Source: Saccharomonospora cyanea NA-134 (GTDB taxonomy: Bacteria; Actinomycetota; Actinomycetes; Mycobacteriales; Pseudonocardiaceae). Taken from it: a DNA stretch of 64,000 nt. Made by a program: the position numbers and the translations under genes. This document shows positions 1 to 64,000 of the stretch, piece by piece. Within the stretch, counting starts at the first letter, position 1. Each line of letters starts with the position of its first letter. The notes under the pieces are model-generated. The model ran no database searches. It was not told where the DNA came from and saw only the letters and a program-made list of their open reading frames with translations. The stretch lies in the NCBI RefSeq assembly GCF_000244975.1, contig NZ_CM001440.1, positions 2,898,325-2,962,324 on the forward strand, in the 5' to 3' direction.

Positions 1-3000
1 TCCCGGCGAGTGCGGCGATCTCGGTGTCGGCGAACAACGCGCGCGGCCACGTGAAACGGATCCGCAGCGCGGTGCCGTCACCGTCGTCCCACGTCATCGC
101 GTCGACCATGAGGCTGTACGGCAGCGGAAGGGCGTCGCCCCCGGACCCGAAAGGTGTCGTTCCCGGCGGTGCCTGCCACGGCCGTTCCTCCGCCGGTGAG
201 GGGGCGAACTGGCCCAGGTAGTTCCAGCTGACCTCGGGCCGGGGTGCCGCGCGCAACTCCGGCTCCCCCGCCGCGGACAGGATGCCGTGGCCGAGACCGT
301 CGCCCTGGGCGCGCAGTTGTTCCTTGACCGCCTTCAGCGCCCGCGCCGGCGAGCCCTCGGGCACGGCGATCCAGGCGGGATGCACGGCCGTGAACCAGCC
401 CACCGTCTGCGACAGGTCCACCTCACGGGTCTCGTCGGGGCTGTGTGCGGGCCTTCCGTGGCTCTCCAGCGCCACGTACAGCTCGGGCGCCCGGCCGCGC
501 CACTGCCCGACCGCCCGGGCCAGCGCGGTGAGCAACACGGCGTCCGGTGTGCTGTGGTAGGCCGAGGGCACCGCCGCTAGCAGGGCGCGCGTGAGTTCGG
601 GGTCGAGCCGGAGCTCGTGGTGTACCGCGGTGGCGCCGGTGTCCCGGGCCGCGTCGTACTCGACTCGGGACACCGCCGACAACGGTTCGGAGGTTCCGGC
701 GTGGTCCGCGATCCGCCGCCAGTGCGGCAGCTCCGACCGCCGGCTCTCCGCCGCCGCGCGCAGGGCACGGGCCCACCCGAGAAACGGCTCCCCACGCCGG
801 GGCCTGGCCAGGCCGCCCGCACCGGAGGTCACGGCGGCGTACCCGGCCGACAGGTCGTCGAGCAGGATGCGCCAGGACACCCCGTCGACCAGAAGGTGAT
901 GGGCGACCAGCACGAGCCTGCCGAGCGCGTCCGGTCCGCGATCCACCCACACGGCGCGCAACAGCGGCCCGCTCCACGGATACAGTTCAGCGCGAGCGGC
1001 GGCGATCTCGGCGTCGACGAGGGCACGCACGTCCTCGCCGGGTCGCGCGGTCACGCGGGTGAGCACGTCGGCCGCGGTGACCGCGCCCGGTCCGGGTATC
1101 CGCAGCACCGGGTCGGGCTCGCCCGGGGCCAGGTGAGCCCGCAGCACGTCGTGCCGTTCGAGCAGGCCGTCCAGCACCGCCCGCCACACTTCGAGGGATC
1201 CGTCCGCCGGAACGCAGATCTCCGTCCACTGGCAGAAGTCCCGGACCGCCTCCACACCGCCGGGCGCTTCCGCGCAGCGGCGGAGCAGATCGAGCATCAC
1301 CGGGGTCAGCGGCGCGTCGCCGGTGGCCGGTCCGACGACGGTGCCACAGGCGTCGCCCGGGTCGCTTTCGGCGCAGCGGGCGGCGATCCCGGCGATCGTG
1401 GCGCCGTCGAGGACGTCCCGGGGCCCCAGCCGCAATCCCTGCCGGCGGGCACGCGAGGTCACCTGCAACGACACGATGCTGTCGCCGCCGATCTCCAGGA
1501 AGCGGTCGTCGAGGTTGATCCCGTCGTCGCCCAGTACCTCACGGACGATGTCGAGCAGCACCTCCTCGGCCCGGGTGGCCGGTTCTCGCGAAGGCGAGGC
1601 CGGGCCCGACTCGGGTGCGGGCAGCGCGGCCTCGTCGAGCTTGCCGCCCGGGGTGAGCGGCAGCCGGTCGAGCGTCACGAAAGCCGTGGGCACCATGTGG
1701 TCGGGCAGCGTGGCCAGCAGGTCCTCGCGCAGGGCGTCGGCGTCGACCGCCGCGCCCCCGGCGGGGATCACGTAGCCCACGAGCCGGCCGTCGCGGACCA
1801 GGACCGCGCAGCCCCGCACGTCCGGGTGCCGGGCGAGGGTCGACTCGATCTCGCCGAGCTCGATCCGGAATCCACGGATCTTGACCTGCCGGTCGGCTCG
1901 GCCGACGAACACCAACTGCCCGTCGGGCCGCCAGTAGACCACGTCCCCGGTGCGATACATCCTCCCGCCCCCCGGATCTCCTGGGGCACCGAACGGGTCG
2001 GCCACGAAGGCCTGTGCCGTCTGGCCCGGCCGTCCGAGGTAACCGCGGGCGAGCTTCGGCCCGGCCAGGTACAGCTCCCCCGGAACACCGACGCCAACCG
2101 GCTGTAACCCGTCGTCGAGGACGTAGGCGCGCACGTTCGGGTCCGGCCGTCCGATCGGGACGGTGCCCGACTCGCCGGGTTCGTAGCGCCAGGTCACCGC
2201 GTTGATCGTGGCCTCGGTGGGCCCGTAGGCGTTGAACAGCGCCCGGCGTCCCTCGCCCCAGCGCCGGGCGAGTTCCACGTCGAGCCGTTCGGCGCCGACG
2301 ACGAAGAACACGTCCGGGTCCACGGTGTGCTCCTCCGGCACCGCCGCCAGGAACGACGGCAGCAGGTTCACCCCGGTCACCCGCTGCTCGGCGATGTAGT
2401 CGAACAGCTCCTCGCCCGGCACGCGGACCTCCTCCGGCGCGACGACGAGTGTCCCGCCGGAGGCCAGCGGCACCATCGTCTGCCAGAACGCCACGTCGAA
2501 GCTCGTCGACGCGAAGTGCAGGTACCGGTCGTGCTCGGTCACACCGACGACGTCCTCCTGCAACGCGATCAGGTCGGGGATGCCACGGTGCGGCACGGCG
2601 ACGCCCTTCGGCCTGCCCGTCGTACCGGAGGTGTAGATGACGTAGGCGAGCGAGTCGTCGGTGAGTCCGGAGCGCGCGTGCTCGGGGTCGTCGTCGCGGT
2701 CCGTCGGCCGTGCCGGGTCGCCGAGCACGGCCGGGTCGTCCACCCGCAGCACCACCCCGTCGGACTCGCCGGGCACCGTGCCGCCGAGCGTCTCCAGCGC
2801 CGCGGAGTCGGTGACGAAAGCGACGGGCCGCGCGTCACCGACCATGTAGGCGAGCCGGTCACGCGGATAACCCGGATCGAGCGGCAGGTACACCGCACCG
2901 GCTTTCAACACGCCGAGCAGGGTCACGATCATCTCGACGTCCCGGCCGAGCAGCACGGCGACGGGATCCTCCTGGCGCACTCCGGCCGCGAGCAACGCGT

Positions 3001-6000
3001 GCGCGAGGCGGTTGGCCAGCCGGTCCAGCTCCGCGTAGGTGAGCCGTCGGTCCCGGCACACCACGGCCTCGGCGTGGGGTTTGCGCCGCACCCACGCCCC
3101 GAACTCGGCCAGGTACGGCCCGCGCGGGCGCTGCGGTCGCGTTTCCGTGCCGACGCGCAGCATTCGTTCGGTCTCGTCCGCGTCGAGCATCGGCACTCGC
3201 CCGACCGGGCGGCGTGGGTCGGCGACGAGTTCGGTCAGCAGCGTGCACAGCCAGCGCCCGTAGTCGCGCACGGTGTTCTCGTCGAACGCGTGCGGCTGGT
3301 AGCCGAGCCCCACGGTGATCTCGTCGTCGGGGATCACCACCACCGTCAGCGGGTAGTGGGTGGCGTCGCTGATCCGCACGCCGGAGAGCTCCAGTCCCGA
3401 CTCGACCGGCATGGGCCCGCGTCCGGCGAACGGGAAGTTCTCCATCACCAGCATCGTGTCGAACAGCTCGCCCACCCCGACCGCGCGCTGGATGTCGGGC
3501 AGCCCGAGGTGGTGGTGTTCGGTGAGTTCCACGGATTGGGCGTGTACGCGGGCGAGCAGCTCCTCCACCGGTTCGTGCGGAGCGTGGCGCACCCGGACCG
3601 GGATGGTGTTGCCGAGCTGTCCGATCATCGACTCGACACCGTCCACCTCGGCGGGCCTGCCGGAGACCGGGCAGCCGAACACGACGTCGCGGCTCCGGGT
3701 GAGCCTGCCCAGCAGCAGTCCCCACGCCGCTTGGAACACCGTCGTCACCGTGATGCCCCGCTCCCGCGCGAACGCGCGGAGCCGGTCGCTGAACTCGCGG
3801 CCGAGTCCGATCGTGGTCCGCCCGGGACGGTCCACCCGCGGCCGCACGGTGGTGGGGGCGAGCCGCGTGCCCTCGTCGATCCCGGCCAGCGCGGTGCGCC
3901 ACGCGCGCAGGGAGGCGTCCCGGTCGCGGTCGGCGAGCCAGTGGTGGTAGGCCGAGAGCGATGCCGCTGCGGGCACCTCCGGACCGCCACCGAGTTCGGC
4001 GTACAGGGCGAGCAGCGTGCGCCCGAGCAGCGGCATCGACCAGCCGTCCAGCAGCGCGTGGTGGTTGGTCAGCACCAAGCGGTGCTCACGCGGCCCCAGC
4101 TCGTACAGCCGGAACCGGAGCAACGGCGGCGTCTCCGGGTCGAACGGCCTCTCCAGCTCGGCACTGCAGTGCGCGGTGAGGATCTCATCCCGGTCCCCGG
4201 TGTCCCTCAGGTCGATCCGCTCCCAGTCCAGGTCGACGTCGGCGGGCACCACCTGCACGACCTCACCGGCCGCCGTGGTGGCGAGGTGAACCCTCAGTGC
4301 GGGGTGACGGCGTAGCAGCTCGCGGGCGGCGTCGGCCAGCCTCGCCGCGTCGAGGTCCCCGGTCAGCGACAACACCGCCTGCACGACGTACACGTCGGTG
4401 TCGCGGGTGTCCCTGGCAAGGGTGTGGAACGACAGCCCCACCTGCAGAGCCGTCGCGGGGAACACGTCGGCGATCCGCCGTCGCCGTTCCAGGGCGTCGA
4501 TGTCGGCCTGGTCGAGCCTCACCAGCGGCAGGTCCGACGGGGTGAGTCCACCGCCGTCGGGCCCGATCCGCGCCGCGTGGGCGGCCAGCGCGGCCAGCGC
4601 CGCCTCCCAGGCGTCCTGCAGCTCCCGAACCGTTTCGGCATCGAGCAACCGCTCCGCGGCCGTCCACTCGACGGCGAGCCGCGGGGCGCCGGTCTCACGC
4701 ACGAAGCAGTTGAGCGCGAGCACCTGCTCCAGCGCCTTGCCCGGAGGTTCGATCACCGAGAAGGCGTCGCCGTCCGGCAACCGCCAGTCCTCGCCCGCCG
4801 GGGAGGTGAATCGGCCCAGGTAGTTCAGCAGCACCTCGGGCGCACCGGCCGAGGCCAGTTCCGGTGCGATCGACGGGTCGAGGTGACGCAGCACCCCGAA
4901 GCCGACACCGCCGTCGGGCACCGCCCGACGGGCCTCCTTCACAGCCCGCAGCAACCGGCCCACCGCCTCGCCACCCGCGAGCGCGTCACGCAGTTCGGCC
5001 TCGGTACCCACCGTGTCGGCGGGGACGCGCACCGGGAACTCGCTGGTGAACCAACCGACCGTGTGGGACAGGTCCACATCCGCCGCCAGCGGCTCGCGAC
5101 CGTGGCCTTCCAGCATGATCGTCATCGCGTCGGCGGCTGGTGTCCCCCGGCGATGGTGCCAGTGACGCAGCGCCAGGGTGAGTGCCGCCAGCAGCACCTC
5201 GTCGGCACCGGCGCGGTAGGCGTTGGGGAGCGCGGTCAGCACCACGTCGGACACTTCCGGCGCGGCGAGGGTCACCGTGCGCCTCCCGGTGGCGGCGGTG
5301 TCGCGAGCCGGATCGAGGGCGGCACACCGCAACGGGCGGCAGTCGGGGTCAAGCGCCCGCCGCCAGTAGGTGAGTTCGGCGCGCCGGGCTCCGGTGCGGC
5401 CCTGCTCGGCCAGCAGTGTCGCGTGCCTGCGCCACGACGTTCCCCGTGTGGACCGCTCGACGGGCCGCCCGTCCCTGGCCGCCGTACAGGCCGCGTGCAG
5501 GTCGGGCAACAGCACCCGCCACGACACCCCGTCCACCACGAGGTGGTGAGCGAGCACGAGAAGCCGATCACCGGCTCCGTCGCGGGCCCTGACCAGCGCG
5601 ACACGCAACACGGCCCCGGCCGCCGGATCGAGCTCACCCGCGAGCCTCGCGGCGATCGCGGCCAGGCTCTCCTCATCCCCGATGGCCTCGATGGGCTCGG
5701 TGACCTCGCTGACGATCCGCTCGACGTCCCCAGCTCCGGAGGCTCCGGAAGGCAGCACCTCCAGCTCACCCGGTCTCCCGGTCAGCCGCAGCCGCAGCGC
5801 GGGATGCCGGTCCAGCACCGCACGCACGCCGGCCACCAGGTGCGGCACCCGCAGGGGCGAGGTCATCGACACGGCGGTCCACTGCGCGTATCCGGCCACC
5901 ACGCGCGGATCCGGATGAGGGTCGAGCAGCCCCCGCACGATGGGCGGTGCGGGCACCGTGCCGACCGGGTCGTCGACCACCTCACCGGCTCCGCTGTCCA

Positions 6001-9000
6001 GTTCGGACATGCGCGTCGCGAGGAAGCCGAGCTCACGGCGAGCCAGCAGGTCCCGTGGCCGGAGCTCGAACCCGGCCGCCCGGAGCCTGCTGCTCACGGT
6101 GATGGCGGAAATGCTGTCACCGCCGAGGGCGAAGAAGTCGTCGTCCGGCCCGGCCTCGTCGAGCCCGAACACCTCGGCGACCGTCGCGCACAGCAGTCGC
6201 TCCCGCAGCGTGGAGGCGGCGCGGCCACCGCTCGCCGAGCGTGGCGCGGGCAGGGCGGCCCGGTCCAGTTTGCCGTTGACGGTGAGCGGCAGCTCGGCGA
6301 GCACGACGACGGCCGCGGGTACCAGGTGATCGGGAAAGCGATCGGCGAGCGCGTCACGCACCGACTCGGGAGTGAGGACAGCGTCACGTTCCGGCACGAC
6401 GTAGCCGACCAGCCTCGGTGATCCGGTCTCGTGACGCACCAGCGCCGCCGCCGCGCTCACCCCGGACAACGCGCCGAGCGCAGCCTCGACCTCGCCGACC
6501 TCCACCCGGTGGCCCCGGATCTTGACCTGGCCGTCGGCCCGGCCGAGGTAGACGAAGCCCCTGCCGGGCACCCAGCGGGCGAGGTCGCCGGTGCGGTACA
6601 TCCTCCCACCCGTCACCCGGCCACCACCCCCCACGGAGGCGCCAGGCGCCACAATTCCACCCGTCACCCGGCCACCACCCCCCACGGAGGCGCCAGGCGC
6701 CACAATTCCACCCGTCACCCGGCCACCACCCCCCACGGAGGCGCCAGGCGCCACAATTCCACCCGTCACCCGGCCACCACCCCCCACGGAGGCGCCAGGC
6801 GCCACAGTCCCGGGCTCGCAGAACGGGTCCGCGACGAATCGCTCGGCCGTACCCGCGGGTCGGTTCAGATAGCCGCGCGCCAGTTGCGGTCCGGCCAGGT
6901 ACAGTTCCCCCACCGCGCCCGGCGGCACCGGCCGCAACGCGTTGTCCAGCAGGTAGACCCGCATCCCGGCGAGCGGATGTCCGATCACGGGCTCGCCCGC
7001 GTCCAGCGGCGCGCTCACACTGTCCACAGTGGCCTCGGTCGGGCCGTACATGTTGCGCGCGGCGATCCCGGACTCGGCGATCCGCCGCCACAGTGCGGGC
7101 GGGGTCGCCTCACCACCGAGTACCAGCAGCGACGGCCGGTGTGCGCCGTCGAGCAGTCCGGCTTCGACCAGTGGTGCGGCCAGGGACGGCGTGGTGTCCA
7201 CGACGTCGACGCGGTCACGTGCGAAGGCGGCCAGCAGCGCGTCGACGTCCTTCGTCACCTCGGCGTCGTAGAGGTGCAGTTCGTGCCCGCACAGCAGCCA
7301 CGACAACTGGTCGAGAGCGGAGTCGAAGGCGAACGAGTAGGTGTGCGCCACCCGCAGTCGCCGTCCCACGGGGCGAGCGGTGTCGGCGGTGTCCGCGATG
7401 ATCGTCGATCGGTGGTGGTGCAGCAGCGCGCGCAGACCCCGAACCGGAACCTGGACGCCCTTGGGCTTCCCGGTCGAGCCGGAGGTGTGGATGACGTATG
7501 CCAGGTGTTCCGGGTGGCGCTCGGCCGACAGCTCGTGCGGGGCGAGCGGGCCGTCCGGCAACGCGCCCAGTTCGGCGACCGTGGCCGGAGCGTCGAGCAC
7601 GAGTCGTGGCACGTCGGTGTCCACACCCGGCGAAGCACCCGAGGTGAGCACGAGTGACGGGCGCGCGTCGGCCAGCAGGGTCCGCAGCCGGTCGGCGGGA
7701 TGCGCGAGGTCGAGCGGCAGGAAGGCGGCGCCGGCGTCGAGCACCGCGAGCAGACCGACCACGAGGTCGGCCGAACGGGGCAGCGCCAGCGCCACCACGT
7801 CCTCCGCCCCGATCCCCCGGGCCCGGAGTGCGCGGGCGAGTCGATGCACGCGGCGGGCGAGCTCGGCGAAGTCCAGACGGTCGGCACCGTGCACCAGCGC
7901 CGTTTCGCCACTGCGGGTCGTGGCCAGCTCGGTGAGCAGCTCGGGGACGTCCCGTGGCGTGCCGGGTGGCGCGGCCGGGGTCCACGCGGCGAGCAGGTCC
8001 CGCCGCCTCTCCGGGGTGAGAAGCTCGACCTGCCCCACGGCGGGCCGCTCCGGTCCGGGGAGTTCGGTGACGAGTCGGCGAACGGCCGAAAGCCGGGCCT
8101 CGACGGCGTCCCGGTCGTGGGTTCGGGCGTCCACTTCGAACCCGAGCAACAGGCCGCCGTCCCGGGTTGGCAGGACGCTGAGGCCCATGTCCTCGGGCGG
8201 CCCGCCCGCGACGTTGCGCAGGACACCGGCCGCACCCGCGAAGTCGAGGGTGAGGTCGAAGGCCTTGAGGTTGACGCCGCAGCCGTGCAGCAACGCGCCC
8301 GCTCCGGGCACGGCCAGGTCGCGGGGCAGGTCTTCACCGCGGTAACGCTGGTGCGCACGCATCTCCCGCATCGCTTCGGCGACGCGTGCGGCCAGCACGT
8401 CCAACCGGTCCCAGCTCCGCACCTCCACCCGCAGCGGCAGCACGTTCACGGCCATGCCCGGGGTGCGCAGCTCGGCGGCGCTGGTGCGGCACATGAGCGG
8501 CAGAGCGAACACCACGTCGGTGCGTCCCAACGCCCGGTGCAGGAACGCGGCGTAGCAGGCGAGCAGCGCGTCGCCCCAGCTCACGCCCACCTCGTCGGCG
8601 AAGGCACGCAGCGCGGCGAACTCGGTGGAGGACAGCGCAGCCTGGGCGGACACGGTGTCGGACGGCGCTCCGGACGCGCCTGCGGTCCACTCCGCCGTCT
8701 CGGGCAGCGGGGTGAGCCGGTCGACCCAGTACGCGCGGTCCCGCTCGGGCCGGTCACCGGCGAGGTACTCCCGGTCGGCGCGGACGAACTCGGCGAAGGT
8801 ACCGAACGACGACGGTGGTGGCGCCTCGCCCCGGACGAGGGCGGTGTAGCGGGCCGCGGTCCGACGGGCGAGTATGGCCGCGCTGTAGCCGTCGAAGAGC
8901 AGGTGGTGCCCCAACTGGGTGTACCAGACCTCCTGCTCGGACAACCGGATGATCGTCTGCGAGTACAGCGGGCGGTCCACCATCCCACGACACGCCTCCG

Positions 9001-9373
9001 CTGCGGCGAGCCGCTCGCGCACGACCAGCGCGTCCGCCGCGGCCACCGGGTCGGGTTCAGTGCTGACGTCGAGCACGCGGGGCGGACTCACCGGCTCGTC
9101 GGACACCACCTGGCGCGGCCCGTCCGGGGTCTCGAAGAACCGCAGCCGCAGCGACTCCGCGTCACCGACCGTGCCCACCATCGCCTCGGCGAGCCGGTCG
9201 ACGTCGACGGGCTTCGGGCCGCGGATCTGCACGACGTCACCGACGAGGTAGTACGGCGACTCCGGCTCCAGCCGCTGCGCGTTCCAGATACCAAGCTGTG
9301 CACTGGTCAGCTCGAAAGCCGTACCGGCCGGAGTCCGCGCAGTCGTAGGGGCTTGCTCTCGGACCGTGCTCAC
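1..9373 (-). CDS. Non-ribosomal peptide synthetase, modules C-A-T-E-C-A-T-E (3' end beyond window)
   Basis: A GTG start at 9373 follows a GGGAG-like ribosome site; 3124 codons are visible with no stop before the left edge. Domains in order: C (about residues 15-430, HHLLFDG near 158), A1 (about 450-1020), T1 (GGDS, Ser1087), epimerisation E1 ([10 protein letters not shown] near 1274), C of the D-donor type (HHALLDGWS near 1771), A2 (about 2070-2570), T2 (GGDS near 2635) and a second E domain ([10 protein letters not shown] near 2830) cut by the edge. My reading of the ten-residue code is DSDDVGMVD for A1, sharing D278/V299/G301/D331 with some arginine codes, and DVWNVGAIN for A2, which I cannot assign. 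As the last gene of a DHB operon, its first C domain probably joins dihydroxybenzoyl from the free aryl carrier protein to a D-configured residue. A1 contains an odd 68-residue tandem-repeat insert. Family assignment is certain; substrates are not. Confidence 0.95.
6608..6806 (-). repeat. Four in-frame 51-bp tandem repeats inside an NRPS adenylation domain
   Basis: Copies start at 6608, 6659, 6710 and 6761. The first three are identical over 51 bases and the fourth (first in the protein) matches for 46. Each encodes 17 residues, [17 protein letters not shown], with GTV in place of GIV in the first protein copy. They sit at about residues 855-922 of the synthetase, between core A6 (LARGYLNRP, then RFVADPF) and core A7 (MYRTGDL), normally a short surface loop. 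The reading frame is kept on both sides. Confidence 0.97.
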
Positions 9374-9428
9374 TCTCACTCCCTGGATCGATCGGCCGGC
9401 ACTCGTCCGCCGGTGCCTGGGTGCGCTC

Positions 9429-10202
9429 TCACTCGGGCACGACCATCGGGGTGCCGGTCACCGGGTCGGCCACGACGACGCTCGGCAGGTCGAAGACCTC
9501 CTTCATCAACGCCGCGTCCACGATGTCGGCCGCCGCGCCCTCGGCGACGACGTGTCCCTCCTTCATCGCGACGAGGTGGTCGGCGAACCGGCAGGCCTGG
9601 TTGATGTCGTGCAGGACCGCGATCACCGTGCGGCCCTCGTCCCGCAGCCCGGCCAGCAGGTCGAGCAGCCGGTACTGGTGTGTGATGTCGAGGAACGACG
9701 TCGGCTCGTCGAGCAGCAGGTACGGCGTCTGCTGCGCGAGCACCATCGCCACCCAGACCCGCTGGCGCTGCCCGCCGGAGAGTTCCTGCACCGGCCGGTC
9801 GACGAGGTCCTCGATCCGCGCCGTGCGCAGGGCCTCGGCGACAGCCCGCTCATCCTCCGGTGTCCACATCGACAGCAGCGACTGGTGTGGGTAACGGCCT
9901 CGCGCCACCAGCTGCCGCACCTTGATGCCCTCCGGGGCCAGCGGGTCCTGGGGCAGGAACGCCAGTGAGCGCGCCAACGCCTTCGCCGGGTAGCCGCCGA
10001 CCTCCCGGCCGTCGAACGACACACTGCCCTCGGCGGGCCGCAACAGCCGCACGAACGCTCGGAGCAGAGTGGACTTGCCGCAGCCGTTGGGGCCCACCAC
10101 CGCCGTGAAGGCGCCGTCGGGCACGTCGAGGCTGAGCCGGGTCGACACGACTCGCTCGCCGTAGCGCAGCGTCAGGTCCTGAGCACGCAACCGGGCGGTC
10201 AC
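9429..10202 (-). CDS. fepC: Ferric-siderophore ABC transporter ATP-binding protein (FepC-like)
   Basis: ATPase subunit of an importer that takes up ferric siderophore. The 257-residue protein has Walker A GPNGCGKS (37-44), the signature LSGGQRQRV, Walker B YLLLDEP and the switch His in AVLHD, all normal for the FepC/FecE family. The GTG at 10202 overlaps the stop of the upstream permease (GTGA), so I prefer it to an ATG ten codons upstream that would lie inside the permease gene. It is the last transport gene before the NRPS, 55 bases away, so transport and synthesis are probably co-transcribed and iron-repressed from the box near 18,000. Confidence 0.95.
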
Positions 10203-11230
10203 GTCCGCCTCACCTCCTGGGCCAGCAGCCACATCAGATAGCCCCCGCCGATCGCGGTGGTGACCACACCGACGGGGAGGGAGACCGGGGCCAGCAGCAT
10301 CTGGGCGATGAGGTCAGCGGCCTGCAGCAGCACCGCCCCGGTCAGCGCGGCGGGCAGCAGCGGAATCCCCGGCGCCCTCGCGAGCCTGCGTCCGATCTGC
10401 GGCGCCGCGAGGGCGATGAACACGATCGGGCCCGCGACGGCGGTCACGGTCGCGGTGCAGCCCACGCCGATCAGCACCAGGAGCAGGCGCAGCCGGTCCA
10501 GACCGACCCCGGTCGCCACGGCCACCGCGTCGCCCAGCGCCGACTGGTGCATGGTGTGCGCCGCGAACGCCATGACCGCCAGCAGTCCGGCGATCACCGT
10601 GAACGGAACGGTCAGATCCGCCCAGTCGACACCGTTGAGCGAACCGGAGCTCCATCCCACGGCGGCGATCGCGACCTCGAGTTCGGCGCGCAGCACGATC
10701 CACGAGTTCAACGCGGTGACCATCGCGTTGACCGCGATGCCGATCACCACGAGCCGAAGCCCGGACAACCCGTTCGAACGCGACAGCAGGTACACCACGG
10801 CGGCGGCCACCAGTCCGCCCACCACCGAGCTGAAGGCGAGCTGCACCGACGAGCCCGCCAGGACCGTCAACGCGACGAGGGTGCCCGTGTAGGCCCCGGC
10901 GTCCAGGCCGATGACGTCCGGGCTGCCCATCGGATTGCGGGTCAGGTTCTGGAAGATCGCACCGGCCACGCCGAGCGCGGCGCCGAACACGATCGCGGCG
11001 GCCACACGCGACAGCCGCCACTCCACGATGACGACGCTGGAGTCCCCGGTTCCGGTCAACGCGGCCAGCACCTCACCCGGCGTGCTCCAGGTCGAGCCGT
11101 AGGAGAGCCCGACGAACGCGAGCCCCACCATGACGACGACGAGCACGCCCGCCAGCACCAGCGTCCGCCGCTCGACGAACCACGCTCGGCCCCGGAAGCG
11201 CACCGCGACCGTGCTCACCGACCCGCTCAC
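10199..11230 (-). CDS. fepG: FecCD-family ferric-siderophore permease (FepG-like)
   Basis: A 343-residue integral membrane protein with about nine or ten hydrophobic segments, typical length for the FecCD family. Family-like sequence is visible in the stretch NLTRNPMGSPDVIG (QxLTRNPLAxPxxLG-type motif) and near the C-terminus in PVSLPVGVVTTAIGGGY. It forms the second half of the membrane channel with the preceding homologous permease. The start overlaps the stop of that gene by four bases (ATGA) and its own stop overlaps the ATPase gene (GTGA), implying translational coupling. FepD versus FepG naming is by position only. Confidence 0.93.
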   Translation of the reverse strand: MSGSVSTVAVRFRGRAWFVERRTLVLAGVLVVVMVGLAFVGLSYGSTWSTPGEVLAALTGTGDSSVVIVEWRLSRVAAAIVFGAALGVAGAIFQNLTRNPMGSPDVIGLDAGAYTGTLVALTVLAGSSVQLAFSSVVGGLVAAAVVYLLSRSNGLSGLRLVVIGIAVNAMVTALNSWIVLRAELEVAIAAVGWSSGSLNGVDWADLTVPFTVIAGLLAVMAFAAHTMHQSALGDAVAVATGVGLDRLRLLLVLIGVGCTATVTAVAGPIVFIALAAPQIGRRLARAPGIPLLPAALTGAVLLQAADLIAQMLLAPVSLPVGVVTTAIGGGYLMWLLAQEVRRT

Positions 11231-12240
11231 AACAGCCCCGCCCCGTAACGCCGGACGGCCCAGATGAGCACGGGCCCACCGAGGAACGCGGTGACGATCG
11301 CCACCGGCACCTCGCCGGTGGGCAGCAGCACTCGCGAGATCGTGTCCGCGACGAGCAACAGGATCGGCCCGGCGACCATCGAGTAGCCGACGAGCCAGGG
11401 CACCGAGCCCACGGTGAGCCTGCGCAGCAGGTGCGGCACGATCAACCCGACGAACAGGATCGGTCCGGCCACGGCGGTGGCCGCTCCCGCCAACACCGTG
11501 ATCGTGACGAGCGTGAGCGTGCGGACCCTGGCGACGTTCGCGCCGAGGGTGTGCGCGACCGCGTCACCGAGCGCCACCGCGTTGAGCGAGCGGGCCAGCA
11601 GCAGCGCACCGACCAGTCCGGCGGCGATCGCGGCCAGCGGCAGCGTCAGCTCCGTCTGTTCCCGCCCCGCCAGTGAACCGACCGACCAGAACCGGTACCG
11701 GTCGAGCGTGTCCGGCGACACCAGCCGGATCCCCAACGACAGTCCCTGCAGCACCGCGCTGAACGCGACCCCGGCCAGCAGCAGGCGCAACGTCGAGTGG
11801 CGTCCCACCGCGTACACGAGCGCCGTGGCCAGCACCGCTCCCACCACCGCGGCGACGAGTTCCCCCACGGCCGTGGCCGCGAGGCCGAGCGCTGAGCCGA
11901 GGGTGAGCGCGAACCCGGCCCCCTGGGTCACACCGAGCACACCGGGCTCGGCGAGCGGGTTACGCGACAGCGTCTGGATCAGTGACCCGGCCACCGCGAG
12001 CGCCGCGCCCACCGCGATCCCCAGGAGCGTGCGGGGCAGGCGCACGTCGCGCACGATCAGGTGTTCGCCGGAGGCGTCGAACGCGAACAAGGCCCGGACC
12101 ACCTCGGCGGGTGGCACGGCCTCCGCGCCGACGGCGAAGCTCGCGACGCAGGTGAGCACCAGCATCGCCAGGCCCGCGGCGAGAACGCCCACACGGGCCG
12201 TTCTCGCCGCGGAACGCGGAGCTGGAGGTGCGATCGTCAC
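11227..12240 (-). CDS. fepD: FecCD-family ferric-siderophore permease (FepD-like)
   Basis: A 337-residue multi-pass membrane protein of the FecCD family. The LIQTLSRNPLAEPGVLGVTQGAG segment (about residues 86-108) is the conserved family motif, and the C-terminal LLPTGEVPVAIVTAFLGGPVL is the usual coupling and last-helix region. It pairs with the downstream permease to form the inner-membrane channel for a ferric catecholate. The gene overlaps its neighbours on both sides by ATGA junctions. Nothing in the sequence suggests loss of function. Confidence 0.93.
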   Translation of the reverse strand: MTIAPPAPRSAARTARVGVLAAGLAMLVLTCVASFAVGAEAVPPAEVVRALFAFDASGEHLIVRDVRLPRTLLGIAVGAALAVAGSLIQTLSRNPLAEPGVLGVTQGAGFALTLGSALGLAATAVGELVAAVVGAVLATALVYAVGRHSTLRLLLAGVAFSAVLQGLSLGIRLVSPDTLDRYRFWSVGSLAGREQTELTLPLAAIAAGLVGALLLARSLNAVALGDAVAHTLGANVARVRTLTLVTITVLAGAATAVAGPILFVGLIVPHLLRRLTVGSVPWLVGYSMVAGPILLLVADTISRVLLPTGEVPVAIVTAFLGGPVLIWAVRRYGAGLL

Positions 12241-13250
12241 TGGTCCAGCAGGGGCGCGAAGGCCTCGTCGAGGGCGTCCAGAGTCCGCATCGCCTGCCGG
12301 TAGGTCGCGGCCTCGGTGTAGCGGATCGGGAAGGCCTTACCGGCCTTCACCGCAGGCAGGTTCTTCCACAGCTCCGACTCCGTCACGTACCTGACGGCTT
12401 CCGGCAGTGAGCCGTCGGCGTTCACGGTGTAGGTGATGGCGTCCGCCTCGCCGAGAGCCGAGGGCAACTCCTCGATGGACGGATACTCGCTGACGGCGCG
12501 CGATCCCTCCCCTTTCTCCCTGACCTGGCCGTAGTACGTGGCGCCGATGTCGTTGGCGACGTTGGTGCCCCACGAACCGTCGAACTCCCGCTGGAAGTTG
12601 CCGTTCTCGACCTGGCCGTAGCCGCCCACGTGCGCGAACTTCAGTTTCGGCAGCACGTCCTCGTACTTCTTCGCCAGCTTGTCAGCCTTCTGTTCGTACT
12701 CGGCCTTGATGGCGTCGAAGTTCTCCAGCGCGCCCGCGGCGTCGGCCTGTTTGCGGGACAGCTCGCGCCACGCCGACGGAACGGTCGGTCCGATGGCGAC
12801 GACCGGGGCGATCGACTCGAGCCGCTCCACGTCGACGTCCTTGAGCACCGGAGCGGGCACACCGATGACGATGAGGTCCGGATCGGCCTCGGCGATGGCC
12901 TCGTAGTTGGTCTCCGCCGCGGACTCGCCCGCGACCTTCGGCAGCTCGTCGTAGGTGGCGAGGTCCTCCTCGGTCATCATGGGCTCCCCGCGCTTCCAGG
13001 TGGAGATGCCGACCAGCGGTGCGTCGGCCTCGATCAGTGCGGGCACCGCGTATCCGGTGGCGACCACGCGCTGGGGGTCGGCGGGGATGGTGATGTCACC
13101 GTTGTCGGCGGTGAAGACGCGTGTGCTTCCGTCCTGCGCGGCGGCCTGCTCACCTCCACCCGACGCGCATCCCGCCACGGTCGCGGTGAGCGCGAGCACG
13201 GTGGCCACGATGAGGCTCTTCGCCGGGCTCAGTGGTCTGCGTAGTGACAT
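12237..13250 (-). CDS. fepB: Iron-siderophore substrate-binding lipoprotein (FepB-like)
   Basis: Binds the ferric siderophore outside the membrane and delivers it to the permease pair. I choose the ATG at 13250 because GAGGA lies eight bases upstream; a GTG/ATG extension of 16 residues would add a Pro-rich stretch before the signal peptide. The 337-residue product starts MSLRRPLSPAKS, has a hydrophobic signal segment and a lipobox ending VAGC, then a periplasmic-binding-protein fold of the FepB/FhuD class (for example VVATGYAVPALIEADAPLVGIS and ADPDLIVIG). It follows the siderophore-interacting protein gene by 84 bases, a spacer with a small GC-rich inverted repeat that might tune downstream expression. 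Confidence 0.94.
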   Translation of the reverse strand: MSLRRPLSPAKSLIVATVLALTATVAGCASGGGEQAAAQDGSTRVFTADNGDITIPADPQRVVATGYAVPALIEADAPLVGISTWKRGEPMMTEEDLATYDELPKVAGESAAETNYEAIAEADPDLIVIGVPAPVLKDVDVERLESIAPVVAIGPTVPSAWRELSRKQADAAGALENFDAIKAEYEQKADKLAKKYEDVLPKLKFAHVGGYGQVENGNFQREFDGSWGTNVANDIGATYYGQVREKGEGSRAVSEYPSIEELPSALGEADAITYTVNADGSLPEAVRYVTESELWKNLPAVKAGKAFPIRYTEAATYRQAMRTLDALDEAFAPLLDQ

Positions 13251-13334
13251 CGGTGGTTTCCTCGGTTGTCCAGGGCAGGCCGGGACGGCCTGGCACACGT
13301 GTTCGGTCGGTCGGCGCCGGGCACGCCGGGACGG

Positions 13335-14210
13335 TCAGTGATCGTCGTGGTGGTCATGGTCGTCGTGGTGGTCGTCGTAGTCGGCGACCCCGCGCTTCCA
13401 GTAGCCGGTGACGTCGTAGTCGTGAGGGGCGAGTCTCAGCTCGTGGCGCACCCAGCGGCGCAGCGGTTTCACCGTCCCCGCCTCACCGGCCACCCACACG
13501 TAGGTTCGTTCGTCCGTCGAGACGGGCAGGGCGCGCACCGCGCGTTCGAGCAGATCCGTGGAGCCGGGCGGCCGGTCGCCCCGGTGCAGCCAGCGCACCT
13601 CGACCGCCGCGGGCGGACGCAGGTCGATCTCCTCGCTGGGACCGGCCACCTCGATGACCGCCCACCCGGCCGCGGTCGGCGGCAGGGCCTCCAGCCAGCG
13701 CGCGATCGCGGGCAGCGCCGTGATGTCACCGGCCAGCACGTACCGGTCGTAGACGAACGGCACGATCAGCCCACCCGGTGGCCCGGCGACGTGCACGCGC
13801 TCCCCCGGCCGCACCGAGCGCGCCCACCCGGAGGCGAGGCCACCTGGGTGCACGGCGATGTCGATGTCGAGCTCACCGGTGATCGGGTCGTAGGCGCGCA
13901 CCGTGTACTCGCGGGCCGTCGGCGAAGGACGGGGCCAGCGCAGCATCAGCCCGTTCGGCTCGGGCAGCCGGGTCACGCCGTCGGAGTCGGGGAACACGAG
14001 CTTGACGTGCTCGTCCGGTGCGTGAGCCTCGAACCCCTCCGTACCTGGCCCGCCCAGCGTGACGCGGATCAACCCGCTCCCGAGCGCGCGCGTACGCAGG
14101 ACCTCGGCCGTGCGGATGTGGATGGGATAGCCCACCTTCTCGGCGACGGTGCCCGCGCGCACCTCGGCGATGCGGTCGAGGTGGCGGTGCCGGTGGTCGG
14201 TACGGGTCAT
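13335..14210 (-). CDS. Siderophore-interacting protein (ViuB-type flavin reductase) with His/Asp tail
   Basis: Probable NAD(P)H-dependent ferric-siderophore reductase that frees iron in the cytoplasm. The 291-residue protein has the FAD-binding domain (RVTLGGPGTEGF near 50, then REYTVRAYDP) and the SIP C-terminal NAD-binding-like domain (DRYVLAGDITALPAIARWLEAL; VWVAGEAGTVKPLRRWVR). The ATG at 14210 overlaps the stop of the aryl carrier protein gene (ATGA). The C-terminus is odd: after GYWKRGVADYD the last dozen residues are only His and Asp, encoded by a low-complexity gtcgtggtg-like tract. This could bind metal; no such tail is a standard part of the family to my knowledge. Confidence 0.92.
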   Translation of the reverse strand: MTRTDHRHRHLDRIAEVRAGTVAEKVGYPIHIRTAEVLRTRALGSGLIRVTLGGPGTEGFEAHAPDEHVKLVFPDSDGVTRLPEPNGLMLRWPRPSPTAREYTVRAYDPITGELDIDIAVHPGGLASGWARSVRPGERVHVAGPPGGLIVPFVYDRYVLAGDITALPAIARWLEALPPTAAGWAVIEVAGPSEEIDLRPPAAVEVRWLHRGDRPPGSTDLLERAVRALPVSTDERTYVWVAGEAGTVKPLRRWVRHELRLAPHDYDVTGYWKRGVADYDDHHDDHDHHDDH

Positions 14211-14452
14211 GCCGCCGCTCCACCGGTGACCACGGTGATCCAGTGAGCCAGTTCGGGTCGCTCGGCGAGGTCGGGATACTCCACGGTCGCCCCCGCGGCC
14301 CGCCAGCGCTCGACGAGGCTCATGATCCGGATCGAGTCCAGACCGAGGTCCAGGAGGTTCTCCTCCGAAGCGAGCGCGTTCGGTTCCCTGCCGAGCAGCT
14401 CCGCGACGTCGGCGCGCACTCGCTCGGCGGACAGCCCGGGCTGGTCGTTCAT
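14207..14452 (-). CDS. Free-standing aryl carrier protein
   Basis: An 81-residue carrier protein with the phosphopantetheine site LGLDSIRIM (Ser40). In enterobactin-type systems this domain is fused to isochorismatase (EntB); here the two are separate, adjacent genes with the stop TGA directly followed by ATG. It should be loaded with 2,3-dihydroxybenzoate by the neighbouring AMP ligase and presented to the first condensation domain of the NRPS at the left. The small size, position and DSI motif make the call firm. It is distinct from the ArCP domain at the N-terminus of the right-hand NRPS. Confidence 0.92.
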   Translation of the reverse strand: MNDQPGLSAERVRADVAELLGREPNALASEENLLDLGLDSIRIMSLVERWRAAGATVEYPDLAERPELAHWITVVTGGAAA

Positions 14453-15124
14453 TCAGCTCACTCCTGTGGTGATCGGGGCCGCGAGGGCGGCCAGGACGTC
14501 GGCGGTGGTGTTGACGGCGCCACAGCGCTGGGCCACGTAGGAACAGGCCTGGTCGTGGTGGGCGCGGGAGAAGTCGGCGACCGCGTCGGCGACGAGGAAC
14601 GGCCGGATGTCGCGCATGAACGCTTCGAGCGCGGTGGCCTGGCAGCCGATGTGGGCGTAGACGCCGGTGACGACGAGCTGGTCGCGCCCGGCCGCGGCGA
14701 GCTGGTCGGCGAAGGTGCTGCGCTGGAAGGCGCTGTAGCGCCACTTGGTCAGGACGACGTCGTGCGACGAGGGGGCGAGTTCGTCGATGACGTCGGCCGC
14801 GCCGGGGTCGGAGTCGATGACCGCTCCGATCCCCTCCCCCCAGAACTGGGTCAGCAGCCCGCGGTCGGCGGGAGCCTGGCGACCCGGCTGGGCCGTGTAG
14901 AACACCGGCACCCCGCCCTCGCGGCACGCCGTGACGAGGGCCGCCGTGTTGGCCACCACGTCCGGGATCGGCGCTCCCACGTAGGGGGCGAGGAAGTAGC
15001 GCTGCATGTCGTGGATCAGCAGCGCGGCCCGCGACGGGTCGACCCGCCAGTCCACCCGCCCGGCCGGGAGCTCGGCCGCGCGGGGAAGGGCGTACGGCTG
15101 GATTCTCGGAAGCGACACCCACAT
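14453..15124 (-). CDS. Isochorismatase (EntB N-terminal type)
   Basis: Hydrolyses isochorismate to 2,3-dihydro-2,3-dihydroxybenzoate and pyruvate. The 223-residue protein begins [14 protein letters not shown] and shows the catalytic Asp region ALLIHDMQRYFL, the KWRYSAFQRS stretch with the active-site Lys, and the strongly diagnostic GVYAHIGCQATALEAFMRDI. The ATG at 15124 overlaps the stop of the AMP-ligase gene (TGATG), which fixes the start; longer in-frame starts would lie inside that gene. Unlike EntB it lacks a carrier domain, which is supplied by the next gene. The product needs an EntA-type dehydrogenase, not found in this window. Confidence 0.94.
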   Translation of the reverse strand: MWVSLPRIQPYALPRAAELPAGRVDWRVDPSRAALLIHDMQRYFLAPYVGAPIPDVVANTAALVTACREGGVPVFYTAQPGRQAPADRGLLTQFWGEGIGAVIDSDPGAADVIDELAPSSHDVVLTKWRYSAFQRSTFADQLAAAGRDQLVVTGVYAHIGCQATALEAFMRDIRPFLVADAVADFSRAHHDQACSYVAQRCGAVNTTADVLAALAAPITTGVS

Positions 15125-16773
15125 CACCTGTTCCTGGCCAGAGCCGCGAGCGCGGCCCGGAGTTCGCGTTTGCTCGTCTTGCCCACACCGGTCACCGGGA
15201 AGCTCTCGACCACGACCACCAGGTCGGGGACCTTGAAGGCCGCGATGCCACGTTCGCGGACGAACCGGCGCAGTTCCGCCTCGCCCGGGTGGGCACCGTC
15301 GGCGGGGACGACGTAGGCGCACGTGCGCTCCCCCAGGTACTCGTCGGGCACGCTGACCACCGCGGCGTCGAGAACCCCCGGATGTGCCATGAGGTGGTTC
15401 TCGACCTCCTCGGCGGAGACCTTCTCGCCGCCCCGGTTGATCTGCTCCTTGGCGCGTCCGACCACTTCGAGGTGCCCGGACGGGTGCCGTCGCACGAGAT
15501 CACCGGTTCGGTAGAACCCGTCGGCGGTGAACGCGGTGGCGTTGTGCTCGGCCGCGCGGTAGTAGCCGCGGATGGTGTAGGGGCCCCGGGTCAACAGTGC
15601 TCCCACCTCACCGGGTGCGACCTCGTCGGCCGACGTCGCGTCCGGGTCGCCGGGATCGACGACGCGGATCTCGTCGTCCGGCGAGATCGGCCGCCCCTGG
15701 GTACCGAGCACGAGTTCGTCCGGGTCGTCCAGCCGCGTGTAGCAGACCAGCCCCTCCGCCATGCCGAACACCTGCTGCAACCGGCAGCCGAGCGCGGGAC
15801 CGATGCGTTCGGCCAGTTCCCGCGCGCACTTGGCGCCCCCGACGAGGAGAACGTCCAGACTGGACAGATCCCGGTCGGTGCGGGCCGCCGCCTGCACCCA
15901 CGCCGCCGCCAGCGGCGGCACCACCGCGCTGATCGTCACGCGCTCGGACTCGATGAGCCGGAAGGCGACATCGGGATCGGGGCGCGGGGAGAGCACCGTG
16001 GTGGCGCCCGCGTGCAGCGCGCCGAGCACGCCCGGCGAGCTGAGCGGGAAGTTGTGCGCCACGGGCAGTGCCGCCAGGTACACGCTCTCCGGCCGCAGCG
16101 CGCAGATCCGGGCGCTCTCGCGCACGCTGTAGAGGTAGTCGTCGTGCGTGCGCGGGATCAACTTCGACGGCCCGGTGCTGCCTCCGGACAGTTGCAGGAA
16201 CGCGACCCCCTCCGGGTCCGGATCATCGAACTCGCGAGGTTCGGTGGCACCCAACTCGGTGAACTCGGGCGAGCCGACGACGAGCACCTCCCGCAGGCTG
16301 TCCACCTCGCCGGCGACGGCGCGGGCGGTGGCCGCGTGGTCGTGTCGTTCGTGCTCGGCGACGGTGACGATCGCGCTCGCCTCGGCCTTCTCGGCGAAGT
16401 ACCGCAGTTCGGTGTGCCGGTGGGCGGGCAGCGTGAACACCGGCCACGCGCCGAGCCGCCACAACGCGAAGATCACGGACACGAACTCGGGCACGTTCGG
16501 CAGCTGCACGAGCACCCGGTCCCCGGCGCGGAGCCCGAGGGCGGCGAGCCCGGCGGCCAGCCGGTGGGCCCGCTCGTCGAGTTCGGCGTAGGTCCATCGC
16601 GTGACCTGGCCCGCGCGCTCCCCGACCACCGCGGGGCGTTCGGCGTACGCGGCGGCGAGCGTGGTCAGCAGCGCTCCGAACGTCTGTCCTCGCCAGTACC
16701 CGGCGGCGCGGTAGTGGGCCGCCACCTCGTCGGGCCAGGCGGTGTGGTCGGGACCGGCGGAACATGTGCTCAC
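15124..16773 (-). CDS. 2,3-dihydroxybenzoate-AMP ligase (EntE/DhbE-like)
   Basis: Activates 2,3-dihydroxybenzoate with ATP and loads the free aryl carrier protein. The 549-residue enzyme has the A3 loop [20 protein letters not shown], the substrate motif [13 protein letters not shown]5-like FGMAEG, A7 YRTGDL, and a C-terminal [13 protein letters not shown] with the catalytic Lys. Ser at the DhbE-240 equivalent (PLSSPG) is the residue associated with 2,3-dihydroxybenzoate, whereas salicylate enzymes usually have Cys. The GTG at 16773 overlaps the isochorismate synthase stop (GTGA), which decides the start. A second, clearly different aryl ligase lies at 58,398-60,035. Confidence 0.93.
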
Positions 16774-17975
16774 GATGTCTCCTCCGCCCCGAGCGCGCCG
16801 AGCAGCGTGCGGAACTTCGCGCTCGTCTCGGCGAGTTCCGCGGCGGGGTCGGAACCCTCGACGATCCCGGCTCCGGCGAACACGCGCACCGTCCGGTCGC
16901 ACACCTCGGCGCACCGGATGGTGACCACCCACTCGCCGTCGCCGTCCGCACCGGTCCACCCGACCAGCCCCGCGTAGTAGCCGCGGTCGTCCGGTTCGAG
17001 TTCGGTGATGAGGTCGCGGGCGGACGCGGTCGGCGTGCCGCACACCGCGGGCGTCGGGTGGAGCGCTTCGGCCAGCGCCAGCGACGACGTCGCCGGGTCC
17101 CGTGGATCGGCCAGCGTCCCGGTGATGCGGGTGGACAGGTGCCACATGGTCGGCGTCCCGATCACCTCCGGCTCGGAGGGGACGTCGAGCTCGCCGCAGA
17201 ACCGCCCGAGTACCTCGGCGACCTGCGCCGCCACGTGGGCGTGCTCCCGCCGGTCCTTGTCCGACGACAGCAACTCGGCTATGCGACGCCGGTTCTCCGC
17301 CTCGTCGGTGCTCCGGGGCCGCGACCCCGCGAGCGGGTTGGCCACCACGGTCACGCCCCTGCGCGACACCAGCAGTTCCGGGCTCGCACCGACCAGCGTG
17401 CGCGGGGCCGCATCACCCACCGCGGTGATGTCCACCGCGAACGCGTGCGCGGCCGGATTGGCCTGGACCACGCGCGCCAGCAGTGGAGGCACGGGAACGG
17501 GTGCGTCGGCGGTGAGCTCGAGCGACCGCGCGAGCACCACCTTCTCCAGCTCCCCGTCCTCGATCCTGCGCAACGCCCTGACCACGGCCGCCGCGTACGC
17601 CTCCCGCTCGGGCCGAGGCGTGATGTCCCACGGGCCGAGCCGATCCTGCCGCGACAGCACCGCGCCGTCTCCACTCTCGGGCGCCGAAGCCCTGCGCACG
17701 ACGGCCGGGACGACCAGACTGGACTCGGAATCGGGGCGGAACCCGAGCGCCCCCACGACGATGGGCTCCACCACGCCGTCGGCCACCGCCGCGGCGAGTT
17801 CCGCGGCGACCGCCTCGGCACGCCGCCCGGATTCGGCCCGCACGGACCGCAGCACGCCGTCGGCGAGCACGGTGCCGCCCGGCGAGGAGTAGTAGAACGA
17901 CCCGGGCAGATACGCGCTCAGCAGGTCCGCCGCCCGGTGCGTGGGCCTCGGGCGGGCCAGCACAGACGAGGACAT
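16770..17975 (-). CDS. Isochorismate synthase (EntC/DhbC-like)
   Basis: Converts chorismate to isochorismate, the first step to 2,3-dihydroxybenzoate. The 401-residue protein has family motifs [29 protein letters not shown] and [11 protein letters not shown] followed by the [12 protein letters not shown] region. A salicylate synthase (MbtI/Irp9) would also be a chorismate-binding protein, but those are longer and act alone; the isochorismatase and DHB ligase downstream favour isochorismate synthase. It is the first gene of the operon, with an IdeR/DmdR-type box starting about 25 bases upstream of the ATG, so iron repression is expected. Confidence 0.93.
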
Positions 17976-17999
17976 CTCACCACCCCCACAATTACTATG

Positions 18000-18017
18000 G
18001 TTAGCCTTACCTAACCA
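18000..18017. promoter_or_regulatory. IdeR/DmdR-type iron box upstream of isochorismate synthase
   Basis: On the minus strand the sequence reads GGTTAGGTAAGGCTAACC, one mismatch from the consensus core TTAGGTTAGGCTAACC. It lies 25 bases before the isochorismate synthase ATG, next to a TAGTAAT stretch that could serve as a -10 element. Binding of Fe(II)-loaded IdeR/DmdR there would repress the whole catecholate operon. Confidence 0.88.
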
Positions 18018-19057
18018 GGTTTGGGGATCGCCGACAAGACGACCACCGGAGGAAACCGGCGAGACTCACCTCACACCGCGACGACGGCACCGACGAATCC
18101 CTGCCCCACCACGCCATCCACGCCGGTCGCCGAACACATTGGACACCGGCGACCAGTGCTCACCCGGCCACACTCCGACGACCACGAGCCCTTGCGATCG
18201 GCCTGGCGGACCCGATCGGAGAACACACCCCGCGGGTCGCTCTCACGACCACCGCCACCACCACGTCACGCCGGCATCTCCGGCGCGGACGGGAACATGT
18301 CCGGACGTCGTCTCGCCGCGGACCACGCTTTCGGTGGTGTCGACATCGCACCAACCACGGCCATGCCGGGTCCGACAGTCCGCAAAGGACACCGTTGCGG
18401 TCGCCGCGCGACGTGGCGAGCTCGCACCCTGCGACGAGTTCGACGGCGCACATCACGGCGCGACCACCTCGCGGCCGAACCACCATCACCGTGACCACCG
18501 GAAACCCCTCCGAACGGTGACTCGATGGAGTTCTCGCGATCGCGCCCGGGACCGACCTCCCTTCACCGATCGAACCCTCCGATCGGTCAGTGATCATCGT
18601 GCAGTCATAGGGAAGGCTAACCTAATTAGAGGTGCGGAGGAAGGGGTGCCCCTTCTCCCGCGACGAACGGAAGCCCAATGGAGCAACACCCGAGTGAAAC
18701 CTCACCCGTTCGAACGAAGACGTCCAGCGTGAATCACCCAGTGTGAAGACTTTGATCACCTACAGCAACGCTTCCTGCTGCTGGCCGAACCCGGGAGTGT
18801 GTCCGCCCAGCGGCGTGACACCGCTGTTGCCGCGGCCCGGCGACCGGGCATTACCGGCGTCCACGACGCCCTGACCACCGCAAATACTGTTCGCTCGCAC
18901 CCTGTCGGCGTGCTGGAGGAAGGGCGGTGACACCGGCGTGAGCCACCGGTCGGACGCCGTGCCATCGGCTGCCGTGTCCATCGCGATCAGCGGGACCGAG
19001 CCGAACCGGCCCGAACGGGCGTCCCGGGCGCGTGGACACCGACTTCCCCGAGAGCGG
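18018..19057. other. 1-kb intergenic region without a convincing gene
   Basis: Between the iron-controlled siderophore promoter and the 3' end of the lux-like operon I see no open frame with a plausible start, ribosome site and recognisable product. Frames up to about 260 codons exist on the plus strand but are rich in His, Arg, Pro and Thr and look like GC-rich noise. An orphan iron box lies at 18,607-18,625. Downstream of it are a GGAGGAAGG tract and very short frames (for example 17 codons from an ATG at 18,678), none convincing. No MbtH-like gene is present. Confidence 0.6.
18607..18625. promoter_or_regulatory. Orphan IdeR/DmdR-type iron box
   Basis: ATAGGGAAGGCTAACCTAA matches 16 of 19 positions of TTAGGTTAGGCTAACCTAA, with the right half perfect. 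No recognised gene starts on either side within 600 bases: the next gene to the right ends at 19,058 on the minus strand and the siderophore operon starts at 17,975. It could serve a distant upstream promoter of the siderophore operon, a small RNA, or a very short peptide on the plus strand. Confidence 0.75.
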
Positions 19058-20989
19058 TCAGGTCGCGGTGGCGACGATCAGTGCCTGCCCGAGCCCGGCC
19101 CCGGGGTGGTCCGCCGGAGGAAGGCAGGCCTGCACCGTGAACCCGGCCGATGCCAGCGCACTCCGCCAACCGTCGAGGTCGGGGAACATGCGGCCCTTCC
19201 GTGCCCGCCCGTCGGCGGAGCCCGGCAGCGGCGCCGTCTCGTCGGCCGACCGCAACAGCTGGATCGAGGCGAGCAGGGCGTAGTTCTCCACCGTGGACTC
19301 GACGACGACGAGCGTGCCGCCTCGCCGAAGGGTGGCCCGTACCGAGCGCAGTGTGCGACCGAGATCGACAGCGCTGTGCAGCACGTGTCCGGCGATCACG
19401 ACATCCGCGGAGGCCGAGGGCGCACCCTGCGCCAGGAGGTCGTCGTTGACGTCGAGCAGCGCGGGACGCACCCGGTGCCGGTGTGCGTCCCAGCGGGCCG
19501 CGGCGACCAGGAACAGGCGGGAGATGTCGCTGTAGACGTAACGGACTTCGTCGAACCCGGCGGTGTCGAGTTCGGAGAGGACCACTCTGGTCGTGGCGCC
19601 GACCCCGGCGCCGAGCTCCAGCACCGTGGCGGTGCCGTCGACACCGCGCAAAGCCGTGACCACGGCACGGGCGGCGGCCGCGTTGAGATAGCGACTCGCC
19701 CACCCTTCGCCGTAGAGGGCCTCGGCGATTCCGGTGTCGCCACCGGGGAACAGCAGCGAGCTCAAGGCCACCTCACCCCGGACGAGCTCGGGCAGCCGGG
19801 AGCGCACCCGCGAGTGGAACCGACCGACGGTCGCGGGGAAACCGAGCGCGGAGTACACCGGTTCGAGATCGGCCTCCGCACTCGCCGTGGGGATGGTGGG
19901 AACGGGACGGACCCGGCCGCCGTCGAGTTCGAACACCCCCTCCTCGACCAGCACCGCGAGCCACCTCCGCACGAGCCACGCCGTACCGGGCGCGACGCGG
20001 GCCTCGGACAGGATCTCCTCCACCGTGCGTGCTCGTCCGTCCGCGCACGCGTCGGCCAGCACCCGCGCCATCGTGGCGAGGGCGATACGTTCGGCCTCCT
20101 TCCCGGCCGCGACCGCGGGTTCCGGGTCTGTGACGTGGGCCAGCCCCGCTCGATGTGCCTCGTCGGCCAGCCCCGCCGGGAACCGGGGGTGTTCGGCGGC
20201 GGTGAGGGAGTCGGTGACGTCGTCGGCCAACCGGGACACGGTGAGACCGAGCTGGGCCGCCGCCACGTCGCGTGCCCCGGTCCGCTCCCCCACCGAGGTG
20301 TGGAGGGCGGTGAGCTGCCGGTGCAGCACGGACCCGAGATCCGGTCGCCTGCTCACGGCTTCCGGTCTGCCGCCGAACGGACCGGGTAGCCACGTCAGCC
20401 CGTCCGGGGAGGCCAGCACGGTCCCGGCGGCTCCCCTCACGGCGATCCGGTCGGGAACGAGGTCGGCGGTACCGCCCTCGGTCCGCACCACCAGCGTCAC
20501 GGTGGTGGTGCCGACCGTGCCGGCCAGCAACTCCGGTGCCCTGGCCACGAGCCGCCACGGCCGCAGTGACGGAAGGAGTCCGTGCAGTACACGTAGCGCG
20601 GTGTGGAGCCCCGCGGGGGACGTCACCAGTTCCACCTCGGCCACGTCGCCCCGGCCGATGCGCTCGGAGACCACCTCGGCGAGTGGCCCCACCGCCTCCG
20701 CCAGGTCCAGCAGAGCGAAGTGCGCCCCAGCCCTCCGTGCCGTACGCAGGGCCGACGTGACCGCCCGGCTGCCCCACGGGGGCTGCACCAGCACGGACAC
20801 ACCCGAGCCGAGCAACTCCTCGACCCGCTCGGCCGCCGCTTCCCCACCGTCCACCACGAACGCGGCGTCGATGTCCTGGTCCGGTCCGGCCACCACGGTG
20901 AAGAACTCGCCGAGGTCGGCGAGCACCTTCCACACCGGGTGACCGGCTTCCGCGTGAACGCCCAGCCGGGCGGGAACCGGGGCGGTCAT
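19058..20989 (-). CDS. Fusion of thiazolinyl-imide-reductase-like domain with a SAM methyltransferase
   Basis: 644 residues starting at the ATG that overlaps the LuxC-like stop (ATGA). Residues 1-260 resemble the thiazolinyl imide reductase encoded at 45,317-46,414: ELLGSGVSVLVQPPW (59-72) aligns with its RFLTRGVPVLQEHPL, followed by a similar helix and, further on, GLTWLPGPFG and VLHRQLTALH. But the GTGFG nucleotide loop is absent and EHP is QPP, so this half is probably not a reductase. Residues about 380-640 form a class I methyltransferase (LFPGGDTGIAEALY; VLELGAGVGATTR at 457-468) of the kind usually embedded in PKS/NRPS modules as C-methyltransferase. Likely role: methylating a carrier-bound thiazoline or acyl intermediate. 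Last gene of the lux-like operon. Confidence 0.8.
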   Translation of the reverse strand: MTAPVPARLGVHAEAGHPVWKVLADLGEFFTVVAGPDQDIDAAFVVDGGEAAAERVEELLGSGVSVLVQPPWGSRAVTSALRTARRAGAHFALLDLAEAVGPLAEVVSERIGRGDVAEVELVTSPAGLHTALRVLHGLLPSLRPWRLVARAPELLAGTVGTTTVTLVVRTEGGTADLVPDRIAVRGAAGTVLASPDGLTWLPGPFGGRPEAVSRRPDLGSVLHRQLTALHTSVGERTGARDVAAAQLGLTVSRLADDVTDSLTAAEHPRFPAGLADEAHRAGLAHVTDPEPAVAAGKEAERIALATMARVLADACADGRARTVEEILSEARVAPGTAWLVRRWLAVLVEEGVFELDGGRVRPVPTIPTASAEADLEPVYSALGFPATVGRFHSRVRSRLPELVRGEVALSSLLFPGGDTGIAEALYGEGWASRYLNAAAARAVVTALRGVDGTATVLELGAGVGATTRVVLSELDTAGFDEVRYVYSDISRLFLVAAARWDAHRHRVRPALLDVNDDLLAQGAPSASADVVIAGHVLHSAVDLGRTLRSVRATLRRGGTLVVVESTVENYALLASIQLLRSADETAPLPGSADGRARKGRMFPDLDGWRSALASAGFTVQACLPPADHPGAGLGQALIVATAT

Positions 20990-22209
20990 ACGCGCACCGT
21001 CACCAGGCGACTGAACTCGTGCAGCAGGTCGTAGCCGTCCCACACGGCGCCGAACCTCGTCGCCTCCCCCACGGGTACCAGCCGGTCGACACCGCAGGCG
21101 GCGAACGCCCGCGCGTGTCGCGCCAGCACCTCGGACTCGAAACCGAAGTGGACGATCGTCTGGTCACGCCGCCGCAGCAACGGGACCAGGTCGCCGGGGT
21201 CGTCGAGCCGTACCTCGGCGAGCGTGCCCGCCCCGAGCCAGGTCCGGGGCAGCTCCGCCGAGGGCGCCAGCTCCAGCACGGCGACGTCATTGCCGTGGAA
21301 GCGCACCCGGCGCACCACCGACGTCGCGGCCAGCCCGTAGGCGGCCACGTGCTTCTCCACGGCCATCGCCGCGTCGACACCGGTGCCTCGTTCGGCGACC
21401 CGCTGCCGCAGCAACGTCACCAGTTCGGCACTCGCCTCCCGTACGAGGTCCTCACCACCGACCCACACCAGGGTCCGGGGGGAGGAACACGCGGCCTGGT
21501 CGAACAGGAACACGTCGTCGTGCAGTCCCCGGACCGCGGCCTTGCGCTGTGACTCCGGCGCGGCCGCCCAGCCCCGCGCGTCGAACAGCGCCAGTGACGA
21601 TCGGTCGGGGAAGGTGAGGTCGCGGGCCTTCGGCGCGAGCGGATGCCGCCGGATCGCCGTGACGGTGGCGTCACCGCCCCAGATCACGCGGAGATCGCAC
21701 GCCGAGGACAGGGTGGCCGTGACGGTGCTGTCGCGCGGATAGCGGACGAAGTGCTGGGTGCGGGCGAGATCGGGGTCCGCTTCGGCGAGCGCGTCGGTCA
21801 CCGCCTCCACCAGCGCGGTGGCGGTGGTCGAGGCCCGCTCCGAGAGCCGCACGACGTTGCTGTTGCCTGCGAGCAGTGACAGTGCCCACGAGTATCCGAA
21901 CAAGGCGTCCACGTTGGCGGGTGGAATGTGGAACACCAGACCACGGGGCATCCGCACCTCACCGTCGCGGGTGGCGAGCCGGGACAACAGACCCGTCAGT
22001 GCGGTGTCGCGCAGGAAAAAGCCGAGCGCCGCGAGATCGGGGTGCTGCCGGGTCGTCGAGGGCGACAGCAATCGGGAGGCGAGGTCCGTCAGGAACGGCC
22101 GGACTCGCATGTCGCCGACCTCCAACGGCCTCCCCGGCCGGGCCAGCTCGTCGAGCAGGAGCGTCACCTCGGTCGGTGCTCCACCGGCAGCGGGCGTCAC
22201 CACGCTCAT
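20986..22209 (-). CDS. LuxC-like acyl reductase
   Basis: 407 residues of the LuxC family (acyl-CoA/acyl-protein reductase). It shows the aldehyde-dehydrogenase-like fold signatures FHIPPANVDALFGYSWALSLLAGNSNVVRLS (92-123) and the catalytic thiol in LFDQAACSSPRTL (Cys241). In bacterial luciferase operons LuxC takes an acyl group from LuxE onto this Cys and reduces it with NADPH to an aldehyde. Here LuxE-like and AMP-ligase genes lie directly upstream with overlapping junctions, so the three likely form one acid-to-aldehyde reductase. There is no luxAB pair next to it. The true acyl substrate is unknown. Confidence 0.9.
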   Translation of the reverse strand: MSVVTPAAGGAPTEVTLLLDELARPGRPLEVGDMRVRPFLTDLASRLLSPSTTRQHPDLAALGFFLRDTALTGLLSRLATRDGEVRMPRGLVFHIPPANVDALFGYSWALSLLAGNSNVVRLSERASTTATALVEAVTDALAEADPDLARTQHFVRYPRDSTVTATLSSACDLRVIWGGDATVTAIRRHPLAPKARDLTFPDRSSLALFDARGWAAAPESQRKAAVRGLHDDVFLFDQAACSSPRTLVWVGGEDLVREASAELVTLLRQRVAERGTGVDAAMAVEKHVAAYGLAATSVVRRVRFHGNDVAVLELAPSAELPRTWLGAGTLAEVRLDDPGDLVPLLRRRDQTIVHFGFESEVLARHARAFAACGVDRLVPVGEATRFGAVWDGYDLLHEFSRLVTVRV

Positions 22210-23237
22210 GAACCCACCCCCGCGTCACTGCAGCCCCGGGCCTCGGCACGGGGCAGCCTGCCCAGCACGGTGAAGCGGGTACGGCCGTCCACCCGGTGCG
22301 CCACACCGAGATCCTCGGTGAGCAGTGAGTGTCCCGGGTACGAGCGGGGCAGCGTGCTGAGGACCTGGACGAGCCCGGTCTCACCGGGCCTCGCCTCCTG
22401 CCATGTCACCGGATCGCGGATGATCACTTCGGCCCCTTGCGGCGGGGACAGCAGCCCCGGCTCGTCGCTCTCCAGGTGAACCACCCCGATCTGCTCGACC
22501 ATGCCGTAGAAGTCGTGCGAGCGGCTCAAGCCGACCCGCGCCGCGGCCGCCCGGAACGCGGCGGCGTCGACGGCCTGGTCGGTGAGCCGCTTCCAGCCCC
22601 CGGAGTGCAGCAGGATCCCACCTGAGAGGTCGAGCCCCTCCTGTTCCGCGGGCCGGATCAGGCGCGTCCACACCAGGTAGGTGAACCCGAAGACGAGGAA
22701 CGGCTCGCCGCCGTGGCGGCGCAGGAAACCGTGGAGCGCGGTGACATCGAGCCGGTCGTCGTCATCCAGCACGAACGTGTGGTCACGCCCGGCGTTCATC
22801 AGGCCGAGTACTCCCGCCGCCCTGGCCGACCGGGTCGCGCCCCGCCTCGCCTGGGCCGCCGAGTCCACGACCAGCATCGGCAGCCTCCTGGCGCCGAGCA
22901 GCGGGCGCAACGTGTTCAGCAGAGCACGCTGGTGGGCACGGGCCGCCGGTGCGTCGAAGTGGATCCGGCTCGGCTTGCCGGTCGTGCCACTCGACGTCAG
23001 CACCGAGGACACCGCGTCGGCGGCCACACTGCGCAGCACGTGGTTCTTGAACAGCCGGACCGGCAGCCACGGCACGTCGGACAGGGCGGCGTAGTGCCGG
23101 CCGGGTTCGTGTCCGGTGGCGGCGAGGATCCGCGCGTACTCCGGACAGTGCCGGCGGTGGTACTCCACCAGCTCGACGAGGTCGGGCAACAGCTCCGCGC
23201 GGCGGGAGTGCACAGCGGGCTCCGGTGGGGTCGTCAT
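22206..23237 (-). CDS. LuxE-like acyl-protein synthetase
   Basis: 343 residues from the ATG at 23237, which overlaps the stop of the AMP ligase (ATGA). Motifs of the LuxE family include VPWLPVRLFKNHVLRS, VLTSSGTTGKPSRIHFD and HDFYGMVEQIG. The C-terminus ends with ARGCSDAG, matching the RGCS motif that holds the acyl-accepting Cys of LuxE (Cys336 here). It would pass an activated acyl group to the LuxC-like reductase. LuxE can adenylate on its own; the separate ligase upstream may supply another substrate range. Gene order ligase-luxE-luxC-methyltransferase is unlike the luminescence operons. Confidence 0.88.
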   Translation of the reverse strand: MTTPPEPAVHSRRAELLPDLVELVEYHRRHCPEYARILAATGHEPGRHYAALSDVPWLPVRLFKNHVLRSVAADAVSSVLTSSGTTGKPSRIHFDAPAARAHQRALLNTLRPLLGARRLPMLVVDSAAQARRGATRSARAAGVLGLMNAGRDHTFVLDDDDRLDVTALHGFLRRHGGEPFLVFGFTYLVWTRLIRPAEQEGLDLSGGILLHSGGWKRLTDQAVDAAAFRAAAARVGLSRSHDFYGMVEQIGVVHLESDEPGLLSPPQGAEVIIRDPVTWQEARPGETGLVQVLSTLPRSYPGHSLLTEDLGVAHRVDGRTRFTVLGRLPRAEARGCSDAGVGS

Positions 23238-24628
23238 CGGGTCCGCCCAGGGTCGGTGGCGCGCAGCCGCTGATAGTCGATCTTGCCGTTGGGCAGCCGA
23301 GGCAACGCGGTGACGTGGTGAACGAGGAAACCCGCTCTCGGTAGCCCGAACTCGCGCACGAGCCGGGCCCGCACCTCGTCCTCGCCCGCGCCGCTCGCCG
23401 ACCACACGGCCACGCGGTCGTCGGCGTCCAGCGCCGCTACCGGACCGACGTCGTCCAGTGCCCGCTCCACGACGTCCAGGTCGACCCGGGTGCCGAAGAC
23501 CTTGCCGACCCGGCTGCGCCGCCCCGTCAGCCACAGGAAGCCCTCCTCGTCGAGCCTGCCGAGGTCGCCGGTGCGCAACGTCCCGCCCAGCTCGTCGCCG
23601 CGTGCCAGGTCCTCGGGCCCCTCCGCGTAACCGAGCATGACGTTGGGACCGTGGTAGACCACTTCCCCGTCGTCGATGTCGACGCGGCCGCCGGGGATGG
23701 GGAGCCCCACCGAACCGAGCTTGTCCTTCAGCCGTTCCGCAGGCAGCACGGTCATCCTGGCCGTGGCCTCCGTCTGTCCGTACATGACGAACATGCGTAA
23801 CCCGTCGGCCTCGGCGAGCTCGCCGAACCGGCGCACGAGCCGGGGCGCCAGCCTGCCCCCCGCCTGCGTGAGGGTGCGCAGCGTCGGGTTCCGGCCGGGT
23901 CGCCAGCGGATGCCGTCGAGCGTCTCGTAGGTGTGGGGGACACCGGCCAGCGACGTCGCGCCGTGCTCGTCGACCGCGCGCCAGAAACGCGGCGAGAGCA
24001 CGCCGCCGTCGCACAGCACCACCGTGGCGCCCACCAGCAGATGGCTCGTCAGCACGGAGAGCCCGTAGCTGTAGTGCAGGGGCAGGCTGGTCGGTGCCAC
24101 CTGGCGGCCGTCGATACCGAGTGCCTGGCCGATGGACACGGCGTTCGCCCGCACAGCGCCCGCGGACAACCGCACCGCCTTCGCCGCCCCTGTCGACCCC
24201 GACGTGGTCAGCAACAGTGCGAGGTCGTCGTGCGGGGTCACGTCGAGACGGCCGGAACGCACCCAGCCGGACAGTTCCGGATCGTCGTCCACGCGGAACC
24301 CGGCCGGAGGTTCCTCCCGGACCGGCTCGACGTCGTCGAGACCGAGTACCGCCCGCAGGCCGAACGCCTCCGCGAGGGTGGCGGCCTGCCCCGCCGACAG
24401 CCGGGGCGGCACGAGCAGTATCGGCCTGCCGGTCTCGAACGCGGCCAGCAGCCGCAGCACCGAGGGAAGGCACGGCGCCGTCCGTGACGCGACCGCTCCA
24501 CCGGGCAGCCGGTCCAGAGCCGTCTTCACCCGGTCGATCTCCCGGCGCAGGCCGGCTCCCTCGAGTACGCGCCCCTCGACCGAGCCGACGAGCCGGGCCC
24601 CCGGTGCGACCAGGGTCTCGGACCCCAT
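23234..24628 (-). CDS. AMP-dependent acyl ligase of the lux-like operon
   Basis: 464 residues from the ATG at 24628, preceded by GGAGGGAGG. It is a member of the adenylate-forming family with LLTTSGSTGAAKAVRLS (A3), MYGQTEAT (A5), LRTGDLGRL (A7) and PRLPNGKIDYQRL (A10, catalytic Lys). At the HNxPL position of aryl ligases it has LPLHYSYGLSVL, typical of small acyl/aryl-CoA or carrier ligases rather than EntE. It is the first gene of the operon, 75 bases from the SDR gene upstream, and probably activates the acid reduced by the LuxE/LuxC pair, or loads a carrier. The substrate cannot be read from the sequence. Confidence 0.87.
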   Translation of the reverse strand: MGSETLVAPGARLVGSVEGRVLEGAGLRREIDRVKTALDRLPGGAVASRTAPCLPSVLRLLAAFETGRPILLVPPRLSAGQAATLAEAFGLRAVLGLDDVEPVREEPPAGFRVDDDPELSGWVRSGRLDVTPHDDLALLLTTSGSTGAAKAVRLSAGAVRANAVSIGQALGIDGRQVAPTSLPLHYSYGLSVLTSHLLVGATVVLCDGGVLSPRFWRAVDEHGATSLAGVPHTYETLDGIRWRPGRNPTLRTLTQAGGRLAPRLVRRFGELAEADGLRMFVMYGQTEATARMTVLPAERLKDKLGSVGLPIPGGRVDIDDGEVVYHGPNVMLGYAEGPEDLARGDELGGTLRTGDLGRLDEEGFLWLTGRRSRVGKVFGTRVDLDVVERALDDVGPVAALDADDRVAVWSASGAGEDEVRARLVREFGLPRAGFLVHHVTALPRLPNGKIDYQRLRATDPGRTR

Positions 24629-24703
24629 GGCTGCCTCCCTCCGCAGTGGCCGTGTCCACAGTGGTCCGGCGCACTTTCTACCCGGCACACCGCCCGGTGT
24701 CCA

Positions 24704-25621
24704 TCAGCCCGGAACACCGTCACCGAGCACGGACGCGACCATCCGCTCGGAGAGTTCCCACAGCCGTGTCGGCGCCTCCGGCCCGCCCGCCTCGCGAGGA
24801 CGTTCGTGCACCGCGAAGTCCTCGCAGAACCCGCCCGCCGCCGCGTCGTCGCTCGTGGCGGCCCACAGGATCTGCTCCGCGCCCTGCGCCGGTGTCCTCG
24901 GGCGCATCCGGCGGCGGCTCTGTGGATCCCGAGGTACGAGCGACATGAGGTACTTCACCTGGTCCCGGGTCAGGTGCTTGCCGAGATCGGTCACCGCCAC
25001 GCCGGGCGCGACGGACACCGCCGTCAACCCCTCGGCGGCGAACCGGTGGTGCAGCTCGGCCGCGTGCAGCACGGCTGCCGCCTTGCTCTGCCCGTACGCC
25101 TCGAACGGGTCGTACTCGCCGGTCTCGAAGTTCGGGTCGTCCCACCGGATCGGACGCAGCACCGGGGTGCTCGTCGTCACCGTCACCACCCGTCCTCCGC
25201 CCGAGGACAGCAACGTGGGCAGCAACCGCCGAACCAGCACGAAGTGGCCGAGGTAGTTCGTGGCGAACTGCGACTCGACACCGTCGACGCTGCGGGCGAA
25301 CGGCACCGCCATGACACCGGCGTTGGCGATCACGAGGTCGATCCTCGGCAACTGGGCGGCCAACCGGTCCGCGCAGGCCGCGGCACTCGCCAACGACGAC
25401 GTGTCGAGGTGCTCGAAGGAGGCCTCTCCCCCCGAGCCATCCTCTGTGGACAGATCTGCCACGGCGGCGGCGCCACGCTCGGCGTCCCGACCCGCCAGCA
25501 CCACGTGGGCTCCCCTCTCGATCAGTCCGCGCGCCGTCTCCCTGCCCAGGCCGCGCAGGGCCCCCGTCACCACCGCGACCCTGCCGGTCAGGTCCGTCGC
25601 CTCGTCCCGCTGCGGTTGCAT
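24704..25621 (-). CDS. Short-chain dehydrogenase/reductase
   Basis: 305-residue Rossmann oxidoreductase with the NAD(P) loop TGALRGLG (about 19-26), NAG in VIANAGVM and the catalytic YGQSKAA. Length and the RIRWDDPNF/YDPFEAYGQSK region resemble the retinol-dehydrogenase/WWOX-like SDR subfamily. GGAGGG lies upstream of the ATG. I considered it as the missing EntA (2,3-dihydro-DHB dehydrogenase), but EntA is about 250 residues, has a different C-terminus and would be expected in the catecholate operon. It is divergent from a P450 and co-directional with the lux-like operon, so an aldehyde or alcohol oxidoreduction role is possible. Confidence 0.88.
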   Translation of the reverse strand: MQPQRDEATDLTGRVAVVTGALRGLGRETARGLIERGAHVVLAGRDAERGAAAVADLSTEDGSGGEASFEHLDTSSLASAAACADRLAAQLPRIDLVIANAGVMAVPFARSVDGVESQFATNYLGHFVLVRRLLPTLLSSGGGRVVTVTTSTPVLRPIRWDDPNFETGEYDPFEAYGQSKAAAVLHAAELHHRFAAEGLTAVSVAPGVAVTDLGKHLTRDQVKYLMSLVPRDPQSRRRMRPRTPAQGAEQILWAATSDDAAAGGFCEDFAVHERPREAGGPEAPTRLWELSERMVASVLGDGVPG

Positions 25622-25701
25622 GTCGCCTCGTCCCTCCTGGGTTCCTCACCGACTTCTTCGACGCCGGGCGGCTCGGCTTGTCCGGCCGCCGACGGTGTTC
25701 C

Positions 25702-25713
25702 TACTGTCGCCGC
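25702..25713 (+). promoter_or_regulatory. Probable leaderless promoter (-10 TACTGT) of a P450 gene
   Basis: TACTGT at 25,702-25,707 lies six bases before the ATG at 25,714, with TTGTCC about 18-19 bases upstream as a possible -35. Spacing suggests transcription starts at or near the start codon, a common arrangement in actinomycetes. The block TACTGTCGCCGC is nearly repeated before two other monocistronic starts in this window. Confidence 0.45.
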
Positions 25714-26925
25714 ATGAGCCCGACTCGCCGGAGCACTCTTCCTCGTTTCGACTCGCACGATCCCGCCGTTCTGGCCGATCCGTACAGCGTCTACCGACGG
25801 CTGCGCGCGCACGGCCCGGTGTGCCGGGGCGGGACGGGGCAATGGGTGCTCACGCGCCACGCCGACGTCACGGCGTGTCTGGCGGATCCCCGGCTGGGAA
25901 CGGAATACCCGGTCGAGTACCACCGGATGTCCGTCGGCGACGGGCCCGCCGTGTCGTTCTTCTCCCGGATCCTGCTCGACCGTGACCCGCCGCACCACAC
26001 CCGGCTGCGCAGAGCCATGCACCCGGCCTTCCGCCCCGCCGCCGTCCGGGCACTGTCCGACCGGATCGGCGCGATGGTGGACGATCTGCTGGAGCCGGCG
26101 TTCGACCGGGGCCACTGCGACGTGGTCGAGGATCTGGCCTTCCCGCTGCCGGTGAGTGTGGTCTGTGAACTTCTCGGGATTCCCGCGGCGGACCGCGAGC
26201 TCGTGCGGCCCCACGCCGTGGACCTCGCTCGCGGCTTCGGTCTCGTGGTCGCCGAACCCGACCGGGCCGCCACGCACGCCGCGGTGACGTGGCTGCGCGA
26301 CTACATCGGAGAACTGGCCGCCGAGCGCCTGCGTTCGCCCGGCGACGACGTGCTCTCCCACCTGCTCACGCCGGCCTCCGACGGCGGCCCGGTCGACCTC
26401 GCCGAGGTGGTCGACAACGTGGTGTTCTTGTTCTTCGCGGGTTTCGAGACCACGATGAACCTGATCGCGAGTGGCGTCGCCGCCCTGCTCGACGCCCCGG
26501 ACCAGCAGCGACTGCTGCGGAAGTCCCCGGACCTCGTCCCCTCGGCTGTCGAGGAGTTCCTTCGGTTCGACGCGCCGATCCAGGCCGTGGCGCGGCTGGT
26601 GCGTGAGCCGATGTCGCTGCACGGCCACACCTTCCGCCCCGGACGGTTGCTGGTCCTGCTCCTCGGCTCGGCCAACCGCGACGAGCGGGTGTTCGCCGAT
26701 CCCGACCGGCTCGACGTGACCCGCAGCCCCAACCCGCACGTCAGTTTCGGTGGTGGTGCCCACTTCTGCCTCGGTGCGGCGCTGGCCCGGCTGGAGGGCA
26801 GGATCGTGTTCGACCGCCTCGCGCGCCGGTGCCGGGGTCTCGTGCCGGCGGGCACGCCACAGCGCAGGCGCACCACGTCGTTCCGCTCGCTGTCCCGGCT
26901 TCCGGTGACGTTCCTCGCCGCGTAG
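25714..26925 (+). CDS. Cytochrome P450 (1)
   Basis: 403-residue soluble bacterial P450. Visible elements: PRFDSHDPAVLADPYSVYRRL at the N-terminus, I-helix FAGFETT, K-helix EEFLR, and the haem loop FGGGAHFCLG with the thiolate Cys352. I use the ATG at 25,714, seven bases after a TACTGT box; an upstream in-frame ATG would add 12 Cys/Arg-rich residues and lies in the promoter. It shares its N-terminal PxFDxxDPxVLxDPY and C-terminal SANRDERxFxDPDRLDV patterns with the two P450s at 35,932-38,372, indicating one expanded subfamily. It is convergent with the methyltransferase at 26,946. Substrate unknown. Confidence 0.95.
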   Translation: MSPTRRSTLPRFDSHDPAVLADPYSVYRRLRAHGPVCRGGTGQWVLTRHADVTACLADPRLGTEYPVEYHRMSVGDGPAVSFFSRILLDRDPPHHTRLRRAMHPAFRPAAVRALSDRIGAMVDDLLEPAFDRGHCDVVEDLAFPLPVSVVCELLGIPAADRELVRPHAVDLARGFGLVVAEPDRAATHAAVTWLRDYIGELAAERLRSPGDDVLSHLLTPASDGGPVDLAEVVDNVVFLFFAGFETTMNLIASGVAALLDAPDQQRLLRKSPDLVPSAVEEFLRFDAPIQAVARLVREPMSLHGHTFRPGRLLVLLLGSANRDERVFADPDRLDVTRSPNPHVSFGGGAHFCLGAALARLEGRIVFDRLARRCRGLVPAGTPQRRRTTSFRSLSRLPVTFLAA

Positions 26926-26945
26926 GACGGACCGCACGGGCTCGC

Positions 26946-28061
26946 TCAGTTCGCCGAGAGGCGATACAGGCGGTGGAACCGGTGCGCCACGTCGACCACC
27001 CGCACGCTCGCGAAACCGGCCTCGGTCGCGTACTCGCGCACCAGCGCCGGGCGGATCATCGTGCCGGTGCCCACCGACGGTGTGGTGGACAGCCCGACAG
27101 GCAGGCAGTGGAGCACGCTGACGGTGTAGAAGAACCGCTCGATCTCGTCCGCCGGGGCCTGGAACGTCTCCCGCACCCTCGGTTCCATCAGCAGCAGCGT
27201 CCCGCCCGGCGCGAGCAGGCGGAGGCAACCGCGAAGCACCGCCACCGGATCCGGCATGTCGTGGAGCGCGTCGAACACCGTGACCACGTCGTAGCCGTCC
27301 CCGTCCGGCACGGCGGCGACGTCGGCGACGTCGACCGCGTGGAACCGCACCCGCTCGCCCACACCCCGCCGCACCGCCTCGGCCCGCGCGACGGAGATCG
27401 ACGGCTCGTCCACGTCGAACCCGCACACCCGCAGGGCCGGGTAGCTGTCGGCCAGGGCGAAGCTGGAGGTCCCCGTGCCGCAGGCGACGTCGGCCAGTCT
27501 CGCGCCCTCACGCCCCAGAACGGCATGCAGGTCGGGCAGAGCCCGTCGGATCCACCCCGGCAGCTGGGTACGGAAGACGTGGGTGTTCAGCCCGCTCTGC
27601 CCGCCGCGGAAGTCCGCGCTGTAGTCGGCGTACGGCACTCCCTCACCACTGCGGTAGGCATCGAGCAGGCGGGGCAGCACCGGGCCCATGCCCCCCACCG
27701 GCATCAGGGTCAGCGGGGCGACCGCGAACGGACTCGTGTCGTCGAGCAGGGCTTCGGCGTGCCCGCTCGGCAGTGTGTAGCGTCGCTCCGTCACGCCGGC
27801 CTCGGCGTCGTCGACGTCGAGAAAGCCCGCGGCGGCCTGCTGTTCGAGCCACTCTCGTGCGTAGCGGGGCGCGACCCCGGTCCGCTCCGCGAGTTCGTCG
27901 GCCCGCGCGGGTGCGTCGCGCAGTGCGGCGTAGAGGCCCAGCTTCATCCCGAGGTAGACGGTCATCAGTTCGCCCGCACCGAGACTGGCCGCGAACAGTC
28001 TCGCCGACAGCGCCTGTGCCCGGGCCGCGCCACCGAGCGAGGCCGTGTTTCCACCGTTCAT
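26946..28061 (-). CDS. SAM-dependent methyltransferase with N-terminal winged helix
   Basis: 371 residues: an N-terminal helix-turn-helix/dimerisation part (LGLYAALRDAPARADELAERTG, about 42-63; REWLEQQAAAGFLDV), then a class I methyltransferase core with motif I LADVACGTGTSS, acidic VCGFDVDEPS and the post-motif VTVFDALHDMPDPVAVLRG. Family resembles small-molecule N/O-methyltransferases. The ATG overlaps the stop of the diiron protein gene (ATGA), so the two are a transcriptional pair and may act in sequence on one intermediate. The substrate is not deducible. Confidence 0.87.
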   Translation of the reverse strand: MNGGNTASLGGAARAQALSARLFAASLGAGELMTVYLGMKLGLYAALRDAPARADELAERTGVAPRYAREWLEQQAAAGFLDVDDAEAGVTERRYTLPSGHAEALLDDTSPFAVAPLTLMPVGGMGPVLPRLLDAYRSGEGVPYADYSADFRGGQSGLNTHVFRTQLPGWIRRALPDLHAVLGREGARLADVACGTGTSSFALADSYPALRVCGFDVDEPSISVARAEAVRRGVGERVRFHAVDVADVAAVPDGDGYDVVTVFDALHDMPDPVAVLRGCLRLLAPGGTLLLMEPRVRETFQAPADEIERFFYTVSVLHCLPVGLSTTPSVGTGTMIRPALVREYATEAGFASVRVVDVAHRFHRLYRLSAN

Positions 28062-29038
28062 GACCGCGTGCCCAGTCCCGCCGCCGCGGCCCGCGCGGAC
28101 GAGTAACCAAGGAGATCCAGTTTGGACAATCCCTCGTGCACCTTCGGGGTCATGAGCCCGATACGTCCCAGCGACGTCACCACGCGCGCGAAGATCGCCT
28201 GGCGATAGGCCACCATCAGCTCGTTCGTGGCGGCGAACTCCACCCCGGCCGACGTGTCGATACCGAGCCGCTCCCAGACGTCCTCCAGCAGGAACCGCCT
28301 ACGCATCAACGCGGCACCCTCGAGCACCACTTCCTCGCGGTCCGCCCGCTCGGCCGTGGTCAGTTCGGAGTAGATTCCCTCCAGCGACAGCACGCCGAAC
28401 GAGACGTGCCGCGCCTCGTCGCGTGCCACCAGCCTGACGATCATACGGATCAGGGCGTCGTGGAACGTGCGGTCGGCGAGCCGGAACGCGGCCATCGCCA
28501 GCGCCTCGACGAGGATCTGCATGCCCAGGGCCGTGATGTCCCACCGCGCGTCCGACAGGATGTCGGTGAGCAGCGTCTCCAGAGACGACGCGATGGGGTA
28601 GGGCTCGGGCACGTGCTCGCGCAGGTAGCGGGAGAACACCTCGGCGTGCCTGGCCTCGTCGACGGCCTGGCTCGCGGCACAGTACTTGCTCTCCAGGTCG
28701 GGCAGGGTCGCCGCGAGTCTGCCCGCGACGACCAGCGCTCCTTGCTCCCCGTGCAGGAACTGCGAGACCATCCACGACTGCAGCTCCCACTGGAAGGCGT
28801 CCCACAGGGGCTTGCCGCCGTGTGCGAGTGGAGAGGCGGAGAAGGCCGCCACGGAGAACCACGACGTGTCGGGCAGCGGTTCGCCGAACGGAACCTCGAT
28901 CGACCAGTCGATGTCGTCCTCGGCGCTCCACTGTGCACTCTTCGCCCGCTCGTACAACGCGCGCAGCGACTGGTGCGTCGGCTCGTACTGCCAGTCGAGA
29001 ACCGACTCGAGAACGCCCTGAACCTGTAACCGGGACAT
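28058..29038 (-). CDS. Ferritin-like diiron carboxylate protein (putative oxygenase)
   Basis: 326 residues from an ATG preceded by GAGGA. A full set of diiron ligands can be read: Glu98 (HGEQG), Glu128 and His131 (DEARH), Glu178 (LVEAL), Glu208 and His211 (DEARH). This is the four-helix pattern of R2-like, AurF-like and related diiron oxygenases. The N-terminal stretch SLRALYERAKSAQWSAEDDIDW is shared with uncharacterised ferritin-like proteins. Possible jobs include N-oxygenation, hydroxylation or desaturation; I cannot choose. It is divergently transcribed from the free condensation domain across 88 bases and coupled to the methyltransferase gene. Confidence 0.85.
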   Translation of the reverse strand: MSRLQVQGVLESVLDWQYEPTHQSLRALYERAKSAQWSAEDDIDWSIEVPFGEPLPDTSWFSVAAFSASPLAHGGKPLWDAFQWELQSWMVSQFLHGEQGALVVAGRLAATLPDLESKYCAASQAVDEARHAEVFSRYLREHVPEPYPIASSLETLLTDILSDARWDITALGMQILVEALAMAAFRLADRTFHDALIRMIVRLVARDEARHVSFGVLSLEGIYSELTTAERADREEVVLEGAALMRRRFLLEDVWERLGIDTSAGVEFAATNELMVAYRQAIFARVVTSLGRIGLMTPKVHEGLSKLDLLGYSSARAAAAGLGTRS

Positions 29039-29113
29039 GGGCGCATCCTCATCACGCCGGTGCGCGGAAGGCAAGCGATACGCGATCGCTCGCTGCCGTG
29101 GGGACGCGGCCGA

Positions 29114-29126
29114 TACCGTCGCCGCC
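29114..29126 (+). promoter_or_regulatory. Probable leaderless promoter (-10 TACCGT) of the free C-domain gene
   Basis: GATACCGTCGCCGCC runs directly into the ATG at 29,127; TACCGT is seven bases from the start codon and there is no Shine-Dalgarno sequence. It closely resembles the elements before 25,714 and 30,534. No clear -35 is visible. Confidence 0.45.
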
Positions 29127-30473
29127 ATGAGCCGGTCCAGCAGCAGCGAGATCACCGCACGGACGAGCCCCGAGCCGGACGAACCGGTGCGGGCTCCCGC
29201 GTCGCTCGGCCAGCGCATGCTGTGGGCACTCGCCCGGCACAGCCCCGATCCCTCGGTGCTCAACCTGCCCGTGCTCGCCCGGCTGCGGGGCCCGTTGCCC
29301 ACGGCCGTCTGGCAGTCCGCGCTCGACCGGCTCGTCACCGAGTACGAGACGCTGCGAACCACCTACGAGGGCGGCGGTCACCGGCTACGGCAGGTCGTGC
29401 ACCCTCCGGCCCCCGTGGCGTTGACCTTCGTCGCGCTCGACGAGTGCGACGACCCGGAAACCGCCCTGTCCGAGGCCATGGCCGCCGAACTCGCCCGCCC
29501 GATCGACCCCGCCGTGTGGCCGCTGCGCGCGACGCTGTGGCGGGTCGGCGCCGAGGACCACGTACTGTGCCTGAACCTGCACCATCTCGCCACCGACACG
29601 ACGTCCAACGCCCTGCTGTTCCGCCGCCTGGTCGAGTTGGCAGGCGCTGCTCCCGGCACGGCCCCGCCCTCCGCTGCGGAACCGTCGCTGACCTATCGCG
29701 AGTTCACCCGGTGGCAGCAAAAGCGACTGGCCTCCCCGCAGATCGCCGAGCAACTCGACTACTGGACACGGCGGCTGGGCGGAGTCCGCTTCACTCGCCT
29801 TCCCGGCCCCGGCCCCGGCGCCGACGCCGATCCCGGAGGGACGGTCAGCGGCGAGCTCGGCGCCGAGCTGGCCGAGGCCCTGCGTGATGTCGCACGCACC
29901 CACAGCACGACACTCTTCACGGTGCTGCTGGCGATCCACTACACCGTTCTGCACGCCACGACAGGGCAGCGGGACCTCACGATCGCGTCGGTCTTCGCCA
30001 ACCGCGGTGCGGCGGAAACGGCGGGCACGGTCGGTTTCCTGGCCAACCTGCTCGTGCTCCGTTCCCGGATTCCCCGTGCCGGCACCTTCGTGGACCTGCT
30101 CCGCGAGGTCCACGACACCGTGTCCGGCGCGGTACGCCACCAGGAGGTGCCCTACCACCTGGTACCGCGTCCGGCTTCGGAGGCGATCGACGCCCGCGCC
30201 GACGAGGTGGTCTTCCAGATGATCAACGACCGGGTGTACTCCGTCCCGGCGGGACCGGTGGAAGTGGAAGCGCTCGTCCCCGACGGTGTCGGCGGGAGGT
30301 TCGGGCTCGAGATCGGGGTGATTCCGGTGGGTGCCGCGATGCGGGTGGTGCTGCTCGCCGCGCCCGGACGTTTCCCCGCCGGACTACCCGCCTCGCTGCT
30401 CCGTCGCTACCTCGCCACCGCCGCGCTCGTCGCCCGCTCCCCCGCCATGCCACTGCAGGCACTGGCGGGCTGA
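29127..30473 (+). CDS. Free-standing condensation-domain protein
   Basis: 448 residues made of a single condensation (C) domain. The core His motif reads HHLATDTTS (His152, His153, Asp157), with Thr where Gly usually follows Asp; other C landmarks include ASLGQRMLWALARH, YREFTRWQ, VFANRG and VGFLANLLVLR. There is no A or T domain in the gene. Free C domains transfer a carrier-bound acyl or peptidyl group onto an amine or alcohol, or act as esterification or release enzymes. Partners could be either free carrier protein at 34,481 or 42,817. I chose the ATG at 29,127 because of the promoter-like box just before it; longer frames start inside the promoter. Confidence 0.9.
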   Translation: MSRSSSSEITARTSPEPDEPVRAPASLGQRMLWALARHSPDPSVLNLPVLARLRGPLPTAVWQSALDRLVTEYETLRTTYEGGGHRLRQVVHPPAPVALTFVALDECDDPETALSEAMAAELARPIDPAVWPLRATLWRVGAEDHVLCLNLHHLATDTTSNALLFRRLVELAGAAPGTAPPSAAEPSLTYREFTRWQQKRLASPQIAEQLDYWTRRLGGVRFTRLPGPGPGADADPGGTVSGELGAELAEALRDVARTHSTTLFTVLLAIHYTVLHATTGQRDLTIASVFANRGAAETAGTVGFLANLLVLRSRIPRAGTFVDLLREVHDTVSGAVRHQEVPYHLVPRPASEAIDARADEVVFQMINDRVYSVPAGPVEVEALVPDGVGGRFGLEIGVIPVGAAMRVVLLAAPGRFPAGLPASLLRRYLATAALVARSPAMPLQALAG

Positions 30474-30521
30474 GCCGCCTGCCGCGTTCACGAACTGGCC
30501 TCGCACCACCGAAGCCGTCGT

Positions 30522-30533
30522 TACCCTCGCCGC
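30522..30533 (+). promoter_or_regulatory. Probable leaderless promoter (-10 TACCCT) of a flavin monooxygenase gene
   Basis: TACCCT at 30,522-30,527 is six bases before the GTG at 30,534. The sequence TACCCTCGCCGC matches the boxes before 25,714 and 29,127, and no Shine-Dalgarno sequence is present. The 60-base gap after the C-domain gene has no evident terminator. Confidence 0.42.
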
Positions 30534-31919
30534 GTGCACCTGAACCTGTTCACAGAATGCGCCCCCGTGCCGTCATTCGAGGGTTTGTGGCGGGATCCGG
30601 ACGATCGCACGGCCGAAGGCTACGGCAGCCTCGAGTACTGGACGTCGGTCGCGCGCAAGCTGGAGGACGCGTGCTTCGACGCGCTGTTCTTCGCCGACGT
30701 GCACGGTACCTACGACGTCTACGAGGGTTCGTGGGCGGCCGCCGTCCGAAACGGCGTGCAGATCCCCTCCATCGATCCCGTGCCGCTGATTCCGGCGCTC
30801 GCCGCCGTCACCGACCGGCTCGGCTTCGCGGTCACGTACTCGACCACGTATCACCCCCCGTATCTGTGCGCCCGGGTACTTTCCACACTTGACCACCTCA
30901 CGGGGGGCCGGATCGCCTGGAACATCGTCACGTCCTACCTGCGGTCGGCGTCCGGGAACGGCATCGGCGAGTTCCTGGAGCACGACCAGCGCTACGACCG
31001 GGCCGACGAGTACCTGGCCGTGGTCAGGGCGCTGTGGGAACGGAGCTGGGCCGACGACGCCGTGCGGATCGATCGCGAGGGCGGGGTTTTCGCCGACCCG
31101 GAGCGGGTGCACCAGATCGACCACCACGGGCGCTGGTTCGACGTGCGAGGTCCGCACCAGTGCGCGCCGACCCCCCAACGTACCCCGGTGCTGTACCAGG
31201 CGGGCACCTCGGGACGCGGCCTGCGGTTCGCCGCCGAGCACGCCGAGGTGGTGTTCGTGACGCTGGCCGATCCCCGCCGGGGCGCGGAAGTGGTGACCGA
31301 CCTGCGACGCAGGGTCGCCGAAGCGGGCCGGGATCCCTCGTCGGTGACCGTGCTCCAGGGCATGCCGGTGGTCGTGGGTGCCACCCAGGAACAGGCGAAG
31401 GCACGGCTGGAGCTCATGAACCGCTTCCACAGCGCCGAGGGCAGGTTGGCGAAGTGGTGTGGCTGGACGGGCATCGACCTGGCCGGTCACCCCGACGAGC
31501 TGCCTCTGTCGGAACTTCCCGTGCAGGGTTCCCGCAGCGCACTCGACGCCGTCCGGCGCACCGATCCCAGCCGTGAGTGGACGGTCGGCGACGTCCGGCG
31601 CACGGTCTCCACGGTGCACCTGCCCATGCGTGGTGGGCGGTTCATGCTCTGCGGCTCGGCGAGCGAGGTCGCCGACCAGATGGAGACGTGGCGGGAGATC
31701 GCCGGTGTGGACGGGTTCAATCTCGTTCCCTTCCCCCCGTCGACCGGTATCGACGACATCTGCGACCTGCTCGTACCGGAGTTGCGGAGGCGTGGTCTCT
31801 TCCGGACCGCCTACGACCCTGCCGAAGCCACGCTGCGTGAGCGGTACCGGGGCGCGGGCAACGCCAGGTTGCCGTACCCGACCCGCCCGGCGCCGTCCCC
31901 GGACACCGCGACGGGCTAG
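30534..31919 (+). CDS. FMN-dependent monooxygenase, NtaA/SnaA/DszA family
   Basis: 461 residues of the luciferase-like flavin-dependent monooxygenase superfamily. Family signs are FFADVHGTYDVYEGSW near 51, STTYHPPYLCARVLSTLDHLTGGRIAWNIVTS (about 103-134), and LYQAGTSGRGLRFAAEHAEVVFV near 223. Known members oxidise nitrilotriacetate, dibenzothiophene sulfone or pristinamycin intermediates with FMNH2 supplied by a separate reductase. The GTG start lacks a ribosome site but follows a leaderless-type promoter. The next gene encodes a DszC-like monooxygenase, making a DszA/DszC-like pair. No flavin reductase gene is obvious nearby. Substrate unknown; a sulfur heterocycle is an attractive guess. 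Confidence 0.9.
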   Translation: MHLNLFTECAPVPSFEGLWRDPDDRTAEGYGSLEYWTSVARKLEDACFDALFFADVHGTYDVYEGSWAAAVRNGVQIPSIDPVPLIPALAAVTDRLGFAVTYSTTYHPPYLCARVLSTLDHLTGGRIAWNIVTSYLRSASGNGIGEFLEHDQRYDRADEYLAVVRALWERSWADDAVRIDREGGVFADPERVHQIDHHGRWFDVRGPHQCAPTPQRTPVLYQAGTSGRGLRFAAEHAEVVFVTLADPRRGAEVVTDLRRRVAEAGRDPSSVTVLQGMPVVVGATQEQAKARLELMNRFHSAEGRLAKWCGWTGIDLAGHPDELPLSELPVQGSRSALDAVRRTDPSREWTVGDVRRTVSTVHLPMRGGRFMLCGSASEVADQMETWREIAGVDGFNLVPFPPSTGIDDICDLLVPELRRRGLFRTAYDPAEATLRERYRGAGNARLPYPTRPAPSPDTATG

Positions 31920-31971
31920 CGCGTGCCCGCAGGCGCGCGGGCGGAGGACACATCGGACTGGAGGACTGCAG

Positions 31972-33129
31972 ATGGTACCCACGACCGCCGCACGGGCCCG
32001 TGCGCTGTCGGCGGAGATCACGGCGTGCGCCGAGCACGTCGAACACCAGCGGCGGCTGCCGGGCGAACTGCTGGAGGCACTCGCCGCCGCGGGCTGCCTG
32101 CGCATGGTCGCACCCCGCGAGCACGGCGGTGACGAGCTGCCGCTGCCCGACGTGGTCGCCGTGGTGCGGGAACTCGCCACGGCGGACGGCTCGGTGGGCT
32201 GGGTGGTCGGGCAGGCGGCGATGGCTCAGGTCGTTCTGTCGAGGTTCCCCCGCAGCACCATCGACGCGGTGTACGCCGGAGGGTGCGACGTCGTCGGGGC
32301 CGGGGCGGCGGCTCCGAAGGGCAAGGCCCGGCGCGGCGAGCACACGTGGCGGGTGTCGGGCCAATGGCCCTTCGCCTCCGGGATCGGACACGCGTCCTGG
32401 TTCTACGGTCAATGTGTCGCGTTCGGACCCGGTGTGCCGGAGGGCTCCGACGGGACGCCGCACACCAGGATGGCGTTGCTGTGGCCCGACGAGTACACCG
32501 TGGAGGACACCTGGCACACCACGGGACTGCGTGGCACCGGAAGCCATGACGTCGTCGTGCGCCGAACGGACTGTCCCGAGGAGCGCACCGCCGTGCTCAG
32601 CGGGTCCACACCGACGCTGGACCGCCCGGCCTACCGGGTGCCCGCGGTGGAGTACAGCGGGATGATGGTCGCCGCGAGCGGCGTCGGAATCGCCACGGGC
32701 GCGATCGAGGAGGTCGTGGCGCTGGCCGAGGCCGGCAAACGGCCGTCGTTCAGTCCGCGCTCGCTCGCGGAGTCACCGGTGTTCCAGGACCGCCTCGGCG
32801 GCGCCCTGCTGGAGGTCGAGTCGGCACGATGCCTGCTGGAACGGATGGCGGAGCTGCTCCACTCCCACGCCGAGGCGGGCACCGATCCCAGCCCGGGTGA
32901 GCGGGCACTCGTGCGTGGCGGCTTCCACCACATCGCCTCCGCCGTCACCCGCGCCGTCGACACCGCGCACGCCCTCGCGGGCGGCTCCGCCGCCTACACC
33001 GGCGCACCGACCGAACGCCGGCTGCGCGACGTGCACACCCTGACCCAGCACGCCACCACGGCGCGCGAATCCGTGAAGCTCCTCGGCGCGACCCGTGTCG
33101 GCGAGATCGACCCGTCCCTGGCGTGGTGA
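31972..33129 (+). CDS. Acyl-CoA-dehydrogenase-fold flavin monooxygenase (DszC-like)
   Basis: 385 residues from an ATG preceded by GGAGGACTGCAG. The fold is that of group D flavin monooxygenases: LPGELLEALAAAGCLRMVAPREHGGDELPLPDVV at the N-terminus, VSGQWPFASGIGHASWF (nucleotide-binding middle domain), DTWHTTGLRGTGSHDVVV, and a helical C-terminal domain with HTLTQHATTARESVKLLG. Such enzymes include DszC and hydroxylases or N-oxygenases in natural-product pathways. The fatty-acyl catalytic Glu of dehydrogenases is not apparent, which favours oxygenation over beta-oxidation. It lies between a DszA-like monooxygenase and a P450, four bases from the latter. Confidence 0.87.
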   Translation: MVPTTAARARALSAEITACAEHVEHQRRLPGELLEALAAAGCLRMVAPREHGGDELPLPDVVAVVRELATADGSVGWVVGQAAMAQVVLSRFPRSTIDAVYAGGCDVVGAGAAAPKGKARRGEHTWRVSGQWPFASGIGHASWFYGQCVAFGPGVPEGSDGTPHTRMALLWPDEYTVEDTWHTTGLRGTGSHDVVVRRTDCPEERTAVLSGSTPTLDRPAYRVPAVEYSGMMVAASGVGIATGAIEEVVALAEAGKRPSFSPRSLAESPVFQDRLGGALLEVESARCLLERMAELLHSHAEAGTDPSPGERALVRGGFHHIASAVTRAVDTAHALAGGSAAYTGAPTERRLRDVHTLTQHATTARESVKLLGATRVGEIDPSLAW

Positions 33130-33132
33130 ACC

Positions 33133-34356
33133 ATGACCCGACGTGACGCGGACCCGGCCGGGACCACCGCCGAGCACCTGTTCCACCCGGCGGTCGCCGG
33201 CGACCCCTACCCCTACTACGCCCGCCTGCGGGAAGCCGGTGGCGCCGTCTACTCGCCGGAGCTGGACGCGTGGCTGGTCAGCACCCACCAGGACGTGTCG
33301 GCCGCTTTCCGCAACCACGACGTGCTCTCGTCGGCGCCGCCCGGCGGCTCGCCCGACGGCGCGCGCTTCCTGCTCAACTCCGACCCTCCCGAGCACACGG
33401 CCCTGCGTCGCACGGTGAACCGGTTCTTCGACGCGAAGACGGTGCGGGACCTCGAAAGCCGCGTCCGCGAGGTCACCGATGAACTCGTCGACCGCCTGCT
33501 CGCGGCCTCCCACGCAGGCCGGGCCGACCTGGTCCGGGACATCGCGGGCCCGCTTCCCATCACGATCATCGCCGAGATGCTCGGTGTCCCCGCCGAACGC
33601 CACGGCGACTTCAAACGGTGGTCGGACGCCACCATCGGTGGGCTCGACATGCCGCCGCGCGACATCGCGGTCGCCACCTGGGAGATGAACCGGTTCTTCG
33701 CCGACACGGTCGCGGCGCGTACGCGGACCCCCGGCGAGGATCTGATCAGCAGGCTGACACTGTGCGAGGACCTCACCGACACCGAACGGCAGGCGTTCTG
33801 CACACTGCTGCTCATCGCGGGCAACGAGACGACCACCAACCTCATCACCAACCTGTGCCTGGCCCTGCTGGAACATCCCGAGCAGGCCGAGCGGGTCCGT
33901 GCCGACCGAACGCTCATCGGCCCCGCCGTGGAGGAGGCACTCCGGTTCGACGCCCCCGTCCAGGCCGTCTGGCGCCTGACACTGGCCGAATGCGACATCG
34001 GAGCCACACGTGTTCCCGAAGGTGCCAGGGTGCTCCTGCTCCAGGGCTCCGCCAACCGGGATCCCGACCGGTTCCCCGATCCCGACAGGTTCCTGCCGGG
34101 CAGGTCGACCCGGGAGCATCTCGGCTTCGGCACCGGGATCCACTTCTGTCTGGGTACGCAACTCGCCAGGCTCGAAGCCAGGGTGGTGCTGGAGACCCTG
34201 CTCGACCGCGTCGCCGAGCTGACGATCGCGGGGCGTGTCGAACGCATCCTGCCCCACGCGCCCACTCCCCGCGCGGGAGGCCGCAGACCGAGGGTCAGGC
34301 GGCATCCCGTGGTGCGGGGGCTGCACCGGCTGCCCGTCCACGCCGTCGGGTCCTGA
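33133..34356 (+). CDS. Cytochrome P450 (2)
   Basis: 407 residues with I-helix IAGNETT, K-helix EEALR, SANRDPDRFPDPDRF and the haem loop FGTGIHFCLG (Cys339). It differs from the P450 (1)/(3)/(4) subfamily in its N-terminus (HLFHPAVAGDPYPYYARLREAGG) and I-helix (AGNETT). The Arg/Pro-rich end (RAGGRRPRVRRHPVVRGLHRLPV) is slightly longer than usual. The ATG lies three bases after the stop of the DszC-like gene, so the two are co-transcribed. Reaction unknown. Confidence 0.95.
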   Translation: MTRRDADPAGTTAEHLFHPAVAGDPYPYYARLREAGGAVYSPELDAWLVSTHQDVSAAFRNHDVLSSAPPGGSPDGARFLLNSDPPEHTALRRTVNRFFDAKTVRDLESRVREVTDELVDRLLAASHAGRADLVRDIAGPLPITIIAEMLGVPAERHGDFKRWSDATIGGLDMPPRDIAVATWEMNRFFADTVAARTRTPGEDLISRLTLCEDLTDTERQAFCTLLLIAGNETTTNLITNLCLALLEHPEQAERVRADRTLIGPAVEEALRFDAPVQAVWRLTLAECDIGATRVPEGARVLLLQGSANRDPDRFPDPDRFLPGRSTREHLGFGTGIHFCLGTQLARLEARVVLETLLDRVAELTIAGRVERILPHAPTPRAGGRRPRVRRHPVVRGLHRLPVHAVGS

Positions 34357-34480
34357 GATGGAACCGGACGCCGCACCGGAAAGCCGTTCACGGCACGTTG
34401 TCCACATCGGCCCGGACACCTAACGTGCTCGACATCAGCGGAGAATCCCACGAGTCCACACGCGAAGTGAGGGGCACATC

Positions 34481-34777
34481 ATGACGGAAGCGGTCGCGGA
34501 GGAGCGTTCCGAGGAAGAAGTCCGCCAGACGATCCGCGGCATCATCGCGGAGGTCGCCCCCGGGGGCGACGTGGAGATCCGCAGTGACATGAACCTCGTG
34601 GAAGACCTGTCGTTCCACTCACTGGCACTGCTGGAACTGGCTTTCACCCTCGAGGACGAGTTCGACCTCCCCCCGATCGACGAGACGGTGGCGCGCGCCA
34701 TCACCACCGTGGCGAAGGTCGAGCAGCACGTCGTCGACAATCTGGCTGGACGCGGTGAAATCGCCGGCCGGGAGTGA
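34481..34777 (+). CDS. Free acyl carrier protein (first ACP-methyltransferase pair)
   Basis: 98-residue acidic carrier protein. The modification site is the Ser47 of EDLSFHSLALLEL, with His in the position usually occupied by Asp (FHSL rather than xDSL). The ATG at 34,481 follows GTGAGGGG. The gene is 124 bases after P450 (2) and overlaps the following methyltransferase gene by 23 bases. A second, different ACP followed by a homologous methyltransferase lies at 42,817. The loading enzyme is not evident; the lux-operon ligase or the fatty acyl-AMP ligase are candidates. Confidence 0.87.
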   Translation: MTEAVAEERSEEEVRQTIRGIIAEVAPGGDVEIRSDMNLVEDLSFHSLALLELAFTLEDEFDLPPIDETVARAITTVAKVEQHVVDNLAGRGEIAGRE

Positions 34778-35807
34778 GGCGACCGAGGCGCGGTCGCGGA
34801 ACCCGCGCTTCGACGTGCCCTCCGTGATGCGACTGACCGAACTCGCCGACATCGTCGTTCCCTTCGCCATCCGGGTGGCCTGTGAACTGCGGATCGCGGA
34901 CGAGTTGGCCGACGGGCCCCGCACCGTCGACGAGATCGCGCGGTCCGTGGGCGCCGACCCGCGCGCGTTGCTTCGCCTGCTGCGCGCACTGACCGCGCGA
35001 GGCATCTTCACCGAGGTGGAGCCGGGGCTGTTCGGCCACACGGCGCTGTCCGAGCCGCTGCGCGACGACCATCCACTGTCGATGCGCGAGGCTTACCCGC
35101 TCATCCCCGCCGACATCCAGGCGTGGTCGAGGTTCGACGTCAGCGTGCGCACCGGGGGTTCGGCGTTCGAGCACGTGCACGGCCAGGGCTACTGGGAGCA
35201 CATGGCCGAGCGGCCGGAGGAGGCCCACCGTTTCGACGGCACCCAGCGCGCGGCGACCAGGCTGGAACTGCGCACGATCCTGCCTGCCTACGACGGGTGG
35301 GCCACCATCGGCTCGCTCGTCGACGCGGGTGGCGGCAACGGCGCCTTCCTGGCGGGCATCCTGCGGCGGTTCCGCGACACGCACGGCACCCTGCTGGACC
35401 TCCCCCACGTGGTGGCGGGCGCGGACGAGGTCCTGCGGGCGGCGGGTGTACGAGACCGCTGCACCGTCGTGGGAGGAAGCTTCTTCGACGAGATTCCCCA
35501 GGGCGCGGACGCGTACCTGCTCAAGCGGGTGCTCTACCACTGGGACGACGACCACGCCCGCACGCTGCTGAGCAACCTGCGTTCCGCGATGCGACCGGAC
35601 AGCAGGCTGCTGCTGCTGGAACCCGTCGCGGAGCCCGGTGACGAGCTGAACGCGGGCAAGCTCTACGACCTGATCCTGCTGACGATGGCCGGCGGAGGGT
35701 TGCGTTCGCTGGAGGAGATCGAGGCGCTCCTCGACAAGTCCGGGCTACGGCTCGCCAGAGTGGTGCGCACGATGATGTTCCCGATGATGGAGATCGTCCC
35801 GCGCTGA
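34755..35807 (+). CDS. SAM-dependent O-methyltransferase-type protein (first pair)
   Basis: 350 residues of the plant-like/actinobacterial O-methyltransferase family: N-terminal dimerisation winged helix (VACELRIADELADGPRTVDEIARSVGADPRALLRLLRALTARGIF, about 40-84), SAFEHVHGQGYWEHM, then motif I LVDAGGGNGAFLAGIL, LLDLPHVV and the YLLKRVLYHWDDDHA catalytic region. The GTG at 34,755 lies inside the end of the ACP gene; a start at the later ATG (MRLTEL) is possible. It is clearly paralogous to the methyltransferase at 43,107. A strong hairpin terminator follows. Confidence 0.88.
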   Translation: MKSPAGSEATEARSRNPRFDVPSVMRLTELADIVVPFAIRVACELRIADELADGPRTVDEIARSVGADPRALLRLLRALTARGIFTEVEPGLFGHTALSEPLRDDHPLSMREAYPLIPADIQAWSRFDVSVRTGGSAFEHVHGQGYWEHMAERPEEAHRFDGTQRAATRLELRTILPAYDGWATIGSLVDAGGGNGAFLAGILRRFRDTHGTLLDLPHVVAGADEVLRAAGVRDRCTVVGGSFFDEIPQGADAYLLKRVLYHWDDDHARTLLSNLRSAMRPDSRLLLLEPVAEPGDELNAGKLYDLILLTMAGGGLRSLEEIEALLDKSGLRLARVVRTMMFPMMEIVPR

Positions 35808-35824
35808 GGCGCCGACACGAACGA

Positions 35825-35853
35825 GGGACCCGGCCGTTCGGTGGCCGGGTCCC
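35825..35853. terminator. Strong bidirectional hairpin between convergent genes
   Basis: Perfect 11-bp arms, GGGACCCGGCC (35,825-35,835) and GGCCGGGTCCC (35,843-35,853), enclose a 7-base loop GTTCGGT and are followed by TTCTCGTCGTT. It lies between the plus-strand methyltransferase (ends 35,807) and the minus-strand P450 (ends 35,932), so it can end transcription from both sides. Confidence 0.9.
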
Positions 35854-35931
35854 TTCTCGTCGTTCGAGCTGTCGGCAGAAGACCGCCGGGCAGAGATTTC
35901 CGTGACGTTGTCACGTCCGAGCCCGGTGGAC

Positions 35932-37158
35932 TCAGCGAGGCCTGCCCAGCACGGGCACCGACTCGTGGGCGCGGAAGTTCGGGTGCAGTGCCCGCACCGG
36001 CTCCGCCGCGAGGTCCAGTTCCCGGAAGCGGGTCACCAGCGCACCGATCGCCTCCTCGCACACCGCGCGACCCAGCGCTCTGCCGATGCAGTGATGGGGT
36101 CCGCCGCCGAAGGCGACGTGCCGGAGGTCCTTGCGCCGCACGTCGAGCCGGTCCGGGTCGACGAACCTCCGCTCGTCCCGGTTCGCCGACCCCATCATCA
36201 GCAGCACCATGCGCCCCGGTCGCAGTACTCGGTCGCCCACGGACAGCGGAGCCGACGTCAGCCTGATCGTGTACTGCGCGGGCGCGTCGAAACGCAGCAG
36301 CTCGTCGACCGCCGAGGGGATCAGGTCGCGGTCCTCGGCGATCACCCGCCATTCCCCGGATCGGCCGGGCAGCAGCTCGTTCACCGAACCGAGCACGTTC
36401 ATGGTCGTCTCGAAACCGGCGAAGCAGAGGAAAGCCAGGTTGTCCACGGCCAGTTCCCGGGAGATCCGCCCCGCGGCCACGGCACCGGCGAAGTCGGTCA
36501 GCAGGTCGTCCCGCGGCGCGGTGGTGCGCTCGGCCAGTCTCGCTCCCAGTAACGAGCGCAGTCCGGTGGTGATCTCGTCGGCCTTCTCGACCTGGTCGGC
36601 GGTCGGGATGCGGTAGGGAATGAACGTGCGCCCGAGGCGTAGCGCGGGCGGCCACACCAGTGGCCGGTCCTCGTCGGAAAGACCGATCAGACGCGCGACG
36701 ACCTCGGCCTGCAACGGGTAGGCGAAGTCCCGCACGAGGTCGAACGGCGTGCCGTCGGCGTGCGGCTCCAGAAGCCGGGCCGCCGCCTCGGCGGCGAAGC
36801 CGCGCAACCGGGCCACCGCCGCCGGGGAGATCCGGTTGTGCACCACCCGCCGCACGGAGTCGTGGTCGGCCCCGTCGAGTGCGCTCATCATCCGACCGGA
36901 CAACTCGCCCGCCGGTCCGGTGCCGAACAGCGGCAGGTCACGCCCGGCTCCCCGGGGCAGGCTGTTGGTCAGCGCGGGGTGGGTCAGCAGTGCCTGGACC
37001 TCGGCATAGCGGGTGACCATCCACGTGCCGGGAGCGCCACGGCACAGCGGTCCCGCGTCACGCAGCTCGCGGTAGCGCGGGTAGGGATCACGCAGTACGT
37101 CGGGGTCGAGCGCGTCGAACTTCGGGGGAAGCGGGCTCCTTCCCGCGCCGCCGCTCAT
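35932..37158 (-). CDS. Cytochrome P450 (3)
   Basis: 408 residues from the ATG at 37158, which overlaps the stop of P450 (4) (ATGA); longer frames are not supported. Elements: PPKFDALDPDVLRDPYPRYRELRDAG, I-helix FAGFETT, K-helix DELLR, SANRDERRFVDPDRLDV and haem loop FGGGPHHCIG with Cys357. It is the second gene of a tandem P450 pair with very similar N-termini, most likely a recent duplication with divergence. Redox partners are not encoded in the window. Confidence 0.95.
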   Translation of the reverse strand: MSGGAGRSPLPPKFDALDPDVLRDPYPRYRELRDAGPLCRGAPGTWMVTRYAEVQALLTHPALTNSLPRGAGRDLPLFGTGPAGELSGRMMSALDGADHDSVRRVVHNRISPAAVARLRGFAAEAAARLLEPHADGTPFDLVRDFAYPLQAEVVARLIGLSDEDRPLVWPPALRLGRTFIPYRIPTADQVEKADEITTGLRSLLGARLAERTTAPRDDLLTDFAGAVAAGRISRELAVDNLAFLCFAGFETTMNVLGSVNELLPGRSGEWRVIAEDRDLIPSAVDELLRFDAPAQYTIRLTSAPLSVGDRVLRPGRMVLLMMGSANRDERRFVDPDRLDVRRKDLRHVAFGGGPHHCIGRALGRAVCEEAIGALVTRFRELDLAAEPVRALHPNFRAHESVPVLGRPR

Positions 37159-38372
37159 GCCGCGCGCACCGCGACGGGCACGGCGGAGTACCCGCGCAGG
37201 TTGGGATGCGGTCGCACCACGGGCTCCCCGGCGGGTTCCAGTCGTGAGCAACGTTCCAGCAGCACTCGCAGCGACGTCGAGACCTGCGCCCGGCCCAGGT
37301 GCAGTCCCATGCACCGGTGGATACCGGCCCCGAACGACAGGTGCCCGTTCGGTTTCCGCCCGACGTCGAGGCGGTCCGGGTCGGGGAACTGACGCGGGTC
37401 ACGGTTGGCGGACGCGAGCAGGAGCAGCAGCACGCGCTCGCCGCGTAACGTGCGTCCCGCGATCTCGACGGGTTCCTTCGTGACCCGGGCGATCCACTGG
37501 ATCGGCGCGTCGTAGCGGGCGAGTTCCTCCACCGCGGTCGGCATCAGGGACAGATCCTCCCGCAGCCGGCCCAGCTGGTCGGGGAAGGCCAGCAGCGCGG
37601 CGATTCCGCTCGCCAGCACGTGGATCGAGGTCTCGAATCCGGCGAAGAACAGGAACACGACGTTGTCGACGATCTCGTCGTCCGACAGCTCGCCGGTGCG
37701 GTCCGCGTTCGTCACGAGCGTGGACACGAGGTCGTCCTTCGGTTTCGCGCGCCGGGCCCGCACCAGGCCGGTCACGTACTCGCGCAGCCACCGCGCCTGT
37801 GGCACGCCGTTGCCCAGCTCTGGGGAGACGAAGGGGAACAGGATCAGCGACCGGCCGAGCTCGACGCCGTAGCGGGTCACCTCCGCCCGGTCCTCCTCCG
37901 GCACGCCGACCAGCGTGCACGTCAACGCGGTCTGCAGTGGGAAAGCCAGGTCGGTGACCGCGTCGAACGAGCCGCGCTGCAGGGCGGGCTCCAGGAGTTC
38001 GTGGACGGTGCGCTCGATGAGCGCTGTCATCCGCCGCACCACGGGCGGTGTGAGCGCCTGGCTCAGCGCACCGCGGACACGCGTGTGCGCGGGTGGCTCG
38101 ATCGCCGAGACGATGGTCGGCAGTTCGAAGTTCGGCTGCGTGCCCAGCACCATGTCGGGACGGCCGAGCCGCTCGGGGAACTCGTGCCCGACGCGCGAAT
38201 CCCGCAGCAGCGCGGACACCTCCGCGTACCGTGTCACGACCCAGGTGGCGGGGCCGCCGCGGCACAGCGCCGACTCCTCCCGCAACCGCGTGTACACCGG
38301 GTAGGGGTCGACGAGCAGTTCCCGGTCCAGTGCGTCGAACTTCGGGGGCAGGCCCGACACGTACGTGTCCAC
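37155..38372 (-). CDS. Cytochrome P450 (4)
   Basis: 405 residues starting with a GTG at 38372. Elements: PPKFDALDRELLVDPYPVYTRLREES, I-helix FAGFETS, K-helix EELAR, SANRDPRQFPDPDRLDV and the haem loop FGAGIHRCMG with Cys354 followed by LHLGRAQ. No ribosome site precedes the GTG, but a TGACACT tract lies about nine bases upstream, so the transcript may be leaderless. It is first of the tandem P450 pair and is divergent from the flavoprotein gene at 38,530. Related P450s with LHLGRAQ-type ends often act on carrier-bound or amino-acid-like substrates, but that is only a hint. Confidence 0.95.
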   Translation of the reverse strand: MDTYVSGLPPKFDALDRELLVDPYPVYTRLREESALCRGGPATWVVTRYAEVSALLRDSRVGHEFPERLGRPDMVLGTQPNFELPTIVSAIEPPAHTRVRGALSQALTPPVVRRMTALIERTVHELLEPALQRGSFDAVTDLAFPLQTALTCTLVGVPEEDRAEVTRYGVELGRSLILFPFVSPELGNGVPQARWLREYVTGLVRARRAKPKDDLVSTLVTNADRTGELSDDEIVDNVVFLFFAGFETSIHVLASGIAALLAFPDQLGRLREDLSLMPTAVEELARYDAPIQWIARVTKEPVEIAGRTLRGERVLLLLLASANRDPRQFPDPDRLDVGRKPNGHLSFGAGIHRCMGLHLGRAQVSTSLRVLLERCSRLEPAGEPVVRPHPNLRGYSAVPVAVRAA

Positions 38373-38529
38373 GCCGGGAGTGTCACCAGTCCCGGCACGT
38401 CAGGGCAAGGAACGGCGGCCCGGGGCACGACGGGCAGGTTGAACGGCGTAGGCCGATCACCTGTGGACCCGGCGGTTCGGTGTTACCTTCACCCCGGTAC
38501 GAGCCACCGGTGTCACCAAGGGGGACGAT

Positions 38530-40149
38530 GTGACCGCTGCCGACCAGGAATCCGACTTCGACGTCATCGTCGTCGGATCGGGAGCCGCGGGACTCACGGC
38601 AGCGCTCGCGGCGTCGACCGCCGGAGCAGGCGTGGCGGTGCTGGAGGCGTCCGCCAGGCTCGGCGGCACCACGTCGGTGTCCGGTGGGCAGGTGTGGATC
38701 CCCCGCAACCACCACATGTCCGAACTCGGCGAGTCGGACGCCCTGGCCGATGCCCGCGCCTACTGCGTCGACCACTCGCCGCACCGCGACCCCGCGCTCA
38801 TCGACGCGTTCCTCGACGTCGCGCCGAAAGCGGTGCGCGGCATCGAGCAGCACACGCCGCTCCGCTTCGTCCCGATGGACACACCGGACTCGTTCGCCGA
38901 GCATCCGGGCGGGCGTCCGCGTGGCCGCAACCTCGAGGTCGCCCCGGTCGGGACGGGCCCGTTCACGCCGTGGGAGCAGTGGACGTGGTCCCCGCCCTAC
39001 CCCGCCGTACTGACCAACGCCGAGGTCGCCGCGTCCGGGATGATGTCGGGGGGTGCCCCGCCGATGGATCTCATCGGGCAGCGGATGCGCGACTCACAGG
39101 TGACCCTCGGCGTGGGACTCGTCATCGGCCTGCTGCGAGGCTGCGCCGACGCCGGTGTCCGGATCCGCCGCAGCTGCCGGGTCCTCGACCTCGTCCGGTC
39201 CGGCGGCGGCGTCACCGGGGTCGTCGCCGATCACGACGGTGAGCAGCGCACGCTGACCGCACGCCGGGGGGTCGTCCTCGCCACCGGAGGGTTCGAGCAT
39301 GACGACGAGATGTCGCGGCGGCTGCTCGACCTCCCCGACCCGGTTCCGTGCTCCCCACCGGTCAGCAACGGTGACGGGCTGCGGATGGCCGCGGCAGCGG
39401 GCGCGATGCTGGGCCACCTGTCGGAGAGCTGGTGCTGGCCCGTGATCGTCGGCAAGGCCACCTGGGACGACGACGCGGCGACCCCGCGCGCGGACATCAT
39501 GATCGCCGAGCGCGCCTTGCCGCACGCCATCTGGGTGAACGCGGCGGGTCGCCGCTTCGTCAACGAAGCCAGCCACAACTGCGCACTCGCCTTCACCGAG
39601 ACGGACCCCGCCACCGGCGGGCCCCGGAACCTGCCCGCCTACGTGATCGGTGACGCGTGCTACCGGGAGCGGTACGCGCTCGCGGGCACGCCCCCCGGGT
39701 CCGCGCTGCCGGACGGTGCGGTCTCCGCCGACTCGCTCACCGCTCTGGCCGAGCATGTCGGCGTCGACGCGGCGGCGTTGGCGGACACCGTCGCCACGTT
39801 CAACCGCTCGGTCGAGTCCGGTGTGGACTCCCAGTTCGGTCGCGGATCGCACGCCTACGACCGCGGGCTCGGCGATCCGACCGCGCCCCACCCCAACCTC
39901 GGCACCATCGAACGCCCCCCGTTCTTCGCACTTCCCGTCCGCACCGGCATGGTCGGCACCAAGGGCGGGCCGAGCACGGACGGACACGGCCGAGTCCTCG
40001 ACTGGTCGGGCCGGCCCATCGACGGCCTGTTCGCCGCGGGCAACGCCGCGGACTCCGTGATCGGACCCGGCATCCTGTCCTCCGGAATGACGCTGGGGCT
40101 CGCCGTCGCCTTCGGCTGGGCCGCCGGGACGACGGCGGCGGCCCGATGA
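38530..40149 (+). CDS. FAD-dependent oxidoreductase, ketosteroid-dehydrogenase/fumarate-reductase-like
   Basis: 539 residues from a GTG preceded by AAGGGGGAC. The N-terminus has the dinucleotide fold [29 protein letters not shown] (about 13-41) followed by GGTTSVSGGQVWIP, the C-terminus has GLFAAGNAADSVIGPGILSSGMTLG, and the middle contains VLATGGFE. This is the family of 3-ketosteroid-1-dehydrogenases and flavocytochrome-type reductases, which introduce or remove C-C double bonds next to a carbonyl. It heads a seven-gene plus-strand operon with overlapping hydrolase genes, KAS III, ACP and methyltransferase. A steroid substrate is unlikely in this setting. Confidence 0.87.
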   Translation: MTAADQESDFDVIVVGSGAAGLTAALAASTAGAGVAVLEASARLGGTTSVSGGQVWIPRNHHMSELGESDALADARAYCVDHSPHRDPALIDAFLDVAPKAVRGIEQHTPLRFVPMDTPDSFAEHPGGRPRGRNLEVAPVGTGPFTPWEQWTWSPPYPAVLTNAEVAASGMMSGGAPPMDLIGQRMRDSQVTLGVGLVIGLLRGCADAGVRIRRSCRVLDLVRSGGGVTGVVADHDGEQRTLTARRGVVLATGGFEHDDEMSRRLLDLPDPVPCSPPVSNGDGLRMAAAAGAMLGHLSESWCWPVIVGKATWDDDAATPRADIMIAERALPHAIWVNAAGRRFVNEASHNCALAFTETDPATGGPRNLPAYVIGDACYRERYALAGTPPGSALPDGAVSADSLTALAEHVGVDAAALADTVATFNRSVESGVDSQFGRGSHAYDRGLGDPTAPHPNLGTIERPPFFALPVRTGMVGTKGGPSTDGHGRVLDWSGRPIDGLFAAGNAADSVIGPGILSSGMTLGLAVAFGWAAGTTAAAR

Positions 40150-40895
40150 CCGGCGCCTCCGCTCGCGCCGTGCTCGTCGGCGCTCCGGCTTACCGAGTGG
40201 CGCTCGTCGGTGAGGCACTGGCTCCGACGCTGCGGGAGGCCGGGCTGGACCTCGACGTCGTGTGCTGTGCAGACCTCGTTCGCGACCCGGCCGCCTGCAC
40301 GGTCGCGGGAATGGCGGCCGCTCTGCGCAAGCGGCTCGCCGCGGGCCCTCGGCCCGCCGTCCTGTTCGGAGACCGGGCAGGCGCCCTCGTGGTCCTCGAT
40401 CTGCTCTCGGTGACACCGGACGCGTCGGAGTGCGCGGTGCTGTCGGGAGCGCGCACGACCCCGAGCGCTCTGGAGGAACTGGAGGCCGCCGAGCTCACCG
40501 GCCGTGACCGCGCGGTGAACCCGAGGACACTGGCGCTGCTGCGCGCCGCGAGCCTCCTGCGCCCTTCCCGGCTCGCGGACGACACCGTTCTGGCCGAGCT
40601 GCTGGACCGGCTGTCGGCGTGGCCACCGGAAACGGCGGCGGAGCGTGCGGTCCTCGACGTCGCGGCCCGCACGAAGGTCGAACCGGAGACCCTGGCGGCC
40701 GTCACCACACCGTGCCTCGTGCTGGCCTCGACGCTCGACGCCGTCACCTCCCCCCACGCCGCCCGCACGGTCGCTCGTGGCCTGCCCTCGGCGACGCTGC
40801 GCACGATCGACTGCGGTGGCGGCCCCCTCGACTCACCGGAGGCCACCGCTGTGGAGATCAGTACGTTCGCCCGTTCGATTCGGATGGTGTCATGA
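40146..40895 (+). CDS. Alpha/beta-hydrolase-fold protein lacking the nucleophile Ser
   Basis: 249 residues coupled to the flavoprotein gene by ATGA. The overall pattern is of the alpha/beta hydrolase fold: AVLFGDRAGALVVLDLL (about 71-87) is placed where the nucleophile elbow should be, and the C-terminal TPCLVLASTLDAVTSPHAARTVARGLPSATLRTIDCGGG matches the acid and His region of the family. The elbow reads GDRAG, with Arg77 in place of Ser, and the C-terminal His is not evident. So it probably is not a hydrolase. The next gene is an intact relative and the pair could form a heteromer. Confidence 0.72.
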   Translation: MTGASARAVLVGAPAYRVALVGEALAPTLREAGLDLDVVCCADLVRDPAACTVAGMAAALRKRLAAGPRPAVLFGDRAGALVVLDLLSVTPDASECAVLSGARTTPSALEELEAAELTGRDRAVNPRTLALLRAASLLRPSRLADDTVLAELLDRLSAWPPETAAERAVLDVAARTKVEPETLAAVTTPCLVLASTLDAVTSPHAARTVARGLPSATLRTIDCGGGPLDSPEATAVEISTFARSIRMVS

Positions 40896-41725
40896 CCGCC
40901 GCCCCGTCGGTTCCCACCGAGACGTTCACCGTCCCCCTGCGGACGGGTATCACCGCCAGCGTCAACCTCGACGGCGCCGGTCCCGACCTGCTCATGCTCG
41001 GCGGGCCGCACAGCGCCGAGCTGATGCGCGGCTTCATCGGCCCCCGTTTCACCGCGGCCGGGTTCCGGCTGATCACCGTGGAGTACCGAGGGATCCCACC
41101 GTCGACCGTGCCGCCCGGCGACTACACCGTCTCACAACTCACCGCCGACCTGATCGCCCTGCTGGAGCAGTGCGAACTCGCACCGCTGCGTGTCTACGGC
41201 TACTCGCTCGGCGCGAACGTGACGCTCGAACTGCTCGCCGAACGCCCCGACCTCGTCGAACGCGCCGTGCTCGGCGGTACCAGAACCACGCACCCGTTCG
41301 CCTCGGCCGAGATGCACGACGAGTTCCTCGCCCGTGTCGCCGCAGGCGAGACGGACCCGCCTCCGCTGACCGAGATGCTGCTGCGCGCGCGGCTCATGTT
41401 CGGGCCACGGCGGCTGGCCAGCGACGCGTTCACCGGTGCCATCCGTCAGGTGCTGGAACTACCCCCGACCGAGGGGCACAACGTTCCCGGCCTCACCGCC
41501 GCGTCGCGGCGACACGAGCCGAGTCCGGAGCGGATCGCGGCCATCCGTACGCCGTGCCGGGTCATCGGGTTCGAGCACGACGTGCTCACCCCGGCCTCGG
41601 GCGCCCGTGAGGTCGCCCGGTTGCTGAACGCCGAGTACCGGGAGATCGGCAACTGCGGCCACGGGGCGTTCATCGAGCAGCCGCGCGAACTCACGCGGTT
41701 GGTCACGGAGTTCCTGGGAGCGTAG
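40892..41725 (+). CDS. Alpha/beta hydrolase
   Basis: 277 residues, start coupled to the preceding gene (ATGA). It shows the nucleophile elbow GYSLG (103-107, Ser105), LITVEYRGIPPS in the region before it, an acid region GFEHDVLTPASGAR and the catalytic His in GNCGHGAFIEQP. This is a complete Ser-Asp-His triad of the esterase/lactonase/thioesterase superfamily. The stop TAG is directly followed by the ATG of the KAS III-like gene. It could release the product from one of the free ACPs or hydrolyse an ester or lactone. Confidence 0.87.
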   Translation: MTAAPSVPTETFTVPLRTGITASVNLDGAGPDLLMLGGPHSAELMRGFIGPRFTAAGFRLITVEYRGIPPSTVPPGDYTVSQLTADLIALLEQCELAPLRVYGYSLGANVTLELLAERPDLVERAVLGGTRTTHPFASAEMHDEFLARVAAGETDPPPLTEMLLRARLMFGPRRLASDAFTGAIRQVLELPPTEGHNVPGLTAASRRHEPSPERIAAIRTPCRVIGFEHDVLTPASGAREVARLLNAEYREIGNCGHGAFIEQPRELTRLVTEFLGA

Positions 41726-42748
41726 ATGGGCACGCACGTCGCGATCCTCGGCACCGGCGGTTACCTGCCGCGCCGCAGGCAGTCCGCGAGCGAACTCGCC
41801 GAGTTGGTGGGGATGCGCGAGTCCACCATCACCGGCAAGTTCGGCCTCAACGGCAAACACCTCGCCGCCGAGAACGAGCACGTCTCCGACCTGGCGACCG
41901 CCGCGGGTGAACGCGCGCTGGCCGCCGCGGGAGTCGACCCCGGTGACATCGGAGCCGTGGTCTACTTCGGATCGACGTTCAAGGACTACGCGGTCTGGCA
42001 GGCCGCTCCCAAGATCGCCCACAACCTCGGCTGCACCCGGGCGTTCGCGCTGGAGCTCGACTACGTCTCCTGTGGCGGTCCCGTCGCGATGCGGGTGTGC
42101 CGCAACATGCTGCTCGCCGAGCCGGACATCGGACCGGTACTCGCGGTGGGTGCCTCCCGCGAGTCGGCACTCATCGAGCACAGCGACCGCTGGTCGCAGT
42201 TCCTGTTCACCTACGGCGACGGCGCGGCGGGCGCGGTACTGGCCCCTGTGGACGAACCTCCCGAGGTGGAGGTCCTGGGCTCGCACATGATCACGGACGG
42301 CCGCTTCGCCGACGACGCCATGGTTCCCGCGGGCGGCACCGTCGAGCCGGTCAGCCACGAGTCGGTCGACGCGAAGCGCCACGTCCTGCGCGTGGAGAAC
42401 CCGTCGTCCATGGCGGGCCTTCTGCTCATCACCCTCAACCAGCTCACCGCCGCGGCCAGGGGCGCGGCCACCCGCTCGGGACTCACCCTCGACGACATCG
42501 ACTTCGTCTGCACCTCACACGTCAAACGCACCGCTCACAAGGCTCTGCTCGACGCGCTCGGGGTCGATGTGGCACGGTCGGTCTATCTCGACGACACCGG
42601 GCACATGACCGGTGTCGACACCCTCTTCGCCCTGGACAGGGCCGCGCGGGAGGGCCGGCTCGACCCCGGCGACCACGTGCTCCTCGTCGCCTCGGGCACC
42701 GGCTGCACCTGGGCCGCGACGATGGTGCGCTGGGGCCGGCGACCGTAG
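41726..42748 (+). CDS. KAS III/FabH-like condensing or acyl-transfer enzyme
   Basis: 340 residues with the FabH-like thiolase fold: VAILGTGGYLPRR at the N-terminus, the nucleophile Cys116 in LDYVSCGGPVAM, FTYGDGAAGAVLAP, the catalytic His region CTSHVKRTAHKALLDALG, and DTGHMTGVDTLFAL where FabH has GNTSAAS. The Asn of the Cys-His-Asn triad is therefore replaced by His. Such KAS III variants in natural-product clusters often do acyl transfer to O or N, or unusual condensations, instead of fatty-acid initiation. The gene begins directly after the hydrolase stop and precedes an ACP gene, its probable partner. Confidence 0.87.
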   Translation: MGTHVAILGTGGYLPRRRQSASELAELVGMRESTITGKFGLNGKHLAAENEHVSDLATAAGERALAAAGVDPGDIGAVVYFGSTFKDYAVWQAAPKIAHNLGCTRAFALELDYVSCGGPVAMRVCRNMLLAEPDIGPVLAVGASRESALIEHSDRWSQFLFTYGDGAAGAVLAPVDEPPEVEVLGSHMITDGRFADDAMVPAGGTVEPVSHESVDAKRHVLRVENPSSMAGLLLITLNQLTAAARGAATRSGLTLDDIDFVCTSHVKRTAHKALLDALGVDVARSVYLDDTGHMTGVDTLFALDRAAREGRLDPGDHVLLVASGTGCTWAATMVRWGRRP

Positions 42749-42816
42749 CGGTGCCCCACACCCGCCCCGACACTCGCCCCTCACGACGGCCGCGACGGCG
42801 GCAGGAAAGGACAGCA

Positions 42817-43104
42817 GTGACAGCCGAGAACGACACCGGTGTCGACGAGCTCGACGTGGACGCGCAGACCCGGCTCCGGCAGGTGTTCACCGAGTGTCTC
42901 GTCGACGAGGACGGGGCACCGCCCGCCGACCCCGCGAGCTGCCGACGCGGTGAGACGAGCGGCTGGGACTCGGTGACCCATCTGCAGCTCGTCGCCCGGA
43001 TCGAGGAGTGTTTCGGCGTCGAGCTCGACCTCGACGACATCGTCGACCTCGAAACGTACGCCGACGGCGTGAAGATCCTGCGCAAGCTTGGAGTGGAGGT
43101 CTGA
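42817..43104 (+). CDS. Free acyl carrier protein (second ACP-methyltransferase pair)
   Basis: 95 residues from a GTG preceded by AGGAAAGG. The phosphopantetheine site is Ser52 in SGWDSVTHLQL, followed by a typical acidic helix (EECFGVELDLDDIVDLETYADGVKIL). The GWDS motif is like that of ACPs working with KAS III or FkbH-type starters. It is one codon and a half before the methyltransferase ATG and directly after KAS III, so these three should act together. Confidence 0.9.
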   Translation: MTAENDTGVDELDVDAQTRLRQVFTECLVDEDGAPPADPASCRRGETSGWDSVTHLQLVARIEECFGVELDLDDIVDLETYADGVKILRKLGVEV

Positions 43105-43106
43105 AC

Positions 43107-44141
43107 ATGACCGTGGACACGAACGCCGCGACGACGGACGAGACCGCCGACGTCGCCGCGATGAACCAGTTGGTCCGCATCGGTGACTACGTCACGCCGA
43201 TCGCGCTACGGGTGATCGTCGAGTTGCGCGTGCCCGACGCGCTCGCCGACGGCCCGCGCACGGCCGAGGACCTCGCCGAGGAGGTGGGGGCCCACGGACC
43301 GTCGCTGTACCGGGTGCTGCGCGCGCTGACCGCCAACGGTGTCTTCCACGAGGACCGGTCACACCGGTTCAGCCTGACCCCGGTGTCCGATCTGCTGCGC
43401 GACGGGCACCCGTACTCGATGCGCGGGATGTACCGGCTCTCCCCCGCCGACGTGCACGCCGTGGCGGAACTGGAGTACGGGGTGCGGAACGCCGAGTCGG
43501 CGTTCGAGCACGTGCACGGCACGACCTTCTGGGAGTACACGGCGAAGCACCCCGAGCACCACGAGCGCTACCAGCACAACATGTGGTCCATGGCGACCCT
43601 GGAGATCCCGGCCGTGCTTCGGGTCTACGACTGGTCGCGTACCGGCACCCTCGTCGACCTCGGCGGCGGGACCGGCCAGATGATCGCGGGCATCCTCAAG
43701 GCACACCCGGCGATGCGGGGCGTCCTGCTGGACCTGCCGGACGTGGCTCCCGGCTCCCGCACCGTGCTGGAACGGGAAGGGGTGCTCGACCGGTGCGAGA
43801 TCGTCAGCGGCGACTTCTTCGAGTCGGTGCCCTCGGGCGGGGACACCTACCTGTTGAAGCGGGTGTTCTACGACTTCACCGACGACGAGTGCACGCGCAT
43901 CCTGCGTTCCGTTCGCCGGGCGATGAAGCCGGACGCGCGCGTGCTCGTGCTCGACGGCGTCGTCCGGTCGGACAACCGGCACGACTCCGGCAAGCTGCAC
44001 GACCTGTACGTGCTCGCGATGGGACAGGGCAGGTGCCGTTCCCGGGAGGAGTTGGCCGACATCTTCGCCGGGGCGGACCTGAAGGTGACGCGGGTCATCC
44101 CCACGGGGGCGTTCCCGCTGGTCGAAGGGAGAGCGGTATGA
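43107..44141 (+). CDS. SAM-dependent O-methyltransferase-type protein (second pair)
   Basis: 344 residues from the ATG at 43107, preceded by GGAGG. The architecture equals that of the methyltransferase at 34,755: RVIVELRVPDALADGPRTAEDLAEEVGAHGPSLYRVLRALTANGVF, SAFEHVHGTTFWEYT, motif I LVDLGGGTGQMIAGIL, LLDLPDVAPG, YLLKRVFYDFTDDECTRIL. Shared blocks such as SAFEHVHG and YLLKRV show the two are paralogues. Both follow a free ACP, which may mean they methylate carrier-bound substrates. The stop overlaps the VOC gene (ATGA). Confidence 0.88.
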   Translation: MTVDTNAATTDETADVAAMNQLVRIGDYVTPIALRVIVELRVPDALADGPRTAEDLAEEVGAHGPSLYRVLRALTANGVFHEDRSHRFSLTPVSDLLRDGHPYSMRGMYRLSPADVHAVAELEYGVRNAESAFEHVHGTTFWEYTAKHPEHHERYQHNMWSMATLEIPAVLRVYDWSRTGTLVDLGGGTGQMIAGILKAHPAMRGVLLDLPDVAPGSRTVLEREGVLDRCEIVSGDFFESVPSGGDTYLLKRVFYDFTDDECTRILRSVRRAMKPDARVLVLDGVVRSDNRHDSGKLHDLYVLAMGQGRCRSREELADIFAGADLKVTRVIPTGAFPLVEGRAV

Positions 44142-44509
44142 GCGTGGTGCCATACCTACTGTGTTCCGACATCGACGCGGAGGTCGAATGGCTCACCAAG
44201 GCGTTCGGTTTCACGCTGCGCCACCGCAGTGAGAACGACGAGGGCCGGGCGGTCCACGCCGAACTGGCGGCGGGGGAAGGCACGGTGATGCTCGGCTACC
44301 CGGGCGAGGACTTCCGCAACCCGGCCGCGATCGGGCATCCGACACAGATGCAACTGGTGACGGTCGGCGACGTCGACGCGCACTACGAGACCGCCGTGGC
44401 GGCCGGGGCGCGCGTCGTCGCCGAACTGACCGACCGCGACTACGGCCGCTCCTACGGCGCGGCGGACCCCGAAGGCCACCAGTGGTACTTCGTCGCGGGC
44501 ACTTCCTGA
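44138..44509 (+). CDS. VOC (glyoxalase/bleomycin-resistance-like) protein
   Basis: 123 residues of the vicinal-oxygen-chelate fold, PhnB/bleomycin-resistance-like subgroup: VVPYLLCSDIDAEVEWLTKAFGFTLRHRS at the N-terminus, MQLVTVGDVDAHYETAVAAGARVVAELTDRDYGRSYGAADPEGHQWYF at the C-terminus. Metal ligands are not clear at all expected positions. It could bind the product as a resistance or immunity protein, or catalyse an isomerisation. It is the last gene of the plus operon, coupled by ATGA to the methyltransferase. Confidence 0.87.
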   Translation: MSVVPYLLCSDIDAEVEWLTKAFGFTLRHRSENDEGRAVHAELAAGEGTVMLGYPGEDFRNPAAIGHPTQMQLVTVGDVDAHYETAVAAGARVVAELTDRDYGRSYGAADPEGHQWYFVAGTS

Positions 44510-44518
44510 TGCCGGTCG

Positions 44519-44550
44519 GCTGTGGCCGTCACGGGGTCGACGGCCACAGC
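44519..44550. terminator. Bidirectional hairpin overlapping the end of the thioesterase gene
   Basis: Perfect 12-bp arms GCTGTGGCCGTC (44,519-44,530) and GACGGCCACAGC (44,539-44,550) enclose the loop ACGGGGTC. It lies between the VOC gene (ends 44,509) and the minus-strand thioesterase, whose last codons (LWPSTP) are inside the hairpin. It probably ends both convergent operons; a U-tract is lacking. Confidence 0.75.
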
Positions 44551-45317
44551 TGACCGGGCAGGTGCGGCGTGAGGCGGCGCAGCACGTCGGAGACGACGGC
44601 GTGGCGCATCGGTACCAGGAAGAAGTGGTCACCGGAGTAGGTGCGCAACTCGAAGTCGGGGTCCGTGGTGCACGCCGCCCACGCCTTCATCGCGTCCGGA
44701 TCGACCTCGGGGTCCTCGCGGCCCGCGTGCGCCGTGATCGGACACTCGACGGTGGCGGTGGGATCACCCGTGTAGGTCTCGCTCAGCGCGTAGTCGGCCC
44801 GCAGCGCGGGCAACGCCATCGCCTTCACGTCGGGATCGTCGGCCAGCTCCGCCGGTGTGCCGCCGAGCCTGCACGCGTCCTCCCACATCTCGTCGTCGCC
44901 GGCGAGATGCCGCACGCCGGGCCACACGGGTGCCGGACGGCCGGAGACGAAGAGGTGTACGGGAGGGGCACCGCTTCGCGACCGCGCGAGCGCCACCTCG
45001 AACGCCACCGCCGCTCCGAGACTGTGCCCGAACAGCGCGACCGGCACCGTCGTGGCGTCCTCACCGAGTTCGGTGTCGAGAGCGGTCGCCACCTCTCCCG
45101 CCAGTGTCCGCAGATCGGTGCGGAAAGGCTCGCGACTCCGCTCCGCCCGGCCGGGGTACTGCACGGCGACCACCTCGATACCGGGTGGGAACCGCAACGC
45201 CCACGTCCGGTAGAACTGGGCGGAGCCCCCGGCGTGCGGCAGGCACACCAGAAGCAGTCGCGGTCGCGGACTCGGCCGGTACCGCCGCAGCCAGGTGTCG
45301 GCTCTCGTCGCGCTCAT
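44529..45317 (-). CDS. Type II thioesterase
   Basis: 262 residues with LLLVCLPHAGGSAQFYRTWA (21-40), the oxyanion and nucleophile motif FGHSLGAAVAF (Ser99), and the C-terminal His in YSGDHFFL, all typical of NRPS/PKS type II thioesterases. These remove misprimed groups from carrier proteins and sometimes release product. The ATG at 45317 overlaps the thiazolinyl imide reductase stop (TGATG). Because the TE domain of the upstream NRPS has lost its Ser and His, this enzyme is a candidate for real product release. Confidence 0.93.
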   Translation of the reverse strand: MSATRADTWLRRYRPSPRPRLLLVCLPHAGGSAQFYRTWALRFPPGIEVVAVQYPGRAERSREPFRTDLRTLAGEVATALDTELGEDATTVPVALFGHSLGAAVAFEVALARSRSGAPPVHLFVSGRPAPVWPGVRHLAGDDEMWEDACRLGGTPAELADDPDVKAMALPALRADYALSETYTGDPTATVECPITAHAGREDPEVDPDAMKAWAACTTDPDFELRTYSGDHFFLVPMRHAVVSDVLRRLTPHLPGQLWPSTP

Positions 45318-46414
45318 CAGCGTGCTCCCGTCGTCGGCTCGGTTCCGGCCAGCACATCGTCCACGTCGAGCACCTCCGGATCGGGCCGGTGGATCAACCG
45401 TACGGGACCGAGCAGTTCGTTCACCTTCCTGGACAGGCGGCTCAGCAGCAGTTGTCGCTGGCCGTGGGCCCTGCCCCCGTCGCCGGCGACGACGTCGTGG
45501 CGCAACGCGGTGATCGCGCGCAGGATGCCGTTCGGCCACAACTCGGCGAGCGCGTGGCGGTAGCTCGGCGCCTCCGCCGGTCCGACGACCCGGGCGCTGG
45601 GCAGGTCGAGGTGGGTGGCGGCGGAGTCACCCAGGCGCACCGCCGTCGCGAGGTCGGTGGGCATGTGCGCCCGGGGGGTCCACACCACGGGCCCGTGGGT
45701 GTTGACGAGTGTCAGCTGCCCGCCCTCCGTACCGATCGTGACACGGTGCAGCAGGTGCGCGTGGTTGTCCGGCGCTCGGGGGTCGAGTTCGTGCTGTACG
45801 CGCAGCGCGAACGGCACTCCCGCCAGCTCGCCGGAGACCGTCCGGAACGGGCCGGGTTCGCCGGGCGCGGCGGTCAGTCCGGTCGCACGCGCGCCGCCGA
45901 GTGCCTCGCCGAGCACCTCGAGCAGTGTCTGCAGCACCTGGTAGGCGCACGTCGCCTCGACGAAGAGCGCGGGCTGCCGCGTGAGCAACCGCCGCGCGGC
46001 CGCCACGAACCGGCGCACGGGCTCGACGTGCACGAACAGCGTGTCCACGTGGTGCACGGTGCCGTGCCGTCGCGCGACGCGCAGGCAGGAGGCCAGTTCG
46101 TCGGGGTGCAGGGGGTGCTCCTGCAACACGGGCACACCCCGCGTGAGGAACCGCTCCGCGAGTGTCGCGCCCGGCCCTCCGACGAGTCCGGAACCCACCA
46201 CGACACAGGCCAGGGCGACGTCGTCGGGCACCTCGTCGACGTCGCGGTAGAGCGGCACCCCGTAGTGCTCGGCACACGCGACGGACCGCGCGCTGCCCCT
46301 GGCGAGCACTCCGGCGGGCCGGTAGGGGCTGTCCGGGCGGCTGAGCGCCTCCAGGTACACCCGGCCGAAGCCGGTGCCGCAGACCACCGCGGGCGGCCGC
46401 TCCGCAGGTGTCAC
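45317..46414 (-). CDS. Thiazolinyl imide reductase (PchG/Irp3/YbtU-like)
   Basis: 365 residues of the Gfo/Idh/MocA-like family. VVCGTGFGRVYLEAL (10-24) is the NADP-binding loop, QEHPLHPDEL (98-107) carries the EHP motif in place of EKP, and VDTLFVHVEPVRRFV follows. PchG and YbtU reduce the C=N bond of a carrier-bound thiazoline to a thiazolidine in pyochelin and yersiniabactin synthesis. The gene is coupled on both sides (GTGA to the saccharopine-dehydrogenase-like gene, TGATG to the thioesterase) and lies downstream of three Cy-A(Cys)-T modules, which fits the role. A partly decayed relative is fused to a methyltransferase at 19,058. Confidence 0.93.
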   Translation of the reverse strand: MTPAERPPAVVCGTGFGRVYLEALSRPDSPYRPAGVLARGSARSVACAEHYGVPLYRDVDEVPDDVALACVVVGSGLVGGPGATLAERFLTRGVPVLQEHPLHPDELASCLRVARRHGTVHHVDTLFVHVEPVRRFVAAARRLLTRQPALFVEATCAYQVLQTLLEVLGEALGGARATGLTAAPGEPGPFRTVSGELAGVPFALRVQHELDPRAPDNHAHLLHRVTIGTEGGQLTLVNTHGPVVWTPRAHMPTDLATAVRLGDSAATHLDLPSARVVGPAEAPSYRHALAELWPNGILRAITALRHDVVAGDGGRAHGQRQLLLSRLSRKVNELLGPVRLIHRPDPEVLDVDDVLAGTEPTTGAR

Positions 46415-47583
46415 AGCACTCCCTCCTCGACGTCGTCGACGACCTCGGACCGCTCCGCGGTGCCGTCCGAGGTCGTGGGGGACGTGAACCGTTCCAGCAC
46501 GGTGACCTCGGGTTGTTCCCGCAGCCAGGCGCAGAGCGCGTCGGCGTCGACGACGTCCTGGACGTGCTGGGCTCCGGGCGGCTCCGCGCCCTCCAGCAGT
46601 CGCCTCGCACTGAACGACGCGACGGCCGCCGTGAGGGCGTAGGTGTCGGTGCCGCGCAGCAGTGCCGTGCGGCTCTCCGGAGTACCGTCCCGCGTGGTGC
46701 CGTCGAGCTGGAACACCAGGGTCTGGTAGGGCGTGCGGCCGAAGAGATCCAGTTCGGCGGCCTCACACAGCAGCCGCGCCGAGGCCGAGAGGTCACCGTC
46801 GAGGCCGTCGGCCTGGAGTCTGGCCAGTGTCCGCAACACGTGGCCCTCGCCGTCGAACACGTTCCACCAGTCCACTTCGGACAAACGAAGGGACGAGGCG
46901 AGTCGCTCGGTCTCCAGGCTGAGGTACGGCTGCAGGTCCACGGGGGACGAGAAGAACGGCACCCGCACTCCCGAGACCGGCCCCAGCGCGCGGGAACGTC
47001 GCTGTCCGTCCCGCCACGCCGCCATGGCCTCGCCGTGCTCGCCCGCCAGGGTGAGCAGGTACTCGGCAGCCCCCACCGGTGTCATCCGGTCGAGCAGGCC
47101 GACGTACGCGGTCAGCGACCGGCGCTGGACCATGCCTTCCGCCAGCCAGTGAGGCAGCACACTCGTCAGTCCGGGCATCAGCCCCGCGTTGATGACGGCG
47201 GTGAGGCCGCTGGCCGCCCAGTCCTCGTGCGACAGGGCACGCCAGAGCGGCACGTCACCACCGGGGTCGACGTAGTGGGCACCGGAGGCCAGCGCGGCGA
47301 GTGCGACCCGGTCGACCACCGCGTACGACGGTCCCGCGCAGTTCACCACGACGGAAGCCCCGGCGCAGAACTCGGCCAGTGCCGCGTCGTCCCACAGGTC
47401 CACGGCGACGACCTCGACGGTCCCCGCGGTCTCGGCTGTCTCGGCGTTCGGCGGAACGACCGAACGCATCACCTCCGGGCGCCGCGCTCCGAGCCGCAGT
47501 CCGACTCCCGACCGCACCAGCTGGCGGGCGGTGTGCAGGCCGACTCCGCCACTGGCGCCCAGCACCGCGACCAGGCCGCTCAC
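46411..47583 (-). CDS. Saccharopine-dehydrogenase-like NAD(P) oxidoreductase
   Basis: 390 residues from a GTG overlapping the NRPS stop (GTGA). N-terminal Rossmann loop VLGASGGVGLHTARQLV (7-23), VVVNCAGPSYAVVDRVALAALASGAHYVDPGG (about 86-117) and a C-terminal domain with VFDGEGHVLRTLA are typical of the saccharopine dehydrogenase NADP-binding family. Such genes occur beside thiazoline-forming NRPS genes; the role could be a second imine/thiazoline reduction or a redox step on the peptide. Two reductases in tandem after the synthetases hint at two reduced rings or opposite stereochemistry, which is inference. Confidence 0.85.
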   Translation of the reverse strand: MSGLVAVLGASGGVGLHTARQLVRSGVGLRLGARRPEVMRSVVPPNAETAETAGTVEVVAVDLWDDAALAEFCAGASVVVNCAGPSYAVVDRVALAALASGAHYVDPGGDVPLWRALSHEDWAASGLTAVINAGLMPGLTSVLPHWLAEGMVQRRSLTAYVGLLDRMTPVGAAEYLLTLAGEHGEAMAAWRDGQRRSRALGPVSGVRVPFFSSPVDLQPYLSLETERLASSLRLSEVDWWNVFDGEGHVLRTLARLQADGLDGDLSASARLLCEAAELDLFGRTPYQTLVFQLDGTTRDGTPESRTALLRGTDTYALTAAVASFSARRLLEGAEPPGAQHVQDVVDADALCAWLREQPEVTVLERFTSPTTSDGTAERSEVVDDVEEGVL

Positions 47584-50500
47584 CGCGCGTCCCCCGGCCG
47601 AACGTCCGTCGTGAGCAGCAGATCGGCGAGTTCCTCGACGAGGGGTGGACGCAACAGTTCCGCGGGGGTGGCTGCCGGAAGTTCCACGACGCGGACGTCT
47701 CCGAGACAGAGCTCCTCCCAGCGACTCCGTACCTCGTCGTGGTCGGCCTCACCCGCCCGTACGACGGTGAGGTCACCGACATAGGGCTGGTCGTCCTGCC
47801 GGTCCGCGGCCACCGCGGTGAGCCAGTGCCGGTAGAGCGGCAGCACGGCGGCCACGTCACCGTCCCAGCCCGCCTCGGCCGCGAGCCGCCGCGTCGTGGC
47901 CACGTCGTCGCTCACCGGCGCCGAGAGGTCCAGGCCAGCGCGGTCCCGCCCCTCACCCGCCAGTCCGAGCGACCAGGCGAGCACGCGGTGCGCCTCGTCG
48001 CCGTGAGCCAGCGCCTGCGACGGGGGGTCGTCACCGACGACCACCACGTCGGTCACCTCCACGCCGCCGTCGAGCAACAGCCGGGCGGTGTCCACCGCGA
48101 CCCGGCCCGCGAGATCGTAGGCCACCAGCCGCACGCGCTGCTGGCCGCTCGCCGCGATGGCCTCCGCGTAGCGCTCCGCCGCCCACTCGGGCAGCTCCTC
48201 GGCAGCGCGGTCGAGGAAGGCCCGCGTATCGGCCACGGTGGCCAGCGCGAGGCTCGTGGTGCCCGCCAGCGCACGCACCAGCGGGTCGAACACCCCGTGA
48301 GTTCCGGTGCCGTCCGGAAGCAGCACGGTGAGCGGCTCCTCGCCCACCGAACCCAGATCGACCAGTGAGACGGCCGCCGCCTCGGTTCCGGTGCGCTCCG
48401 GCGTGCGGTCGCGGGGCGTGGCGGGGGTCGCCGAAACGTCGGGTGTCCCCGCCGCGGGCCGCAGCAGCTCGGCCAGCGAGGCCACGGTGGCACCCTCCAG
48501 GAGCGCCCTGAGCACCTCGTCGAACTCGAGCTCACCGTCGGACAGCTCCTCCCGGAGCCGTCCCGCCAGCCGCGCGGCCAGCAGTGAGTCGCCACCGAGG
48601 AAGAAGAAGTCCTGGTCCCTGCCGACCTCGTCGCAGCCGAGCACGTCGGCCCAGCACGCGGCGATCGCCGACTCCCACGCTCCCATCGGCGCCTCACCCG
48701 AGGTCCGGCGGGGCGCGAGCCTTCGCTCCAGTGCCGCGCGGTCGACCTTGCCGTTGGCGGTCTGCGGCAACGCGTCGAGAACCTCGACCCTGGCGGGCAG
48801 CATGTGTTCCGGAAGCCGCGTGGCCACGTCGTCGAGGAGCGCCTCCACATCCAACTGGGCGGTGCCCTCGCCACCCTCGGGCACCACGAAGGCGACGAGC
48901 GACCGCTCCAGGGGCTGGCTGCCGTACGCGACCACCGCGACCGCGGACACCGACGGTGCGGCCACGACGCCCGCCTCGACCTCGGCCAGCTCGATGCGGT
49001 GGCCCCGGATCTTCACCTGCGCGTCGGTGCGGCCGAGGAACTCGACCTCCCCGTTGGGCAGGTAACGCCCCAGGTCGCCGGTGCGGTACCGGCGTTGCCC
49101 CGTGTGCGGGCACGTGACGAACCGGTCGCGGGTGCGCTCGGGATCGTGCAGGTAGCCCTGGGCGACGCCGACACCACCGAAGACGATCTCCCCCGGCACG
49201 CCGTCCGGGCACTCCAGCATGCGCTCGTCGACGACGTGGACGGTCTGGTTCGCCAACGGACGCCCGTAGGGCACGCTGTTCCAGTCGGCGGGGACGGGGC
49301 GCTCCACGACGTCGTGTGCGATGGACCAGATCGACACCTCCGTGGCCCCACCGAGCGCCACGACGTGTGCGCCGGGCAGCAGGTCACGGATGCGGTCGGG
49401 CAACGGCAGCGGCACCCAGTCACCGGACAGCAGCACCAGCCTCAGCCGTGCGGGGAGCGAGTCGGGGGCGAACGACAGGTAGTCGGTGAGCATCTGCATC
49501 TGGGCGGGCACCGAGTTCCACACGGTCACCCCCGCGTCGCACACCAACTCGGCCCAGTGGGACGGGTCCGCGCGCCGGTGCGGGTCGGGCAGCACCAGGG
49601 CTCCCCCGACGCTCAGCAGGCCGAACACGTCGAACACCGACAGGTCGAAACCGAGAGCCGCCAGCCCGAGAACCCGGTCGTTCTGACCGATGCCGTAGCG
49701 CGCGAGCAGGTCGGCGACCGTGTTGGCCGCCGACCGGTGACTCACCACGACACCCTTGGGTTTGCCGGTGGAACCCGAGGTGTGGATGACGTACGCGACG
49801 TCGTCGAGGTCCGAGGGCGGGTCCGGCACCTCCGCGACCGACGCGCGGCCGGGTCCGAGCCGGTCCACGCACACGACGAGGTCGGCGGGCGGCTCCGCCA
49901 CGGACGACGTCGTGACGACGGCCCGCACCCGGGCGTCGCGCAGGATCCCGTCGCGCCGGGCGACGGGTTGGGAGGTCTCCACCGGAACATAGGCCGCGCC
50001 CACCAGCAGCACCCCGAGCACGGCGCTCACCTGGTCGGCGCCCTTGTCCAGGACGACGCCGACAAGGTCACCGCGCCGCACCCCGCCCTCCCGCAGCGCT
50101 CCGGCGACGGCATCGGCGCGGCCGAGGAGCTCACCGTAGGTCACCTGGGTGTTCCCGGTGATCACGGCAGGACGTTCGGGGGTCCGCCGCGCCTGCGCCA
50201 GCACCCCGGCCCCGAGGGTGGTCAGAGGCAGGTCCGCCGCCGTGTCGTTCAGCGCGGTCCTGCGCTCCCGCTGTTCCGCGGGGAGGGCGACCGGGAAGGG
50301 CTGCGTCCACGCCTCGTCGTCCTCGGCCATCCGGGACAGCAGGTCGGCGTATGCGGCGAACATGTCGTCGACCATGTCGGCGGGCAACACGCCGACGCGG
50401 ACGTCCCAGTTCGTGTCCAGACCGCCCCGGCGCTCGACGTTCTGGCAGTCGATCCACACCTGCGGGGTCTGCGACAGACCACGCACGAACTCGCCGCCCT

Positions 50501-51818
50501 CGTCGGCGCCGACGTGCTCACCGTCGCCCAGCCCGATCGCGCTGGTATAGACCACCGGGAACAGGGCGGCGTCCGGTCCGCGCCTGCGCCCGATCTCACG
50601 CATCACCTCGATCCCCGAGTACCGCCGGTGCTCCAGGTCGCGCCACAGTTGCTCCTGGTGGGCCTTCGCCCGGTCGGCGAGGCAGCCACCCGCCGCCGTG
50701 TCCACCTCCAGCAGCTCGATGCCGGTGAAGTCGCCGACCAGCCTGCCGACGTCGGGGTGCAGCGGCTCCCGGTTGAGCAGGGTCAGATCGAGGGTGAACC
50801 GGGCCGTACGGCTCCACCTGCCGATCACCTCGGCGAACGCGGCGAGCACCGCACCGGACGGGCTGACACCGTGCCGACGTGCGCGGTCGCACAGCGCGGC
50901 CCACGCGTCGGGTTCGACGCGCACCGCGTGTCGCTCGAACCGTACGTCGCCCTCCGTGGTGCGCCCGCTGTCGAGCACGGGCAGTGCCGGTCCGGGCGCG
51001 AGATCGTCCACACGCGACATCCAGTAGTCGCGGGCCCGTTCGAACGCGGGTCCCGTGCGCATCCGACGTTCGGCCTCGAGGTAGTCGCGGAACGTCAGCT
51101 CGGGTGGTGGCGGCGCACCCGCCGGGTCCGTGTAGAGCTGGTGCAGTTCCGCGAGCAGGACCTGGATGCTCACGAAGTCGGCGATGAGGAAGTTCAACGA
51201 CACGTGCAGCAGCGCCGCCTCGTCGAGCAGGGTCAGGCCGAAACCGAAGAGCGGCCAGGTGCCGGGATCGTACTCGCGGTGTTCCCAGCCCCTCCTGATC
51301 CGGGCGAGCTCCTCCTCCGCCTCCCTCACCGGAAGGCCGCGGAGGTCCCGTACCAGCACCTCGGGCACGCCGGGGTCGGGCAGGACCCGCTGGCTTCCGT
51401 CGGCGTCCACGACGGCGCGCAGCATGTCGTGCCGGGCGACGAGCTCGGCGACCGCCGTCCGCAACCGCTCGGGGTCCAACGTGGGGTAGGAGACCTCGCC
51501 GTAGCCGTGGCAGCCGACCCCGCCGTAGGCGAAGGACGAGCGGCTGCCGAGGAGGTAGGCGGCCTGGACGTCGGTGAGCGGGAACGGCTCGTGTCGCGCG
51601 GCGGGATCGGGGCGCACCTCCGGCAACGCGTCGGCGGCCTTCAGGGCCGCGAGCACGTCCTCCTTGTGGTCCCGAAGCCGCCCGAGACGCTCCTCGGTCA
51701 TGACGCCGCGCGGGGCGCGATAACGCAGCCGGCCGTCCTCCTCCCACAGCACGACACCGAGACCTTCGAGTTCCGTGAGCAGCTCCACGGCGGGGCTCTG
51801 CCCTGCGGTGATCGTCAT
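47580..51818 (-). CDS. NRPS: docking-Cy-A(Cys)-T with degenerate TE
   Basis: 1412 residues. Domains: TubC-type N-terminal docking (about 8-60, LLTELEGLGVVLWEEDGRLRYRAP), cyclisation domain Cy (about 75-515), A (about 540-1035), T (FFLGGDSLL, Ser1078) and a TE-like C-terminus (about 1150-1400). The A code reads DLFNLSLIW, one change from the cysteine code DLYNLSLIWK. The Cy core motif is N209-x4-D214-x2-S217, with Asn replacing the first Asp; Thr425 and Asp457, the likely cyclodehydration pair, are kept. The TE nucleophile motif is AYDLAG (Asp1235 for Ser) and the C-terminal His motif is missing. It should add the third Cys after the two-module synthetase, whose stop overlaps its start (ATGA). 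Confidence 0.94.
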   Translation of the reverse strand: MTITAGQSPAVELLTELEGLGVVLWEEDGRLRYRAPRGVMTEERLGRLRDHKEDVLAALKAADALPEVRPDPAARHEPFPLTDVQAAYLLGSRSSFAYGGVGCHGYGEVSYPTLDPERLRTAVAELVARHDMLRAVVDADGSQRVLPDPGVPEVLVRDLRGLPVREAEEELARIRRGWEHREYDPGTWPLFGFGLTLLDEAALLHVSLNFLIADFVSIQVLLAELHQLYTDPAGAPPPPELTFRDYLEAERRMRTGPAFERARDYWMSRVDDLAPGPALPVLDSGRTTEGDVRFERHAVRVEPDAWAALCDRARRHGVSPSGAVLAAFAEVIGRWSRTARFTLDLTLLNREPLHPDVGRLVGDFTGIELLEVDTAAGGCLADRAKAHQEQLWRDLEHRRYSGIEVMREIGRRRGPDAALFPVVYTSAIGLGDGEHVGADEGGEFVRGLSQTPQVWIDCQNVERRGGLDTNWDVRVGVLPADMVDDMFAAYADLLSRMAEDDEAWTQPFPVALPAEQRERRTALNDTAADLPLTTLGAGVLAQARRTPERPAVITGNTQVTYGELLGRADAVAGALREGGVRRGDLVGVVLDKGADQVSAVLGVLLVGAAYVPVETSQPVARRDGILRDARVRAVVTTSSVAEPPADLVVCVDRLGPGRASVAEVPDPPSDLDDVAYVIHTSGSTGKPKGVVVSHRSAANTVADLLARYGIGQNDRVLGLAALGFDLSVFDVFGLLSVGGALVLPDPHRRADPSHWAELVCDAGVTVWNSVPAQMQMLTDYLSFAPDSLPARLRLVLLSGDWVPLPLPDRIRDLLPGAHVVALGGATEVSIWSIAHDVVERPVPADWNSVPYGRPLANQTVHVVDERMLECPDGVPGEIVFGGVGVAQGYLHDPERTRDRFVTCPHTGQRRYRTGDLGRYLPNGEVEFLGRTDAQVKIRGHRIELAEVEAGVVAAPSVSAVAVVAYGSQPLERSLVAFVVPEGGEGTAQLDVEALLDDVATRLPEHMLPARVEVLDALPQTANGKVDRAALERRLAPRRTSGEAPMGAWESAIAACWADVLGCDEVGRDQDFFFLGGDSLLAARLAGRLREELSDGELEFDEVLRALLEGATVASLAELLRPAAGTPDVSATPATPRDRTPERTGTEAAAVSLVDLGSVGEEPLTVLLPDGTGTHGVFDPLVRALAGTTSLALATVADTRAFLDRAAEELPEWAAERYAEAIAASGQQRVRLVAYDLAGRVAVDTARLLLDGGVEVTDVVVVGDDPPSQALAHGDEAHRVLAWSLGLAGEGRDRAGLDLSAPVSDDVATTRRLAAEAGWDGDVAAVLPLYRHWLTAVAADRQDDQPYVGDLTVVRAGEADHDEVRSRWEELCLGDVRVVELPAATPAELLRPPLVEELADLLLTTDVRPGDAR

Positions 51819-54800
51819 AGCACTCCCTCTTCCATGTCGGCCTCGGAACCACGCAGGTCCTCCACGACGGCGGCGAGCCGCTCCACCGTGGGAGCCGAGG
51901 TCAGCTCACGCAGTGAGATCCCGATCCCGAACCGGCGTCGCATCCGCTCGACGAGGCGGGTGCCGAGCAGGCTGTCCCCGCCGAGGAGGAAGAAGCTGTC
52001 GGTGCGGCCCACCGTGGGTACGTCGAGCAGTTCGGCCCACAGCGCGGCCAGTTCGGTCTCCAGCTCGCCCTGGGGCTCCACGAGCGGTGCGGCGTCCGAG
52101 GACTCCGTGAGCGCGGCCGTCACGGCCTTGCGGTCGATCTTGCCGTTGGCGGTCAGTGGCAGCGTGGCGGCCGAGGTGACGCGGTCCGGCACCATGTGCG
52201 CCGGTAACTCGTCGGAGAGCCGGGCCCGCAGGTCGGGCAGCGCGGCGTACGCGTCGGTGTCCGTGCGTTCCACCGTGGTGACCATGGCGGCGAGGTGCGC
52301 GGCGGGGCGCTCCAGCACCACCGCGACGGCTCGTTCCACAGCGGGATGGCGCAGCAGTGCGGCCTCCACCTCACCGAGTTCGATGCGGTGTCCCCGGATC
52401 TTGACCTGCGTGTCACGTCTGCCGAGGAACTCCAGCACCCCGCCAGGGCGGTACCGGCCGAGGTCACCGGTGCGGTACCAACGTTCGACGCGCCCGTCCT
52501 CCGTGGTGACCTCCACGAAGCGGTCCGCCGTGCGTTCCGGATCACCTCGGTAGCCGCGGGCGACACCCGCACCGCCGATCCACAGCTCCCCCGTGACCCA
52601 TTCCGGACAGTCCCGGCCGAACTCGTCGACGACCCGGTACGCCTGCCCGGGCAGCGGACGGCCGTACGGCACGGAACGCAGCGGCGGCTCGCCCGGCTCG
52701 ACCGACGGCACGCCCGTGACGTCGTGGACGTTCGACCAGATCGACGCCTCCGTGGCACCGCCGAGCGCGGCCAGGCGGGCGTCCGGGGCGTGCTCGGCGA
52801 GCCGAACACCGAGATCCAGGGGAACCCAGTCCCCCGACACGAGCACCGTGCGCAGGCTTGCCAGATCACCCGGGTCGGCCACCGTCAACGCCATCTCCAA
52901 CAGCGCGGGCACCGAGTTCCACAGGCTCACCCCGTGTTCCCGCACCAGCCTCACCCAGGTGCGGGCGTCACGCCGGGCGTCCTCGCCGACGAGCACGAGC
53001 GCGCCACCGGCTCCCAGCACCCCGAAGACGTCGTAGACCGACAGGTCGAAGTCCATGGCCGACACCGCGAGCACCCGGTCGGTGTGGTCCACCCCGAAGC
53101 GGTCGGTGATCGCCGCGACCGTGTTGAGCGCGGCCGAGTGGGTGATCTCGACCCCCTTGGGGGTTCCCGTCGAACCGGACGTGTAGATCACGTAGGCGAG
53201 ATCGTCGTCCTTCCCGGGCACCGGCGAGGCGAGCGGGGACACGGCGAGCAGGTCGGTGAAGACCACGGCATCCGGCAGGTCGGCGGTGGCCGCTTCGGTC
53301 ACGGCCAGCTTCGCGCCCGCGTTCTCCACGATCCTGCGCCGGCGTGCCGCCGGCTGGTCGGCCCCGACCGGCACGTACGCCGCTCCCGCCGCGACGACAC
53401 CGAGGACGGCCGTGATCTGGTCGGCCCCCCTCGGCAGCACCACGGCCACCACGTCCCCTCGCCCGACACCCGCCGCGGCCAGTCCACCCGCCACGGCCAG
53501 CGCCCGCCGGGACAGCTCACCGAAACTCACCGCGCCGTCCGGCGTCACCAGCGCCGTCGCGTCCGGATCGCGCTGGGCGGCGGCGAAGAAGGCATCGTGC
53601 AGACCGCCCGTGCCGGTGGCGGGCACCACAGCGGGTGGCGCGCCGATCAGGGGAACCGGAGGGGATGCGGCAGCGCCGGTGACGGTGACCGACGGGCCGT
53701 CCCAGTCGCCGTCCGCCAGGTGCCGCAGCAGGCCGACGAACGCGGCGAACATCGTCTCCAGCACGCCGGGGCACAGCAGGCCCTCCACGGCGTCCCACGT
53801 CACCGACAGGCCACCGGCGCGCTCGGCGACCTGGTTGTCCAGCCATACCTGCGGGGTCTGCGACAGTCCCCACACGGGTTCACCGAACGGGAACGGCTCG
53901 TCGTCGCGGGCGACGCCCAGCGCACTGGTCAACACCACCGGCATGGTCACCGCCGCGTCACCGGTGCGTCTGGCCAGCTCCCGCAGCACCCACAGCGCCG
54001 ACGCGGCACGGTGCTCCATGGCCTCCCAGATCCGGTGCTGCACGTCGAGCGCGTGCTCGGCGAAGCCCGCGCCGAGCCGGGGCCGGAACGGCACCAGCAC
54101 AAGGGACGTGAAGTCGCCGACGACCGCGTCGATGTCGGGGTGGACGTCACGGCGATCGAACACGGTGAGGTTCAGCGTGAGATCGGCGCGGTCGCTGAAC
54201 CGCGACAGCACGGTGGCGTACGCGGTGGCCAGGACCGCCGACGTCGTCACCCCGTGCTCGCGGCTGCGCGCGGTGAGCCGTCGCCACTGTTCCGGTTCGA
54301 GCCGCGCCTCGAGCCGGGTGAACCTGGGCGCGACCATCGCCTCCGGGTCGGCCGCCAGCGGCAACCGCGGCGCGGGGGGCAGGTCGTCGAGGCGCTCCAG
54401 CCAGTGTTCGCGTGCCCTCGCCACCTCGTCGGCGGGTGGTGTGGCCCCGAGGACGTAGTCGCGGAAGGTCAGGCGCAGTGGTGGCAGGGGTGCCTCCAGG
54501 TCGCGGTAGCGAACGGCCAGCTCCCGCAGCAGCACCACGATGCTGAGCGCGTCGAGGACCAGGTAGTCGAAGCTGAAGGCGAGGCGGGTGCTCCTCCCGA
54601 TCGTGACCGCTTCCACGTGCAGCAGCGGCCAGCGTGCCGGATCGGCGATGCGGGTGGACAACCGGTCGCGCAGCCGGTCGAGCTCCCCCCGGTCGTCGGT
54701 GACGGTGACCGGGATGCGGAACCGCTCGACCACCGGCAGGACCCGCTGCCGCCCGTCCTCGTCGAAGACGGCCCGCAGCATGTCGTGTCGTTCGATCAGC

Positions 54801-57800
54801 CCGTTGAGCGCGTCCTCCAGCCTGGGTAGATCGACGTCGACACCGTCGAACTCCCAGTACCAGTGCGAGCCGACACCGCCGAGGGCGAACTGTTCGGAGC
54901 GGCCGAGCCAGTACGCCCGCTGGGTCTCGGTCGCTCCGAACGGCTCGTAGCGGTTCTCCGGGTCCGTGGCGAGGACGGGCGCCGATGCCTGTCCGGTGGA
55001 GACGAGCCCCTCGGCGAACTCGGCGAGGACCGGATGGTCGAGCAGCCTGCGCAGTGGCACCTCGATACCGCGGTCCCGCAGCCGCGCCAGCATTCGCGTC
55101 GCGATGATGCTGTCGCCGCCCGCGAGGAAGAAGTTGTCGTCCCGGCGCACCGAGGGCACGTCGAGCAGGTCCGCCCACACCTCCGCGACGAGCCGCTCGG
55201 CAGGCCCCATGGGCTCGCCGCCCCCGGCGTCCTGTCCGCGTTCTCGCTGCTGCCTCAGCAGCGTCGTGAGGGCGCCCGTGTCGGTCTTGCCGTTGGGGGT
55301 CAACGGCAGGGCCGCCACGGCGACGACCGTTTCCGGAACCATGGGCGGTGGCAGGTGCTCGGCCGCGTGCCGCAGCACCTGTTCGGACTCCAATGCGTCC
55401 GGCTCGGCGGTGGTGACGACCACGCCGAGATACGGATTCGGTGCGTCCACCACGAGCGCGACGGCGGCGTCGACGCCCGGGTGGCCGGACAGCGCCGCCT
55501 CCACCTCGCCGAGCTCGATCCGGTGGCCGCGCAACTTCACCTGGTTGTCGGCGCGGCCGAGGAACTCCAGGACTCCGCTCGTCCGATAGCGGCCGAGGTC
55601 GCGGGTGCGGTACCACCGCTCACCGTCGACCACCGGGAACTGCTCGGCGGTGCGCTCGGGGTCGCCGCGGTAGCCGAGCGCGACACCGGCACCGCCGATC
55701 CAGAGTTCGCCGGTGACCCAGTCCGGGCAGTCGCGGCCGCGCGCGTCGACCACCCGGAACCGCTGCCGGGGCAGCGGAAAGCCGTACGGCATCGAGCGCC
55801 ACGCCGGTTCACCGGCCTCCACGGCCGGCACGACACCGTCCGGCCCGGGCTCGTAGAAGTTCGACCAGATCGCGGCTTCGGTGGCGCCTCCGAGCGCGGC
55901 GAAGCGGGCGTCCGGGGCGTGCGGGCGCAGCCGTTCGGCGAGGTCGAGCGGCACCCGGTCACCGGACACCAGCACGGTCCGCAGTGTCGACAGGCTGCCG
56001 TCGTCCGCCGCCACGAGCAGCATCTCCAACAGTGCGGGCACCGTGTTCCACACCGTCACGCCGTACTCGGCGACGAGTTCGCTCTGCGCGCGGGCGTCCC
56101 TGCGCTGGTCCTCGGTGACGGTGACGAGCGCAGCGCCCACCGACAGCATCCCGAACAGGTCGTACACGGACAGGTCGAAGTCGAGGGCGGACACGGCGAG
56201 TACGCGGTCGCCCGGCCCGACACCGAAGCGCTCGTTGACCGCGACGATCGTGTTCAGCGCCGCCGCGTGGGTGATCTCGACCCCCTTCGGCTCCCCCGTC
56301 GAACCCGACGTGAAGATCACGTACGCCAGGTCCTCGCCGGACCTCGGGCAGGGCGCTTCGAGCGGTTCCGCCGAACGCAGCTCCTGAGGGGACACCACGG
56401 GAACCCCGGGGTCCGTGCCCTCTCGACGAGGAGCCTGGGTGATCAGGTGCGTGACGCCCGCACGACGCAGGATGCGCTCGCGCCGTGCGGGTGGCTGCTC
56501 GACGCCGATCGGCACGTAGGCCGCGCCCGCCGCGAGCACGCCGAGCACGCAGGCGAGTTGCTCGACGCCCTTCGGCAGGCACACCGCGACGAGATCGCCC
56601 GGCCGCACTCCCCGCTCGACGAGTCCACCCGCGACGGCGAGCGCCTCCGAAGTCAGCTCGGCGTAACCGCGCGAGCCGTCCGGACCGAGGACGGCGGGTG
56701 AGTCCGGCGTGCGCGCGGCCATGGCGAACACCGGATCGTGCAGCGTCCCGGAAGGCGCGGGCGAGTCGTCGACGAAGCCGGGCCGGTCCTCCGGCCGCAC
56801 CCCGCGCGGATCGGGTGCGGGAACGTCCCATTCGGACTCGACGGCCCACTCCACGAGGGCCGAGACGGCGTTCACCAGCGCGTCGGCGACCCCGGGCAGG
56901 AACACGCCGTCGGCGATGTCCCAGTGCACGTGCAGCGCGCCCTGCCGGTCGGTGAGCTGCACGTCGATGGCGACCTGCGGGTTCTGCGACATCGAGTGGA
57001 CGGGCTCTCCGAGGCAGCGGCGCACCTCGGGTTCGAACAGCTCACCGAGACCGAGCGCGCTGGTGAACACGATCGGCGACAGCACGGCCTCGCCGTCCCG
57101 GTGCGACAGGTCGCGGAGCACGTCGATGCCGGAGTAGGCGGCGTTCGCGAGGCGGGCACGCAGCCGGTCCTGCAACGCCCGCGCCCGCCGCGCGAACGGC
57201 ATCGGCTCGCCCGCGTCGACGTCGAGCAGCACCATGCCCGTGAAGTCGCCGACCATCGTGTCGACCTCGGGGTGAACCGGCTCGCGACCGTAGAAGGGCA
57301 CGGTGAGCAGGAACCGGTCCCGCTCGCTCCAGGCCGCCAGCACCTCCGTGAACGCGGCCAGCACGAGGGACGACTCGGTGAGCCCGGCACTCCGGGCGCG
57401 GGCGGCGAACGTGCGGCGCGCCCTGGCGGGAACGCTGAACGAGCGCTGGATCGTGGTGTGCCCCGAGATCCCGGCGAGGTCACGGGCGTAGGGCAGGGCG
57501 GGCCCGGAGTCGGGCAGTTCGGCGAGCCGCTCGCGCCAGTACGCCTCGGCCCGCTCCCTCGCCCGCGCGGTCGCGGCGCGGGCCGCGACGGTGTACGCGG
57601 GAAAGTCCACCGCCGGGGGCGCCGGGTCGAATCCGGGATCGGTGTAGCGGCGCACGAGTTCGTCGAGCAGGATGCGGAAGCTCGTCGCGTCGCAGACGAG
57701 CATGTCGATCTGGACGTGCACCCGACCACGGCCGCCGGGCAACAGTGTGAGCCGCACGTCGAAGACCTCGCCCCTGTCCACGGCGAACCTGCGGTGCACG

Positions 57801-58411
57801 AGCCGGTGCCTCGTGCGCGCGAGCCGTTCCGCCCGCTCGTCCTCCGACAGCTCACGCAGATCGTCGACCACTAGACCGGACCACGCCCCGGTCGGCCGGA
57901 CGCGGCCGAGACCGTCGTCACCGAAGCGGGCCCGCAGCATGGGATGGCGTCGTTGTAGCCACAGCACCGCGTCGGCCAGCCGGTCGGGGTCCACGGCGTC
58001 GCCCTCGAACTCGACGTAGAAGTGGGACCCGACACCGCCGAGGGCGAGTGCCTCGGACCGCCCGTAGTGGTAGGCGTGCTGCAGTGGTGTCAGCTCGAAC
58101 GACGACTCGGGTGGTGACACGAGCGGGGCCGTGGCGCGGAGTTCCGTCGACTCGGGCTCCGGCACCGGTTCCTCACCGGCGGTCCGGTCGAGCAGTGCCG
58201 CCCACTCCGCGGGCGTGGACCACTCGATGAGCTCGCCGAAGGACACGTCCAGCCCCTCGGACTTCCACCGCGTCGCCAGCCGCATCACGGCGAGGGAGTC
58301 CAGGCCGAGGTGACGCAGGTCGTCGTCGTTCCCGATCTCCTCCGGGGCGAGGCCGAGCGCCTCGGCCACCCCCCGGCGAACGCGGTCGAGCGATCCCTCA
58401 GTCCGTGACAT
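51815..58411 (-). CDS. NRPS: ArCP-Cy-A(Cys)-T-Cy-A(Cys)-T
   Basis: 2198 residues. Domains: aryl carrier (8-75, LGLDSLAVM, Ser39), Cy1 (about 100-530, D236-x4-D241-x2-S244), A1 (about 555-1050), T1 (AGGDSII, Ser1101), Cy2 (about 1155-1575, D1282-x4-D1287-x2-S1290), A2 (about 1605-2100) and T2 (LGGDSLL, Ser2147). Both A domains read DLYNLSLIW, the cysteine code of pyochelin and yersiniabactin synthetases. A1 has YRTRDLG (934-940) instead of YRTGDLG. No epimerase or methyltransferase is inserted in either A domain, unlike PchE or HMWP2. Predicted product: an aryl-thiazoline-thiazoline thioester. The start overlaps the aryl ligase gene by 14 bases, placing both in one operon. Confidence 0.95.
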   Translation of the reverse strand: MSRTEGSLDRVRRGVAEALGLAPEEIGNDDDLRHLGLDSLAVMRLATRWKSEGLDVSFGELIEWSTPAEWAALLDRTAGEEPVPEPESTELRATAPLVSPPESSFELTPLQHAYHYGRSEALALGGVGSHFYVEFEGDAVDPDRLADAVLWLQRRHPMLRARFGDDGLGRVRPTGAWSGLVVDDLRELSEDERAERLARTRHRLVHRRFAVDRGEVFDVRLTLLPGGRGRVHVQIDMLVCDATSFRILLDELVRRYTDPGFDPAPPAVDFPAYTVAARAATARARERAEAYWRERLAELPDSGPALPYARDLAGISGHTTIQRSFSVPARARRTFAARARSAGLTESSLVLAAFTEVLAAWSERDRFLLTVPFYGREPVHPEVDTMVGDFTGMVLLDVDAGEPMPFARRARALQDRLRARLANAAYSGIDVLRDLSHRDGEAVLSPIVFTSALGLGELFEPEVRRCLGEPVHSMSQNPQVAIDVQLTDRQGALHVHWDIADGVFLPGVADALVNAVSALVEWAVESEWDVPAPDPRGVRPEDRPGFVDDSPAPSGTLHDPVFAMAARTPDSPAVLGPDGSRGYAELTSEALAVAGGLVERGVRPGDLVAVCLPKGVEQLACVLGVLAAGAAYVPIGVEQPPARRERILRRAGVTHLITQAPRREGTDPGVPVVSPQELRSAEPLEAPCPRSGEDLAYVIFTSGSTGEPKGVEITHAAALNTIVAVNERFGVGPGDRVLAVSALDFDLSVYDLFGMLSVGAALVTVTEDQRRDARAQSELVAEYGVTVWNTVPALLEMLLVAADDGSLSTLRTVLVSGDRVPLDLAERLRPHAPDARFAALGGATEAAIWSNFYEPGPDGVVPAVEAGEPAWRSMPYGFPLPRQRFRVVDARGRDCPDWVTGELWIGGAGVALGYRGDPERTAEQFPVVDGERWYRTRDLGRYRTSGVLEFLGRADNQVKLRGHRIELGEVEAALSGHPGVDAAVALVVDAPNPYLGVVVTTAEPDALESEQVLRHAAEHLPPPMVPETVVAVAALPLTPNGKTDTGALTTLLRQQRERGQDAGGGEPMGPAERLVAEVWADLLDVPSVRRDDNFFLAGGDSIIATRMLARLRDRGIEVPLRRLLDHPVLAEFAEGLVSTGQASAPVLATDPENRYEPFGATETQRAYWLGRSEQFALGGVGSHWYWEFDGVDVDLPRLEDALNGLIERHDMLRAVFDEDGRQRVLPVVERFRIPVTVTDDRGELDRLRDRLSTRIADPARWPLLHVEAVTIGRSTRLAFSFDYLVLDALSIVVLLRELAVRYRDLEAPLPPLRLTFRDYVLGATPPADEVARAREHWLERLDDLPPAPRLPLAADPEAMVAPRFTRLEARLEPEQWRRLTARSREHGVTTSAVLATAYATVLSRFSDRADLTLNLTVFDRRDVHPDIDAVVGDFTSLVLVPFRPRLGAGFAEHALDVQHRIWEAMEHRAASALWVLRELARRTGDAAVTMPVVLTSALGVARDDEPFPFGEPVWGLSQTPQVWLDNQVAERAGGLSVTWDAVEGLLCPGVLETMFAAFVGLLRHLADGDWDGPSVTVTGAAASPPVPLIGAPPAVVPATGTGGLHDAFFAAAQRDPDATALVTPDGAVSFGELSRRALAVAGGLAAAGVGRGDVVAVVLPRGADQITAVLGVVAAGAAYVPVGADQPAARRRRIVENAGAKLAVTEAATADLPDAVVFTDLLAVSPLASPVPGKDDDLAYVIYTSGSTGTPKGVEITHSAALNTVAAITDRFGVDHTDRVLAVSAMDFDLSVYDVFGVLGAGGALVLVGEDARRDARTWVRLVREHGVSLWNSVPALLEMALTVADPGDLASLRTVLVSGDWVPLDLGVRLAEHAPDARLAALGGATEASIWSNVHDVTGVPSVEPGEPPLRSVPYGRPLPGQAYRVVDEFGRDCPEWVTGELWIGGAGVARGYRGDPERTADRFVEVTTEDGRVERWYRTGDLGRYRPGGVLEFLGRRDTQVKIRGHRIELGEVEAALLRHPAVERAVAVVLERPAAHLAAMVTTVERTDTDAYAALPDLRARLSDELPAHMVPDRVTSAATLPLTANGKIDRKAVTAALTESSDAAPLVEPQGELETELAALWAELLDVPTVGRTDSFFLLGGDSLLGTRLVERMRRRFGIGISLRELTSAPTVERLAAVVEDLRGSEADMEEGVL

Positions 58412-60035
58412 GGCTCGGCTCCTTCCGGCCTGCGACGAACTCGGCCCGCAGCCGCTTCGTGTCGACCTTCCCCACCGGCGTCTTCGGCAGCTCGCTCACC
58501 AGGCGCAGGTGGTCGGGCAGTTTGTAGTCGGCGCAGCCGCGCTGCGTCAGATGCGTGCGCAGGTCCGACAGGGTCGGCGGTTCCGTTCCCGGCACCGGGA
58601 TCACGAAGACGCAGGACTTCTCGCCCAGTGAGGCGTCGGGCACCGCGACGGCGCTCACCTCGGCGACCGCGGGGTGTGACCGGACGTGCCGCTCGACCTC
58701 GGCCGTGGACACCTTCTCCCCGCCCCGGTTGATGACGTCCTTGATCCGGCCCGAGATCACGAGGTGGCCCGTGGGTGTCCTGCGGGCCAGGTCCCCGGTG
58801 CGGAAGAAGCCGTCCTCGGTGAACGACGCCGCGTTGTGTTCGGGCGCGCGGTAGTAGCCGCGCAGCGTGTACGGGCCGCGCAGCAGCAGCTCGCCGTCGT
58901 GGCCGTCGGGAACGTCGTGGCCCTCGGAGTCGACGATCCGGATCTCGTCGGCCTCGCACAACGGTCGCCCGTCGGTGCCCAGCCGCAGCTCCTCCGGCTC
59001 GTCGGGACGGGTACAGCACATGACGCCCTCGGTGATGCCGAACCACCGTGACACCGTGACACCGAGCGCGGCCTCCGCCCTGCGCGCCACCTCGGGGTCG
59101 AGCATGGCGCCACCGACCTCCACCACGAGTCCCTCGGCGCGAGACGGCAGCACGTCGGCGAGCTCCGTCCACAGTGACAGGTGGGCGGGCATCAGGGTGG
59201 TGAGGGTGACCCCTTCGCCGTGCAGCAGGGGGAACGCCTCGTCGGGGCTGGGGCTGCCCGCGAGGACCACCGTGCCACCGACCTGGAGGGTGCCGAGCAC
59301 GCCGGGGCAGCCGAACGCCGCGTTGTGCGCGGCGGGCAGGGCGGCGAGGTAGACGCCGCGCTCGTCGAAGTTCATCGCCGTGGCGGACAACCTGCCCTGC
59401 AACGCGTAGTCGTCATGGGTGCGGGGGATGAGCTTGGGACGCCCGCTGGTGCCGCCGGACAGCAGCAGCACGGCGACGTCGGACGGTTCGGGGCCCGGTG
59501 TCTCGGGTTCGGACGGTGCCGCCTCCGCCAGTTCGGCGAGCCCGGTCAGGCCGTCCGGGTCACCGGCCACCAACAGGTGCTTCAGGCCGGGCACGCCGTC
59601 CCTCACCTCGCGGGCCAGCGTCCGGTGGTCGAACCGCTGGTGTACGTCGGGTACGACGAGGGCGACCGCCTCGGTGTGCTCGCACAGACTCACCAGTTCG
59701 TCACGGCGGTGGGACGGCAGCGCCAGCACGGGGATCACCCCGAGGCGGAAGAGCGCGAGGCACGTCAGGACGAACTCGGGCCGGTTCGGCAACTGCACGA
59801 CCACACGGTCGTTGGCGCCGAAGCCGAGCGAGGAGAATCCCGCTGCGAGGCGGTCGGCGCGCTCGTCCAGCTCACGGTAGGTGAGGCGTTCGCGCGCGGT
59901 CACCACCGCCGTTCTCGTGCCGTCCGTTCGCGCCTGCGGCCGGGCGAGGTCGGCCAGGGTTCGACCGATCCAGTAGCCCTCCCGCCGGTATCGCGCGGCG
60001 AACTCGCGCGGCACCGGCACCGTTCCTTCGAGCAT
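58398..60035 (-). CDS. Second aryl-acid AMP ligase (EntE/YbtE/PchD family)
   Basis: 545 residues from an ATG preceded by GAGGGAG. A3 is [21 protein letters not shown]5 FGITEG, A7 FRTGDL and the C-terminal catalytic region is KTPVGKVDTKRLR. The substrate motif is HNAAFGCPGVLG, where DHB enzymes have HNYPLSSPG and salicylate enzymes HNFPLACPG. Cys at the 240 equivalent argues against 2,3-dihydroxybenzoate, and Ala for the aromatic residue 236 would open the pocket, so a salicylate-like but bulkier or different aryl acid is likely. It is just upstream of the ArCP-containing NRPS, its obvious loading partner. Confidence 0.92.
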   Translation of the reverse strand: MLEGTVPVPREFAARYRREGYWIGRTLADLARPQARTDGTRTAVVTARERLTYRELDERADRLAAGFSSLGFGANDRVVVQLPNRPEFVLTCLALFRLGVIPVLALPSHRRDELVSLCEHTEAVALVVPDVHQRFDHRTLAREVRDGVPGLKHLLVAGDPDGLTGLAELAEAAPSEPETPGPEPSDVAVLLLSGGTSGRPKLIPRTHDDYALQGRLSATAMNFDERGVYLAALPAAHNAAFGCPGVLGTLQVGGTVVLAGSPSPDEAFPLLHGEGVTLTTLMPAHLSLWTELADVLPSRAEGLVVEVGGAMLDPEVARRAEAALGVTVSRWFGITEGVMCCTRPDEPEELRLGTDGRPLCEADEIRIVDSEGHDVPDGHDGELLLRGPYTLRGYYRAPEHNAASFTEDGFFRTGDLARRTPTGHLVISGRIKDVINRGGEKVSTAEVERHVRSHPAVAEVSAVAVPDASLGEKSCVFVIPVPGTEPPTLSDLRTHLTQRGCADYKLPDHLRLVSELPKTPVGKVDTKRLRAEFVAGRKEPSHVTD

Positions 60036-60129
60036 GGTTCTCCCTCATCGAGATCGAAAAACCGGACGACGCGCCCAAGGCCGCTGCCCCGCGGCATGCG
60101 GCGACGGTCACAAAAACTCCTTGTGGCAG

Positions 60130-61815
60130 TCAAGGTTTCGCCAACTCCCCGACCGTGCTGCCCGCCTCGTCGAGTTCGCCGTTCAGAAACCGGCGGAACA
60201 GTTCACGCCGACGCGGCTTGCCGCTCGTCGTGCGGGGCACGCGCGCCGCCGGTACGCGCCGCACCTCCACGCTCGCTCCCTCACCGAGACGATCGAGCGT
60301 CGAGCGGATCCGCTCGATCCGCGCTCCGGACTCCGTCGTGCCGACCACGGCCAGCACCACCGGTCGCGCCGCCCGCGAACCGAGGGCCACCACGGGGCGC
60401 GCACCCTCGTGCCCCAGTACCGCCTCCAGGTCCTCGGCGTACACCGTCCGGCCGCGGATCTTCATCGCGTCGCCGAGTCTGCCGAGGACGAACAACTCGC
60501 CGTCGAGGAGGAAACCCGCGTCGCCGGTCCGAACCCCGCTCCCCTCCAGGCGGGACCCCGTGGCCTCGGAATCGCCGACGTAACCGGAGGCCACCATCGG
60601 CCCCTCCACGCTGATCTCACCGACGACACCGTCGTCCACCGCATCGCCGCGGTCGTCGAGCACCCGAACCCGGGCACGGCCCAGCGGAGGACCGCAACTG
60701 ACGATCTCGCGCGCCGCCGGGACGTCGGCACGGACCACCCGCGCGCCGGGCACCAGCGTGGCCGGGTCCACGGTCAGCGAACGCCAGCCACGTCCGGCCG
60801 GGGTTCCCGTCACCGCGAGGGTCGCCTCGGCCAGCCCGTACGCGGGCGCGAACGCGGCCGGGTCGAAGCCGTGCGGCCCGAGCAGGTCGTGGAACCGGCG
60901 CAGCGAGTCGGGGTCGATCCGTTCGGCGCCGAGGATCAGCACCCGCCACGAGGAGAAGTCCGCCCCGGCGAGGTCTCGGGGACGGACCCGCGCGCTGATG
61001 TGGTCGAGCCCGAACACGGGCATCGCGGACAGGGCCGCCCGGTGTTCGGAGAAACAGCGCAGGTACCGGAGGGGCCTGCGGACGAACTCCGCCGTCGGCA
61101 GCAACCACAGATCCGCCTGGTGCGCCACCGGACCGAGCAGGCAGCCGACGAGGCCCATGTCGTGATGCAGCGGCAGCCACGACGCGGTGGGCGTGTCCGG
61201 TGTGTGGTCGAGCCACCCGCCGAGCGTGGAGAGTGTGGTGGCCAGAGCTCCTTCGGAGACGCGGACGCCGCGGGGCGAGGCCGTGGACCCCGAGGTGAAC
61301 TGCACGAGCACCGTGCGGTCCGGCTCAGCCGGTGCGAGCAGGCCCACCGGCTCGCCGGTGAGCCGTCCCCCGGTGTGCCGACCGGCCCCCGTCATAGCCG
61401 ATGTGGCCTCCTCGGCGATCTCCTCGGCGATCAGAGCGCGACGATCACCGGTGTGGCCCCGATGCCGCGTGCTCGTCACCACGAGGGTGGGCCGAGCGTT
61501 GTCCAGCACGGCCTCGATCCGCAGTGTGTGTTCCGCCGCCGGGCCGAACAGTGGAGGCGGAGCCACGGGCGCGGCCGCCGCGCCGACCGCCGCGGCGGCG
61601 TAGAGGGCGGCGACGAACTCCGGCCCGGTGTCGAGCAGGATCGCGACGACGTCGCCCTCCCGCACTCCCTCGGACCGGTACACCGCGGCGAACCGTCCGG
61701 CCAGCCCGGCCAGACGGGGGTACGGCCAGTGGTCCCAGCCGTCGCGGTGTGCGAACCGGATCCCGGTACTCTCACGTGGCGAGCGCAGCCACGCGGTGAA
61801 CTCCCGCTGTTCCAC
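60130..61815 (-). CDS. Fatty acyl-AMP ligase (FAAL)
   Basis: 561 residues with FAAL hallmarks: LVQFTSGSTASPRGVRVS (A3), WLPLHHDMGLVGCLLGPVAHQADLWLLP, APAYGLAEATLAVT (A5), ISVEGPMVASGYVGDS, and a C-terminal VPRTTSGKPRRRELFRRF. FAALs adenylate fatty acids and pass them to carrier proteins instead of CoA. No polyketide synthase is present in the window, so the acyl group could go to a free ACP (34,481 or 42,817) and the free C domain, or to a gene outside. It lies between P450 (5) and the aryl ligase, 94 bases from the latter, in the long minus operon. Confidence 0.92.
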   Translation of the reverse strand: MEQREFTAWLRSPRESTGIRFAHRDGWDHWPYPRLAGLAGRFAAVYRSEGVREGDVVAILLDTGPEFVAALYAAAAVGAAAAPVAPPPLFGPAAEHTLRIEAVLDNARPTLVVTSTRHRGHTGDRRALIAEEIAEEATSAMTGAGRHTGGRLTGEPVGLLAPAEPDRTVLVQFTSGSTASPRGVRVSEGALATTLSTLGGWLDHTPDTPTASWLPLHHDMGLVGCLLGPVAHQADLWLLPTAEFVRRPLRYLRCFSEHRAALSAMPVFGLDHISARVRPRDLAGADFSSWRVLILGAERIDPDSLRRFHDLLGPHGFDPAAFAPAYGLAEATLAVTGTPAGRGWRSLTVDPATLVPGARVVRADVPAAREIVSCGPPLGRARVRVLDDRGDAVDDGVVGEISVEGPMVASGYVGDSEATGSRLEGSGVRTGDAGFLLDGELFVLGRLGDAMKIRGRTVYAEDLEAVLGHEGARPVVALGSRAARPVVLAVVGTTESGARIERIRSTLDRLGEGASVEVRRVPAARVPRTTSGKPRRRELFRRFLNGELDEAGSTVGELAKP

Positions 61816-61827
61816 ACGCCCCCTCGG

Positions 61828-63078
61828 TCATCGGCCCAGTGTGACGGGCAGTTCCTTGAAGCCGTTCATGAAGTTCGACGCGAGACGCGACCCGGACCCC
61901 GCCCGCCGGAGCCGCGCCACGTGCGGCCGCAGCGCCGTGAACAGCTCCACGGCCTCCTGCCGCGCGAGGTGCCCGCCGAGGCAGAAGTGCGGGCCGACAC
62001 CGAAACTGAGATGCGGGTTCGGGTCGCGGGCGAGGTCGGGAACCTCGGGGCTGTCGAACACCGTCTCGTCGTGGTTGGCCGCGATGTAGTAGAGGATCAC
62101 CTTGTCGCCCTCGGCGATCGGTTGGCCCTCCAGTTCCGTGTCCGCCGTCGCCGTGCGCCGGAACTGCATGATCGGGGTGACCCACCGCAGCATCTCGTCC
62201 ACGGCCTTCGACACGTCGGCACCGGCGACGAACCGCTCCGCCAGCCGGGGGTGCTCCAGCAGCAGATCGATCCCTCCGGAGATGAGGTGACGCGTCGTCT
62301 CGTTGCCCGCGACGACCATGAGCAACCAGGCGTGGCAGAACGCCGACTCGTCGAGCGGTTCGGGTCCCGTGACGAGTGCGCTGACGAAGTCGTCACGCGG
62401 CGAACGACGACGGTCGTTCGCCAGTCTGCGGGCGTAACCGAACGCCTCCGCGATCGTGCGGGTGAACGTGGTGACGTCGTTGCCCCCGATGTCGGGGTCG
62501 TCGAACCCGACGAGGTTGTTGCTCCACTCGAAGAACAGGTGCCGGTCCTGGCTCGGCACACCCAGCAGGTCGGCGAGCACCAGCAGCGGCAGTTCGGCGG
62601 CCACGTCGGCCACGACGTCCCCACCGCCCTCGGCCACGAAGGCCGACACCAGCGAGGCCGCGTGGTCGTGGATCGACTGGGCGAGCGCGGCACGGGTCGG
62701 CATCGCGGAGACGATCCGGCGCCGCAGCACGCCGTGTTCCGGCGGGTCCATGCCGATCAGCAGTTGCCGGGAACGCTCCAGATCGGCCCACGACTTGGGG
62801 TCACTGAGGAACGCTCCCCTGGCCGCCGACGAGAACAGCGTCGGTTGCCGGGACGCCGCCACGACGGTCTCGTGCCGCGTGACCGCCCAGAAGCCGGTTC
62901 CGGTGTGTTCGACGAAGCCGGATCCCGAGCGCAGCCGCCGGGTGGGCTCGGGCACCCACGCCACGGGTGCCTGGGAGCGCAGCCGAGCGAACTCGGCGAG
63001 TGGCGGTCCCTGCCGGTAGGCGGCGGCGTCGGCGATCGAGGTGGTGCGGACGTCGTCGGGTGTGGGCATGGTCGGCAT
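61828..63078 (-). CDS. Cytochrome P450 (5)
   Basis: 416 residues with I-helix VAGNETTRHLISGG, K-helix DEMLR, the haem loop FGVGPHFCLG (Cys366) and the ending SNFMNGFKELPVTL, which resembles CYP124/125/142-type and terpene-hydroxylating P450s of actinomycetes more than the other four P450s here. Two in-frame ATGs (63,078 and 63,069) precede MPTPDDV; the upstream one is used. It is 12 bases before the FAAL gene and 5 bases after the class II aldolase gene, so it is part of the same operon. A fatty-chain or branched aliphatic substrate would fit the FAAL neighbour. Confidence 0.94.
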   Translation of the reverse strand: MPTMPTPDDVRTTSIADAAAYRQGPPLAEFARLRSQAPVAWVPEPTRRLRSGSGFVEHTGTGFWAVTRHETVVAASRQPTLFSSAARGAFLSDPKSWADLERSRQLLIGMDPPEHGVLRRRIVSAMPTRAALAQSIHDHAASLVSAFVAEGGGDVVADVAAELPLLVLADLLGVPSQDRHLFFEWSNNLVGFDDPDIGGNDVTTFTRTIAEAFGYARRLANDRRRSPRDDFVSALVTGPEPLDESAFCHAWLLMVVAGNETTRHLISGGIDLLLEHPRLAERFVAGADVSKAVDEMLRWVTPIMQFRRTATADTELEGQPIAEGDKVILYYIAANHDETVFDSPEVPDLARDPNPHLSFGVGPHFCLGGHLARQEAVELFTALRPHVARLRRAGSGSRLASNFMNGFKELPVTLGR

Positions 63079-63083
63079 CCGTT

Positions 63084-63839
63084 TCAGTCCAGGAGGTCGG
63101 GGTGACGGCGCACGATGTCGGCGTACAGGGGGCGGAAGTTGAACCGGCCCATCTCGGGAGTGCCGATGGTGCCGTAGGTGTGCCGCGCCGAAGCCGGGTC
63201 GATCAGGTGCGGCTCACCCGCCGCCTCGGCGAGCAGTTGCACCTGACAGGAGCGGTCCATGGTGAGGAACCACCACGCCGCCTCCTCGACGGTGCCACCG
63301 ACGGTGAGCAGACCGTGGTTGCGCAGGATCACCGCCTTGAACGGGCCGAGACTCCCGGCGATCCGCTCGCCCTCCTCCTTGTCGGTGACCACACCCGAGA
63401 AGTCGTCGTGCACCGCGTGGTCCTCGAAGAACGCGCACGCGTCCTGTGTGATCGGCAGCAGCGGCCGGCCCAGCGCGGCGAACGCGCGGCCGTGCAGCGA
63501 ATGCGTGTGGGCCGCGGCCACCGCGTCCGGGCGGGCGGCGTGCACGGCGGAGTGGATGGCGAACCCGGCCGGGTTGATCCGGCCCTCGCCTTCGACGACC
63601 GTTCCGTCCGGAGCGACCAGCAGCAGGTCGCTGACCCTGACGTGGGCGAAGTGGACGGCGAGCGGGTTGATCCAGAAGTGGTCCGTGCGCTCCGGGTCGC
63701 GGGCGGTGACGTGCCCGCCGACACCTTCGTCGAATCCCCGTTCGGCGAAGAGCCGGAACGTCGCCGCGAGGCGTTGTTTGCGCCGCAGCCGCTCCTCCTC
63801 GATCGTGCGGATGGGCCGCCGGGACTGCCCCGTCGCCAT
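63084..63839 (-). CDS. Class II aldolase/adducin-family protein
   Basis: 251 residues with the family pattern FAERGFDEGVGGHVTARDPER near 33, INPAGFAIHSAVHAARPDAVAAAHTHSLHGRAFAALG (metal-binding HTHSLHGR) and VILRNHGLLTVGGTVEEAAWWF. The three His of the zinc site are present. Besides sugar-phosphate aldolases, the family includes enzymes acting in natural-product pathways with unknown reactions. The ATG overlaps the stop of the luciferase-like monooxygenase gene (TGATG). Substrate unknown. Confidence 0.9.
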   Translation of the reverse strand: MATGQSRRPIRTIEEERLRRKQRLAATFRLFAERGFDEGVGGHVTARDPERTDHFWINPLAVHFAHVRVSDLLLVAPDGTVVEGEGRINPAGFAIHSAVHAARPDAVAAAHTHSLHGRAFAALGRPLLPITQDACAFFEDHAVHDDFSGVVTDKEEGERIAGSLGPFKAVILRNHGLLTVGGTVEEAAWWFLTMDRSCQVQLLAEAAGEPHLIDPASARHTYGTIGTPEMGRFNFRPLYADIVRRHPDLLD

Positions 63840-64000
63840 CAGGCTCCGCCTCCCGCCACCTGCGCAGGAACCGGAGCCGTCGCTTCGCCCGGGTCGAGCA
63901 CGCCGCGCTCCCGCAACAGCGGCAGCACCCCCTCACCCACCCAGTACGCCTCCTCCAGATGCGGCTGTCCCGACAGGATCAGGTGCTCGACGCCCGCCTC
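63839..64000 (-). CDS. Luciferase-like FMN monooxygenase, C-terminal fragment (5' end beyond window)
   Basis: The visible 53 codons read GVEHLILSGQPHLEEAYWVGEGVLPLLRERGVL near their start and end with an Ala/Gly-rich tail. This resembles the C-terminal helix region of SsuD-type alkanesulfonate monooxygenases (typically [21 protein letters not shown]). The rest lies beyond the right edge. It is upstream of and coupled to the aldolase-like gene. If correct, the window has three monooxygenases of types known from sulfur metabolism. Confidence 0.72.
   Translation of the reverse strand, partial: EAGVEHLILSGQPHLEEAYWVGEGVLPLLRERGVLDPGEATAPVPAQVAGGGA

Follow-up and report, generated by a model that had tools for sequence, protein, structure and literature searches.

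A gene joining a decayed thiazolinyl imide reductase domain to a predicted C-methyltransferase in a coelibactin-like cluster of Saccharomonospora cyanea NA-134

The window analysed here is a stretch of 64,000 nucleotides from the single-contig, 5.41 Mb genome of Saccharomonospora cyanea NA-134, and near genome position 2.917 Mb it contains a gene on the minus strand (19058..20989) encoding a fusion protein of 643 residues plus a stop codon. The protein has three parts, namely a decayed PchG-like domain (residues 1-268; 20186..20989), a helical lid (residues 269-365; 19895..20185) and a C-methyltransferase domain (residues 366-643; 19061..19894). The start codon is the ATG at 20989, which overlaps the stop codon of the upstream luxC gene as ATGA; a GTG at 21043 is a less likely start because it would place 57 nt of overlap within luxC. 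The frame is supported by third-position GC of coding type along the open reading frame, and by a sole full-length ortholog (G068:C6) that is 55% identical overall. The luxC-type gene (20986..22209, minus strand; PF05893, E 6e-32) encodes an acyl-CoA reductase and lies directly upstream, translationally coupled to the fusion gene; its product is 71% identical to the G068 counterpart. It is preceded by a LuxE-type acyl-protein synthetase gene (22206..23276, start approximate, minus strand; PF04443, E 9e-34) and a gene for an AMP-binding enzyme of 484 aa (23234..24688, minus strand; PF00501).

At 45–60 kb the window has a coelibactin/sorangibactin-like gene cluster containing an aryl-AMP ligase, two NRPS genes, a saccharopine-dehydrogenase-type gene and a PchG gene. 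NRPS1 (51815..58411, minus strand) is organised carrier-Cy-A-PCP-Cy-A-PCP, as judged from Pfam and alignment to Burkholderia arboris PchE/PchF, and both of its A domains are Cys-like. NRPS2 (47580..51818, minus strand) has a Cy domain, a Cys-like A domain, a PCP and a C-terminal TE-like region by Pfam and code residues, and contains no embedded methyltransferase; its A-to-PCP gap is about 80 aa. The Cys-type code residues of B. arboris PchE/PchF are present in all three A domains, and the product of the cluster is predicted to be an aryl-Cys-Cys-Cys chain. A saccharopine-dehydrogenase-type (SacchDH) protein of the SrbE/MchE kind (46411..47583, minus strand; PF03435; PMC10127202, PMC10080011) and an intact thiazolinyl imide reductase of the PchG/Irp3 family (45317..46414, minus strand) follow, the latter scoring 312.7 bits against TIGR01761 (cut-off 188.8) and matching Irp3 (4gmf) at E 4e-41. 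The gene set parallels sorangibactin SrbE/SrbI and mupirochelin MchE/MchI (PMC10127202, PMC10080011). In the DTLF motif of the intact PchG and of its counterpart in the G068 genome, Phe occupies the place of the active-site Tyr, which is present in Irp3 and in the majority of relatives. A luciferase-like monooxygenase gene (30534-31919) belongs to the same Cys-Cys-Cys cluster as LuxC, LuxE and the AMP-binding enzyme.

Residues 1-268 of the fusion protein are not recognised by library models: scans with Pfam and NCBIfam return zero models at E 0.1, so that TIGR01761, with its cut-off of 188.8 bits, is also without a match, and an ordinary BLASTP comparison with the PchG of the window gives a marginal match (24/76 identities, E 0.02). 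A kinship of this half with the PchG-like protein had been proposed from the sequence by eye, and a profile search does detect it, although only with a custom model. A profile of 18 PchG-family proteins from related genomes (loci L037 and L038 included) gives the N-terminal half 32.1 bits and the corresponding part of the ortholog 34.8 bits, with collinear matches in both (profile positions 62-185 and 304-346). The best of the shuffled sequences reaches 19.3 bits (1520 scored of 2000), the reversed N-terminal half scores -2.0 bits, and hhalign aligns the half with PchG at a probability of 98.2 over 224 columns. Generic Gfo/Idh proteins reach about 15-50 bits on the PchG profile, and a score of 32 bits alone is therefore insufficient to tell PchG from generic Gfo/Idh. 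In the reverse test, a profile built from the two N-terminal halves alone retrieves all 18 PchGs at 10.9-37.6 bits, with other Gfo/Idh proteins at no more than 6.7 bits; in a blind run across the family (390 genomes) and the phylum (396 genomes), the same profile finds, besides itself, PchGs scoring above 250 bits at 15 of the 15 loci checked. The PchG profile, hhalign, the reverse profile and the blind genome searches together place the kinship beyond chance or mere Rossmann likeness, and argue strongly for descent of residues 1-268 from the thiazolinyl imide reductase (PchG/Irp3) lineage. Derivation of the domain as a recent copy of the cluster's own PchG is unsupported, as other PchGs score higher.

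The N-terminal domain has lost GTxFG, RGSxRS, QEHP and a Tyr, the NADP-binding and catalytic motifs of the Irp3 family. In the alignments the dinucleotide loop GTxFG is replaced by AEAGHP (residues 13-18; 20936..20953, minus strand) within an AExGHPVW motif that is conserved in the ortholog, and the catalytic-loop QEHP by VQPP (residues 68-71; 20777..20788, minus strand), with MHSP in the ortholog, as the sequence-only reading had noted for the GxGxxG loop and the EHP motif. The position of the Irp3-type active-site Tyr is Ala97 here and Ser in the G068 ortholog, and about 25 residues after strand 2, including the phosphate-binding (NADP) RGSxRS, are deleted in both. The Gly loop, phosphate segment, EH and Tyr are thus all missing from both orthologs, and an intact NADP site is very unlikely on the alignments. 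The DPxxPDNHxHLLHRI segment of the PchG substrate region is also shortened. The two N-terminal halves share motifs particular to themselves (AExGHPVW, DIDAA, LRPWRL, DGxTWLPGPFGG and RTGARD), and over 266 aligned codons they differ at codon positions 1, 2 and 3 by 0.32, 0.29 and 0.50 with no stops; this codon-position pattern and the unbroken frame make the domain still look constrained. The fusion gene is nevertheless among the faster-diverging genes of the cluster, and its N-terminal half is 52% identical to that of G068 as against 72-74% for LuxC and PchG. With only two orthologs, the sampling behind conservation of the dead domain is thin: the dead-PchG and C-methyltransferase fusion is found in 2 of 390 genomes of the family, representing two genera (the phylum search covered 396 genomes).

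Structure models of the N-terminal half have low confidence. A single-sequence AlphaFold model of the N-terminal half has a pLDDT of 43 and no usable fold match, with a beta-alpha-beta start (residues 8-34) at a pLDDT near 70. When the window's PchG is supplied as the sole second row, pLDDT rises to 54 and Foldseek lists Irp3 first (E 5e-6, TM 0.2), an outcome for which the input is circular.

The C-terminal half is, with strong support, a class I SAM methyltransferase of the type found in PKS and NRPS modules, as had been proposed from its sequence, and it is encoded apart from the NRPS. It matches Methyltransf_12 (PF08242) at E 1e-13 (52 bits, cut-off 30), the closest solved structure is the CurJ C-methyltransferase (E 2e-23), and DisA and AprA MT2 are also close. 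The lid segment is helical or winged-helix in character and is the usual N-terminus of this type of C-methyltransferase, with phmmer alignments to AprA MT2 and CurJ extending into it. The SAM motif LELGAG is at residues 457-462. A Tyr426-His538-Glu564 triad is intact in the aligned columns, with spacings of 112 and 26 residues, equal to those of the citrinin CMeT, and methyl transfer to carbon is predicted. PKS C-methyltransferases of the CurJ kind use a His-Glu dyad plus Tyr in catalysis and act on beta-ketoacyl carriers (PMC9821293).

The residue at the position of His538 varies among related methyltransferases. The methyltransferase of B. arboris PchF, a reference assigned by PchE-PchF-PchG synteny only, has Asn at the position of the C-methyltransferase His, and this PchF-type N-methyltransferase together with its look-alike clade shows Asn or Ser there. 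PchF N-methylates and acts in sequence with PchG in pyochelin synthesis (PMC11308372). Since PchF N-methylates, His at this position may be a sign of C-methylation and Asn one of N-methylation; the split depends on one inferred N-methyltransferase reference and may serve as a lead but not as a rule.

In a tree of 45 sequences, the fusion methyltransferase and its ortholog fall, with support 97/98, among methyltransferases encoded as free-standing proteins; this clade also holds the first copies where such free-standing enzymes occur in tandem, and the embedded domains are in other clades. On this grouping, the methyltransferase half probably acted in trans already when the fusion arose. The tree gives no support for its release from the embedded NRPS2 domain. 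Among the free-standing relatives compared, the PchG-like front domain is confined to the two orthologs. Heterocyclisation (Cy) modules lie within 20 kb at all nine of the inspected loci of the free-standing clade. Members of the clade are also present in clusters with no PchG nearby.

A survey of 20 PchG-linked clusters places a methyltransferase between the A and PCP domains of NRPS2 in 15. The five NRPS2 proteins with no embedded methyltransferase are those of the window, G068, G077, G104 and G004; the fusion is present in the first two, a free methyltransferase of the Asn type in G077 and G104, and neither in G004, so that a missing embedded domain does not by itself call for a trans-acting one. 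The free Asn-type genes are at L036:8113-9585 (G077) and L037:10792-12261 (G104). The G077 protein has an N-terminal adenylation-domain remnant (PF00501, E 3e-5) and is possibly, from this match, a second trans-acting methyltransferase with a degenerate partner domain. For mupirochelin, C-methylation of the last ring is attributed by prediction to the embedded methyltransferase (PMC10080011), and sorangibactin A is lost on deletion of the srbE/F/G block, in which two trans methyltransferases are encoded (PMC10127202). A scan of viral contigs with PchG returned no match, and a scan of genome contigs a single match, of PKS type.

A related cluster from another family (f15) has AurF, luciferase-like, O-methyltransferase, ACP, P450, PchG and SacchDH genes in common with the window and contains an embedded NRPS2 methyltransferase; LuxC, LuxE, the AMP-binding enzyme, an SDR and the fusion gene are absent from it, and these co-occur in both of the genomes that have the fusion. 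An aldehyde-forming branch seems to be limited to the fusion-bearing lineage, with f15 having a luciferase-like gene without LuxC/LuxE. No account of LuxC/LuxE within NRPS clusters of this kind was found in the literature searched. The AurF-type N-oxygenase gene (window 28058-29362; also L092, L094 and L096) is 60-71% conserved between the two cluster types, and its conservation across both points to a product family bearing a nitro or N-oxygenated group.

A trans-acting methyltransferase of this kind would be expected as a free-standing gene in a cluster with Cy domains, where the module concerned has no such domain of its own, which is the arrangement found here, and the simplest account of the anatomy and the comparison would be a free C-methyltransferase standing in for the absent embedded one. 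From these we infer the substrate and the methylated position. We give about an even chance to the fusion protein being a trans-acting SAM C-methyltransferase for a carrier-bound thiazoline in a coelibactin/sorangibactin/mupirochelin-like pathway, its decayed reductase half persisting without a catalytic role; the trans C-methylation had been suggested from the sequence, and the Tyr-His-Glu triad and the free-standing clade add support to it. The methyltransferase half would alpha-methylate a cysteine-derived thiazoline tethered to a carrier protein, with His538 and Glu564 deprotonating the ring alpha carbon and SAM providing the methyl group. The likeliest target would be the third, C-terminal ring on the NRPS2 PCP, favoured because this NRPS2 module lacks the methyltransferase that is embedded in most homologous clusters. 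The N-terminal half, a former thiazolinyl imide reductase that would have lost NADP binding and catalysis, would most likely contact the carrier-bound ring or the PCP, and on this proposal it was retained because a PchG-like surface already fits the substrate or carrier. That a dead thiazoline reductase has become a substrate- or carrier-recognition module, a pseudoenzyme adaptor for a free methyltransferase replacing the domain missing from the NRPS module, is a tentative proposal that we hold at somewhat less than even confidence; recognition of a carrier-bound thiazoline by this domain had likewise been suggested from the sequence.

The adaptor part of this reading, and that part only, competes with a decayed domain that has no substrate role and is vestigial or a dimerisation scaffold, the methyltransferase alone being sufficient. 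Free-standing relatives do without such a domain, the N-terminal half diverges quickly (52% against 72-74% for LuxC and PchG) and the PchG substrate region (DPDNHxHLLHRI) is in part shortened; but the domain has stayed in frame in two genera with new conserved motifs (AExGHPVW, DGxTWLPGPFGG and RTGARD), and we consider a role of this kind possible but on the unlikely side. Continued dinucleotide binding in an unusual manner, which would make the protein bifunctional, could be read into the beta-alpha-beta start of the single-sequence model (residues 8-34, pLDDT near 70), but with the Gly loop, phosphate-binding segment, EH and Tyr gone in both orthologs, and an intact PchG already present in the cluster, it is highly improbable.

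Other readings concern the substrate. The fusion gene is coupled by ATGA to luxC, and luxC to luxE, and in both genomes it is accompanied by luxC, luxE, the AMP-binding gene and the SDR, all being absent from f15, so that it could serve a LuxC/LuxE sub-pathway in which the substrate of the C-methyltransferase would be an acyl group bound to a carrier, LuxC or CoA, methylated either ahead of its reduction to the aldehyde or afterwards, a product of the cluster's KAS III and free ACP being one example; the triad is moreover that of PKS C-methyltransferases, whose substrates are beta-ketoacyl carriers. Against this, the N-terminal domain is of thiazoline-reductase origin and the closest methyltransferase relatives adjoin Cy modules in clusters without LuxC/LuxE, and we regard the sub-pathway as unlikely. 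Less likely again is PchF-like N-methylation of the thiazolidine that the intact PchG produces, the dead PchG domain then marking a partnership. It accords with the order of PchG and then N-methyltransferase in pyochelin synthesis (PMC11308372), with the intact PchGs fused to other methyltransferases in relatives and with the N-methyl-thiazolidines of sorangibactin (PMC10127202), but His538 is present where the PchF-type N-methyltransferase and its look-alike clade show Asn or Ser.

The preferred reading, a trans-acting thiazoline C-methyltransferase, sets the fusion protein beside several known systems. With PchG and Irp3/YbtU (TIGR01761, PF21390) it shares the ancestry of residues 1-268 and the kind of gene cluster, but its NADP loop and catalytic residues are gone, it is under every family cut-off and a methyltransferase is attached. 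The PKS/NRPS C-methyltransferases CurJ, DisA, AprA MT2 and LovB are alike in fold (by sequence), lid, SAM motif and Tyr-His-Glu triad, whereas the fusion is a separate gene outside the megasynthase and its substrate is probably a thiazoline. The embedded methyltransferases of PchF, HMWP1 and coelibactin-type NRPS2 are homologous (30-39% identity), but they lie inside an NRPS and by the tree are no direct source of the fusion's methyltransferase. SrbF/G (sorangibactin) and MchF/G (mupirochelin), compared by description rather than sequence, are likewise separate methyltransferase genes in clusters that share SacchDH and PchG genes, with no reductase-derived domain reported.

Three relatives also join a PchG-family N-terminus to a C-terminal class I SAM methyltransferase, at L038:11611-13443 (G119), L084:12530-14476 (G053) and L102 (G423, assigned by its C-terminal half). 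Their methyltransferases are of a different, shorter class I family, and the PchG half is intact in G119 and G053. The embedded NRPS2 methyltransferase of G053 itself looks decayed, with MEVGLR and with Asp and Gln at the dyad. Joining PchG to a methyltransferase is thus not in itself unique; the pairing of a dead PchG with a C-methyltransferase appears to be undescribed, with no mention found in the open-licence literature searched. The sequence-only reading had regarded the architecture as undescribed, which holds for the literature searched, but had overlooked the coupling to luxC and the fusions of intact PchG to other methyltransferases.

If the proposal is correct, NRPS tailoring would have shifted from an embedded to a trans-acting domain by way of a dead copy of a trans enzyme already docking on the right carrier, and targeting by a dead enzyme would be a design idea directly testable by engineers. 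The His/Asn position would further give a candidate rule (His for C-methyl, Asn for N-methyl) for methyltransferases of thiazoline siderophore clusters, for which the published assignments consulted are predictions.

The left part of the window (2-17145) is a separate siderophore locus. It encodes an NRPS with four C and two A domains that runs off the left edge, together with transporter-like genes (by eye), a siderophore-interacting protein, a carrier protein, an isochorismatase and an aryl-AMP ligase.
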